A stretch of 48,537 nt of DNA from Deltaproteobacteria bacterium (GTDB lineage: Bacteria; Myxococcota_A; UBA9160; UBA4427): assembly GCA_029261835.1 (NCBI GenBank), contig JAJDAO010000005.1, forward strand, positions 1 through 48,537, written 5' to 3'. The stretch's first letter is position 1; every line of letters starts with the position of its first letter. Below are positions 1 through 48,537 of this stretch, piece after piece. The translations under genes and the position numbers were made by a program. A model generated the notes under the pieces. It saw nothing but the letters and a program-made list of their open reading frames with translations, made no database searches and had not been told where the DNA came from.

Positions 1-716
1 GCACTCGTGCACTCGGGGAGTGAAGAGAGGGGGCGGCCGTCGCACAGGCCGTCGTCGTCGCTGTCCGGGTCGAGCGGATCGGTTGTTCCGGACTCGACCT
101 CCGCGCAGTTGGAGACGCCGTCCTCATCTGTGTCCGCATCCTGGACGGGCGTTCCGCTCAGGTTGATAAGGTCGACTCCCGTCTCATTCGCGGGCTCGTT
201 GTTCGCATTCGTGACCATCGCCACGTCTTCGACGCAGAGCATCAGCTCGGCCCAGGTCCCTTCGTAGACATCCCAGCCCTCCGCCTCGTCGATCGTCACG
301 CTGTAGGACCGCCACTCGGCAGTGCGTTCAATGCCCCACCAGGCGAAGCTCGCCTTGCCGCCCGGACCCCACAGCTCCACGATTGGGCCCCAGACGCTGG
401 GCGACCCGATGTCATCGACGAGAATCGCGTAGAAGGAGAGCGTGGAAACGCCGTCGAGGGTGGTGTAGTCGCCGGTGTATTCCACGGGTGCGCTGATGGC
501 CGAGTTGCCGTTGCTGTTGGCCACGGTCCTCAGCCAGCCACCGGGAAAACCGCCGACGCCCTCCCAGAAGACGGCGTCGCCGCGCGGCACGCCGGTTGGT
601 TCAGCCGCGGTCCACCCGTCGAGACCGATGGTGAAATCGCTCAGCTCTACGGCGCTAGCGGGCGACGCGCCCAAGACCAGTGTCGTGGAGAGAAGAATGA
701 ACGCGTAACGATCCAC
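1..716 (-). CDS. Secreted protein with thrombospondin type 3 repeats (3' end outside window)
   Basis: About 238 codons are visible and the frame stays open to the window edge, so the C-terminus is missing. A GTG start at 716 follows a purine-rich Shine-Dalgarno-like stretch (GGGAAGGGA). The first 22 residues form a signal peptide (hydrophobic core FILLSTTLVLG, cleavage after SPASA). The middle (about residues 23-180) is a beta-rich globular domain with phrases such as SDFTIGLDGW and FWEGVGGFPGGWLR, which resembles laminin-IV/carbohydrate-binding type domains. From about residue 200 come acidic Ca-binding repeats (DADTDEDGVSN, DPDSDDDGLCDG) typical of thrombospondin type 3. It is probably an exported, calcium-stabilised surface protein. 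The substrate or partner is unknown. It could be the N-terminal part of a longer surface-anchored protein. Confidence 0.7.
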   Translation of the reverse strand, partial: MDRYAFILLSTTLVLGASPASAVELSDFTIGLDGWTAAEPTGVPRGDAVFWEGVGGFPGGWLRTVANSNGNSAISAPVEYTGDYTTLDGVSTLSFYAILVDDIGSPSVWGPIVELWGPGGKASFAWWGIERTAEWRSYSVTIDEAEGWDVYEGTWAELMLCVEDVAMVTNANNEPANETGVDLINLSGTPVQDADTDEDGVSNCAEVESGTTDPLDPDSDDDGLCDGRPLSSLPECTS

Positions 717-1102
717 GATCTTTCCCTTCCCGTGGGCCCTGCCGTGCCCGAGAAAAGCACGTCGCCACCGCCCCGCTCAGCAACCCACACGATCTCAATG
801 TCTTCGTCCATCCTCTCACGGTCGGAAGACTTCGGTCAAGAAGCTTGCCAACCCGCAGCTGCTACGTCTTCTGTCTCATCCGCTGGTCGACTGGCCAGTC
901 CACGACTGGTGGCTGCGCCTACGCCACGGTGAGTGTCAGGGACGACGAGCACCTGGCGAACGTCATCGCGAAGCGGTGAGCTTGTCTCGCTCACTCTTCC
1001 GAAAGCTCCTGCTTTCGTAAGAGTGTCGAAGGCGAAGCAAGATCTCTCGTGCATTCTACTGAGACCGCCCTTGTCCGGCTGCCTCGCGACGCGGCGAACG
1101 GC
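717..1102. other. Non-coding stretch between two leftward genes
   Basis: I see no convincing gene here. Open frames lack signals and overlap each other. The stretch holds the leader of the TSP3 gene (next to 716) and a strong hairpin near the phosphodiesterase end. Confidence 0.5.
993..1024 (-). terminator. Hairpin downstream of the phosphodiesterase gene
   Basis: The arms ACTCTTCCGAAAGC and GCTTTCGTAAGAGT pair over 14 positions with a single mismatch and a TCCT loop. It sits after the stop at 1103 of the leftward phosphodiesterase gene. There is no T-tract on either side, so intrinsic termination is not certain. Confidence 0.4.
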
Positions 1103-2485
1103 CTACTCGACGTAGCCGAGAGCGCGGAGCTCTTCGATGATCGTCTCCTCGAGCGCGGGTTCGTCATCTCTGACGCGCTCGATGGGTGTCGAGTCATAGG
1201 TTGGGACCGAACCCAGGGCATCCGCGCGAAGAAAGCTCGCCCGTGTGCCCGTCATGTCGGCTGCCGGGGGCAGGCCGAACCAGGCAAGCAGGGTCGGCGC
1301 CACATCGGCAGGCTTCATCCCATGCATCTCACTCCCCGGAGCGAGCCCCGGTCCGCGCATGTACAGGATGCCGTCGCGGGCGGCCGAGCTCGCGTGGATC
1401 CCCTGTGGATGCTCGGGCTTCGTACGCGCTTCGAAGCCGTGGTCCGAGACGACGAGAATGAGGTCGTCGGGACCGTATCGGGCCAGCAGCAGACCGATCA
1501 GATGATCGACGTGGCGGTAGTAGTCCCGAAGAGCGGCGGAATCCCGAGCCACGTCCTTGGGCGACTGGCGCAACGGCTCGGGACTGTCTTTCTGCGGCGA
1601 CAGGGCGGACCACAAGAAGTGGGAGACGCGGTCGACCCCCGGTAGATAGACCATCAACAGGTCGGGGTGGAGTTGGGCCTCGACGTCGAGCGCGACGCGG
1701 GCGAGCAGCGCGTCTTCTTTGAAGAAGTCCGAGAGCGCCTCCGGCAGCCCTTCGGCGGGCTTGCCGTACTTCGTGGCGAAAGGGTTCGGCTGGCCGTCGC
1801 CGACGCTGAAGGGATTGGGGATCGGTGTCAGCGGATCTTCGTTCCCGACATGTGCTGCGAAACGCGAGACCCACTCGGGTGGATGAGCGAAGGGTACTCG
1901 ACGCTCCGGAGCAGCCACAGTTCCCGGGTCGTCTCGGGTCTTTGCGTCCACGAAGATCTTGATTGCAGCCAACCTCCGGTTGATGCTGCCCGGTATCGCG
2001 TGGTCGGAGATCATGACCCCCTTCAGCATCTCGGGTGGATGCGAGATGAGCCAGTTCACGACACCGACGGTCTTCCCCGCGTCGCTCAGGATGTTCCAGA
2101 CCGCGTGAGCCTTGCGATCCTTGCTGCTGTAGAGGCGCCGTCGGCCGCTGGGATCGACGTGTATGAAGTTGTGAATGCCGTGGGCCTCGGGCTCCTTGCC
2201 CGTCGCCACCGAGGTCCAGATTCGCGGAGAGAGAAGTGGAAAGTCCGCACGCAGCAGGCCCGAACTCCCCGTGCGTGCGAGCGCCGCGAGGCTCGGGAGA
2301 TCGCCCGCCTCGATCAGCTTCTTGATGAGCAAGTGGCTGGCGCCGTCAACGCCGATCATCAGCGCTCGCCCAGCGCGCTCCGCTCCCTCTGACGGCCCAC
2401 CTTCCAGCAACATCAGGATTGCGAGAAGGGCGCCCATCGCGGCCCGAAGGGTCGTGCGCTGTCGGTTCGCAGGAAGATCCTTCAT
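1103..2485 (-). CDS. Type I phosphodiesterase/alkaline phosphatase superfamily protein, secreted
   Basis: 460 aa. It is likely a metal-dependent phosphodiesterase or phosphatase of the AP superfamily acting in the periplasm. The metal-site motifs appear in the usual order: IGVDGA (first Asp), SPRIWTSVATGK (nucleophile region with Thr/Ser), PGVDRVSHFLW (Asp and His), VSDHGFEAR (Asp-His) and HPQGIH (last His). The N-terminus has a hydrophobic segment (MGALLAILMLLEGG) after basic residues, consistent with a signal peptide. I start at the ATG at 2485; an upstream in-frame extension to 2584 has no export signal. A TATACT hexamer lies at 2492-2497 on this strand, so the mRNA may have almost no leader. 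The neighbour is divergent. The substrate cannot be told from sequence; nucleotide pyrophosphatase, phospholipid or phosphonate hydrolase roles all occur in this family. Confidence 0.85.
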   Translation of the reverse strand: MKDLPANRQRTTLRAAMGALLAILMLLEGGPSEGAERAGRALMIGVDGASHLLIKKLIEAGDLPSLAALARTGSSGLLRADFPLLSPRIWTSVATGKEPEAHGIHNFIHVDPSGRRRLYSSKDRKAHAVWNILSDAGKTVGVVNWLISHPPEMLKGVMISDHAIPGSINRRLAAIKIFVDAKTRDDPGTVAAPERRVPFAHPPEWVSRFAAHVGNEDPLTPIPNPFSVGDGQPNPFATKYGKPAEGLPEALSDFFKEDALLARVALDVEAQLHPDLLMVYLPGVDRVSHFLWSALSPQKDSPEPLRQSPKDVARDSAALRDYYRHVDHLIGLLLARYGPDDLILVVSDHGFEARTKPEHPQGIHASSAARDGILYMRGPGLAPGSEMHGMKPADVAPTLLAWFGLPPAADMTGTRASFLRADALGSVPTYDSTPIERVRDDEPALEETIIEELRALGYVE

Positions 2486-2710
2486 TCGCGGAGTATACAG
2501 AGGCGAAGGATCGTGCGTCTCGCTCTCCAGTGGGCCAGCTGCGCAGAGCCCGCACGGCACGAATGGGGTTTTCGATAGGGGCAAGCGAGCGCAAGGAGGG
2601 GAGATGGCAGTGGCCTGGCGGAGTGTGTAACACTTGTCAGTGAAAATCGATTATTGCCAAGTCGACGGAGTTCGTTTCTGCGACGCTCCCCGGTCTGATT
2701 GGAGGTACCG

Positions 2711-4531
2711 ATGGTCTCGATGACGAGAGTGATGGAGGCAATCCGGAACGCAGGTCTGGCAACGCTGGCGGCCATGTATGTGCTGGGCGTAGTCGCCAGC
2801 ACCGCCGCCGCTGAGAACTGCCCGCTCTTCTCGGAAGCACTGGAAAGTGCGGCAGAAGTCACGAGCAACGGGGGTACGATCAACGGCTCGGTGAGCTTCA
2901 GCTCGGCAGTCAACGGCAACGGTGCGTGCTTTGGATCAGGAGATTCCATCAGCTACTCCAATTCCATCTTCAATGCAGGCGCCGGGTCGATCTCCTTCTG
3001 GTTCAAGAAGAGCGGCACCGACGCGAGTGGTGGACTCGCCCAGATCGGAAACCTAGGGCAGCCGAACAGCCTGGGGGTTATGTACAACAGCACAAGCACT
3101 CTCTATGTCGAGCTCCACAGCGATTCGGCTTCGGCTCAGACCTCTGTTCCGAACGCGGTCTCGGATCTCAGCTTCGCTCACATCGTCGTCAGCTGGCAGA
3201 CGCGAAGCGACGGTGTCCATGTCAAGGTCTTCCGAAACGGTGAATTCAAGAAGTACATGTATGTCAGCGGCAGCTTCGCACCCGCGGGCGGCGGTATGGA
3301 CATCGGCAGGACCGACTGGTACCCAAGCGCCCTGGGTTGCACCGACGAGTTTGCGTTCTTTGACTGGCCCTTGCTGGATTCCGAGGTCTACGCAGAATAC
3401 GTAGTCTCCGGCGATCGCCAGAGCCCGCAGCAGAGCACCCGGCCCGTCAGCACAGGGCCTGTGAAGATCATCGATGGCTCGCTGCAGGTACATGGCAGGC
3501 CGTTCGTGATCAGGGGGGTGGGGTACCAGCCGACTCCCATCGGATCCTGGTCGGATCCGGCGGTCTACACCAACGCGTGCATTCTGGATCGGGACATCCC
3601 GCTGATCCGGGCCATGAACGCCAACACGGTTCGACTCTGGGCCACGCTCCCCGTCGATGAGACGCTGCTCGACAGACTCTTCAACGGCGGAGTCGATCCG
3701 ATCTACGCCATCCTGAGCTTCTGGATCGACCCCGGGCTGGACCTGTCGGATTCGGGTGTTCGCGCCACGCTGGAGAGCGACTTTCGAAGCTTCGTGGCCA
3801 GGTTCAAGAACCATTCCGCCACGCTCGCATGGGCGATCGGAAACGAGCTGAACCTGGCCTACGGCGGGTCTGCATCGGACTGGTACTCCCTCGCCAACGA
3901 TCTCGCCGCGGCCGCCCACGCCGAAGAGGGCAGTGCTTATCATCCGACGCTGATCGTGAATGGGGGTCTGGAGCAGCTCGGCGACACCTTGCACGGATCC
4001 GATGATGTCTCGCTGGACGACGTCGATTTGTGGGGCGTCAACGCGTACTTCGGTGACAACGATCACTGCTACTTCGACTACTACGAGCGGCTATCCAGCA
4101 AGCCGGTGGTCATAACCGAGTTCGGCGTCGATGCCTACGACAACGGTGTGAGCGCTGAAGACCAGCAAGCGCAGGCCGATTGGGATGTTCTGCAATGGCG
4201 AGTGATCGAGGCAAAGACTCTCGGCGGAACCGTGATGGCGTACTCGGATGAATGGTGGAAGTGTGGCAACCCCGCTGCGCACGACACCTGTGGCTTCGTC
4301 CGAGACGCCATGAACGACCGATTCTCCAACGAGGAGTACTGGGGCGTGATGTCCATCTCCGATACAGGCGGACTCTGCAACGACGTTACGCCACGACTGG
4401 TCTACGCAGCTCTGCAGAACGAATGGCTCGTCCCCGGCGTTCCGACCTTCTCTCACGGAGGCTTGATTCTTCTAGCCGTCTTCCTGATGGCCGCAGGAGA
4501 GATTGCCTGCTTGCGGCAGAGTCTTCGCTAG
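2711..4531 (+). CDS. Secreted glycoside-hydrolase-like protein with LamG-like domain and IPTL-type C-terminal tail
   Basis: 606 aa. The ATG at 2711 has GGAGG five bases upstream. There is a signal peptide to about residue 32 (VLGVVASTAAA). Residues about 35-240 look like a concanavalin/LamG fold (ISFWFKKSG, HIVVSWQT, MDIGRTDW). Residues about 255-570 look like a TIM-barrel glycosidase of the GH2/GH5 type: VHGRPFVIRGVGYQP, NTVRLWATLP, WAIGNELN (acid/base Glu in the NE pair), DLWGVNAYFG and KPVVITEFGVD (second Glu). The last 30 residues (VPGVPTFSHGGLILLAVFL, then a short basic end) resemble IPTL-CTERM/PEP-CTERM sorting signals. It is likely a cell-surface or released enzyme acting on a beta-glucan-like polymer. 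The polysaccharide is not predictable. The gene overlaps the convergent acyltransferase by 4 bp. Confidence 0.8.
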   Translation: MVSMTRVMEAIRNAGLATLAAMYVLGVVASTAAAENCPLFSEALESAAEVTSNGGTINGSVSFSSAVNGNGACFGSGDSISYSNSIFNAGAGSISFWFKKSGTDASGGLAQIGNLGQPNSLGVMYNSTSTLYVELHSDSASAQTSVPNAVSDLSFAHIVVSWQTRSDGVHVKVFRNGEFKKYMYVSGSFAPAGGGMDIGRTDWYPSALGCTDEFAFFDWPLLDSEVYAEYVVSGDRQSPQQSTRPVSTGPVKIIDGSLQVHGRPFVIRGVGYQPTPIGSWSDPAVYTNACILDRDIPLIRAMNANTVRLWATLPVDETLLDRLFNGGVDPIYAILSFWIDPGLDLSDSGVRATLESDFRSFVARFKNHSATLAWAIGNELNLAYGGSASDWYSLANDLAAAAHAEEGSAYHPTLIVNGGLEQLGDTLHGSDDVSLDDVDLWGVNAYFGDNDHCYFDYYERLSSKPVVITEFGVDAYDNGVSAEDQQAQADWDVLQWRVIEAKTLGGTVMAYSDEWWKCGNPAAHDTCGFVRDAMNDRFSNEEYWGVMSISDTGGLCNDVTPRLVYAALQNEWLVPGVPTFSHGGLILLAVFLMAAGEIACLRQSLR

Positions 4532-5697
4532 CTTGTTCGTAGACGCATGGCCGGCATCTCGATCAGCCGGAAGCTGGCCCATCCCACCAGCAGCGAGACC
4601 GGCAGGATGGCGAGGCTGAAGGAGAGAAAAGGATACCCCGGAATCCAGTCTCCAACGCCGTACCTCGTCATCACCATCAGGAGCGGGTGGTGCCAAAGGA
4701 AGACCGCGTAGGAGATCTTCCCGACCCAGGAGAGCCATCGGTTCGTCAGCAGCCTCCGCGGCCATCCTCCCCTTTCTTCCCCGAAGACTGCGGGAAGCAG
4801 CACGAGCAGGGAGATCACGCCGTATAGCAGACGCTCGAGTGTCACGGCGAATGGAGAGACGGGGAGGGGCGCGAAGGCCCGTGGGAACATCGGGGAGATC
4901 CCGACCCACGCGAACAGAGCGAGCGCGAGCACCCAGCACGCGGACGGATACTCGGCTACCCAGCGAGCGAAGGCGAAATCCCGCTCGCGTCCGCCCATCC
5001 GCGCGCTCGCGACGGCGAGCCCCATGCCCAGCGCGAACCACACGAACAAGGCCGGCAGTGTCCACCCCGCCCATGGCCCGCGGAACATGGTCCAGGCCGT
5101 GAAGAGCAGGGAAGCGAGCGCCAAGACCGCGAGACCACCGAGCTGCACCCTCAGGTTCCAGGAGGCACCGCGACCACGGCAGATACTGCGAGCACCCAGA
5201 GCCAGAAGCGGAAGCGCGGCGTAGAAGGCGACTTCCACCGAGAGGCTCCACGCGATAGCGAGACCGTTCCAGCGCCACGCCGCGTCATAAGACTGAAGGA
5301 AGCCGTAGTAGACCCACCAGTCGTGCGTGAAGACTCCCTGCAATCCGGGCCAGATGGCCAGCAGCGTGAGCGCCACCCAGTAGGCGGGCACGATGCGCAG
5401 CAGGCGCCGCGAGGTGTAGTCGCGCAACCGATGAGCGGGGGGCCCTCCGAAGCTCTCCACCGCGTGCGGGCGGTAGAGGAGAAAGCCAGAGATCAGGAAG
5501 AAGATCGCCACTCCGATGTTGAGGTGCGAGGTGAAGATCCCGAACCATGCGTCTGCGTTGGCCCTCGACACCGTCCCGACGTGAATTCCGACCACGCACA
5601 GCGCCGCGATCGCTCGAAGTCCGTCGAAGCACTCGAAGCGCGCACTGCGCAGCGGGACCAGCTCTTCCTGCGCTCGTGACCGGGGTTCCGCTGCCAT
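4528..5697 (-). CDS. Acyltransferase-3 family membrane protein (OafA/YrhL type)
   Basis: 389 aa with about ten hydrophobic segments. It probably transfers an acetyl or other acyl group to a cell-surface sugar at the inner membrane. Family marks are the N-terminal FDGLRAIAALCVVGIHVG with the conserved His, FFLISGFLLYRP, and RRLLRIVPAYWVAL. Further on are WSLSVEVAFYAALPLL, WVGKISYAVFLWHHPLL with the late His, and a final FRLIEMPAMRLR. The start is taken at the ATG at 5697; a GTG 14 codons upstream would give no better signal. The target molecule cannot be deduced. The neighbouring glycosidase is convergent, so a shared role is only possible. Confidence 0.9.
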   Translation of the reverse strand: MAAEPRSRAQEELVPLRSARFECFDGLRAIAALCVVGIHVGTVSRANADAWFGIFTSHLNIGVAIFFLISGFLLYRPHAVESFGGPPAHRLRDYTSRRLLRIVPAYWVALTLLAIWPGLQGVFTHDWWVYYGFLQSYDAAWRWNGLAIAWSLSVEVAFYAALPLLALGARSICRGRGASWNLRVQLGGLAVLALASLLFTAWTMFRGPWAGWTLPALFVWFALGMGLAVASARMGGRERDFAFARWVAEYPSACWVLALALFAWVGISPMFPRAFAPLPVSPFAVTLERLLYGVISLLVLLPAVFGEERGGWPRRLLTNRWLSWVGKISYAVFLWHHPLLMVMTRYGVGDWIPGYPFLSFSLAILPVSLLVGWASFRLIEMPAMRLRTS

Positions 5698-5903
5698 GAC
5701 GTTCAATCGTACCCACACCGGCGCGGTTCCGCTCCGCACCCCCGCCCCTGCGCGTGGCCGGTGCTGGGCGCGTCGGTTCGCGCGAAAGCTCGGCGGCCAT
5801 CGGCATCGGATTCCGCCGCCAGTTTGCTGTCAGGCTGCGGCGATCTTGAGCGAACCACGCCCTTTGGTGCGCGGCGTCACCGGGGCCCATCGGACCACAT
5901 CCG

Positions 5904-7520
5904 ATGGGTCCCGGTATGAATACGCAAGCTTCGACGCCGGCTAGATCCGCACGGGCCCGCCGCACTCGCGCGCTGCTCCTTGCGGGTCTGCTTCTTCCCT
6001 GCATTGCTCACGCCGAGCTACGCGACTACACGGTGAGGTGGATCCCATCGCCGAGCGCGCGCGTGGTCGGATACCTGCTGTCGGCGGGCGAGGGCCCCGG
6101 CAACTACTCCCTCGAATTCGATCTCGAGCTGCCCGGCGAGAGCGATGGACAGATGCAATCCCCCATGGAGCTCGAGGGAAGCGTCGACCTCTATCTCGCT
6201 CTTCGCGCACGCGGCGAGGACGGGCGGTACTCGGACTTCTCCAACGAAATCATGGTCGCCAAGGTGCCGATCCCGATCCCGGAGCCCACGCCCGATCCGG
6301 AGCCGATTCCGATCCCGATCCCAGAGCCCACGCCCGACCCCGAACCGGTCCCGACCCCGGAGCCAGAGCCCACGCCCGATCCGGAGCTGCCCCCCGCGTC
6401 CCCCATCGTGGGTGTGGTGGCAAACTCGGCAGGCCAGATCTCCCTCGCAGATCTCGGCGGGAGGCTCAGCGATTTCACGCAGCACGAGCTCGCCGCGCCG
6501 GGCGATCTGCGCCCGGCTTGGTGTGATCTAGACGGTGACGGAGAGGACGATCTCGTGGTGGGTTTTGGAGCCGGAAGTGACGGACAGGTGCTCGTGCTCA
6601 CTCTCCAAGAGGGGCTGGTCGTCGACCATCAGCTGATCGACGCTGGCTACGACAGGATCCGCGTCGGCCGCAGGAAGACCAAGACTTATGCCGAGATCAA
6701 CGGCGAGACGTACCCCGCCTGCGGCGACGTGGATGGAGACGGCGCGGATGAGATCGTTGTGGGCCTGGGATGGGGGGGCAGGCGTAAGATCCACGTCTTC
6801 GATGATGCCTCTGCGGCCTTCGCGGAACTCTGGGTAGGCTCGAAGAAGCGCGTCGACTCGCTCAGGTTTGGCGGTTTCAAGAGGAGATCCGCATCCGCCG
6901 TTCCCGCGCTGGGTGACGTGGATGGCGACGGGCGCGATGAGATCGTCATCGGCAGGGTGACCCGGGGCGTCGGCGAGCTTGCGGTCTTCGATGACGCGAC
7001 CACGAAGTTCGAGGCCATCCACGCGAGCGTGACGTACCGCGATCACGGGCTCGCGCCCCTCATTGTGCCGACACCCTCGGGTGTGGAGTACGACGGCAAC
7101 CTCTGGCCGACCCTCGGAGACGTGGATGCTGACGGCTTCGACGAGATCGTCGTCGGCCTCGGCGAGCGGAGCGGCGGTCGCATGGTGGTGATGGACGACC
7201 AGCTGAGCGCCTTCGCGCTGATGTCTGTGCCCGGAACGCCGGATGGCAGCATCCAGGCTGGCTGGGATGCCTACAACACCGACAACGGGCAGGTCTATCC
7301 CAACCTCGCCGACATCGACGGCGATGGCCTACCCGAGCTCGCCGTGGGCTTCGGAGCCGGCGGCGAGGGAGTGATCCAGCTACTCGATGATCTCGACTCG
7401 GGGTTCGCGCCCTATCCCGAGACGGTGGGGCTCGACGGAATCGTCGACACCCAACTGGGCGTCTGGCTGCTTCCGGCAATGCGCCCGGGTCTCGGGGTCT
7501 TGTGGGACCTTCATGAATAA
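5904..7520 (+). CDS. Secreted FG-GAP/VCBS-repeat protein with Pro/Asp/Glu-rich linker
   Basis: 538 aa. An N-terminal signal peptide (RALLLAGLLLPCIAHA) is followed by a fibronectin-like domain (RDYTVRWIPSPSARVVGYLL to SDFSNEI). Next is a repetitive linker built from EPTPDPEP units (about residues 125-165). The rest is a propeller-like array with five calcium-binding blades, each containing a DxDGDG-type loop followed by hydrophobic strands: DLDGDGEDDLVVGFG, DVDGDGADEIVVGLG, DVDGDGRDEIVIG, DVDADGFDEIVVGLG and DIDGDGLPELAVGFG. This pattern is known from integrin-like FG-GAP/VCBS proteins involved in adhesion or surface attachment. Nothing suggests an enzyme. The start could also be the ATG at 5916 (MNTQAS). 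The gene is divergent from the acyltransferase, with about 200 bp between them. Confidence 0.8.
   Translation: MGPGMNTQASTPARSARARRTRALLLAGLLLPCIAHAELRDYTVRWIPSPSARVVGYLLSAGEGPGNYSLEFDLELPGESDGQMQSPMELEGSVDLYLALRARGEDGRYSDFSNEIMVAKVPIPIPEPTPDPEPIPIPIPEPTPDPEPVPTPEPEPTPDPELPPASPIVGVVANSAGQISLADLGGRLSDFTQHELAAPGDLRPAWCDLDGDGEDDLVVGFGAGSDGQVLVLTLQEGLVVDHQLIDAGYDRIRVGRRKTKTYAEINGETYPACGDVDGDGADEIVVGLGWGGRRKIHVFDDASAAFAELWVGSKKRVDSLRFGGFKRRSASAVPALGDVDGDGRDEIVIGRVTRGVGELAVFDDATTKFEAIHASVTYRDHGLAPLIVPTPSGVEYDGNLWPTLGDVDADGFDEIVVGLGERSGGRMVVMDDQLSAFALMSVPGTPDGSIQAGWDAYNTDNGQVYPNLADIDGDGLPELAVGFGAGGEGVIQLLDDLDSGFAPYPETVGLDGIVDTQLGVWLLPAMRPGLGVLWDLHE
6282..6388 (+). repeat. 42-bp tandem repeat encoding EPTPDPEP linker
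   Basis: Three copies of GAGCCCACGCCCGAYCC start at 6282, 6324 and 6366, an exact 42-bp (14-codon) period. The copies keep reading frame and encode a proline/acid-rich spacer between the fibronectin-like domain and the propeller. Confidence 0.85.
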
Positions 7521-7526
7521 TCCGGG

Positions 7527-8276
7527 CTAGAGACCCGCAGTCGCGCGCGTGCGAATCCAGCGCTCGTAGGCCTGAGGCGGGAAGAAGGCCAGTCCGAGGC
7601 AGATCGCAGAGCTCAGCCCCAGGCCGGCGAGGATCGGATTCCAGACTGGCGAAGCCAGGAGATCTCCGCCGATGACCTCTCCGACGGCATAGATGGCGAA
7701 GGTCGCCGAGGCGATCGCGGAGGCGCGGCCCCAGAGAAGAACGCGATCGAGCACGACTGGATTCCCGAGCCCCAGGGCGAATCTGCGCCGGAGCATTCGG
7801 GCGTATCGGAATGATTCGGTCGCAGTCCACGCGAGAATTGCCGACTGGATCACGTTGAAGCCCCGGATGAAGAGAGCGGGATCCTCGTGTGTTGCGACCG
7901 CGAGGTAGCCGGTCGCCAGGCCCTGCCCGACGCCGAGGCCGGCGAGCCCCAGTGCGGATGCGAACACCGCTGCCCAGGCGGCTCTGCTTCCCGGGCGGAA
8001 GACGAGAGTCGTGAACAGTGCGATCGCGAGGATGCCCGTCGCGCCACAGTGCACGGCTGTGATCATCGCCACCGCACGGCCGTCGTCGCTGAGAAGTGAG
8101 TCGGATCGGGCGAGCAGGTTGAGGATATAGTCGAGCCCGCCCAGTGCGAAGAGCCCAAACCCCAGGGCAAACTCCGGCTTTTGCCGGGTGCGCGCCGCGA
8201 GCAGCAGCAGCTTCCCGCCGACCACCAGACTGGTGACGATGAACGCGCCGACGCCGATCTCACCTATTCCGGTCAT
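7527..8276 (-). CDS. Unknown integral membrane protein, about seven TM segments
   Basis: 249 aa. I do not recognise a family. The translation is dominated by hydrophobic stretches (IGVGAFIVTSLVVGGKLLLL, FALGFGLFALGGLDYILNLL, MITAVHCGATGILAIALFTT, AAVFASALGLAGLGVGQGLA, then further segments to ICLGLAFFPP), about seven helices with Arg-rich loops (RMLRRRFALG) between. The layout resembles seven-helix membrane proteins, but no retinal Lys or other key residue can be assigned. The ATG at 8276 is the first that precedes the hydrophobic part. Frames extending further upstream run into the divergent amidohydrolase gene and are shadows. It ends 6 bp from the convergent FG-GAP gene. Confidence 0.65.
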   Translation of the reverse strand: MTGIGEIGVGAFIVTSLVVGGKLLLLAARTRQKPEFALGFGLFALGGLDYILNLLARSDSLLSDDGRAVAMITAVHCGATGILAIALFTTLVFRPGSRAAWAAVFASALGLAGLGVGQGLATGYLAVATHEDPALFIRGFNVIQSAILAWTATESFRYARMLRRRFALGLGNPVVLDRVLLWGRASAIASATFAIYAVGEVIGGDLLASPVWNPILAGLGLSSAICLGLAFFPPQAYERWIRTRATAGL

Positions 8277-8435
8277 AGGAGTGGTTTCGGTCGGCAGGCG
8301 GCCAGTCTTGACGAAGGGCCGTGTTTCTCCGCCCGCCCGGCCCGCGATTCCGCGGGCGGGGCCCGAGCGAGAGGCTGTAGACTCGCCGGCGTCGAACCGT
8401 GCACCCCAGCCCGAAGTGGGCACCGGAGGAAGACA

Positions 8436-11029
<2,594 letters not shown>

Positions 11030-11077
11030 GACACGTTCGTCGGCGCGCAAGGGACTTGACCCGGTCTTGTGCTCACG

Positions 11078-11115
11078 CAGCGCCCGCGGCTCGAGGCGAT
11101 CCGCGAGCGGCGCTG
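11078..11115. terminator. Strong hairpin between convergent genes
   Basis: Outer arms CAGCGCC/GGCGCTG and inner arms CGCGG/CCGCG form a two-part stem in the gap between the convergent frmA and TIGR03545 genes. No T-tract follows on either strand. The position suggests a bidirectional transcription end. Confidence 0.5.
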
Positions 11116-11118
11116 TCG

Positions 11119-12900
11119 TCAGAACGGGAGCTTGACACCGCCGGGAAGCGGCGACGACTTGCTCGTGCCGCCGCTGCCGCCCGTGGACAGCACATCCCCC
11201 CCCATGTCGACTCGGCTACCGATCGTCTGCCCGATTCCGCCCAGGCCTCCGAGGCCAGCCTGAATGTTCGCGAGCGGGCCAGAGGTCTTCTTTCCGATGC
11301 CGCTTCGCAGGCCTGCCTCCAGCTCTCTCATCTTGTCGCCGACCAGCTGCGTGACGGCAGACCCGAGGAGGCGGTCCATGTCCGAGCTGACATCGACGCT
11401 GTAGCTCTCGAGCGTGCCACGCACGCGTGCATCGAGCCGGAAGCTTCGAATGCCCTGCAGCGTCCGGGCGATCGCGCTGGGAACGGGCCCCTCTTCTGCG
11501 AAGTGCGTCAGCAACTGTGCGCTCTCGAGCACTGCGCTGACGTCCGCCGAGATCTCATCGCCCGAACGCTTGGCCGCCACATCGAGGTCGAGGCTCCCGC
11601 GTTCCAACTCGATTCCCCATTGCGCGCTCTCCGAGAGCGGCACGGCCTCGAGCGCGAGCCCGGCGGCGTGCAGCGTTAGGTCATCGGCGGTCTGGCCAGG
11701 CCGCGTTCTGTCGACGGTGCCCATCAGGCGGAACGTTCGCAGTCCGTCCAGCTTGTCGGCCCCGAACGTCAGCCGGAGCGGCTTGCCGTGAATGGGCTGA
11801 TCGGGCGTGATGTCATCGATGGTTCCGTGGATGCTGCCCGCCTTCAGCTCGAGGCTCAGCTTCGCCTGGCGAATCAGGAAGTCGGGTACGGGATTGCGTT
11901 CGGGGAAGCGCACCGTCACGCCCGGACCCCGTATGGGTTGCACCGGCTCAGCGCCGCCCGTGCCATCCCCGGCCTGAATCCGCGCGACGATGGGCTCGGC
12001 CCGCTTCCACCACGACAGGGCACGTTTGGCCAGCTCTCCGATTCGGGGCCCGAGCAATGGCTGGCTCAGGTTAGCCAGACCATCGGGTGAGAGGCCATAC
12101 TTGTCGCGGAGCCTCTGTACATCCCTTGCCGGCGCACTGGCGGCTTTCTTGGCGAGCTCTTCAACGGCCTTGACCTCGCGTTGGAAGTCGCCTGTTGCAC
12201 TCTTGAGCGCGTCAATATCTTGCTTCACCTCCGCCTGAATCGCCCTCATGTCCTTGGCCGCCGCCAGAGCTCCGCCGACGCCGCTGGCGTTCTTCAGCTT
12301 GCCGAGCCGCTCGCGGTATTGCTGAAAGCGTTTCTCGTCGGGAAGGCTGTCGAGACGACTGGTCCAGCTCGACATGGCCCGGTCGATTTCCGCTTGGGCC
12401 TCGCCGATGAGGGCCAGGGATTCGAGCTCTTCGCCGGCGAGAATGGCATCGACATCGGGGGGCTCGAAGGAGGGGAGCTCGAGCCCGGAGGCCTCTTCGC
12501 CGGTCGCAGTCTCCTCGGCTGTCGCGACCGCATCGGCGATGGCGCCGGACCGTTCCCGCGGCGTCCCGAATTGGACGCCCTCCACGGCCAGCTCTTCGAT
12601 CAAGACCTTGCGGCGCAAGAGCGGTAGAGTATTGACCCCCGCTGCGATCCTGCGCACCTCGACGGCGTTGGTCATGGGCGCGTCTGGATTCGTCACCTCC
12701 AGGCCATTGAGCGCGACACGGAGCGGGAAGAGATCCAGCTCCGCGGAGGCGAGATCGACGCGGGCGCCCACCAGATCGGTCCCCATCTCCTCGACGGCGC
12801 GCTCGATGATCCAGCCGGCGAGGAGCCACCAGCCGATCACCAGCAGGGCCAGCAAGCCAGCAAAGACGCCTACGCCCCACAGTCGGATTCGTTGCATCAT
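11119..12900 (-). CDS. TIGR03545-family conserved protein (AsmA-like, membrane-anchored)
   Basis: 593 aa. One N-terminal transmembrane segment (GVFAGLLALLVIGWWLLAGW) is followed by a long periplasmic part. The beginning resembles the AsmA/DUF748 pattern (GARVDLASAELDLFPLRVAL, LEVTNPDAPMTNAVEVRRIA). The middle is charged and coiled-coil-like (about residues 160-260). The C-terminal half is beta-rich with repeated LDVAAKRSGDE-type strands, and the last residues are Gly/Ser-rich. The protein directly follows a TIGR03546-like gene with a 1-bp gap; from memory these two families are defined by occurring side by side in proteobacteria. The function is unknown; envelope or lipid transport roles are plausible only by AsmA-type similarity. 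Confidence 0.75.
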   Translation of the reverse strand: MMQRIRLWGVGVFAGLLALLVIGWWLLAGWIIERAVEEMGTDLVGARVDLASAELDLFPLRVALNGLEVTNPDAPMTNAVEVRRIAAGVNTLPLLRRKVLIEELAVEGVQFGTPRERSGAIADAVATAEETATGEEASGLELPSFEPPDVDAILAGEELESLALIGEAQAEIDRAMSSWTSRLDSLPDEKRFQQYRERLGKLKNASGVGGALAAAKDMRAIQAEVKQDIDALKSATGDFQREVKAVEELAKKAASAPARDVQRLRDKYGLSPDGLANLSQPLLGPRIGELAKRALSWWKRAEPIVARIQAGDGTGGAEPVQPIRGPGVTVRFPERNPVPDFLIRQAKLSLELKAGSIHGTIDDITPDQPIHGKPLRLTFGADKLDGLRTFRLMGTVDRTRPGQTADDLTLHAAGLALEAVPLSESAQWGIELERGSLDLDVAAKRSGDEISADVSAVLESAQLLTHFAEEGPVPSAIARTLQGIRSFRLDARVRGTLESYSVDVSSDMDRLLGSAVTQLVGDKMRELEAGLRSGIGKKTSGPLANIQAGLGGLGGIGQTIGSRVDMGGDVLSTGGSGGTSKSSPLPGGVKLPF

Positions 12901-12901
12901 T

Positions 12902-13414
12902 TCAGCTCGTCCAGTCTGAGACGCGGGCGTAGGCGTGATAGAAGCGCGAGGCCTGTAGCATCTTCATCAGCCTTGTCTGCCTGATCCATTCGAGAACGCG
13001 TTCCCGGTAGGCGGTGATGAGACGGATGAAGAGGAGGTTCAGAAACGGAAAGAGCGTCAAGCAGACGACCAAGCTCCCCATCGTGATGGAATTATTGAAG
13101 CCCTCGAGCCGCCCAGTCGTGGTGTTGTAGAGCGAGGTCCACAGCCCTTCCAGCGAAGATGCCGTGAGGAGACTCAAGCCAATCCAGTCGAAGAGCGGAT
13201 CGATCAGGTAGGCGACCCCCGAGAAGAGCGTGAAGCTCAGCAGAAAGGCTGAGAGATTCACCCGCAGCATCAGGACCAGGAGGAGCACCAGCAGGTTATG
13301 GGGGCTCCAGAGGGGTGTGAGCCCAATCACCAGCCCGAGACAGCAGGCCAGGGAAATCTGTCCCGGATCCGTCTCGGAGTTCAGAACCTTGAGAAGCTTC
13401 GCGAGCGATCCCAC
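12902..13414 (-). CDS. TIGR03546/DUF2062-like small membrane protein
   Basis: 170 aa. GTG start with a GGGGGG run about eight bases upstream. The start MGSLAKLLKVLNSETDPGQI and the phrase LACCLGLVIGLTPLWSPHNLL match the TIGR03546 pattern, related to DUF2062. There are about four membrane segments (LLVLLLVLMLRVNLSAFLLS, GVAYLIDPLFDWIGLSLL, GSLVVCLTLFPFLNLLFIRL). It ends with amphipathic, basic helices. It is translationally linked to the TIGR03545 gene and the two probably make a complex in the inner membrane. No enzymatic motif is visible. Confidence 0.8.
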   Translation of the reverse strand: MGSLAKLLKVLNSETDPGQISLACCLGLVIGLTPLWSPHNLLVLLLVLMLRVNLSAFLLSFTLFSGVAYLIDPLFDWIGLSLLTASSLEGLWTSLYNTTTGRLEGFNNSITMGSLVVCLTLFPFLNLLFIRLITAYRERVLEWIRQTRLMKMLQASRFYHAYARVSDWTS

Positions 13415-13691
13415 TTGCCAATCCCCCCATTTTGGCGCTGGCCATCAGATACGCCCGCCTGCTCCGATGCTCCCGAGACCCTGGACGAGCTGCGGCAACT
13501 TGGAGTGGGCGTCTTCGAGCGCTCCCAGGGCCTCGAACGTGCTGCCAGGGTAGCGGGTTCTGCATGGGCTCGTCGTCGCCGAACGAGGCCAATGCCCGGA
13601 GTCACCGAGGGCCAGCTCCCACACCCAGAGCCACGAGCCGACTACTCACACACACCGCTCGCAGCTAGAGTGTGGAGCGGAGGACTTGCCC

Positions 13692-14825
13692 ATGCGACGC
13701 CTACTCGCTCTGGTTTCCACAACGTTCGTCATCGCAGCATGCCAAACACCCCAGGTGCCGACGATCGCGTCAGTCCAGCTGGTTCCCCAGGCGGGAGAAG
13801 AGGTGAAGGTCGACCACCTCCTCCTCATCTTCGACGCCTCTGGATCCGTCGATCGCAGGACTCTCTTCCCGAGGCAGAAGGCGCTGGCGGAGGCCTTCGT
13901 AGGCAGCTTGCCCGACGGCGATTTCACGGCTGGCCAGATCGCATTTGGTGGGGATCGGCGGCGAGTGACGCGGCAGGCACCGTTCGAACGCCTTCAACTG
14001 CTGAATGATACGCGCAGTGTCGTGTTCCTGGACAAGGATACGCAGCTCGACCGAGTCCTGCTCGAAGCGCAAGACACTCTCGCAGGTCGAGATGGCCTCG
14101 CCGCCATCGTCGTCTTCTCAGACGGCGGTCCCACCGCACCCGACGGCTGGAGGCCGGGACCGGCCTACGCGCTCGAGGCAGCGCGAGTCCTCGCAGCTTC
14201 ACGGCAAGGGGAGACGTGCTTCTACGCGGTGCACAGTGGTCGGGATGCCGAAGGCAAGGAGTTCATGCGGGCGCTGACAAAGGTCACGGACTGCGGCGCG
14301 TATCGTCAAGGCGACGACCTGCTCGACATCGCGTCGCTGCACTCTTTTGAGCGCGAGATCTTTCTGGGCGAGGCACTGCCTCCGGTCGCCGCCATGCCGG
14401 TAGCGCAGGAGATCGCACTCGACAGCGATGCTGACGGGGTTCTGGATGACGCCGATCGCTGTGGCGAAACCCTTACAGGGGCGACCGTGAACAGTGACGG
14501 CTGCTTCATCGCCCCAACCATCTACTTCGAGTCGGATGGCGGTACGATCCCCGATGCGGACCTGGCCCAGCTGATCTCGATCGGTCAGATTCTGGAGAAG
14601 AATCCGGCCGCAACCCTTCGGGTTGATGGCTATGCCGATTCATCGGGATCCAGCGGATACAATTTGAAGCTCTCCGAGCGAAGGGCGAATGCGGCCCAGG
14701 CCTATCTCCTGTCGCAGGGAATCGCTTCGGAGCGAATCGAGGCGCGAGGCATGGGTGAGGTTGCAGCTGGTGACGCGGCAGACATGACCAAGGATCGACG
14801 GATCGAGTTCTATTTCACCAAGTAG
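13692..14825 (+). CDS. VWA-domain/OmpA-domain lipoprotein
   Basis: 377 aa. GGAGGA lies seven bases before the ATG at 13692. It has a lipoprotein signal (VSTTFVIAAC). Residues about 38-230 form a von Willebrand A domain with the MIDAS motif LLIFDASGSVD (DxSGS) and a later FSDGG. A short thrombospondin type 3 stretch (DSDADGVLDDADRCG) connects to a C-terminal OmpA/MotB peptidoglycan-binding domain (LRVDGYADSSGSSGYNLKLS, then ERRANAAQAYLLSQGI, RRIEFYF). It is likely anchored in the outer membrane by lipid, binds peptidoglycan, and offers the VWA domain for metal-dependent protein binding. The partner is unknown. It stands alone, about 155 bp before the next gene. Confidence 0.9.
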   Translation: MRRLLALVSTTFVIAACQTPQVPTIASVQLVPQAGEEVKVDHLLLIFDASGSVDRRTLFPRQKALAEAFVGSLPDGDFTAGQIAFGGDRRRVTRQAPFERLQLLNDTRSVVFLDKDTQLDRVLLEAQDTLAGRDGLAAIVVFSDGGPTAPDGWRPGPAYALEAARVLAASRQGETCFYAVHSGRDAEGKEFMRALTKVTDCGAYRQGDDLLDIASLHSFEREIFLGEALPPVAAMPVAQEIALDSDADGVLDDADRCGETLTGATVNSDGCFIAPTIYFESDGGTIPDADLAQLISIGQILEKNPAATLRVDGYADSSGSSGYNLKLSERRANAAQAYLLSQGIASERIEARGMGEVAAGDAADMTKDRRIEFYFTK

Positions 14826-14980
14826 ACGTCCAAAGGCGCGGTCATGAACGGGCGTCTTCAGGCCTGAGGTGGGCGCCCCCCCCAACACCTGGTCGGTGGG
14901 TACGCCCGGAGCGACGATCGCGTAGACACGCCGATGCCTGACGATTATCCTGCTCGGAAGGACAACAAGCCGGAGAGCCA

Positions 14981-15868
14981 ATGCAAACGCGCCTATCTCT
15001 CGTAATCCTATTGCTGGCGATCGCAATGCCGAGTTGGGCGGCTTCCCTCGCCAAGCACACAACAGTGAAACGGGATGCGGCCGGCAATGCTGTGGAGTAC
15101 ACGGAGATTGTTGCCGACCATCATGGCAACCTGCGCCTCGATACATATGCCATCGACGTCGGCGCCCAGGCCGCAGGTGGAGCGAGCACGGCTGGCGCTG
15201 CTATCGAGACCACGATCAGTCGCGGTCGCCTCAACGACTCAGTCGTGTTCCAGGCCAAAGAGAAGAAGGTCCTGATGTTGGATGGCGCGAAGTGCCGGGT
15301 TCTGGGTGCCGATACCCAGCCCCCGCCCGGCATGCCCAGCGGCGGCATGGGGCAATATCAGGAACAGATGAAGCAGGCCCAGGTAGAGATGAACAAGGCG
15401 TTCGAGGGCATGGCCAAGCAGAATCCGCAGATGGCGGAGATGCTCAAGAAGCGGTACGGAGGCACCGCGCAGGGCGTACCGCAGATCAAACCGCGCAATG
15501 ACCTCACCCTGGTCAAGAACGGGCAGAGCCGCACGATTGGTCAGCGTCAGACCGCGGGTTTCGACGTTGTCGAATCGAGCAGCAGTACCAAGCGGTACAC
15601 GGTCTGGGCTGCCCCGATAGACAGCGTGGACGGCGGCGGTCTGGTCGGTAGGGGGATGCAGGGCATGTTCGGTGTCTACCAGGAGTACATGGACCGGATC
15701 GGCGCGGGAGCGCTCTCCAACACTGATCTGACCGGCGTGATCATGAGCAAGATGCGCAGCCACTATCCCATCCTTACGGAAGATCATCGGGACAATACGC
15801 GTACCGAATTGCTGAGCACTGCAGATGGCGGTGCAGCTGATTTCTATCCTCGATGCAACGAGATGTGA
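14981..15868 (+). CDS. Unknown secreted protein (DUF4412-like)
   Basis: 295 aa. ATG with GGAG six bases upstream. The signal peptide is SLVILLLAIAMPSWA. Residues 30-110 have the alternating pattern of an LolA/DUF4412-like lipid-binding fold (VEYTEIVADHHGNLRLDTYA, QAKEKKVLMLDGAKCRVL). Residues about 118-165 are Gly/Met/Gln-rich and helical (MGQYQEQMKQAQVEMNKAFE, MAKQNPQMAEMLKKRYGG). The C-terminal part again looks beta-rich with YTVWAAPIDSVDGG. I infer a periplasmic protein of unknown function. It lies between the VWA-OmpA lipoprotein and a YfhO-type gene, all on the + strand but separated by leaders. Confidence 0.65.
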   Translation: MQTRLSLVILLLAIAMPSWAASLAKHTTVKRDAAGNAVEYTEIVADHHGNLRLDTYAIDVGAQAAGGASTAGAAIETTISRGRLNDSVVFQAKEKKVLMLDGAKCRVLGADTQPPPGMPSGGMGQYQEQMKQAQVEMNKAFEGMAKQNPQMAEMLKKRYGGTAQGVPQIKPRNDLTLVKNGQSRTIGQRQTAGFDVVESSSSTKRYTVWAAPIDSVDGGGLVGRGMQGMFGVYQEYMDRIGAGALSNTDLTGVIMSKMRSHYPILTEDHRDNTRTELLSTADGGAADFYPRCNEM

Positions 15869-15901
15869 TTCGCCCCGTGCCGTCATGGCTCGTTTCCATT
15901 G

Positions 15902-18268
15902 ATGTCGACTGAAGAGCCGGTACGCCCAGCGAACTCTGAGATCTTCTCCCGGGCGACGCTGTGGGCGGCGTTGGCGCTCGCGGCGATCTTGCTCGTGCTC
16001 TTCGGTGACGTGATCTTCTCCAAGGGCGACTACACGCCGACCCACGCTCTGGGCGACGTGTCGGGCTACTACGTGCACAGCCGCCCCTTCGGCTTCGATG
16101 AGCTCGCGCGGGGCAACGTCGCACTCTGGAATCCACACACCTTCTCCGGTGCGCCCTTCGTGGGTGTGTTCCAGACCGCCCTCTTCTATCCCCTGAACTT
16201 CTTCTACTTCGCGCTGCCCGGCGGATCGGCCATTGCGATGGAGCTGGCCCTGACGCTTTGGCTGATGGGTTTCTTCACCTTCCTCTGGGCCCGAGACAAG
16301 ACTCTCCACCCGATGGCCTGCTTCGTCAGCGCGGTTGCGGTCATGCTCGCCGCCACCAGCACGCTGCGCGTCATGTCCGGCGCACTCTCGGTGCTCGAGA
16401 CCTACGCGTGGTGGCCGCTGCTCTTGCTCTCCGTCGACAGTCTCTCGCGCCGCAGCGAGCTCGGCTGGTGCTTGGCCGGTATCGCTGCCGTCACGATGAT
16501 GATCCTGGCCGGCCATCCGCCCACGATTCTCATGGCGGCCGCCGCGACGGCACTTTACTGCGTCCCCATCATCGTGCGGCAGCAGGCACGGCTGCGCTTC
16601 CTGCGAGCGCTCATTCCCGTCGTCGTCGCCCCGTTCTTCCTGGGCGCGGTGCAGCTATGGCCGGGGCTGCAGACGGCCTCTGAAGGTGTGCGAGAGGCGG
16701 GCGTGGACTTCGTGTTCGCCTCCTCCTACTCCTTTCCGCCCGAGCAGCTCTTGACCCTACTGGCACCGGGCGCATTCGGCGACGCCAGCGGTTTTGGCCG
16801 GACCTTCTTCGGACGCGTTCTCTACTGGGACGCCAATGCCTTCATGGGTGTGGCGGCGTTATTCCTCGCCATCCACGCTGCGATCCATGTCCGCCACCCG
16901 CTGCGCAGCCGTTCGCTCTGGCTCTGCGCGCTCCTTATGCTGACGGCCTTGGGCGGCTACTTTCCACTCTACCGGCTGCTCTTCGAGATCGTGCCTGGCT
17001 TCTCGCTGATGCGAGCCCCCTCGAAGTTCATGTTCTTTGCTCTCTTCTTCGCGGCGGCGCTCGCGGGTCTCGGTGCGCATCGCATACTCGAGCGTGCCGA
17101 GGCCGACCGCAAGAATGAGTTGCGGCGCAGCGCGTTCGTCGCCGCCTTCGTTGCGGCCCTCGTAGCAGTGGCTGCGCTCTGGACCTTCGTCGTGCCGGCG
17201 GACTCCGTCGGAACGCCCTCTCCGCTCGCCGCGCTCTCTGGCCTGCAGCCTGCGGGCACGATCGGGCAGGAGCGCGCCCAGGCCTGGCACGGCGTGCTCC
17301 TGCACAGCCTAGGAATCGCGGCGGCCAGCTGCCTCGCCGTAGCCGTCCTCTTCTTTGCCTCGAGCAAGCGGCGGCGCATCGGTGTCATCATCGCGGTGGT
17401 GGCCGTGCTCGAGCTCGTCGCCTTCGCCCGAATCAATCGCGCCCGTGCGCCGACGCAGGTGGGACTCGGGCTGCGAACGAATATCGTGCGCGCCTACGCG
17501 CAGGCGCGCGGGAATCGGGTCCTCGAAGTGACCCGGCCGAGCAACGTTGCGCTGGGGCGGCGCGGGTACGGGCTATGGGGATACGACCCAGTGGTGCTCG
17601 GCCGCTATGCGCGATTCATGGCCAGGACTCAGGGCTATGGCGAGGAGTTCGTCATCAACCCGGGCAAGTTCGCTCTAGAACGCTTTCATCCTCTTCACCA
17701 GATGTTGCGAGGTGAGGTCGCCTGGTATCGCAACGGCGACGTTCGCCGGGAGGGCGAGCCGCTTCCCCAGGCGCTCCTGGTTCGCAGCTACGAGCTGGTG
17801 GATGGGCCCGAGGCAGCGCTCGACGCGATCTTCGCCCCGGGCTTCGATGCGCGCAGGCAGGTGATTCTGGAGTCGGTCCCGGACACACCCGCGAGCCCGG
17901 CCGCAGGCCACGCGGCGCCGGATCGCCTGCGCATTACGGGCAGGTCCACGGATCATCTGGATTTCGAAGTCGAGGTCTCCACACCCGCCATCCTGGTGAT
18001 TACGGATTCGTATAGCCGTGGATGGCGTGCCCTGGCGCTGCCCGGATCGTCGCAATCCGAGTACGCGCTGCTCCCGGCCAACTACGTGCTGCGCGGTGTT
18101 CCGCTCGCGGCGGGGAGCCACCGGATTCGCGTCGAGTACTCGCCCTGGGCCTACCGCGCGGGGGCGTGGGCGTCGGTGCTCTCCGCCTTCGCCTTTCTCG
18201 CCGCTGGGCTCTCCGCCAGCGCGATCGGGCGCAAGAGAACAGCACACCCCCGCCTCAGCGGATCCTGA
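15902..18268 (+). CDS. YfhO-family membrane protein (GT-C-like)
   Basis: 788 aa. It has a long N-terminal membrane part (about 12 helices to residue 530) and a C-terminal soluble beta-rich domain with one last helix (AWASVLSAFAFLAAGLSASA). The first periplasmic loop contains WNPHTFSGAPFVGVFQTALF and YPLNFFYF, typical of YfhO/GT-C proteins. The C-terminus carries the usual ITDSYSRGWRA phrase and LPANYVLRGVPLAAGSHRI followed by VEYSP. By family it may glycosylate lipid-linked or cell-wall polymers using polyprenyl-phosphate sugars. The ATG at 15902 is used rather than the TTG at 15899. It overlaps the end of the convergent FAD-oxidoreductase gene by 14 bp. Confidence 0.8.
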   Translation: MSTEEPVRPANSEIFSRATLWAALALAAILLVLFGDVIFSKGDYTPTHALGDVSGYYVHSRPFGFDELARGNVALWNPHTFSGAPFVGVFQTALFYPLNFFYFALPGGSAIAMELALTLWLMGFFTFLWARDKTLHPMACFVSAVAVMLAATSTLRVMSGALSVLETYAWWPLLLLSVDSLSRRSELGWCLAGIAAVTMMILAGHPPTILMAAAATALYCVPIIVRQQARLRFLRALIPVVVAPFFLGAVQLWPGLQTASEGVREAGVDFVFASSYSFPPEQLLTLLAPGAFGDASGFGRTFFGRVLYWDANAFMGVAALFLAIHAAIHVRHPLRSRSLWLCALLMLTALGGYFPLYRLLFEIVPGFSLMRAPSKFMFFALFFAAALAGLGAHRILERAEADRKNELRRSAFVAAFVAALVAVAALWTFVVPADSVGTPSPLAALSGLQPAGTIGQERAQAWHGVLLHSLGIAAASCLAVAVLFFASSKRRRIGVIIAVVAVLELVAFARINRARAPTQVGLGLRTNIVRAYAQARGNRVLEVTRPSNVALGRRGYGLWGYDPVVLGRYARFMARTQGYGEEFVINPGKFALERFHPLHQMLRGEVAWYRNGDVRREGEPLPQALLVRSYELVDGPEAALDAIFAPGFDARRQVILESVPDTPASPAAGHAAPDRLRITGRSTDHLDFEVEVSTPAILVITDSYSRGWRALALPGSSQSEYALLPANYVLRGVPLAAGSHRIRVEYSPWAYRAGAWASVLSAFAFLAAGLSASAIGRKRTAHPRLSGS

Positions 18269-19595
18269 CCCCCTGCCTCTCGAGGGCCCGCTGAACCCGC
18301 GAGATGTCCACGTCTCGGCAGCTCACGTCGTCTTCGAGCGAGATCGCGGCCGCCACGCCAGCGCCCTGGCCGGTGACGGTGCAGCACATCATCTGGCGGG
18401 TGGCGGCGTGGGAGACCTTGTCGCCGGCAACGCAGCGGCCGGCCACCAGCAGGTTCTCCACACGGCGTGGCAGGCACACGCGATAGGGCACGTGGAAGTA
18501 GCGGCCCGTGCTCGGCATGATGGCAATGCTGTTGCCGTCCAGAAACTCGGGGAAAATGCCGATCGAATCCTCGAAACGCGCTTGGTTCAGCACGTCGTGC
18601 TCGGTGAGCTCGTAGTCGCCGATGATCTTCCGGGACTCGCGTGCGCCGAGCGAGGCGCCCAGGGTGCGGAGCCGGGCCTTCTCGAAGCCGGGCGCGTACT
18701 TCTTCAGGGCGGCCACGGCCCACATCACGCGCTGCCGGCCTTCGATCTCTCCGCGGGTGAGGTCCCAGACGTCGGTGGAATCGATCCCGGCCATGTGGAT
18801 CGCGTTCATGTTGGGGATCTCGCCGGCGTCCGTAAAGCTTCCCCAGTAGCTCTCCATGCGCACGTCGGCCGGAATCTCGCCGGCCTCCTTCGCCTTGTCG
18901 AAGGGCTCTCGCAGGTACGTGCTGAACTCGGCCGCTTCCTTCTCGCCGGATTCGTCGCCCCAGTCGGCGATCGAGCTGGGGTTGCGCAGCGTGTATTCGA
19001 TGAAGCGCTTCAGGTCGATGCCGCTGCAGCCGAAGTTGACACTCGCGCCCTCCAGCTCCTGCTTCGCATCGATCCGGAAGGGCGCGCCCGCACGCTGGGC
19101 GACGTCGGCGTCTCCGGTGGCATCGATCACGCGCTTGGCCAGGATCGCCTGCCTTCCGGACTTGCTCTCGGTGATCACGCCCGTGACCCTTTGGCCGTCA
19201 AGGATCGCGTCCACGATCTGGGTGTGGAGCAAGGGGACGACGCCGGCCTCCTGGACCATCTGATCGGCCAGGTACTTGAAGACCTCGGTATCGAGCACCT
19301 GATAGCGGTTCACCTCGAGACTGGCGTTCGCCTGCTTCGCCCGCCGCTCGAACTCCACCCCGATGCCGCCGGCGTCGACGGTCTTCTCATTGGTTCGATA
19401 CCAGGCGATGGTGCCCACCATGCATTGCGCGATGACGCCGCCGAAGCAGCCGTAGCGCTCCAGCAGCATGGTCCTCGCGCCCAGGCGCGCGGCCGCCAGG
19501 GCCGCCGAGAGACCGCCGGGGCCGCCGCCGACCACCAGAACGTCCGTCTCCGCCATGACCGGAATCTGTCTCGCGGGCTCCTCGATCTGCTTCAT
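18255..19595 (-). CDS. FAD-dependent oxidoreductase
   Basis: 446 aa. The N-terminal dinucleotide-binding motif VVGGGPGGLSAALAAARLG binds FAD, followed by LLERYGCFGGV. Later marks are RVIDATGDADVAQRAGAPF and the C-terminal FAD-contact region VENLLVAGRCVAGDKVSHAA. This pattern matches the FAD_oxidored family (PF12831), often found with secreted or sugar/steroid-modifying enzymes. The substrate is not predictable. The start at 19595 overlaps the Nudix stop by 4 bp (ATGA), so both are translated from one message. No signal peptide, so probably cytoplasmic. Confidence 0.85.
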   Translation of the reverse strand: MKQIEEPARQIPVMAETDVLVVGGGPGGLSAALAAARLGARTMLLERYGCFGGVIAQCMVGTIAWYRTNEKTVDAGGIGVEFERRAKQANASLEVNRYQVLDTEVFKYLADQMVQEAGVVPLLHTQIVDAILDGQRVTGVITESKSGRQAILAKRVIDATGDADVAQRAGAPFRIDAKQELEGASVNFGCSGIDLKRFIEYTLRNPSSIADWGDESGEKEAAEFSTYLREPFDKAKEAGEIPADVRMESYWGSFTDAGEIPNMNAIHMAGIDSTDVWDLTRGEIEGRQRVMWAVAALKKYAPGFEKARLRTLGASLGARESRKIIGDYELTEHDVLNQARFEDSIGIFPEFLDGNSIAIMPSTGRYFHVPYRVCLPRRVENLLVAGRCVAGDKVSHAATRQMMCCTVTGQGAGVAAAISLEDDVSCRDVDISRVQRALERQGVRIR

Positions 19596-20314
19596 CGCGT
19601 GCGCTCGTAGCGCCAGCCCTGCTTGCTCATCGACAGTCGGTGACGCGCCCCGGTGGCGGTCACGTCGGCCTGCTCGTAGCCCGCATCCCCGTGCCAGAGC
19701 GCCACTGGACCGGCGTCGGTCACGCCGATCCGCGTCTCGAAGCGCTCGGGCTCGCTCGCCCGGCAGCCCGCGAGCGCGTCGTCGACACTCGACCAACCCG
19801 CGAGCGCGTGAAGCGTCACCCAAGTTGGCGGTGCGAGTTCGATCTCTCCGGCGTCCCGGCGCGCGAAGGCGCGCTCGCTCGAGAGCCATGCATACTCGTG
19901 AATCTCGCCGTGGTCGATGGCAACCGCCCCGACCGGCGCCTCGGCGAGAAAGAACCACGTGAAGAAACGCCGCGGCGCGATCGGCGGCGGCGTCCAGTGC
20001 GCGAGCGGCACGAGATCGTCCGGCGCGATCTCGAGGCCCGTTTCCTCCTGAGCCTCGCGGACCGCCGCGACGCGTGCCGCGGCGAGATCATCGCCCGGCC
20101 CGACGCGCGCCTCGTCCTCGGGGTCTACGCGCCCGCCCGGGAAGACCCACATGCCCCCGAACGCGATCTTCGAGTTGCGCCGGAGCATCAGCGTCTCGAG
20201 TCCCGCGGCACCGTCGCGCAGCAGGACCACGGTCGCGGCCGGCACCGGTGGCGTGCCTTCCTTGCCTTCGCGCGCCCAGCGCGCCAGCCGGTCGTCATGT
20301 CTCTTCGGGCCCAT
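19592..20314 (-). CDS. Nudix hydrolase
   Basis: 240 aa. It hydrolyses a nucleoside diphosphate linked to another group, or a CoA-type compound. The Nudix box is split in the long-loop form: GGRVDPEDEARVG, then after a longer loop AAVREAQEETGLEI with the REx2EE catalytic core. The N-terminal part (VPAATVVLLRDGAAGLETLM, LRRNSKIAFGGMWVFPGG) and the larger size resemble NUDT7/NUDT19-like CoA-diphosphatase relatives. ATG at 20314. It is the first gene of a two-gene unit with the FAD oxidoreductase. The start region is divergent from the GST gene. Confidence 0.9.
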   Translation of the reverse strand: MGPKRHDDRLARWAREGKEGTPPVPAATVVLLRDGAAGLETLMLRRNSKIAFGGMWVFPGGRVDPEDEARVGPGDDLAAARVAAVREAQEETGLEIAPDDLVPLAHWTPPPIAPRRFFTWFFLAEAPVGAVAIDHGEIHEYAWLSSERAFARRDAGEIELAPPTWVTLHALAGWSSVDDALAGCRASEPERFETRIGVTDAGPVALWHGDAGYEQADVTATGARHRLSMSKQGWRYERTR

Positions 20315-20501
20315 GCACGGATGATAGAGTCGACCGCACGGATGCGCGAAGAAAATGGGGCTAACCTGCCCGCGTGTTGATCCGGGGCAGACTCATGTGG
20401 TTCGCGGCGTCGCTCGTGGTCGCTTTGCGAGCGAACGCGACCGCGGCCCGGGCCCGCAAGGCCCCGGTCTTCTCCGCCCGCGCAGACACAGGGAGATACT
20501 G

Positions 20502-21581
20502 GTGAACCCGAGTCCCGCGCCCTACCGCTTCCACGCCTTCGACATCTCCTACTTCTCGGCCAAGGTCCGCCCGGCGCTGCGCTTCAAGCAACTCTGGTAC
20601 GAAGAGCTGCGCGCGGACCTCGGCGAGGTGCAGCGGCGTACGGGGCTGGCCTTCATCCCGATCCTGGTGACACCCGACGGCGACACCTGGCAGGACACCA
20701 GCGAAATCCTGGATCGCCTGGAGGCGCGTCATCCCGATCCCCCGCTCTTCCCCGTCACACCGGTCCAGCGGCTCGCAGCTCATCTGGTGGAGCTCTACAG
20801 CGACGAGTTCGCGACGCTGCCGGCCATGCACTACCGCTGGGGGAGCGAGCTGGGCGAGGCCAGTGCCCGCGCGCGCTTCGTCGCCATGATCGGGAGTGCG
20901 GAGATCGGCAACGCGTTGGCGGATCGCATGGCTGCGGCGCGGCTCGGGCTGGGCGCAACCGACGCGACGGGGCCGGCGATCGAGGCGCACACGCACGATC
21001 TGCTCGACGCCCTGGCGGCGCACTTCGAGGCCCATCCCTACCTGCTGGGCGAGCGCATGTCTCTCGCGGACTGTGCCCTCATGGGCCCCGTCTATGGCCA
21101 CTTCTTCAACGATCTGGTCTCGCGCAGGCTCCTGCTGGAGACAGCCGTGCCCGTGGTCGGGTGGATCGAACGCTGTAGCTTCCCCGGCTCCGACGGGCAG
21201 GGGCAGTGGCTTCCCGATGACGCTTTGGCCGGGAGCTTCCGCGAGGTTCTGGCGGCCATGGGACGAGACGCGGCGCCCGTCATCCTGGCTGCTGTTCGCG
21301 CGGTGGAGGACTGGGCCGACACGCGTCCCGCCGAGCTCGACCAGTTGCCGCGTGCGGTCGGCGCGTGCGAGAGCGCGCTTCGCGGCACGCCTCTGAAGAA
21401 GATCGCACTGCCCTACACCCTCTGGATGCTCCAGCGCAGCCTGGATGTCTACCGCGCGCTCGAGTCGAGCGAACGGTCCCAGGTGGACGAGGCGATCGCC
21501 GGCACCGGCTGGGAAGCGGTGCTCGCATACGAGCCGCGCCACCGCATCGGCAAGTGCGGCTTCCAGCTCGGCTTTCAATAG
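20502..21581 (+). CDS. Glutathione S-transferase family protein
   Basis: 359 aa, longer than a usual GST (about 200-230). The N-terminal thioredoxin-like domain begins YRFHAFDISYFSAKVRPALR and includes IPILVTPDG and the glutathione-binding DTSEILDRLEARHP. The all-helical second domain includes HPYLLGERMSLADCALMGPV. An extra C-terminal helical part (about residues 225-359) is unusual. The GTG start at 20502 has GGGAGA six bases upstream; longer frames to 20355 have no such signal. Only 16 bp separate it from the DUF2855 gene, so the pair is almost certainly an operon. It may conjugate or isomerise a hydrophobic substrate, which the partner reduces. The cognate substrate is unknown. Confidence 0.85.
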   Translation: MNPSPAPYRFHAFDISYFSAKVRPALRFKQLWYEELRADLGEVQRRTGLAFIPILVTPDGDTWQDTSEILDRLEARHPDPPLFPVTPVQRLAAHLVELYSDEFATLPAMHYRWGSELGEASARARFVAMIGSAEIGNALADRMAAARLGLGATDATGPAIEAHTHDLLDALAAHFEAHPYLLGERMSLADCALMGPVYGHFFNDLVSRRLLLETAVPVVGWIERCSFPGSDGQGQWLPDDALAGSFREVLAAMGRDAAPVILAAVRAVEDWADTRPAELDQLPRAVGACESALRGTPLKKIALPYTLWMLQRSLDVYRALESSERSQVDEAIAGTGWEAVLAYEPRHRIGKCGFQLGFQ

Positions 21582-21597
21582 AAGGCAGGAGGACGAC

Positions 21598-22689
21598 ATG
21601 AGCGAATCCGGCGAAGGCCTGGACTTCCTGGTGAAGCGCGACGACTGGCGGGAGTGCCGGATCGCCCGATCCGACGTTTCGCACAAGCTCGAGCCCGGGC
21701 AGGTGCTGTTCCGGGTGGACCGCTTCGCCTTCACATCGAACAATGTCACCTACGCGGTGGCGGGAGACATGCTCGACTACTGGGGCTTCTTTCCCGCCGA
21801 GGCGGGCTCGGGACGGCTCCCCACCATGGGCTTCGGCCAGGTCCTGCGCTCGCTGCACCCCGATGTGGCGGAGGGGCAGCGCTTCTTCGGCTTCTACCCC
21901 ATGTCCACCCACTTGGTGGTACAGGCCGACGCCAACGCGCAGGGCCTGGCAGACGCGGCCCCCCACCGCAGCGGCCACGCCCCCGCCTACCGGCAGTACA
22001 CCCGGAGCGACGCCGATCTATTGTACGAAGAGAGCCACGAGGATCGGCTGATGCTGCTGCGCGGGCTCTTCATGACCTCGTTCCTGGTGGACGACTTCCT
22101 GGCGGACAACGACTTCTTCGGCGCCCGCTCGGTCGTGATCTCCAGTGCTTCGAGCAAGACGGCGATTGCGCTGGCCTGGCTACTCGCCCGCCGCCCGGAG
22201 GTCGAAGTCGTGGGACTGACCTCGCCGCGCAACACGGCGTTTGTAGAGGGACTCGGCTTCTGCGACCGGGTGTTGCCCTACAGGGACGTCACGTTGCTCC
22301 CAGCCAGCACGCCCGGCGTGTTCGTCGACCACTCGGGCGACGGCGAGGTGGTGAACGCGCTGCATCGCCACCTGGGCGACGCCCTGAAGCACAGCTGCGT
22401 CGTCGGTGCGACGCACTGGGGCGCGGGTGCGCGGGCCCCGGATCTGCCCGGCGCGCCGCCGACCTTCTTCTTCGCGCCGGCCCAGATGCAGAAGCGCAGC
22501 CAGCAGTGGGGCCCGGCGGGATTCATGGAGCGCCTGGGCGGCGCCTGGAAGGGCTTCCGGGAATCCAGCGAAGGCTGGCTGACGGTGATCCGCGACAGCG
22601 GGCCGGCCGCGGTGGAGAGGGTCTACCGCGAGGTGCTGGAGGGGCGGGCCCGGCCGGATTGCGGCCACGTGCTCTCTATGTGGGAATAG
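21598..22689 (+). CDS. DUF2855-family protein (MDR-like oxidoreductase relative)
   Basis: 363 aa. ATG with AGGAGG seven bases upstream. Family marks I recognise: LFRVDRFAFTSNNVTYAVAG, DYWGFFP, LPTMGFGQV, VISSASSKTAIALAWLL and the C-terminal WLTVIRDSGP. The mid part (SVVISSASSKTAIALAW, VVGLTSPRN) recalls the nucleotide-binding half of medium-chain dehydrogenases. A zinc site is not apparent. It is probably a quinone-oxidoreductase-like enzyme with unknown substrate, working with the upstream GST-like protein. It is the last gene before a 595-bp non-coding stretch. Confidence 0.8.
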   Translation: MSESGEGLDFLVKRDDWRECRIARSDVSHKLEPGQVLFRVDRFAFTSNNVTYAVAGDMLDYWGFFPAEAGSGRLPTMGFGQVLRSLHPDVAEGQRFFGFYPMSTHLVVQADANAQGLADAAPHRSGHAPAYRQYTRSDADLLYEESHEDRLMLLRGLFMTSFLVDDFLADNDFFGARSVVISSASSKTAIALAWLLARRPEVEVVGLTSPRNTAFVEGLGFCDRVLPYRDVTLLPASTPGVFVDHSGDGEVVNALHRHLGDALKHSCVVGATHWGAGARAPDLPGAPPTFFFAPAQMQKRSQQWGPAGFMERLGGAWKGFRESSEGWLTVIRDSGPAAVERVYREVLEGRARPDCGHVLSMWE

Positions 22690-23114
22690 AGAGCTGCGCC
22701 CAGCAGGAGTTCGATTCCGGGCTCGGGCCCGCGTTCTCAGGCGTCGCGGGACGCGTTGCCGGGAGCCGAAAAGCTCAGCGATTTCGCACCGGACCACTGT
22801 CGAGAAGCCACCGGTACGCGTGGCGCGCGTCCCTCCACCACTCGGATTCAAGGAGTGACACTTCGCCTCACTCGGCGGGGCGAATCAGCCCGCCAGCCGC
22901 GCCTGCCGCCCGAGAATCCATGCTTCTTGACTCGGGTTCTCACGAGCCGCATTCCCAGTTCCGAGAAGCCACCACGACCTCGATTTTCGCCTTCGAGAAG
23001 AACTGCCGATTCGCAGCGACGAATGCTGAAAAGGTGCCGCGAGAACGAGCAGAAAGTCCGCGTCGAGCGGGTCTTGGCCGGCTGGTGAACGTGATGGATG
23101 TGGCCCGATCGGTT
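22690..23114. other. Non-coding stretch before the electron-transfer locus
   Basis: No gene with usable start or codon pattern. A small hairpin GCGTC-GCGG-GACGC at 22741-22754 may mark the end of the GST/DUF2855 unit. A tRNA-like TTCGATTCC phrase near 22711 does not fold into a T-arm. Confidence 0.5.
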
Positions 23115-23130
23115 TGGCACACCTCCTGCA
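23115..23130 (+). promoter_or_regulatory. Candidate sigma-54 (-24/-12) promoter
   Basis: The sequence TGGCACACCTCCTGCA matches the RpoN consensus TGGCACG-N4-TTGCA at 14 of 16 counted consensus and free positions, with the essential GG at 23116-23117 and GC at 23128-23129 in the exact 10-bp spacing. Transcription would begin near 23141, about 145 bp before the NHL gene. It is the only clear promoter ahead of the cytochrome cluster. In Geobacter many cytochrome and pilus genes are RpoN-dependent, which fits. The activator that must bind upstream is not identified. Confidence 0.65.
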
Positions 23131-23284
23131 CTAGAGAGAATCAGAAACATCCTCAGAAGGCCCGCCACCGTGGGCCTCTCGATTCAAAACCGCACTAGAC
23201 GGCACTACAGGAAGGTCGCTGCTCCTTGCTATCGAGTTTCAATCACTGTTCATCGGCGGATTGCAAAGCGCGGAGAGACCGCAC

Positions 23285-24247
23285 GTGTTGAAGCATTCAG
23301 CAAAAATACTCAGCGTCTCCAGCATCTTGCTGATGATGGTGCCCGCGAGCTTCGCGCTTGCCGAAACGACGGCGTCGTTCCGCTACCCGCTCTCCAACTT
23401 CACGGGCCCGGTGCCCTCACAGTGGGCCAAGCTGGCAGTCGATCCCGAGCGCAACGAAATCTATGCCCTGAATCAGTATCAGAACGACATCCGAATCTTC
23501 GACGAACACGGTATGGAAATCTATTCGTTCGGAGAAGAGTTCGTCAGCGCGACCGATATCGCGATCGGCGACGACGGAGACGTATACGTTCTGACAAAGA
23601 GCCACGCAGCCTCGACTCTCCACCTCTGCGACTACAGGGGCGAGCCCACCTCCGAGATCGAGCTGAAGAACCTGCCCGCCGAGTTCTCGAGCTTCAGAGC
23701 AGACCGCTTGGTGTACGCGCAGGGGGTGCTCTATCTAGTTGATTCAGGCCGCTTGCTGGTGGCTGTGGTGGACTCCGATGGCTCCTTCAAGCGAGGGCAC
23801 GATCTCGACGCGACTCTGAAGCAGCTCACGGTCGGTGACAAGCGGACGAAGGAAAAGCGTCTCGCGGACATCTCCATGCACGGATTCGACGTCGACAAGA
23901 ACGGCAACATGCTCTTCACCGTGCCGACCCTGTTCTCCGCCTTCAGGATGTCTGCCGACGGCGAGCTCGAGGGGTTCGGCAGGGCCGGCAGTGGACCGGG
24001 CAAGTTCGGCGTCACCGGGGGCATTGTCGCCGATGCGGAGGGGCGCATCTACGTGTCCGATCGCCTGCGGTGTGTCGTCCTGATTTTTGATGAGAACTTC
24101 GAGTTCCAGTCCGAGTTCGGCTTCCGCGGCGACAGGCCGTCCAACTTGATCGTGCCAGACGATCTGGCAATCGACAACAACGGCAACGTCTACGTTGCCC
24201 AAGCTGCAAACAGGGGAGTGAGCGTCTTCAGCGTCACTTCCAAGTGA
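23285..24247 (+). CDS. Secreted NHL-repeat beta-propeller protein
   Basis: 320 aa. GTG start at 23285 with GGAGAG about eight bases upstream. Signal peptide SSILLMMVPASFALA. The rest is a six-bladed NHL-like propeller: AKLAVDPERNEIYALNQYQN, ATDIAIGDDGDVYVLTKS, GFDVDKNGNMLFTVPT, GGIVADAEGRIYVSDRL and DDLAIDNNGNVYVAQAANRG. Such propellers bind proteins and lack catalytic residues. It is the first gene behind the sigma-54-type promoter and precedes the OmcS-like gene by 227 bp. NHL proteins lie beside omcS in Geobacter (from memory), so I infer a role in export, folding or stability of the nanowire. A TTG at 23261 is a less likely start. Confidence 0.85.
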   Translation: MLKHSAKILSVSSILLMMVPASFALAETTASFRYPLSNFTGPVPSQWAKLAVDPERNEIYALNQYQNDIRIFDEHGMEIYSFGEEFVSATDIAIGDDGDVYVLTKSHAASTLHLCDYRGEPTSEIELKNLPAEFSSFRADRLVYAQGVLYLVDSGRLLVAVVDSDGSFKRGHDLDATLKQLTVGDKRTKEKRLADISMHGFDVDKNGNMLFTVPTLFSAFRMSADGELEGFGRAGSGPGKFGVTGGIVADAEGRIYVSDRLRCVVLIFDENFEFQSEFGFRGDRPSNLIVPDDLAIDNNGNVYVAQAANRGVSVFSVTSK

Positions 24248-24364
24248 ACAACCCAGGTTACCGGAGAGAACAAGATGGAGCTTCTTTCTCGAACCGTCAT
24301 CAGCGAGGGAGGGAATAGAGCGACAACACAACTGCTCTCGAAGGGCAGTGACCAGCGAAGACGA

Positions 24365-24446
24365 GTCGGTTATCCGACCGCCAGTATTCTTCGAAACCGC
24401 AACGAATGACCTAGGAGCGAGTCAATCGACATCGCATCACCTAGGT
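24365..24446 (+). promoter_or_regulatory. Two inverted repeats upstream of the omcS-like gene
   Basis: GTCGG-TTAT-CCGAC (24365-24378) makes a small hairpin, and ACCTAGG (24409-24415) pairs with CCTAGGT (24440-24446) around a 24-base loop. Both lie in the NHL-omcS gap, 30-110 bases before the omcS start. They could be operator, mRNA-processing or protective structures. No known riboswitch (including the GEMM type that controls cytochromes in Geobacter) is recognisable here. Confidence 0.35.
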
Positions 24447-24474
24447 AGAGGCAAAAGGACGAGGTAAAAGGACC

Positions 24475-25650
24475 ATGATGAAGCTAAATCGTATGATGCT
24501 GCTCGGGCTTGCACTGGTTGCCTTCCTTACTCTTGGAATCGGCGGTGCGGCCTGGGCGTTCCATGACGGTGGCGTTGCTCACTGCGACGGATGCCACAGC
24601 ATGCACCAATCAGCAGACAACCCGGTCAGCGGAACTCCCAACGACACGTTGCTGAAGGGCTCGGATGCCAGCTCCACCTGCCTGAACTGCCATGGCGGTG
24701 GTGGTACGAGTTACCATATCAGCAGCACCGACGGCTCGGCCCGCAACCAAGGTGGTGATTTCTATTGGATGACAAAGGACTACACCGTTGTCGTCCGTGG
24801 AACCCCGGTTCTCTACGGCAAGGACGACCACGGTCACAACGTCATTGCTGCAGACTTCACAATGCTGGTCGATGCCGATCCCGACAACGCCCAGGCACCG
24901 GGTGGCACTGTCTACAACGCCACCGATCTCGGCTGCAACAGCTGCCACGATCCCCACGGCCAGGTGCTCGGTGGTACGGCCGCTGGCGGCGCTGCCATCT
25001 CGGGGTCAGGCTCCTACGGGGCCACGGCACCGGTAGACGGGTCGATTCTCGGCAACTACAGGCTCCTGCGAGACACGGGCTCGGTTGCTCCCGGTGGCAT
25101 GGCATTTGGTACGCCTGCTCCCATCGCAAGGGCCACGAACGTTTCCGGCTCTTCCTATGGCGCGATTGTGGATTACGGATCCGGAATGTCTGAGTGGTGC
25201 GCCAACTGCCACACCACTTACACCGATGGTGCTCAGAAGCACCCGGCCGGCAACGCCGAGCATCTGTCCGCCGGTTATGCTGCCAACTACAACGGGTACG
25301 TGGCTACTGGTGACTTCACGGGCGTGCTCGCCTCCGCGTTCGACGGTCTGGTGCCGTTCGAACGAGGCGTGACTGACGGGAGTCTGCTCTCGGCTGCTCC
25401 GGTTGCGGGTGCTGACACCAGCTCGAATGTCATGTGCCTTACCTGCCACAGGGCTCACGCCTCAGCGAATGCGAACGCGGGCAAATGGGACTTCGAGGTC
25501 GAGCTGCTGGTCGAGTCCCACGCTCTGGTGTCTCCGGACGTGCCCGCGGGCGCGGCGGTCTACTACAAGGATGCCGTCGTAGTGGATATCGCCACCGACT
25601 ACGGACCGTACCAGCGGTCGCTGTGCAACAAGTGCCACGCGAAGGACTAG
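24475..25650 (+). CDS. omcS: OmcS-like hexahaem extracellular cytochrome (nanowire subunit)
   Basis: 391 aa with six CxxCH sites at about residues 37, 69, 154, 242, 321 and 384. The signal peptide ends at AWA28, giving a mature start FHDGGVAHCDGCH that parallels OmcS. Further agreement with OmcS as I remember it: SSTCLNCH, GGDFYW, GHNVIAADF, APGGTVYNATDLGCNSCHDP, GMSEWCANCHT, KHPAGN, SNVMCLTCHRAHAS and the terminal GPYQRSLCNKCHAKD. OmcS forms filaments with a continuous haem chain that conduct electrons out of the cell. Purine-rich bases precede the ATG. The gene sits between an NHL gene and channel-like and chaperone genes, as in the Geobacter omcS-companion cluster. Filament formation itself is inferred from homology. 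Confidence 0.9.
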   Translation: MMKLNRMMLLGLALVAFLTLGIGGAAWAFHDGGVAHCDGCHSMHQSADNPVSGTPNDTLLKGSDASSTCLNCHGGGGTSYHISSTDGSARNQGGDFYWMTKDYTVVVRGTPVLYGKDDHGHNVIAADFTMLVDADPDNAQAPGGTVYNATDLGCNSCHDPHGQVLGGTAAGGAAISGSGSYGATAPVDGSILGNYRLLRDTGSVAPGGMAFGTPAPIARATNVSGSSYGAIVDYGSGMSEWCANCHTTYTDGAQKHPAGNAEHLSAGYAANYNGYVATGDFTGVLASAFDGLVPFERGVTDGSLLSAAPVAGADTSSNVMCLTCHRAHASANANAGKWDFEVELLVESHALVSPDVPAGAAVYYKDAVVVDIATDYGPYQRSLCNKCHAKD

Positions 25651-25714
25651 GCGTGATCACTTAGCGATCCAGAACAGACGCCGGCAGAACTCGGCGTAAC
25701 GACAACAAGAATGG

Positions 25715-25757
25715 CAAGAGAGGCTGTCGGTATGAGAATACCAGCAGCCTCTTCTTG
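25715..25757 (+). terminator. Long hairpin after the omcS-like gene
   Basis: Arms CAAGAGAGGCTG and CAGCCTCTTCTTG (one bulged T) plus inner GGTAT-GAGA-ATACC form a stem of about 17 pairs with a GNRA-type GAGA loop, 65 bp after the stop. No T-tract follows, so it may be a partial terminator or a 3' stabiliser giving the cytochrome more mRNA than the downstream genes. Confidence 0.55.
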
Positions 25758-26223
25758 TCTGGTGATGGCCCTCTTCGGGTTTCAACCTCCGATCGCAGGT
25801 GTCGAGCGTGCGCAAGCGCGGGAGAAGCCGGCCCAAGAGGGTCATCACGGCGCTATTCATCGTGCTCGCCCGAGTCTGGCGACTGGCGATGCGGCCTGGG
25901 GACACCGTGAGAGGCCAGTGATCGACCGGTGGGGGGGCCTGCAGCGAGCCAGCAGTGAACACCGCGGTACACGAATCCGCCACAATTGACTATTCTGCAG
26001 GGAGACTGAGCGGGCTTCGCGAGGGGCGACGGCTGGCAGTCCGGCAGATGTCGCAGATGGCATAGTCGATGCCACAGTATCGCCATGGCGGTGATGGGAG
26101 CCGGGAGATGGAACTACTGTCTCCCGAGTGAAGTCAAACATGATGGGAGCGGCGCTCGTGACCGACTCTCACCCTCGCACAAGAGACGGCGGGGAATCGA
26201 CCCGTCAAGAAGGCCACCCACCC
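25758..26223 (+). promoter_or_regulatory. Non-coding stretch with candidate promoter and hairpin
   Basis: No credible gene. TGGCATAGTCGATGCC at 26058-26073 keeps the GG-N10-GC spacing of a sigma-54 promoter and is also a perfect inverted repeat (TGGCAT/ATGCCA). CGGGAGA/TCTCCCG at 26102-26108 and 26120-26126 makes a 7-bp hairpin. Either could control separate expression of the companion genes that follow. Confidence 0.35.
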
Positions 26224-27630
26224 ATGTTGGGGAAACGCATACCCGGCGTCATGCTGACCTTGCTCCTGGTCGTCGCCTGCCTGCCCCGGCTCGCCTCGTA
26301 TCCGCCCGCTCTCGATACTGAAGGTGTGCTCCACCTTTATCTGCAGCCGATCCCTCGAGAGACACATCGCCTTCACTTCAGCATCGACGCCATCTCCGCG
26401 GTTCAGAGCGACGGCAGAGCGATCCAGCTTTCAGCATTGTCGACCGAGCTGGGAGGGAAGGGGGTCGCTGCCGCTCAAAGGCGGCTGGCCACGGCCACAC
26501 TCCCACCCGCCACCTACAAGGGCATATCGATCCGGATCGCCAGAGCCTCACTCCTCAGTGAAGAAGGTGCCAGCGATCTGCTGATTCCCGCTGAGCCCCT
26601 GCTCATCGAGCACGAGTTCACCGTCACTCGCCGGAGAGCCAGCACGCTCTTCCTCAGCCTGGCCCCGAAGGACATTGTCAGCGCTGGCTTCCGCTTCTCG
26701 CCCGAGTTCACCTTGACCAAGCCAGAGCGCCAGCTCAACAGTCTATTGGGCTTCGCGACCAACCCGGCGACGAATACGGTCTCGGTCTTCAACAAGAACT
26801 CCATGGAGGTGGTCGACACGATCGCGATGAGCAGCGGCCCAAAGGGCGCGGTTCTCGATCAGATCCGGGGCTGGGTTTACGTCGCTCTCGCCGGAGATGA
26901 CAGCATTGAAACGATCGCGGTCGGAACGGGCGAGACCGTGGGTCGGGTTCGTTTGAACTTCGGCGATGAGCCGGTCGAGATCGCCTTGACCCCCGACGGA
27001 GAGACACTCGTATCCGCCAACTACGGTTCGAATTCGGCCAGCATTGTCAATGCGACCTCACTGCGCGAGGTCGGCAGGGTCAACCTCCCCTCACAACCCA
27101 CGTCGGTCGTGATCGGTACAGTGTCGCCGCGAGCCTACCTCCTCCAGCCCCAGTCCAACACCCTTTCCGCGATCGATTTGACGAGAGGACAGCTCACCGC
27201 GACCCGCATTCTCGAAGAGGCCCCCATCCGTGGAGCCATCGGTGAAGATGGGAATAGTCTCTACGTCATCACGCAGAACTCGCCGGACCTGCTCGTCCTC
27301 GATTCGACGACTCTGACTCTCCTCAACCGGATCTTCGTCGGTGTCGGTGCTGCTTCCGTGAAGGTCGATCCGAGAACCGGCTTACTCTATGTTGGCAAGG
27401 AGAGTGGGGAGATTGTCGTGATCGATTCATCATCACTGGTATTCATAGATACGTTTCGCGTAGGCGGGGAGGCAGCCAATCTGGCAATAGACAACGACCA
27501 GAACGGTCTCTTCGTCATCTTGCCAGACGCGAGGGCGCTTCAGAAGCTGGATCTGGTCAGCAAGAGGCTTCTGGGGGCGATCGACGTGGACGAAGGGAGC
27601 TATGCCGTTGTCGTAATGGGGGAGAGATAG
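26224..27630 (+). CDS. YVTN beta-propeller lipoprotein (OscD-like position)
   Basis: 468 aa. The chosen ATG at 26224 gives a lipoprotein signal MLGKRIPGVMLTLLLVVAC with the lipidated Cys at 19. Residues about 30-165 resemble a DUF4382-type domain (VLHLYLQPIPRETHRLHFSI, LPPATYKGISIRIARASL). The remainder is a seven-bladed YVTN-like propeller (LLGFATNPATNTVSVFNKNS, VEIALTPDGETLVSANYGSN, RGAIGEDGNSLYVITQNS, SVKVDPRTGLLYVGKESGE). In Geobacter sulfurreducens the omcS-companion cluster encodes a beta-propeller-like protein OscD that affects nanowire morphology; the position ahead of channel and chaperone genes fits that role. An in-frame GTG at 26128 would not give the lipoprotein signal. It is separated from omcS by a hairpin and 573 bp. 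Confidence 0.8.
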   Translation: MLGKRIPGVMLTLLLVVACLPRLASYPPALDTEGVLHLYLQPIPRETHRLHFSIDAISAVQSDGRAIQLSALSTELGGKGVAAAQRRLATATLPPATYKGISIRIARASLLSEEGASDLLIPAEPLLIEHEFTVTRRRASTLFLSLAPKDIVSAGFRFSPEFTLTKPERQLNSLLGFATNPATNTVSVFNKNSMEVVDTIAMSSGPKGAVLDQIRGWVYVALAGDDSIETIAVGTGETVGRVRLNFGDEPVEIALTPDGETLVSANYGSNSASIVNATSLREVGRVNLPSQPTSVVIGTVSPRAYLLQPQSNTLSAIDLTRGQLTATRILEEAPIRGAIGEDGNSLYVITQNSPDLLVLDSTTLTLLNRIFVGVGAASVKVDPRTGLLYVGKESGEIVVIDSSSLVFIDTFRVGGEAANLAIDNDQNGLFVILPDARALQKLDLVSKRLLGAIDVDEGSYAVVVMGER

Positions 27631-27801
27631 GATCAGCTGCACCGCAATGAGATGGAGAGAGACGAGCCCGTCCCCGCGAGCCTCACTCGTCCCACCGCGA
27701 GTCAAAGAAGTTGAAGAAGTCAAGCGCCCAAGACAAGAGATCTCCACTTCCGACACAATTCTGCTGCAGCATGGCTGCAGTCCCTGCCCGCCGAGTCCAG
27801 A

Positions 27802-29979
27802 ATGCCAAAGAGAGCTGCTCTGTGGAAAATGCTACCGCCGGCGTTCCTCTGTGCGATCGTCCTTTCGCCCGTGACTGTCGCGGCTGAAGGCATTCGAATA
27901 CTGGGCGACTGGGAATACGTCAGCTCGCGTACCGATATCACCCAGAAGGACGACGGGACAGAGATAGACCTCAACCATGCCAGGATCTCGCAATTGTACG
28001 ATGTAGACATACAGAAGCAGATCTACCCAAACCTGGATTTTCGCACAGGTGGCCTCTTTGAGTTGCAGGATTCGAGGACGACGCGCAATGGAGCCAAGAC
28101 GACATTCGAGGAGCAGACGGGTAGATACTTCGGCGAGCTCAAGCTGAATACTCCGCTGTACCGAGCCGGTGCAGCCTATCGCAATACTCGAGTGAAGACG
28201 GATCTGACAGATTTGCCCAAGCAGCGCATCTTCCGTGAGCAGTACGACGGTGTATGGGGATGGCGACCGGCGGGCCTGCCGTCGATCAACCTGAACTACA
28301 GTCGCGCCCGCACCTATGATGAGCCGAAGACGAGAGACTCGCTGAGCGGATCGCTTACTCTGAGGAGCGAGTACCAGTACGAGAAGCTCGCGTTCGACTA
28401 CATGTATACGCGAAACGACACTGAGGAAGCGCTCGCCGACTCCGCGCTGTTGAGTCAAGTGCATCACGGCGGCGTTCGCTATTCGACCAGGCTCTTCGAC
28501 GGCCAGCTCTCAGTCGCTGGCGCTTCCTCGATGAGCTATCGAAGTGTCGCGCGATCGGGGACAGGTGATATCAAGCTGCAGACGACTTCTCCTCAGAGCT
28601 GGTTCTATCTGCTGACTGACCTCACACCGGACGACAACTTACCCGGCGAGTTCGAGGTTGTTGGCGCTTCGAACCCTCTCACGAGTGTGGATATCGGCTC
28701 GGACGGCCCGGACAACCTCGTGAGCTTCGGGCTGGCGTTTGCTTCTCCGACTGAGGTAGACACGGTTCATGTCCTGCCGCTGGAAGACGTTCGCGATCTC
28801 ACGTTGGCATCACCGAGCGAGATCAGTGCTGGCGCGAGCAATTTCAGCTGGCAGATCTTTAGCAGTGATGATCAGGAGACCTGGACCGAACACACCCCCC
28901 GGAGCGCGGTGTACAGTGCGTTCGAGAGCCGCTTCGAGATCGAGTTCGATTCCGTTGAGGCGGGCTACATCAAGGTCGTAGTCGAACCACTCGCGGATGT
29001 CCCGCAGTCACGAAAGATTCTGATCTCCGAGGTGCGAGCATTTACCACCATCCCCCGGAGCGCGGGGCTCGAGATCACGGAGCTCGATCAGACCTACAGC
29101 TTGGGGCTTGGTTGGACCGCCTCGGAGAAGACGACGGCGAGCTATGACACCTTCGTGAAGGTCAGAAGCAGTGAGCCGCTCTCCACGAGCAGGACGAGAG
29201 TGTCGAATAGCTTCAGCGTTCGACACATCATCAGCCCTGTGTTCGTCGGGAATGCGCGCTACCTGACGTCGGCCGACACGGACTCGGAGAGACCCACCAC
29301 GATCCAGCACTCCTATGTCGCCTCGATCAGGGGCGACTACCTCGATACGTTCAGGCAGACGCTCAGCTATAGTGGGTCGAGCAGTAGCGAGATAGGGGGT
29401 TCCAGCACGACCAACACCCTGTTCCTGCGCAATAAGGCGGATCTCTACAGAGACTGGAGCGTCAACGTCGACGGGGGCTTCTCGTGGAACAGCCCGGCCG
29501 GCGGCGGAACGTCTACGAGCACGCTTCTCAGGATCGGAACGCATTTGGTGCCGAACAGAAGGATGAACCTTCGTCTCGACTACACGATTGCGAGAAACTC
29601 CCAGACGGGACGCCCGGTCAGTCGCGATCAGACGGGCAGCCTCCAGGCGTTTTGGCTCCCTGTGCGGACGCTGAGCTTGTTCGCGGCGGTTTCGTTGAGG
29701 GATAGAGATACGGGTGCTGGGAGTGAGGCTCCGACCGTATCGCAGGACTATGCGATCAATTGGGCTCCATTCCCGGACGGCGCCGTGCACTTCGCGCTTC
29801 GCTACGGCCGGGCGATGAGTACCGAGGGGCGTGAATCCGAGACCCTCACGCCGGAGATCAGGTGGGAAGTCGCACGTGGGATAGTGGCGAGCGTGACGTA
29901 CAGTACTGGCACGGTCGAGACGGCGACAGAAACGAGCGATGTGAATACGTTCACCGGGAAACTCAGAATCGCCTACTAG
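27802..29979 (+). CDS. Outer-membrane beta-barrel with inserted discoidin-like domain
   Basis: 725 aa. Signal peptide LPPAFLCAIVLSPVTVAA. Residues 30-285 and 415-725 show alternating amphipathic strands of 9-12 residues, many with aromatic ends (RYFGELKLNTPLYRAGAAYR, SLSGSLTLRSEYQYEKLAF, RMNLRLDYTIARNSQ, VHFALRYGRAM), and the protein ends in LRIAY, a typical barrel C-terminus. Between them residues about 285-415 look like an F5/8C discoidin domain (NPLTSVDIGSDGPDNLVSFG, SNFSWQIFSSDDQETWTEHT, GYIKVVVEPL, SEVRAF). No CxxC/MtrB-type motif is seen. I infer the pore for the cytochrome or electron conduit, perhaps one of the channel-like Osc proteins. It leads directly (30 bp) into the CsgG-like genes. 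Confidence 0.75.
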   Translation: MPKRAALWKMLPPAFLCAIVLSPVTVAAEGIRILGDWEYVSSRTDITQKDDGTEIDLNHARISQLYDVDIQKQIYPNLDFRTGGLFELQDSRTTRNGAKTTFEEQTGRYFGELKLNTPLYRAGAAYRNTRVKTDLTDLPKQRIFREQYDGVWGWRPAGLPSINLNYSRARTYDEPKTRDSLSGSLTLRSEYQYEKLAFDYMYTRNDTEEALADSALLSQVHHGGVRYSTRLFDGQLSVAGASSMSYRSVARSGTGDIKLQTTSPQSWFYLLTDLTPDDNLPGEFEVVGASNPLTSVDIGSDGPDNLVSFGLAFASPTEVDTVHVLPLEDVRDLTLASPSEISAGASNFSWQIFSSDDQETWTEHTPRSAVYSAFESRFEIEFDSVEAGYIKVVVEPLADVPQSRKILISEVRAFTTIPRSAGLEITELDQTYSLGLGWTASEKTTASYDTFVKVRSSEPLSTSRTRVSNSFSVRHIISPVFVGNARYLTSADTDSERPTTIQHSYVASIRGDYLDTFRQTLSYSGSSSSEIGGSSTTNTLFLRNKADLYRDWSVNVDGGFSWNSPAGGGTSTSTLLRIGTHLVPNRRMNLRLDYTIARNSQTGRPVSRDQTGSLQAFWLPVRTLSLFAAVSLRDRDTGAGSEAPTVSQDYAINWAPFPDGAVHFALRYGRAMSTEGRESETLTPEIRWEVARGIVASVTYSTGTVETATETSDVNTFTGKLRIAY

Positions 29980-30009
29980 CGGCGATGCAGGCCAGAAGGG
30001 AGGTCGGTG

Positions 30010-30582
30010 ATGGGACGGGAGAATCTCTGCAGAGGGCTGGCCAGCCTGTCGCTACTCATCCTTCTATCGGGATGTGCGGCGACGGACAACTATATCGAGC
30101 CGAATATGGACTTTGCGTCCGTAGAGAGCGTGGCCGTGCTGCCCTTTGCCAACCTCACCGGAAACGAGGATGCTGCGGAGCGGGTTCGGGACACGCTGAT
30201 GGGCATGTTGCTCGCTACCGAGGCAGTCTATGTATTGCCGCCCGGCGAAGTCGCTCGCGGCATCTCGAGGACGGGAGCGATTCCGGCAGACGGCCCGTCG
30301 GCGGAGCAGATCAAGAAGCTGAGCGGCGTCTTGAGTGTGGAGGCGATCATCACCGGTGTACTAAGAGAGTACGGAGCGGTGAGATCGGGATCCACATCGG
30401 CAAATATGATCTCACTCAGTCTTCAGATGATCGAGGTCAGCACGGGCAGGGTCGTGTGGTCGGCGTCGGCGACGAAGGGCGGCATCACGCTGCTGGACCG
30501 CCTGTTCGGCGGAGGCGGTGAGCCCATGAACGCGGTGACGGAAGAGGCTGTCGATGATCTGCTCGACCAGCTCTTTCAGTAG
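30010..30582 (+). CDS. CsgG/GNA1162-like lipoprotein, single domain
   Basis: 190 aa. GGGAGG six bases before ATG 30010. Lipoprotein signal LASLSLLILLSGC. The rest is one domain of the CsgG/LpoB/GNA1162 type: VESVAVLPFANLTGNEDAAE, RVRDTLMGMLLATEAVYVLP, LSGVLSVEAIITGVLREYG, ISLSLQMIEVSTGRVVWSAS. CsgG proteins form the curli secretion pore in the outer membrane; smaller relatives are envelope lipoproteins of diverse roles. The 3' end overlaps the next gene by 29 bp, so translation is coupled. It sits between a barrel and a second CsgG-like lipoprotein, so it may be a channel subunit for nanowire export. It lacks an obvious CsgG transmembrane hairpin, so pore formation is not established. Confidence 0.75.
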   Translation: MGRENLCRGLASLSLLILLSGCAATDNYIEPNMDFASVESVAVLPFANLTGNEDAAERVRDTLMGMLLATEAVYVLPPGEVARGISRTGAIPADGPSAEQIKKLSGVLSVEAIITGVLREYGAVRSGSTSANMISLSLQMIEVSTGRVVWSASATKGGITLLDRLFGGGGEPMNAVTEEAVDDLLDQLFQ

Positions 30583-32236
30583 AGCGTCGTGTCTCGGCGC
30601 GCTCCTGGTGTTCTCGGGTTGCGCGTCGTGGAGCGGGCCTGTGGGAGCGCCGCTTGCCTTCGTATCGCTGACTTCGGATGCGCAGGGGCCGGGGGTCGCG
30701 CGCTCGGCTGCGATTCGGTGGACCGCCCTTGCCAACGGGGGGGTCGGGGCTCGCAGATATGAGTTCAGAAGCTTGAACGGCACCGCCGAGGTGGTGGAAC
30801 AGGAGGGAACCTTTGCGACTTGGACATGGAATCCGAGGAAGGCCGGGACCTTTCGGTTGAGGGCCAGAGTCACGGACAGAGCGGGTGCTGTCGTGGACAG
30901 CGAATGGTCAGCCCCGTATGTCGTCCTGCCGCCGATCGACAGGAGCGCTCGCGTCGCCGTCTTGCCCGTGGACAATCTGACCGGAGACCGGGCGCCGGTG
31001 AGAGCGCTGGATGGATCGCTGCGCGAGCACTTGCGAGGATCCGGCTTCGATCTCCTCGACGATGAGTCCCTTGATGAGTTCATGAAGCGCCACAGGGTTC
31101 GGAACACGAGTGGCTTGAGTCAGCGGGCCTCGCGAGGGCTGGCGACGGAAACCGGGACCGAGGCGCTCCTGCTGACATCGCTTGTGGCGTATGCAGATCG
31201 AGAGCCGCCGAGGGCTGCGTTGGCCGCAAGGCTGGTCGCGCTGCGTGAGGATCCGGAGATCCTGTGGACGGACAGCGTCGGCCTCTCCGCGGCAGAGACC
31301 GCCGGGCTGTTGGGTCTTGGGCGTGTGGGAGAGGCCGAGCTTCTGCTCGAGAAGGCCGTTCAGGACCTCACTGCATCCCTGGTGGAGTTTCTGCCCGAAT
31401 CACTGCCCGCTCCAGCAGCGCTTGGCGCAGCGAATGATGCGGACTTCGACGGGGTGGAGAATAGCGATGACGTCTGTCCGGACTTTGACGACAACGTCGA
31501 CACCGACGGTGACGGTCAGCCCGACGGCTGCGATCGGTGTCCTGCCGATCCCGCTGCTGGCTCGGGCGGAGAGGGTGCCTGCAGCAGCAGCGATGGCAAG
31601 AATGGCTGGGCGAACCTGGCCCACCAGGCTCAGCCCGAACCGTGTGCCCGGTCCCCCTTCGACGACGACGAGTGCGACGACGGGGTGCTCTGCAGAACTG
31701 GGGATCTTCCCTGCGACTCGAGTTCCGAGAAGTATCGCCCTCGGACGTTCTACCGCTCCTCGTCCTTCGATACTTCCCGGAGATACTCCGTCGTCGTGCT
31801 GCCGTTCCGGAACCTCAGCGGGAGAAGGAATGCAGGGAGAATCCTGAGTCTGCATTTCGTGGAGCATCTGGCGCGAAATGCGAAGCTGACAGTCGTCGAG
31901 CCCGGGCTCGTGAGAGAGCACCTACTGAAGTACAGGATCATCATGCGAGCGGGGCCATCACTCGCGAACACGGATCTCATCTCGAGGGGCGGTTCCCTGG
32001 ACGTCGATCTGGTCCTCTCGGGAACGGTATTCGACTATCAGGATGCCATTGGCGCTCCCGAGATCGATTTTTCGGTGGAAATGATCCAGGCGCGAAGCCG
32101 CGAAGTGGTCTGGCTCTCGCGAAGCCGTCGGCACGGCGACGAAGGGGTCTTCTTCTTCGACTGGGGCCGCGCACATACGGCTCATGGACTCGCCTCGGAG
32201 ATGACGGCCAAGACGATCGAGCTGATGATGCGATGA
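30554..32236 (+). CDS. Large lipoprotein with two CsgG-like domains and a TSP3 insert
   Basis: 560 aa. Lipoprotein signal CLGALLVFSGC. Domains in order: an Ig/fibronectin-like part (residues 35-125, TFATWTWNPRKAGTFRLRAR); CsgG-like domain 1 (about 130-270, RVAVLPVDNLTGDRAPVRAL); a calcium-binding thrombospondin type 3 stretch (about 293-330, DADFDGVENSDDVC, DTDGDGQPDGC); a Cys-rich linker; CsgG-like domain 2 (about 410-560, YSVVVLPFRNLSGRRNAGRI, DVDLVLSGTVFDYQDA, ARSREVVWLSRSRRHG). With the upstream lipoprotein this gives three copies of the same fold in tandem, suggesting a hetero-oligomeric outer-membrane assembly. It overlaps the previous gene by 29 bp and ends 122 bp before the chaperone gene. 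In Geobacter the channel-like OscEFG genes occupy this position. Confidence 0.75.
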   Translation: MICSTSSFSRASCLGALLVFSGCASWSGPVGAPLAFVSLTSDAQGPGVARSAAIRWTALANGGVGARRYEFRSLNGTAEVVEQEGTFATWTWNPRKAGTFRLRARVTDRAGAVVDSEWSAPYVVLPPIDRSARVAVLPVDNLTGDRAPVRALDGSLREHLRGSGFDLLDDESLDEFMKRHRVRNTSGLSQRASRGLATETGTEALLLTSLVAYADREPPRAALAARLVALREDPEILWTDSVGLSAAETAGLLGLGRVGEAELLLEKAVQDLTASLVEFLPESLPAPAALGAANDADFDGVENSDDVCPDFDDNVDTDGDGQPDGCDRCPADPAAGSGGEGACSSSDGKNGWANLAHQAQPEPCARSPFDDDECDDGVLCRTGDLPCDSSSEKYRPRTFYRSSSFDTSRRYSVVVLPFRNLSGRRNAGRILSLHFVEHLARNAKLTVVEPGLVREHLLKYRIIMRAGPSLANTDLISRGGSLDVDLVLSGTVFDYQDAIGAPEIDFSVEMIQARSREVVWLSRSRRHGDEGVFFFDWGRAHTAHGLASEMTAKTIELMMR

Positions 32237-32358
32237 GTGCGTTCCTTGCAGAGCCAGCGGAAGAACCCGCGAGAGAGCCCACAACGAAGCTCACGGCCGC
32301 AGCACCCGTTGCAGGGCGACCGAATGAAAGCCACCGTATTGCACGCGCGAGGGAGCCA

Positions 32359-34137
32359 ATGAAGTCGATAATCCTGTCCACCGTCACTCTGCCCATACTG
32401 CTCTTCGGGCTTCCCTGTCTTGCAGAGGACGCCAGCGATGAGCCCGCCCATACGGCAGAGCCCGCAGATGCGGCAGAGAGCGAAGAAGTGCTCATCAGCC
32501 TAGAAGTCCCGCTCAGCTCTCCTCTTTTCTCCGAGACTCCGATCGCGGTCGTAGAAGACGACGTGATTACCGTCGGCGAGCTGATGGGAACCCTTTCCGC
32601 CACCCACGCGGGCCGATCGCAAGAGGGAAGCTCGCGCAAGAAGGACTACGCCAGCCTGCTGGACCGGATCATTACGACGCGGCTGATCGTGCACGAGGCC
32701 CGGGCGATCGGGTTCGATGAGCTGCCCGCGATTCGGAGCGAAATCTCGTCATACTCGACACAACTTCTGATCTCCACCGTGATGTCCCGACACCTCCTAG
32801 ATGTGGAGCCCGATGCTGCCGAGGTGGACAAACTCTACAGGACGATGTCGCGCGAGCTTCTGCTCGAAACCCTGAAATTCGCGAAGGAGTCCGACGCGCT
32901 GGCGTTCCAAGAGCGGCAGAAGTCCGGGGAGGATTTTCAGAAGTCAGCGGAAGCCTTCATCGAAGAGCGTCGAGCAGAGGGGCAACTCGGCGGGCAGGAG
33001 TACGTGCGATTGAAGGACATGCTGCCCGCGGTCGCCCAATCGGCCTTTGCGATGGAGGTCGGCTCCGTCAGTGAGATCTTCACTGCACAAGGCGGCTTTC
33101 TCCTCTTCCGTGTTGTTGATGCTCGCTTCTACGAGGATCCTTCGCTGCGGGCCGAGGCCCGCGCGAAGGTTCTCGAGCCGTTGAGAAAGCAGAAGGGAAA
33201 CGAGTATGGCGAGCTGCTCGAGCAGCGGCACGCGACGGTGGACGAAGCACTTTTCGAGGAAGTGAGCTTCGAAGCGAAGAAGGTAGGTTTCCTCTGGTTC
33301 AAGAAGGAGAAACCCGTTGACTACGAGAAGCTACTGCTGGACGAGAGGGTGCTCGCAACGGTGCACGATGAAGAACCCCTGATCATCACGGTCGCCGACC
33401 TGGCGAAGGAGCTGCAATCGAAATTCTACCATGGGGTCGATAATTCGCTCGAGGGGAAGAAGGATCTCGACAAGAAGAAGCGGATCACCTTGAAGAACAT
33501 GGTGTTCAAGAGAGCCGCACAGCTGGAGGCACGAGCCCAGGGGATCGATGAGTCGGTGGGGTACCTCGCCGCGGTCGATGAGCACACGAACTCCTTGCTC
33601 TTCGGGGCATTCATCAAGAAGGTCGTCGCTCCGGATGTGAAGATCTCGGAAGAGGAGGTTCGGCAGCACTTCGAAGAGCATCTCGGCGAGTTCTCGACGC
33701 CGAAGATGGTTCGATTGAGAGGACTCGCCTTTCACACCCTGGAAGATGCGGAGCGTGCCATGAAGAAGATGAGAAGGGGAGCTGATTTCTCTTGGGTTTC
33801 CGCAAATTCACGTGGCCAGGTGAACAAGGATGCAAAGGGGCTCCTCGTTTTCGACGATAAGCTGCTGACGGTTCCAGCCGTGCCCGAAGGCTTGCGCGAG
33901 AAAGCCAAGAAGGCGAAACAGGGTGACTCGCTACTCTACTCCGATCCAGACGGGTTCCACTACGCGATCAGCGTGACGAGAGTTTTCGCTGCCACGCCGA
34001 AGCCCTACGAGAGTGCCAGAGAAGAGATCGGCAAGGAGATAATGGGCGAGAAGGTCAGAGAGCTGGTTGCCGACTGGGGTTCACAGCTCAGAGAGGGCTA
34101 CGAGACCAGGGTGTTCCTCTCTGCACTTCCAGAGTAG
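32359..34137 (+). CDS. Periplasmic PpiC/SurA-like prolyl isomerase chaperone (OscH-like position)
   Basis: 592 aa. ATG 32359 follows GAGGGAG and gives a signal peptide (SIILSTVTLPILLFGLPCLA); a start at 32233 would not. The protein has the SurA pattern: a long helical N-terminal domain (IAVVEDDVITVGELMGTL, LDRIITTRLIVHEARAIGFD) followed by two parvulin-like units. Unit 1 lies at about residues 145-245 (LLLETLKFAKESDALAFQER, GGFLLFRVVDARFYED). Unit 2 lies at about 430-570 (EVRQHFEEHLGEFSTPKMVR, GDSLLYSDPDGFHYAISVTR). It should bind and fold secreted proteins in the periplasm. In Geobacter sulfurreducens the prolyl-isomerase chaperone OscH binds OmcS and is needed for nanowires; this gene is the natural counterpart. 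The giant cytochrome gene follows after 103 bp. Confidence 0.85.
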   Translation: MKSIILSTVTLPILLFGLPCLAEDASDEPAHTAEPADAAESEEVLISLEVPLSSPLFSETPIAVVEDDVITVGELMGTLSATHAGRSQEGSSRKKDYASLLDRIITTRLIVHEARAIGFDELPAIRSEISSYSTQLLISTVMSRHLLDVEPDAAEVDKLYRTMSRELLLETLKFAKESDALAFQERQKSGEDFQKSAEAFIEERRAEGQLGGQEYVRLKDMLPAVAQSAFAMEVGSVSEIFTAQGGFLLFRVVDARFYEDPSLRAEARAKVLEPLRKQKGNEYGELLEQRHATVDEALFEEVSFEAKKVGFLWFKKEKPVDYEKLLLDERVLATVHDEEPLIITVADLAKELQSKFYHGVDNSLEGKKDLDKKKRITLKNMVFKRAAQLEARAQGIDESVGYLAAVDEHTNSLLFGAFIKKVVAPDVKISEEEVRQHFEEHLGEFSTPKMVRLRGLAFHTLEDAERAMKKMRRGADFSWVSANSRGQVNKDAKGLLVFDDKLLTVPAVPEGLREKAKKAKQGDSLLYSDPDGFHYAISVTRVFAATPKPYESAREEIGKEIMGEKVRELVADWGSQLREGYETRVFLSALPE

Positions 34138-34141
34138 TCGG

Positions 34142-34181
34142 ACTTGAGTAGAGCCTCGCGAAGCGCGAACTGAATTCAAGT
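34142..34181 (+). terminator. Nested hairpin between chaperone and giant cytochrome genes
   Basis: Outer arms ACTTGA/TCAAGT and inner arms TCGCG-AAG-CGCGA form a structured element in the 103-bp gap. No T-tract; it may limit read-through or protect the message. Confidence 0.35.
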
Positions 34182-34240
34182 GGAGCTGCGACAGCAGCGA
34201 TCAGGCAATAGTACGCAAGAATGGGATGACCTGAGAAGCA

Positions 34241-37200
34241 ATGTTCAGCGGACAATCACATACTAGAATAGTCTACACAGGCCTAGTCATCTTCTGCTGC
34301 AGCCTCCTCTTCCTGAGTGCTGCGACATCCTCTGATGCAAAGAAGCGCAAATTCCAGAGAAAGCAGTGTCTCGACTGTCATGAGGAGTTCGTCGAAAAGT
34401 ATTTCTCGATGGACAGCATCCATGACGTCGTGAAAGACAAGAAGTGCGAAGGCTGCCACCTGCGTCACGGGCTCGTCGGCAAGTTGCTACTGAAGGAGGA
34501 GCGCAACGACCTCTGTTTGGAGTGTCATCCGGCGGAAGATCTACAGCTAGACGCCGGAAGCGTACACACAGCGCTGAAGAAAGAGACGTGCATCTCGTGT
34601 CACAATCCGCATGCGTCCGACTCGCCATTCCTGCTGGCCGCAGAGGGTAATGCCGTTTGCTTCGAATGCCATCAGGAGGAGGACTACAGCAAGGACGTGG
34701 CTCACGAGGTAGTGGGCGAGGACGGCTGTCGGGCCTGCCACTTCGCCCACGCATCCAGCGAGGAGAATCTGCTGACGCAGGCTCCGACGGAGCTCTGTCT
34801 TTCGTGCCACGAGATCGACACGGATGGATTCGAGGCCGGCCATGGCGGATACGCAGTGGAGGAGAGGTCATGCACAGTCTGCCACGATCCACACAGTGCG
34901 GCGCAAGAGAAGCTGCTGAAGACGAGCTCCCATGACCCAACGGCCAGTGCCGAGTGCGACGCGTGTCACAACGAGGCGTCCGAGGCCGATGCTTTTGGCG
35001 TTCTCGATGAGGGTGCGGAGCTCTGCTTCACCTGTCATGACCCGGAGGACCTCGCCGAGAGCACCGCTGTGCAGCATGAGCCCTTTGAGGAGGGTTCGTG
35101 CCTCGAGTGTCACGATCCGCACACTTCCAACCAGCAGTCGCTGCTCGTAGAGCCGAGTCTGGAGCTCTGCCTCGGATGCCATGAAGAGAAGGGAATGGAG
35201 GTAACGACGGAGCACGAGCCGTTCGAGAGCGAGGAGAGCTGCGTGTCGTGCCACGCGCCCCACGCAGCAAGTCACGACGGCCTCTTGAGTTCCACGCCCG
35301 GTGAGCTGTGTCTCTCTTGCCACGAAGAGACGCAGGAGAAAGCGCAGAGTCTGGACAATCTTCACGATCCATTCGAAGAAGCGGAGTGCGGCGAGTGCCA
35401 TAATCCACACGGCTCGAACGCTCCAAGCATGCTGGTCGATCGGCCGGACATGGTCTGTTACTCATGCCACGTGGAGCTCGAAGCCGAGTTCCTGCAGTTC
35501 AACACACACACGCCCGTGCAGCGGGGAAACTGCATTGCCTGTCATAGCGGGCATGGGTCGAATGAGCCGAACTTTCTAAAGGCCAGCGAGTCGGATCTCT
35601 GCGTGGATTGCCACGAGGAGCTGATGGAGGAGGATCCGAGAGCGACAGTTCATGATCCATTCGAAGGAGGCGAGTGCCTGACGTGTCACAACCCGCATTC
35701 CAGCCCCGAGGCTGGCGTGCTGAATGATGCGCAGAGCGTCTTGTGCTTCGAGTGCCACGACGAGATGGGGGACGAACTGTCTGCCGCAGAGAGCAAACAC
35801 AAGCCTGTCGCAGGCGGTGAGTGCACGAGCTGCCACAGCCCGCACAAGGCAACTCTGGATACGCTGCTGTTGGCCAAGAGCCCGGATCTCTGTCTCGGCT
35901 GCCACACAAAGCTGGAAGAGAAGATCGAGGCGGAGAGAGTGCACTCACCGGTGGAGGAGGACTGCCTGGAGTGTCATTCTCCGCACTTCTCCGCCGATCA
36001 GCCGCGGCTCTTCGTCGCACCACTGCAGTCGCTGTGCGCAGAGTGTCATGAGGTGGACGACGACGACTTCAAGGAGGCGCACGGCGGGATAGAGGCTTCG
36101 GCGGTGCAATGTACCGCGTGCCATGCTCCACATACGTCGAAGGATCCGATGTTCTTCAAGGAACAGATGCATTCCCCGTTCGTGAAGCGCGAGTGTGGGG
36201 AGTGTCATGTGGTTCCGCCGGAGAAATCGACACACGAGCTGAGGCTGAGAGACGGTGCGGAGGGAGAGCTGTGTATCGGCTGCCATGACGAGATGCAGGA
36301 GACTCTGAAGAGAGCTTCCGTGCACACGCCGGTAGAGGATGGGGAGTGTTCCTCATGTCACAGCCCGCACACTTCCGATTATGAGAAGCTGCTTGCCGCG
36401 ACGCCGGAGACGATCTGTTACGAATGCCACGATGACATCGTGCCGTCGGGCGCGTTGAGCGTCCATCAGGTCGTGGTCGAGGGTCAGTGTGTATCGTGCC
36501 ACGATCCGCATGGCTCGGACAATGAGATGAATCTGGTGCGCGCCGGCAGTCAGCTCTGCTTCGGGTGTCACGAGGAGATGGGCGACAGGACGAAGAATGT
36601 CGAATTCGAGCACGAGCCTGTAACGGAAGACTGCCTCGAGTGCCACAACCCCCACGCCTCAGAGAGCGGCCCGAAGCTTCTCAAGGATGCACAACCGGCT
36701 CTGTGCTTGGAGTGCCATGAGACGGACAAGTCCGTCTTCAAGAAGAAGCATGAGAACTATCCGGTGGAGACGGGTCGCTGCAGCTTGTGTCACAATCCCC
36801 ATGGTTCCGATACGAGGGGGATACTCTACGACAACGTGCACGACCCGGTCGCAGAGCGAGAGTGCAATGAGTGCCATGAAGATGCGACATCGTCGACCCC
36901 CTTTGCACTCAAGGAAACTGGCTATGAGATCTGCGAGGGATGCCACTACGAGATGGTGGCGGACACGTTGAACGAGAGACGTGTGCATTGGCCACTGCTG
37001 GACAAGACCGGCTGTATCAACTGCCATACGCCCCATGCCTCTGCGCAAGAGAGTCTCCTGAAGAAACCGATGCTCGACCTCTGTGGCACGTGCCACGCGG
37101 ATACTGTGGCGCGTCAGGAACGCTCGCCTACCGAGCACCCGCCGGTCGCGGAAGGCGAGTGCATGGAATGCCATTCGCCGCATGCCTCCGAGAATCTCTT

Positions 37201-37426
37201 CTTGTGGAACGAAGCCTCACCAATGGACTTGTGCGAAACATGCCATGAGTGGCAATCGCATTCGACGCATCCGATTGGTGCTGAGGTGATTGACCCGAGG
37301 AATGCGAACGTCACGCTGCAGTGCCTGAGCTGTCATCGAACGCACGGGACAGAGTACGAGCACTTCATCTACTTCGGGACCACGGACGATATGTGCATCC
37401 AATGCCATACGGATCTTCGGAGGTAG
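34241..37426 (+). CDS. Giant multihaem c-type cytochrome with 42 CxxCH motifs
   Basis: 1061 aa. An N-terminal export segment (GLVIFCCSLLFLSAA) is followed by 42 CxxCH haem-attachment sites between residues 43 and 1056, one per about 24 residues. I counted each by eye. They form doubled units: a CxxCHE-type site, then about ten residues before the next Cys a conserved His (VHDP, EHEP, VHSP), then CxxCH followed by xPH (CHNPH, CHDPH, CHSPH). The His residues can supply bis-His ligation. The haem mass alone would be near 26 kDa. Apart from haem repeats there is no other domain. It could be a very long periplasmic or surface electron wire linking the barrel region to OmcS filaments. It directly precedes an NHL gene (4 bp). 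I know of few cytochromes with this many haems. Confidence 0.95.
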   Translation: MFSGQSHTRIVYTGLVIFCCSLLFLSAATSSDAKKRKFQRKQCLDCHEEFVEKYFSMDSIHDVVKDKKCEGCHLRHGLVGKLLLKEERNDLCLECHPAEDLQLDAGSVHTALKKETCISCHNPHASDSPFLLAAEGNAVCFECHQEEDYSKDVAHEVVGEDGCRACHFAHASSEENLLTQAPTELCLSCHEIDTDGFEAGHGGYAVEERSCTVCHDPHSAAQEKLLKTSSHDPTASAECDACHNEASEADAFGVLDEGAELCFTCHDPEDLAESTAVQHEPFEEGSCLECHDPHTSNQQSLLVEPSLELCLGCHEEKGMEVTTEHEPFESEESCVSCHAPHAASHDGLLSSTPGELCLSCHEETQEKAQSLDNLHDPFEEAECGECHNPHGSNAPSMLVDRPDMVCYSCHVELEAEFLQFNTHTPVQRGNCIACHSGHGSNEPNFLKASESDLCVDCHEELMEEDPRATVHDPFEGGECLTCHNPHSSPEAGVLNDAQSVLCFECHDEMGDELSAAESKHKPVAGGECTSCHSPHKATLDTLLLAKSPDLCLGCHTKLEEKIEAERVHSPVEEDCLECHSPHFSADQPRLFVAPLQSLCAECHEVDDDDFKEAHGGIEASAVQCTACHAPHTSKDPMFFKEQMHSPFVKRECGECHVVPPEKSTHELRLRDGAEGELCIGCHDEMQETLKRASVHTPVEDGECSSCHSPHTSDYEKLLAATPETICYECHDDIVPSGALSVHQVVVEGQCVSCHDPHGSDNEMNLVRAGSQLCFGCHEEMGDRTKNVEFEHEPVTEDCLECHNPHASESGPKLLKDAQPALCLECHETDKSVFKKKHENYPVETGRCSLCHNPHGSDTRGILYDNVHDPVAERECNECHEDATSSTPFALKETGYEICEGCHYEMVADTLNERRVHWPLLDKTGCINCHTPHASAQESLLKKPMLDLCGTCHADTVARQERSPTEHPPVAEGECMECHSPHASENLFLWNEASPMDLCETCHEWQSHSTHPIGAEVIDPRNANVTLQCLSCHRTHGTEYEHFIYFGTTDDMCIQCHTDLRR

Positions 37427-37430
37427 TTCG

Positions 37431-38333
37431 GTGAGAAGAGCGCTTCATGTTCTGATCATCTCGAGCGTTCTGCTGCTGCCGTCCTGGGCGTTCGCCGGGG
37501 ACCTCAGGAAGCTGAGATGGGTCAACTCGATCTACTCGGATGCGGCGGGCGGAGAGCTCAATCGCCCGGAGGGCGTCGCCTGCAGTGAGGATTCCTTCGT
37601 GGTGGCCGACACGGGAAACAGTCGACTGCTGAGCTATCGCTATTCGGATGAGGCGGTCCTGCCGACGGCAGCGTTTCCGCTGCCACGATCCATGCCGCTT
37701 GTGGTTCAGATGAACTCGAAGGGGGACTTCTACTTTCTGGATGGTAGGGTGCGCCGGATCGTCGTCGTGGGGCCGGCCGGAGAAGCAAGAGGGGCCGTGA
37801 CGCCCAAGGGCGTGCGGTCGCCGAAGAAGATCATCCCGAAGAGCTTCAGAATCGACGCGGACGACAACATCTACATCCTCGATATCTTTGCCGAGCGCGT
37901 GCTCGTGCTGGATCCGCAGGGCGGCCTCCTGAGGCGGTTGCCCTTCCCAGACGGGCATGGCTTTCTCTCGGATCTGGCGGTGGGTCCGGCTGGGAAGATC
38001 TTCGTCTTGGACAGCGTAGAGGCGGCGGTCTATTCCGCGGCGACGGGGGCGAAGGAGTTCTCTCGACTCGGCGAGGGGATGAAGGAGTACATGAACTTCC
38101 CGACGAGGCTCGAGGCAGACGACAGGGGGATCCTCTACCTGATCGACCAGCACGGGAGCGGCCTCGCGCTGGTGTCACAGGATGGCGAGTTCCTGGGGCG
38201 GAGACTCGGGATGGGCTGGAACGAGAGCCTTCTGTACTACCCGTCTCAGATTTGCGTCAGCAGGGGCGGCAATGTTGGGATCGCGGATCGGAACAACAAT
38301 CGCGTGCAGGTGTTCCGACTGATGGGCGAGTGA
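37431..38333 (+). CDS. Secreted NHL-repeat beta-propeller protein, second copy
   Basis: 300 aa. GTG start with GGAGG seven bases upstream, overlapping the end of the 42-haem gene so closely (4-bp gap) that translation is coupled. Signal peptide VLIISSVLLLPSWAFA. Propeller repeats: NRPEGVACSEDSFVVADTGN, LVVQMNSKGDFYFLDGRVRR, FRIDADDNIYILDIFAERVL, LSDLAVGPAGKIFVLDS, RLEADDRGILYLIDQHGSG, QICVSRGGNVGIADRNNNRV. It resembles the NHL gene at 23285 in length and repeat style and may be a partner of the giant cytochrome as the first copy may be of OmcS. It ends 72 bp from the convergent second OmcS gene. Confidence 0.85.
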   Translation: MRRALHVLIISSVLLLPSWAFAGDLRKLRWVNSIYSDAAGGELNRPEGVACSEDSFVVADTGNSRLLSYRYSDEAVLPTAAFPLPRSMPLVVQMNSKGDFYFLDGRVRRIVVVGPAGEARGAVTPKGVRSPKKIIPKSFRIDADDNIYILDIFAERVLVLDPQGGLLRRLPFPDGHGFLSDLAVGPAGKIFVLDSVEAAVYSAATGAKEFSRLGEGMKEYMNFPTRLEADDRGILYLIDQHGSGLALVSQDGEFLGRRLGMGWNESLLYYPSQICVSRGGNVGIADRNNNRVQVFRLMGE

Positions 38334-38405
38334 GTGTACCTACCGCTGCGAGAGCGCCACTCCGCATCGGCGAAAGGCACGGCGGCGGGATCAATTCGAT
38401 GGCCT

Positions 38406-39542
38406 CTAGTCCCCCACGTGGCACTTGTTGCAGAGTGAGCGCTGGTAGGGGCCGAAGTCGGCCGTGAGATCCCTGCCGTAGTAGCTGTTCCTGGCGTCGG
38501 AGGCTCCCGCGCCGTTGTCCCCGAACGCGGGATGGGAGTCAGCGAGAAGCGTGGCGGAGAGGTCCCAGCGACCGGCGACCTGGAAGGCCGAGGCATGCGC
38601 GCGGTGGCAGGTCAGGCACATCACGTTGGAGACCCCGGCCTCGGGACCCGTCGTGCTCGCGGGGTCGAGCAGGCTCGCATCCGAGACTCCGCGTTCGAAG
38701 GGAACGAGGGCGAGAAAGGACGTGTCCGCCGCACCCGAGAAGCTGCCGCTCTGGATGTACGATGCATAGCTCGAGGCCGTACGCTCTGTGAAGATGGCGT
38801 CTCGTCCAGACGGGTGCTGAGACGATCCGCGGCCAACCATGGAGCTGTGGCAGTTGGTGCACCACTCGGACATGCCCGAGCCGTAGTCCGTGTGGTTGTC
38901 GTCGGTCTCTGCCCAGTAGGTCGGCGCCGTGGCGACGGGCGCGTCGTTCGCGAAGATGGTTGTCGACGTGCGGTAGGCGAGACCTCCGAGCAGCCGGAAG
39001 TTGCCTGCGAAGGTCCCATCGGGGAAGTCTCCCTGGTAGGAACCCGAGCGATCGACGGGGAACCCGCCATTCCCGTCTCCGGTTCGTCGGCCGTGCGGGT
39101 CGTGGCAACTCACACACGAGAGGTCAGAGGAGGGATAGTTGCCTCCCGGAGCGACCGCGAGATCGATGTCCGAGCCCATGCCATAGTCCACCGCGACCAC
39201 GTTGTGGCCGTGTTTGTCGGCAGGACTCGTGCGCGCGCGCCCATCCTGTATCCAGGCATAGCTCCTTGTCAGCCAGTAGAAGTCTCCTCCGGCGGTGAAG
39301 CTGGAGCCATCGCCACTCAGGACATTGTGGAGGCCTCCCCTCGCCGCATGACAACGGAGGCAGGTCGAGCTGGCGTCACTGCCACGAAGCAGGCCTCCCA
39401 GTCTTCCACCTGAAGTGTGTAGATCATGGCAGCCGTCGCAGTCTCCCACACCGCCGTTGTGGAAATCGCTTGCTGCCGACGGGACGCCGCTGAGAAGTGC
39501 CACGATCGAGGCAAGCACGACTGCCAGCTGGGGCCATCCCAT
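38406..39542 (-). CDS. omcS: Second OmcS-like hexahaem cytochrome
   Basis: 378 aa, six CxxCH motifs in the same order and spacing as the copy at 24475 (CDGCH, CLRCH, CVSCH, CTNCH, CLTCH, CNKCH). ATG 39542 with GGAGG six bases upstream. Signal peptide to about residue 24 (SIVALLSGVPSAA), mature part beginning DFHNGGVGDCDGCH. Shared phrases with the first copy and with remembered OmcS: GSDASSTCL, GGDFYWL, HGHNVVAVDY, APGGNYPSSDLSCVSCHDP, YGSGMSEWCTNCH, PFERGVSD, SNVMCLTCHRAHAS, YYGRD and GPYQRSLCNKCHVGD. The sequences differ clearly elsewhere, so this is an old duplication or a separate acquisition. It likely makes its own filament or mixes with the first; which is not known. Confidence 0.9.
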   Translation of the reverse strand: MGWPQLAVVLASIVALLSGVPSAASDFHNGGVGDCDGCHDLHTSGGRLGGLLRGSDASSTCLRCHAARGGLHNVLSGDGSSFTAGGDFYWLTRSYAWIQDGRARTSPADKHGHNVVAVDYGMGSDIDLAVAPGGNYPSSDLSCVSCHDPHGRRTGDGNGGFPVDRSGSYQGDFPDGTFAGNFRLLGGLAYRTSTTIFANDAPVATAPTYWAETDDNHTDYGSGMSEWCTNCHSSMVGRGSSQHPSGRDAIFTERTASSYASYIQSGSFSGAADTSFLALVPFERGVSDASLLDPASTTGPEAGVSNVMCLTCHRAHASAFQVAGRWDLSATLLADSHPAFGDNGAGASDARNSYYGRDLTADFGPYQRSLCNKCHVGD

Positions 39543-40002
39543 CTCATCCTCCGGACCTCCTGCTCGGCGATGTCTTTGAGCGAATTTCCTGCTGGAACCG
39601 ACAGGTGATTCGAAGTGATCTTCGGATTCTCATACGGATTCTTGAGACTCGCTTTGCCCGGATGGGATGACGCACCGCTGCAGTCGCGCACCGCGCGATG
39701 TGTCGCATAAATCGGTAGGTGGGCGATTACGTGGACTTCCGACACATGCTGCTCAACAGCTGCGGCCCACACTTGCTTGCAAGATTCTTGCGTCGGCCAA
39801 GTTCGACAGCGACAACGCCGTGGTGTTATTCACCGAGACGCGCCTGCATGGAAACAGGGACGCTTGGACGCCAGGTTTATACCGATACACCAAAGTAGGT
39901 AAGGCGCACAAGCAAAGTCGCGTCGCACATCAAGCCTGGGAGACCCAGGCTCCCTGTGGCGCCCTACGGGATCAGACCCAGCGGTTTCGGCTGCTGTGCC
40001 GC
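39543..40002. other. Non-coding stretch with hairpins between second omcS and the membrane synthase-like gene
   Basis: No gene is apparent. AGCCTGGG-AGA-CCCAGGCT at 39933-39951 is a perfect 8-bp hairpin, 52 bp after the end of the leftward membrane protein gene, and may end its transcript (no T-tract). CGAAG-TGAT-CTTCG at 39611-39624 lies in the leader of the second omcS. No sigma-54 box was found here. Confidence 0.5.
39933..39951 (-). terminator. 8-bp hairpin after the spermidine-synthase-like gene
   Basis: Perfect inverted repeat AGCCTGGG/CCCAGGCT with a three-base loop. Location fits a transcript end for the leftward gene. Confidence 0.4.
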
Positions 40003-43000
40003 CTACGACTCACTGCATCTGTCTTGAACCAGACTCCGAATCTTCTCGATGGTGGAGTCGGATGCGGGAAACTGCCGCCCCTGCGCCGTGCCGCTCTTCA
40101 CTTCCGCGCGATAGAGGGCATCTATGCTCGCGATGACGTCCCCTGCGAATACGCCGATCCGTTGATCGATATCGCTGCCGTCGAAGTAGAGCTGGCCGTA
40201 GACATCTCTGATCGCATTGTCCACGAACACGACCGCAGCGCGAATATCGCTCACCCGAACCAGAACGGCAGAGATCTCGACGGTCTTCGGGTTCCCGCCA
40301 CCATCGAGCAGCTGGATCCGGATCTGTTCGAGCAACCGCGGTATCCTCGAGAGCCGCTTCCGATGTTCCTCTCTGACGAATCTCCCGGGCTTGAAATCCG
40401 GATAGCTCCGATCCAGCTCGCCCATGAGCGATCGGAATTCGAACCCGTCCAGCTTTCCGTCGAGGAACAGCGCATGCGCCCGATCGGCCAAGATGGCCGC
40501 CTTCTGATTCGCGTTCCACTTCTGAACCTGGTCGTCGCGGGCCGCCGCAGTCTTTGCGGGGAGAAGATACGGCAAGAGGCTCTCGCGATACTGGGTAATG
40601 GCTGAAACGTTGGATCCAGTGAGGTTCCGCCCCACGGACAGCGGCGTCGAGTACTCCAGAAACAGATTGTCGTCGGTGTTGACGGTCGCGCCCTCACCGA
40701 ACGCCGCCATCGCCTCGGTTCCCATCACGAAATAGCTGAGAAAATCATCAGCGGAGCCCATCATGACCGGCGTCAGGTCCTCGGCGATCTCCGACAAGGC
40801 GATGCGAGATTGCAGCTTCGCTTCGTCGATGACAATCGGGGAGTTGCTCCCGATGATCTCTGCGTCGTACTGCGTCACCCAGGCCATGGTGTACTTGAAC
40901 CCCTGAGAGAACGTCAGAGCAACAGACTTCAAATCGGCCACGCTCAGCTCATAAATAGGAAGCCACTGGCACATGATGCCACCCGGCTTCAGACGCTCCG
41001 ATGCCAAGCGGAAGTACTCCGCGGTATAGAGATACCCCGAGCCCTGGGTCCAGGGGTGGATTGGGTCGGCAGTGATGACGTCATACTTGTCTTCCGACGT
41101 CATCAAGAAGTTGCGTCCATCGTTGAAGACGATCTTCAGCTTCGGATCATCGAGAACGTAGCTGTTGTACTCCCCAAAGGTTCGAGCCGCCCCAATGACA
41201 TTTGGCTCGATCTCGGCGAGGGTCAGCTCCTCAACGCTTGGATGGAGTGAGGTCGCGCCAAGTGTCATTCCCGTACCGAGCCCCACAACCAAGACCTTCT
41301 CTGGATGCGGATGCAACAGCATCGGCAGATGACCGAGCGTATACTGGCACTGCCGGTCTCTGGAAGCCGCGGACGCGACCACCTTCCCGTTGACCAACAC
41401 GGCCTGATCTCCACCCTTCACCTTGATGGAGCTGATCGTCGAATCGATCCCCTCGCGATAGAAGAGGACATCCGTGTTGTCGATGGCCTCTTGAATCTTC
41501 TCAGGTGTGTCATAGGCACTCGGCTGGTTGTTTTGAAAGATCGCGAAGTAGCTGGCGTTCCACATGCGGAATGAACCTGGGTTGAACGCGAGAAACGCGA
41601 GTGCCGCCAATGCCGCTGCAATGGCCGCTCCATTGGCAGCCTTCATGTTCTTCACGCTCACGATCACGAGCAAGCCCAGCCCGATATTCACGATGCTGAG
41701 CAGCTGCAGAGATCGCTCTATACGAAAGAGATAGATGAGAAGGAATCCGCTGATGGCGGATCCGAGGATTGCACCAATCGTATTCGAGGTCAGCACATCA
41801 CCGACCGCATGACCTACTTTGACCCTGGCCGAGACGCCGACCTCTGCCGCAATTGGAAACGCCAATCCCATGAAGTAGGCGGGCATCACCATATACGAAA
41901 ACGCCAGAGCGAGGTGCCCCCATTGACGCGCCTCGAACACACCGAGCCCCAAGCCCTGAAAGTACTCCGTAAGACGAATCGAATTCGCAGGCAGATCGCG
42001 GATATGGAAGGTCACGAGAAGTGCAAGGAGCCCGATGATGCATTGGACGATGCCAAATCCGACAACTAGTCTCGTCTTCTCGTTCCCCTTGGATGCGAGG
42101 AATCTTTGAAAGATCCCGTAAGACTCACTCCCCAGTGCGATCCCCAGAAGGAACGCAATGAGCATCGTGCTGAAGCCATATACGCTCGTTCCGACAGTCA
42201 GGGTCAGGATTCTTGTCCACAAGATCTCATAGCCAAGCGCACAGAACCCGCTTACTCCGATGCCCCAGGCGACCAATCGAAGCGAGAATGCGTTCACGGA
42301 AGCAGTGGTTTCGTGCACTGAGGGCTTGGAGGATCGCTTCGCACTCGCCGCTTGGGGCACCGCTGCGTCGTGAGCATCACTGGCAAGAACTTCGGACAGT
42401 TTTCCTTGCAGCAGAAGACTGAGCAGTCCGATGGCGAGATTCAGTCCGATCGCCGTAGCCATCGTGGTGCTGACGGAGTAGAAGCGAAGGAGAAAGTAGG
42501 CCGCAGCGGCAGTCCCAACGACTGCCCCGAGCGTATTGAGGCCGTAGAGCAGGGACAGGGTTGTCCCGAGGCGATTCGGATGGCTCGAAATGAATCGCGT
42601 CAGTACTGGGAGAGTGCCTCCCATGAGTGTGGTGGGAACGATCAGGGCGAAGAAGGCGAAGAGTACGCGAACAGCGGTCAAGTACGATTGCGAGTGCTCT
42701 GCACCACCGACGAGAAAGACATACACGACCGGGTAGATCTTCATGAGCCCAATGAACCCGATGGCAGATAGTGCGATGCCGATCTCGAGGATTCCGTAGA
42801 AGATCAACGGCCTCTCGAGTGCGTCGACGCGTCGCCCGATCAGGAAGCTGCCAAGCGCAAGGCCCGCCATGAAGACGGCGAGAACCGTCGTGACCGCCAG
42901 ATGGGTGCCACCAAAGACGAGACTCAGGGAGCGAACCCAGACGACTTGGTAGATGAGCGCAGCCGCACCAGAGGCAAAGAACAGCACATAGACGAGTCCC

Positions 43001-43017
43001 AAGAGCAGCTGTCGCAT
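40003..43017 (-). CDS. Fused membrane transporter-like/spermidine-synthase-like protein
   Basis: 1004 aa. ATG 43017 with an AGAGG Shine-Dalgarno. Residues 1-510 are membrane, about 13 helices of MFS-like arrangement (FFASGAAALIYQVVWVRSL, LAVFMAGLALGSFLIGRRVD, LLYGLNTLGAVVGTAAAAYF, CALGYEILWTRILTLTVG). Residues about 540-790 are a spermidine-synthase-like methyltransferase fold: KVLVVGLGTGMTLGATSLHP (SAM-type site), LAEIEPNVI, NDGRNFL, YDVITADPIHP and LKPGGIMCQWLPIYEL. The last 200 residues are charged and helical and unlike known parts. Proteins of this type are widespread but poorly understood; aminopropyl transfer is not proven since the key Asp region reads DPIHP. Placement inside a cytochrome locus suggests a membrane-linked modification step. 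Confidence 0.85.
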   Translation of the reverse strand: MRQLLLGLVYVLFFASGAAALIYQVVWVRSLSLVFGGTHLAVTTVLAVFMAGLALGSFLIGRRVDALERPLIFYGILEIGIALSAIGFIGLMKIYPVVYVFLVGGAEHSQSYLTAVRVLFAFFALIVPTTLMGGTLPVLTRFISSHPNRLGTTLSLLYGLNTLGAVVGTAAAAYFLLRFYSVSTTMATAIGLNLAIGLLSLLLQGKLSEVLASDAHDAAVPQAASAKRSSKPSVHETTASVNAFSLRLVAWGIGVSGFCALGYEILWTRILTLTVGTSVYGFSTMLIAFLLGIALGSESYGIFQRFLASKGNEKTRLVVGFGIVQCIIGLLALLVTFHIRDLPANSIRLTEYFQGLGLGVFEARQWGHLALAFSYMVMPAYFMGLAFPIAAEVGVSARVKVGHAVGDVLTSNTIGAILGSAISGFLLIYLFRIERSLQLLSIVNIGLGLLVIVSVKNMKAANGAAIAAALAALAFLAFNPGSFRMWNASYFAIFQNNQPSAYDTPEKIQEAIDNTDVLFYREGIDSTISSIKVKGGDQAVLVNGKVVASAASRDRQCQYTLGHLPMLLHPHPEKVLVVGLGTGMTLGATSLHPSVEELTLAEIEPNVIGAARTFGEYNSYVLDDPKLKIVFNDGRNFLMTSEDKYDVITADPIHPWTQGSGYLYTAEYFRLASERLKPGGIMCQWLPIYELSVADLKSVALTFSQGFKYTMAWVTQYDAEIIGSNSPIVIDEAKLQSRIALSEIAEDLTPVMMGSADDFLSYFVMGTEAMAAFGEGATVNTDDNLFLEYSTPLSVGRNLTGSNVSAITQYRESLLPYLLPAKTAAARDDQVQKWNANQKAAILADRAHALFLDGKLDGFEFRSLMGELDRSYPDFKPGRFVREEHRKRLSRIPRLLEQIRIQLLDGGGNPKTVEISAVLVRVSDIRAAVVFVDNAIRDVYGQLYFDGSDIDQRIGVFAGDVIASIDALYRAEVKSGTAQGRQFPASDSTIEKIRSLVQDRCSES

Positions 43018-43502
43018 TGCCTCTTTCCTTGTCGATTAGCGACCCACGAACGGCGGCGAGAGCAGCCTTTCGACTGAGGCGAGTGGCCAGAAAGGTCTCC
43101 GCTCACCGGTCGTTGCGACAGGAATGTACTCAGTGAGCCAATGTGCAGCAACGGCCGACCTGCGGGTCAGAGGGGCCGGCTTCGACCGTCTTGCAGGGTT
43201 CGCAGCCGCCCCTCGAGAGCACAGCGAACACGTCTTCGTGTGGAGCTGACGCTCGCAGGAAGCGGTTCCACAGAGGGAGGGGCCTTGAATCAGCGGGCCG
43301 GCCGGAGAGGTGACCCGGGGTGCGGCGGACAGGTCATCTCACGGGCCGAGGAGTGGGATGACAGCTGCACGAAGGTCCCAGAAGATGGCTCGGCCAAGGG
43401 GCTGTACGGCGAGCCGCGCTGATGCCTACCTGGTGCGCGATTCGCGATGGGCGGGTGTCGAGACGTCAGGCCGACACCCGCCCGGGCGGCGAACTTCTGA
43501 CC
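43018..43502. other. Non-coding stretch before the spermidine-synthase-like gene
   Basis: No gene seen. Holds the leader of the leftward gene at 43017 and a strong 12-bp hairpin (43449-43483) after the nine-haem gene. Confidence 0.5.
43449..43483 (-). terminator. Perfect 12-bp hairpin after the nine-haem cytochrome gene
   Basis: Arms GGGCGGGTGTCG (43449-43460) and CGACACCCGCCC (43472-43483) pair without mismatch around 11 bases. It lies 20 bp after the stop at 43503 of the leftward gene. No T-run, so perhaps a GC-rich stem that ends or protects the transcript. Confidence 0.6.
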
Positions 43503-46481
43503 CTACGGTGTCGGTTCTTCGGCCGGCTCCCGTCGGGTGTTGAAGATCTTCCGATAGCGCCTGTGCTTCTTCCCGTCCGGATAGTGCTCGACCGTCTCGT
43601 CGTACGGGAAGTTGCTCATGGCCTCGAAGGGCAGCGGCTCCACAGTGGCGGGAACGTCACTCTTCGCATCTTTGTAGTAGCCGTTCGAGTACATCAGGTA
43701 GTTCCGCGTCATTCCGGATCGCGGCGCCCTCCGCTTATTGAACCGGAGGGCGAGTTCGTCCCCGCTGCCGTAGATCACGAACCGATCGTCGACCCTGTTG
43801 AGGAGGGTCTTCACGCGTCCGTACCGCGTGTAGCTCCCGGGGTAGTATTCGTGCTCGTGGTTCGGGTCGTCGAGGTTGTACTCATACTCGAAGATGTCGT
43901 CGACGAGCGGGCGCTCCGTACTGTGACCGTACGAGCGCAGATTCGCCTTGGCGAGGCGGATCTTCTTCAAGGTCACCGGATAGTCGGCGGTGGTGTCGAC
44001 GTGGATCGAGTCCACGTAGGTCTTGAAGAGGAAAGTCAACCTCAGCTTGTAGACGTCGGTGACGAAGATGTTCGTGACGTCGAGGGCGAAGGGGCGCGAG
44101 AACTCGGGCAGCTTCGGAAGCACTGCAGTCGAGCTCGGGACGCGAACCCAATTGCCGTCTGCGTCGAGAACCTCGAGCTTGGTCCTCGGACCGAAGCTCG
44201 CGGCGTGCGTAGTGCCCTCCGGCGTGTTGGGGAATGCGCTCATCCCGTCGATGAGCAGCTTGATCTGCGGCGCCCCGGACAGGTTGCCGAGGTCCAGCTC
44301 GATCGTCTGGTAGTCATAGCCGACGTTGCGATCGTCGTTCAGCACGAGGTAGTCCTCATCGGAGGTCGCCGTGGCGGCCGTGGCGTCCAGACCCGTGTTC
44401 ACGTGGACGACCGACACCGGCGAGCCCGGGTTCCATGAGGCGGTGTGGAGGTGCTGCTCGAGGCCGTTGAACGGTGTCGTGAAGCTCGGCTTCTCCGCAT
44501 ACAACACCAGGTCCGCGGGAATATCAACGGCGTAGAGACGCAGCTTGTCGAGATAGTTGACCTCGTATCTCTCCTCGACCAGCCGCATCTCGTAGTATCC
44601 GTTGGTCACGACCGGCTCGGTCTGGAGTACGTAGTAGTCGTGCGGATTGGGCTTGAAATACCCCCTTGAGGAGCGCGTTGCGAGCTTGCCGGGGCCGTTC
44701 AGATCCGTTCCGAACTCGAAGCTATCCCCGTCCCATACATAGAGGAAGGGGCAGCTTCCGCCGCAATTGGCCACGTCCTGGAAGTAGTCGATCGTGGACC
44801 AGGGCGAGATCGCGCCGCTAGTGGCGTCCCTCGAGCGGACGCGCCAGTACAAACCCTCACAGCTCGTCGAGAAGGTGTACTGCGTGGCGGAGATCCAGCC
44901 GGAGACGTAGGAGGGATCGACGAAGAACTCATTGCGCGCCACCTCGACGCTGTACTCCACCGGATCGCCTTCGGGGTCGGTGGCTGCGAACCAGCTCACG
45001 GTGACGTTCTGCGGGAGACCCGCGTTGATGTCCGGCTCGGGCTGGATGACGGGGATAGTGGGCGCGCCCGGGGACGTAATGACGAAGGCGTCGGCTTGCG
45101 TCTCGGACTCGATGGCGGGCCGGGCCGCGTCCCTGGCTTTGACGGTCCAGCTCCAGCTGGTAGCGGTGCTGAGCGTCAGCGACCAGCTCGTGTCCGTGAT
45201 CCAGCCGGAGTTCTGCTTGAACAAGCTGCCGTACAGTGAGTCTTCGTCGATCTCGACGAAGTACTCGGTGTAGGACGCGGGACCGTAGGCGGGCGGAGCG
45301 GCCAGCCATTCGAGGGTGACCACAGGGTCGCCCACACTCTCGACGTCCGGCTCGGGAATGATCGTCGGGGCATCCTGTGCCGGCGGCTCGGGGCCGCCAA
45401 AGCCCATGTTGAGATGGCAGTCGTAGCAGATCAGCGGTTGTCCGCCCCAGACCGCACCAACGTGGCAACCGTCGGAGCAGACCCCGTTGGTGTACGCCAT
45501 TGAGAGCCAGTCGCTGCCGCCGATATCCACCGTCCCGTCATTGTGATTCCGGTTGTAGTGACACGAGTCGCAGTCGATATCGTAGAACTCCGCAATTCCC
45601 GGCTCGAGATGCCTGGCGTGACTGCTCGAGGACGCCGGGTAGTCGTGACAGGAGCCGCAGCTCGGCATGAAGCCAGTGTCGTGAGGGTGGCAGCTCATGC
45701 AATTCGTTTCGTTGTTGTGACCGATGTAGGCGCCAAATGCGTCGAAGTCCCCCGGTGCGTTTCCATCGTTTCGATGGTGGCCCGTCTGGGTGTGGCAGAC
45801 TTCGCATACCCCGTCGAGTGTCGTGTCTCCATCCGCGAAGGAGTTCGGCCCCGTGGCGTCGAAGAACTTGACCGGCTTCGGCCCACTGTTCGGAGTCTCG
45901 ATCGTCGTCTTGATGAGCCGGCCGTAGATGATCGCGAAGGACGTGTTGCCCGTGGTGATGACGTCGAGATATATCGGCTCATCGACGACGATCGTGTCCG
46001 TCGTGTTCCCGACGATCCGGTAGCTATAAGTGTCATCGACCGTCAGGTTCGGGATGAGTTGATACTCGGCAAATTCGTCGGGGGTCCAGTTCGCCCCGGT
46101 CATGGTCAGCGACAGCAGCCCGATCCCATCCACATCGGAGGTGCCGGAGAAGATGAAGGCATCGGTCCCGTAGTCCCGGAACTGCCATTGGTACATTCCG
46201 TTGTGGCAGGTCGTGCAGTCGATGGACCACGTGCCGTACTGCTCGCTCGTGGTGTCGCTGGAGTGCCCCACGACCTCCGGGGCGAAGATGCCGTCGTGGC
46301 ACACGAGGCAGTCCGTGTCGTCTGGGAACATTCCGCCGTGGCCGAAGTGGCAGCCCACACAGTCCACGCCGAACTCCGGCAAATGCGGGTAGTTCGCGCT
46401 GGCGGGTTGAACTGCCAAGACGGAAGCGACGAGAAGACCCAAGAAGGCGATGGTCAGTAGGGTCGCGGGACGATGGTCCAC
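43503..46481 (-). CDS. Nine-haem c-type cytochrome with fibronectin-like domains and a CPFLYVWDG C-terminal region
   Basis: 992 aa. GTG 46481 has AGGAGG eight bases upstream and gives a signal peptide cleaved after QPASA; a longer frame to 46604 runs through repeats and lacks such signals. Residues 41-356 carry eight CxxCH sites (CVGCH, CLVCH, CTTCH, CEVCH, CMSCH, CGSCH, CDSCH, CYDCH) and one CxxxCH (CSDGCH at 335-340). Residues about 365-560 hold two fibronectin-like domains (YFVEIDEDSLYGS, YSVEVARNEFF). From about 565 a large region begins CPFLYVWDGDSFEFGTDL, a pattern seen in other secreted proteins of unknown role. The haem part can pass electrons; the rest could attach to surface structures. 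The gene is followed by a strong hairpin. Confidence 0.85.
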   Translation of the reverse strand: MDHRPATLLTIAFLGLLVASVLAVQPASANYPHLPEFGVDCVGCHFGHGGMFPDDTDCLVCHDGIFAPEVVGHSSDTTSEQYGTWSIDCTTCHNGMYQWQFRDYGTDAFIFSGTSDVDGIGLLSLTMTGANWTPDEFAEYQLIPNLTVDDTYSYRIVGNTTDTIVVDEPIYLDVITTGNTSFAIIYGRLIKTTIETPNSGPKPVKFFDATGPNSFADGDTTLDGVCEVCHTQTGHHRNDGNAPGDFDAFGAYIGHNNETNCMSCHPHDTGFMPSCGSCHDYPASSSSHARHLEPGIAEFYDIDCDSCHYNRNHNDGTVDIGGSDWLSMAYTNGVCSDGCHVGAVWGGQPLICYDCHLNMGFGGPEPPAQDAPTIIPEPDVESVGDPVVTLEWLAAPPAYGPASYTEYFVEIDEDSLYGSLFKQNSGWITDTSWSLTLSTATSWSWTVKARDAARPAIESETQADAFVITSPGAPTIPVIQPEPDINAGLPQNVTVSWFAATDPEGDPVEYSVEVARNEFFVDPSYVSGWISATQYTFSTSCEGLYWRVRSRDATSGAISPWSTIDYFQDVANCGGSCPFLYVWDGDSFEFGTDLNGPGKLATRSSRGYFKPNPHDYYVLQTEPVVTNGYYEMRLVEERYEVNYLDKLRLYAVDIPADLVLYAEKPSFTTPFNGLEQHLHTASWNPGSPVSVVHVNTGLDATAATATSDEDYLVLNDDRNVGYDYQTIELDLGNLSGAPQIKLLIDGMSAFPNTPEGTTHAASFGPRTKLEVLDADGNWVRVPSSTAVLPKLPEFSRPFALDVTNIFVTDVYKLRLTFLFKTYVDSIHVDTTADYPVTLKKIRLAKANLRSYGHSTERPLVDDIFEYEYNLDDPNHEHEYYPGSYTRYGRVKTLLNRVDDRFVIYGSGDELALRFNKRRAPRSGMTRNYLMYSNGYYKDAKSDVPATVEPLPFEAMSNFPYDETVEHYPDGKKHRRYRKIFNTRREPAEEPTP

Positions 46482-46497
46482 AGGGATTCCTCCTGTA

Positions 46498-46563
46498 GGA
46501 AAGGCACTCTCTGTCGGAAAGGTCGGAAAGGCGCTCTCTGTAGGAAAGGCGCTGCCGGAAAGG
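46498..46563 (-). repeat. Five GGAAAGG boxes upstream of the nine-haem gene
   Basis: On the + strand GGAAAGG starts at 46498, 46516, 46525, 46543 and 46557 (steps 18, 9, 18, 14). Three of the boxes continue into GCGCT. The array begins 17 bp before the GTG start. It may be simple slippage or a repeated protein-binding or mRNA element. Confidence 0.6.
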
Positions 46564-46721
46564 CGCTGCCCAGGAACGGTCAATGGTAGCATTTCCACAT
46601 TCAAGGCTCAAGAATCTGGCATTGAAAAGGCTCCACTTCGAGCGATAGATCCCGGCATCGCATGCAAGATGCGCACGGCTGATGGCCGCCGGTTGGCCAG
46701 AGTGGAATCGATCGGGAAGAG

Positions 46722-46740
46722 ATGGGGCGCAGTGCCCCAT
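46722..46740 (-). terminator. Hairpin after the c/b fusion gene
   Basis: ATGGGGC-GCAGT-GCCCCAT is a perfect 7-bp stem about 215 bp after the stop at 46956. A second weak inverted repeat (ACGGG/CCCGT) lies beside it. No T-tract. Confidence 0.35.
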
Positions 46741-46955
46741 GACGGGACCAAACGGCCCGTGCCGAAGAAGAGCTTTCGATCGGTCGCGAAAAGCGGGCCG
46801 CTCCAGGATCGCTTTTGCAACACTTGTCCTTTTTTAACTCGCGCGCATTCTCTCTTTTGGGAACTCAAACCTGCTGTGTTGATAACGACTTGTGGACTTC
46901 ATCCAAGGGACAGTTCGCCAAGCTTCAGCATCGTTCGCTCCTCGCGGTCGGGTCT

Positions 46956-48537
46956 CTACTCCTCCAGGGTTCCTTCAGACAGCAGCTTGTCGTACCACAG
47001 GCCGTGCTCTTCGCGCAGACGCTCGACACTCATCTTTCCGGTAAAGATCGAGGTATCGAGGGGGAAGACCTCGGGTCGCAAGGTCACGCCCCAGACGTGC
47101 CATACCAGCACGACCAGCACCGCCAATGTGGCCTCGTAGCCGTGCGCTACGCGCGCGGCGGCGAGGATGATGCCGGGCAGGTAGGTGGTGGCGAACTCGG
47201 GGAAGACCAGCAGGAAGCCGGTCCCGGCGATCAGAATGCTACCGAGGAAGAGTCCCATGTACTCGAACTTCTCGCCGTAATCGAACTTGCCGAAGCGCGG
47301 TGCCGGCCCCTTGCCCAGTTGATGCCTGAGAGTCTCGAAGATGTCCTGGAAGTCCTTGGCGGTGGGCAGAATGTCCGGCTGCTGGTGGCTCCGAACCGTT
47401 CCGATGATGCCACGCAGGACGTGGAGCACCATGAGCCCGGCAAAGATGAAGCCGCACGTGCGATGGATCAGTCGGGCCGAGGCAATGCCGCCCCAAGAGT
47501 CGATGATGCCTCCGGCCAGGCCGGATTCCGGATAGCTCTGGGGAAGGCCCGTCAGGACCAGCATGAAGAACAACAGGGCACAGAGCGCGTGTTCCGCACG
47601 CACGACGGGCGAGAAGCGGATCACGGGGGCGATCGGCCCGTCCGCACTCTCCTCGGCCCGATCTGTCGCAACGCCAGCCTCCGAACGACGCCGGAAGTGG
47701 TGGCGAAGCTGGATGACGATGTTCAGCAACAAGCCGACGAGCATGAACGGGATGAGAACGCGATAGCTCGTGCGGACGATCCATACGAGTATCCCATGCC
47801 CCGGCCCGATCTCGCCGTGGCCCAGCCACGCACCCGCGAAGAGGGCGGATGTTCCATCGTGGCAGCGTGCGCAGACCTCGGCGAGCTCGGCCTCTTCCAG
47901 GGGCCCCACCTTGTGCGGGCCGTGGCAGGTGGCGCAGGTCATGACCTCCTCCTGCTCGGATTCCTTCAATCCGGCCACGAGGTGCTGGAAGGTGAGTCCG
48001 TGGAAATCCTCCATGTAGGACGCGACCACCGTTCCGGTCTGCTCGTACTTGAGGACGAGTCGACTGCTCGAGTGACAGTCGATGCACAGGGTCGTCACAC
48101 GCGTCGTCAGACGCAGTGCCGATCCCTCGGGCTGTTTGTGGGCCGGGTGGCAGGTGCCGCACTGCGGCATGTCTGGGTTCGGCGAGCTGGGAGAGGCCGA
48201 TTCCGCGTGGCCTCCTTCCTGGAAACCAGCGAACTCCGGCTCGTGGCAGACGCCACAACGCTCGATGAGGCGCGAGGGAGACGACTCGAAACTGCGGTCG
48301 CTGTGTGCAGAGTGGCAGTCCACGCACAGCGGTGCATCGTCTCCCTCGACAGGGTGCAGCGGAGCGACATCTTCATGGCAGGACTGGCAGAGCTCGGATC
48401 TCCGCTGCGCGTACTCCTTCTGGGTGGGGAAGTCGAACTCGGGGTGGTCGTCGTCGTAGCTCTCGTGGCATGACATGCAGGCGAGGATCTGGCCGTGCGC
48501 CGATGCTTTGTGGTCCTCGGGATCCACCTGGAACTGG
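46956..48537 (-). CDS. CbcL-like multihaem cytochrome c/b fusion, quinol oxidase (5' end outside window)
   Basis: About 526 residues visible; the frame continues past the window edge (a GTG at 48527 is internal). The first 235 visible residues hold eight CxxCH sites (CMSCH, CQSCH, CVDCH, CGVCH, CGTCH, CIDCH, CATCH, CARCH). The rest is a five-helix cytochrome b domain of the HydC/FdnI type with His ligands in helices: VVRAEHALCALLFFMLVLTG, LIHRTCGFIFAGLMVLHVLR, and AHGYEATLAVLVVLVWHVWG. This c-plus-b layout matches CbcL of Geobacter, an inner-membrane protein that oxidises menaquinol and passes electrons to periplasmic cytochromes during respiration of low-potential extracellular acceptors. 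The same role is inferred here. Alternatives are other Cbc or formate/hydrogenase-type quinone cytochromes. Confidence 0.85.
   Translation of the reverse strand, partial: QFQVDPEDHKASAHGQILACMSCHESYDDDHPEFDFPTQKEYAQRRSELCQSCHEDVAPLHPVEGDDAPLCVDCHSAHSDRSFESSPSRLIERCGVCHEPEFAGFQEGGHAESASPSSPNPDMPQCGTCHPAHKQPEGSALRLTTRVTTLCIDCHSSSRLVLKYEQTGTVVASYMEDFHGLTFQHLVAGLKESEQEEVMTCATCHGPHKVGPLEEAELAEVCARCHDGTSALFAGAWLGHGEIGPGHGILVWIVRTSYRVLIPFMLVGLLLNIVIQLRHHFRRRSEAGVATDRAEESADGPIAPVIRFSPVVRAEHALCALLFFMLVLTGLPQSYPESGLAGGIIDSWGGIASARLIHRTCGFIFAGLMVLHVLRGIIGTVRSHQQPDILPTAKDFQDIFETLRHQLGKGPAPRFGKFDYGEKFEYMGLFLGSILIAGTGFLLVFPEFATTYLPGIILAAARVAHGYEATLAVLVVLVWHVWGVTLRPEVFPLDTSIFTGKMSVERLREEHGLWYDKLLSEGTLEE

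Follow-up and report, generated by a model that had tools for sequence, protein, structure and literature searches.

In Geobacter, a gene set related to the one described here is needed to build extracellular cytochrome wires. An eight-gene block, GSU2500-GSU2493, is present in genomes including G. bremensis, G. luticola, H2geo and L1geo, and OmcS itself is the only one known to form a wire (PMC12977616, mBio 2026). In the OmcS filament, one ligand histidine is given to the neighbouring subunit (PMC6584659). PMC10954620 describes as unclear how cells move electrons quickly out of the inner membrane, via the periplasm and into wires at the surface, and goes on to propose direct charging by PpcA-E.

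Here, we found an osc-type (OmcS-companion) cluster at 23.1-38.3 kb of a 48,537-nucleotide stretch of DNA (the window), which is one whole contig of a 6.5 Mb genome bin that is 95% complete. The genes had been read correctly in the initial annotation; all those listed were present on the + strand in ORF, Pfam, NCBIfam and PDB checks. The features are as follows:

23115..23130, + strand: sigma-54-type (-24/-12) promoter-like site TGGCACACCTCCTGCA, 10 of 11 consensus positions
23261..24247 (likely GTG start 23285), + strand: NHL/6-bladed propeller, first cluster gene (Pfam DUF5128 1.2e-9, NHL 4e-5)
24475..25650, + strand: OmcS-like six-haem cytochrome, predicted filament subunit (6 CXXCH; OmcS 6ef8 5.9e-64)
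25713..25759, + strand: strong RNA hairpin lacking a T run, in the gap from the OmcS-like gene to oscD (folding against shuffles)
26128..27630 (likely start 26224), + strand: OscD-type YVTN/YncE propeller, putative lipoprotein (5e-94 to the H2geo counterpart)
27802..29979, + strand: OscE-type outer-membrane beta-barrel, about 28 predicted strands, inserted domain at residues ~267-418 (AlphaFold2)
30007..30582, + strand: OscF-type GNA1162/CsgG-like lipoprotein (8e-60 to H2geo)
30554..32236, + strand: OscG-type lipoprotein (2e-75 to H2geo)
32359..34137 (best start 32359), + strand: OscH-type double PPIC prolyl isomerase, SurA-like (8e-110 to H2geo)
34241..37426, + strand: 42-haem cytochrome, OscI part (26 haems, residues 1 to ~660) plus OscJ part (16 haems, ~665-1061), from comparison with separate OscI and OscJ
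36221..36244, + strand: approximate fusion joint (~residues 661-668), from comparison with loci L082/L083 and the haem spacing table
37431..38333, + strand: second NHL protein, in the place of the last block gene, GSU2493 (4.7e-17)
38406..39542, - strand: further OmcS-like six-haem cytochrome, just past the cluster end and convergent with it (OmcS 2e-63)

A like block occurs in H2geo, L1geo, Citrifermentans bremense R1 and Geomobilimonas luticola; we take the latter two to be G. bremensis and G. luticola under new names. Because these are genomes named for the block in PMC12977616, the cluster is osc-type with the gene order D-E-F-G-H, in agreement with the initial annotation; block identity was judged via homologues in those genomes, and from G. 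sulfurreducens itself OmcS alone was compared. The six-haem OmcS-like gene lies directly upstream of the block, and all eight modules D-E-F-G-H-I-J-K follow it in the published Geobacter order, with I and J as one gene. The giant cytochrome and the NHL proteins had been taken as additions that extended the cluster. This reading is rejected: an NHL homologue stands upstream of the block in 31 of the 35 loci holding D-E-F-G-H, the second NHL protein takes the place of the block's last gene (its homologue closes the block in 11/11 loci whose OscJ is complete), and the giant cytochrome combines OscI and OscJ. The supposed extra parts become core parts of the nanowire machinery.

The sigma-54-type site is the only one to reach 10 consensus positions among nine listed in the window. 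Upstream of the first cluster gene, 11 of 42 regions (the window's included) reach this score, where shuffles expect 0.23, and the site recurs 5' of this gene in other phyla as well; the sigma-54-type site proposed in the initial annotation is supported. Downstream of the OmcS-like gene, the 136-nt hairpin region is more stable than expected (z -4.65; 0/200 shuffles equally stable), and the hairpin is not among the terminators listed by the terminator scan. It is possibly an attenuator or an mRNA-stabilising stem.

For the companion proteins, the OscD-type protein matches TIGR03866 at 2.7e-22, which is under that model's cut-off, and we read its lipobox by eye as that of a lipoprotein. The OscE-type protein had no Pfam or NCBIfam match, and its AlphaFold2 model is a large beta-barrel (mean pLDDT 86.1). 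Foldseek placed MtrB (6r2q_B) first for this model (E 5.3e-9, TM 0.40); this match is not specific, as the 50 rows listed by VIA-align are generic barrels without MtrB. MtrB was also absent from the profile search of PDB sequences with OscE, and hhalign gave a probability of just 6.5% for OscE against the barrel-like protein of contig C36 of the same genome. OscF matches GNA1162-like proteins (2.2e-6) and CsgG (0.0069, under its cut-off). OscG is 560 aa long, against mostly 365-450 in relatives, and has a weak TSP_3 match only, so that its CsgG-like label is a reading of the sequence. The OscH-type isomerase matches Rotamase_2 (7e-21) and Rotamase (1e-6).

OmcS is the sole PDB match of the first hexahaem (E up to 0.1), over its full mature length. 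The convergent hexahaem gene just past the cluster end had been overlooked in the initial annotation. Both window hexahaems keep the six CXXCH motifs and all OmcS haem-ligand histidines (12/12 each), including position 16, presumably the His16 that OmcS gives to the next subunit. This histidine is lost in 5 of 42 compared hexahaems, three of which (L047, L049 and L056) come from loci where no block gene was found. Both results speak against the idea that the hexahaem is exported but stays a monomer or short oligomer, with the cluster being a cytochrome secretion system and wires confined to the OmcS branch. That idea draws on the 41-row tree, in which the window hexahaems fell outside the OmcS clade proper and into a separate, deep clade (support 100/99), away from the OmcS of G. 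sulfurreducens. We know of no filament from this clade. Furthermore, PMC12977616 offers a prior secretion function as one option and finds the block always with GSU2501-type proteins and not always with omcS. Weighing these points, we consider the secretion system doubtful, and predict that the window OmcS-like protein polymerises into an extracellular wire.

The 42-haem cytochrome is a natural fusion of the usually separate OscI and OscJ. The 1061-aa product has exactly 42 CXXCH motifs; 26 motifs are found in 38/38 intact OscI proteins and 16 in 33/33 OscJ proteins. Both the OscI stop and the OscJ signal peptide are gone at the joint, and haem 26 is separated from haem 27 by a normal 26 residues. 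Spacings equal the family median at 23 of 25 positions in the OscI part and at 15/15 in the OscJ part. The fusion is absent from all 42 other genomes that carry these genes, two of the same order among them. Since the window is one contig from a metagenome bin, known from assembled sequence alone, the fusion could be an assembly or binning error. We give this very little credence: a stop codon and an entire signal peptide would need to have been removed in frame, a partial metagenome protein (P0070) spans the same joint, and a gene copy at the right end of the contig is 90% identical over 1576 bp to a copy on contig C2, which belongs to this bin too. It is also quite improbable that the joining is recent, without consequence and uninformative on how OscI and OscJ work. 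The fusion is indeed known from one genome plus P0070, but the lost signal peptide, the normal haem spacing at the joint and a whole single-chain 42-haem family with equal count and order weigh against neutrality.

This separate family (P0071-P0154) comes, where sources are named, from the FCB group, Zixibacteria, Gemmatimonadaceae, GN15, Krumholzibacteria and Latescibacterota. One member is encoded in this genome by a second wire-like cluster, distant from the first, on contig C36. There are also related single-chain proteins that carry 38 or 35 haems. We rejected membership of the window 42-haem protein in the large single-chain group, as the tree places it otherwise; this tree was built from every one of the 32 split rows and 28 of the 77 fused ones, and the window row was among those flagged for unusual letter make-up. 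A literature search on 42-haem cytochromes gave nothing relevant among the matches listed, and OscI/OscJ were mentioned in one Geobacter paper among those searched. The cluster stands in a phylum of which 377 genomes were sampled, and 374 of these lacked an OscI/J match with E at or below 1e-100; because the genes are this rare (3/377), the osc context may have been acquired. Its genes have a GC3 of 0.72-0.81, below the three genes to the left (0.83-0.84) but inside the range of those to the right (0.72-0.84), and therefore composition is no proof of acquisition.

The sequences show which genes are present and in what order, that OscI and OscJ are fused, that their haem numbers do not vary, that the ligand histidines are retained and that the sigma-54-type site recurs. 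From this, we infer a mechanism to which we assign a probability of roughly 0.57: an osc-type set makes an OmcS-like wire with companions D-H, and the fused 42-haem cytochrome acts as one haem rod of fixed length that takes electrons to the wire across the periplasm. An inner-membrane quinol oxidoreductase would supply the electrons, which would run along OscI-OscJ and leave through OscE into the filament. OscH may help exported subunits fold, OscE with the OscF and OscG lipoproteins could form the outer-membrane passage and its collar, and OscD and the NHL propellers might cap, shape or tether. In other bacteria, OscI and OscJ would dock end to end, as they are joined here. MtrA, whose fold OscI/J share and which is their only significant solved relative, spans ~80 Å with 10 haems, ~8 Å per haem. 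At this spacing, estimated from MtrA, 42 haems would give a rod of ~34 nm; the AlphaFold2 modelling took no haem into account. PMC10954620 puts the periplasm at <30 nm in most microbes and >40 nm in G. sulfurreducens. The rod would span the former but not, by itself, the latter; membrane partners in G. sulfurreducens would have to supply the remainder.

The wide periplasm of G. sulfurreducens weakens the rod reading, as does genome G111, in which a 206-aa frame encodes a small trihaem protein. Five of the eight other osc genomes encode small C7-type proteins, and PpcA-E are reported to charge OmcS directly by electron injection in vitro (PMC10954620), so OscI/J may have another task in osc genomes with small cytochromes. 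They could store charge or serve as a platform for hexahaem assembly, leaving the current to small shuttle cytochromes; P0170, a fusion of a 26-haem protein with a PPIC isomerase, links OscI with folding no less than with conduction. We nevertheless regard this as unlikely. No PpcA-like small trihaem protein was found in this genome or in G062, G071 and G123, all of which have OscI/J. A charge store has no need of exactly 42 haems, and the MtrA-type fold of OscI/J also argues against one. The constant haem number may, however, come from strict sequence conservation and not from a length rule.

For the haem rod, the fusion serves as natural 'Rosetta stone' evidence for one continuous 42-haem chain, and the exact count predicts that adding or removing haem pairs would break charging. 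A more far-reaching version, which we put forward tentatively and hold to be less probable than not, is that OscI-OscJ is a 42-haem ruler and cable of ~34 nm that hard-wires the inner membrane via an MtrB-like OscE to the nanowire with no need of a diffusing shuttle; the unit would be retained across phyla, either split 26+16 or as a single chain, would have been fused afresh in this lineage, and would also serve another, distant wire system of this cell.

Compared with the single-chain 42-haem family, the window protein likewise has 42 haems in one chain and is colinear over almost the whole length; in contrast, identity is mostly 31-36%, the family lies outside the osc clade, and its genomic context was seen for the C36 copy only. 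In comparison with the MtrAB conduit (PDB 6r2q), MtrA is related to OscI/J and Foldseek ranks MtrB first for OscE, whereas here there are 42 haems instead of 10, and OscE, with its additional inserted domain, does not match MtrB in sequence. Compared with the osc cluster of G. sulfurreducens (GSU2500-GSU2493, downstream of omcS/GSU2501), the locus has the same parts, an OmcS-family gene followed by a propeller, barrel, two lipoproteins, double isomerase, 26-haem and 16-haem modules and an NHL protein, in the order of its relatives. It differs in the fused OscI and OscJ, a longer OscG, hexahaems of a separate deep clade and a second, convergent hexahaem at the 3' end.

Contig C5, which the window covers in full, belongs to a 6.5-Mb genome bin of 95% completeness. 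We found nine genes on the + strand at 23.26-38.33 kb (ORFs, Pfam and NCBIfam), just as the initial annotation had described them, and a second OmcS-like gene beyond:

23.26-38.33 kb, + strand: NHL propeller; six-haem OmcS-like cytochrome; propeller lipoprotein; barrel; two lipoproteins; double PPIC isomerase; 42-haem cytochrome; NHL propeller
38406-39542, convergent to the cluster: second OmcS-like gene

OmcS was the top PDB relative of both hexahaems (5.9e-64 and 2e-63). Adjoining the second OmcS-like gene is a fused MFS/spermidine-synthase protein (40003-43017, - strand), with close homologues near OmcS-like genes in loci L069 and L019 and weaker ones in L013, L016 and L022.

Named genomes were scanned with an OmcS alignment; 178 stretches matched, 150 were confirmed and the best 80 were kept, giving 75 loci whose ORFs were compared with the window genes. 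We found OscD, E, F, G and H together in 35 loci of this best-80 set. H2geo (L068/L069), listed in an mBio 2026 paper among genomes with a 'nanowire secretion' block (PMC12977616), has proteins that matched those of the window (D 5e-94, E 5e-43, F 8e-60, G 2e-75, H 8e-110, I 5e-214, J 5e-157, last NHL 2e-80). Synteny in relatives of Geobacter sulfurreducens confirms the sequence-based assignment of the cluster as osc-type. The accompanying claim that the cluster had been extended by a giant cytochrome and two NHL proteins was wrong: the giant cytochrome is OscI plus OscJ, and the first NHL gene lies upstream in 31 of the 35 D-H loci (of the other four, L006, L008, L024 and L025, two have <6 kb of upstream sequence). 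In loci L078 and L075 the cluster is divided: NHL-OmcS-D-E and H-I-J-K form units that diverge from each other, suggesting one module for export and another for folding/conduction. Locus L039 (Anaeromyxobacter soli), which lacks D-K, has a 2029-aa frame with 49 CXXCH motifs (11487-17576) immediately after its OmcS-like gene.

The real surprise of the locus is the 26+16 fusion and its message about OscI and OscJ. OscI (26 CXXCH) was followed by OscJ (16 CXXCH) in 12/12 loci where both genes are complete. The window's 42-haem protein was searched against 43 osc genomes and found matches in 42, of which 41 had separate matches meeting near residue 660 and one (G111) had a single match interrupted by a TAG stop; G107 had no match. 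None of the 42 matching genomes carried the protein as one open frame, and the locus ORFs agree. In the fetched loci, 26 motifs were found in 38 of 40 distinct OscI ORFs uncut by a locus end (the exceptions being fragments with 7 and 18 motifs from one interrupted gene in L045), and 16 motifs in 33/33 distinct OscJ, with pairwise identity among OscI of 43-95%. The window's joint reads SPFVKRECGECHVVPPE-KSTHELRLRDGAEGELCIGCH; in the nearest relative (L082), OscI ends there and OscJ starts with an apparent signal peptide, after which the sequence is alike. Haems 26 and 27 are 26 residues apart, where family medians range from 23 to 30, and 38 of the 40 other spacings are identical to the family median. 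Hence, with normal haem spacing at the joint, the halves look as though they had been stacked end to end before they were joined. Two further proteins combine other parts: in P0170 a PPIC isomerase is fused to an OscI-like cytochrome of 26 haems, so that functions of the OscH and OscI types share a chain, and P0137, an OscJ-like 16-haem protein, has an N-terminal SPOR domain (2e-7). SPOR domains bind peptidoglycan, which hints that P0137 is placed in the periplasm.

For the 26-haem part, a maximum-likelihood tree was built from 60 of the 109 rows available. It grouped the window with split genes from two genomes in the same order (100/100), nested in a 33-row clade of split genes (100/100). 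On this tree the fused label requires two changes, and one change was allowed by 0/200 bootstrap trees; hence the window's fusion is independent of the other single-chain proteins, whichever state is older. Some of those proteins have long branches and loose placement. They came from a protein search; among the best 120 of its 568 matches, exactly 42 motifs were found in 75 of 88 proteins of at least 950 aa, the rest having 38 (n=6), 35 (n=3), 40, 41, 52 or 26 (n=1 each). P0070, a partial metagenome protein, is 54% identical to window residues 462-1061 and crosses the joint with a different linker.

Mature OmcS has 17 histidines, and 12 of them are kept in both window hexahaems and in a third copy on contig C21: the six CXXCH ones and positions 2, 16, 110, 147, 257 and 335. 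His16, which we take to be the OmcS ligand supplied by the neighbouring subunit, is absent in 5/42 compared hexahaems. OmcS has 12 histidine ligands, one from a neighbouring subunit (PMC6584659), and all 12 are retained in the window hexahaems. OmcS-like paralogues in L047, L049, L051, L056 and relatives, several in loci without the block, have Pro/Gly at His16 and are possibly hexahaems unable to polymerise. The CXXCHxxH pattern at haem 1 is absent in 12/105 collected hexahaems.

This bacterium's genome also holds a second, distant cluster:

Contig C36 (L084), 62000-81900: wire-like cluster

Its hexahaem (466 aa) matches OmcS at 9.6e-12 with ~25% identity and 11/12 ligand histidines aligned. 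Propellers and three more multihaem proteins are also encoded, as are two relatives of the F and G lipoproteins (1e-13, 2e-15), a 42-haem protein 35% identical to the window's, and a closing NHL protein. A 614-aa protein reads as barrel-like, without a Pfam match, and its comparison with the window barrel gave no demonstrable homology. Barrel, lipoprotein, lipoprotein, 42-haem and NHL reproduce the osc block order without the isomerase. The C36 42-haem protein had no match at E <=1e-60 in 59 other relatives searched. On contig C21 (~159-170 kb, L085), an NHL protein precedes each of two very large proteins with 13 haems.

The sigma-54-type site at 23115 is the sole one of at least 10/11 in the window (one-strand shuffle mean 0.5). 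Such sites lie upstream of the first gene in 11/42 regions, against 0.23 expected when bases are shuffled; the L050 and L052 sequences are one and the same, leaving about ten independent regions, and 31 fall below 10/11. Own-order genome G062 has an 11/11 site there. A table in PMC10599522 gives GSU2506, two locus numbers before omcS, as a sigma-54-dependent regulator. OscH was found in 3/90 genomes of the class and in 1/40 of the relatives set, that one being this genome, and, with two candidates scored in each genome, OscI/J in 3/377 genomes across the phylum. This distribution reflects either an ancient gene set inherited patchily or its transfer into a single order.

At E <=0.01, 46 stretches of this genome matched the C7 family (PF14522, PpcA type), and no match lay in an open frame <217 aa; the two smallest frames code for four-haem proteins. 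Eight other osc genomes were searched at E <=1e-6: four had matches in frames of 112-159 aa, G111 a small trihaem protein within a longer frame, and G062 a five-haem protein as its smallest C7 frame; G071 and G123 had no small C7 protein. Within the limits of incomplete genomes, a small C7-type candidate occurs in 5/9 osc genomes vs OscI/J in 9/9. At 46956-48537 (- strand) lies a protein with at least eight c-haems and a cytochrome b561 domain, duplicated on contig C2 (1-1642, 90% DNA identity); it resembles CbcL-type quinol oxidoreductases and is a candidate for electron entry.

We infer filament, export, rod and charging as steps beyond the sequence. In G. sulfurreducens, GSU2500-GSU2493 form an eight-gene block downstream of OmcS-like GSU2501 (PMC12977616), and GSU2495 has 26 haems (PMC12977616 and PMC2996986). 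PMC13194489 relays proposals of Shen et al. 2025 that OscH acts in folding, OscE-G in secretion and OscD in morphology, and lists OscI (GSU2495) and OscJ (GSU2494) as periplasmic cytochromes.
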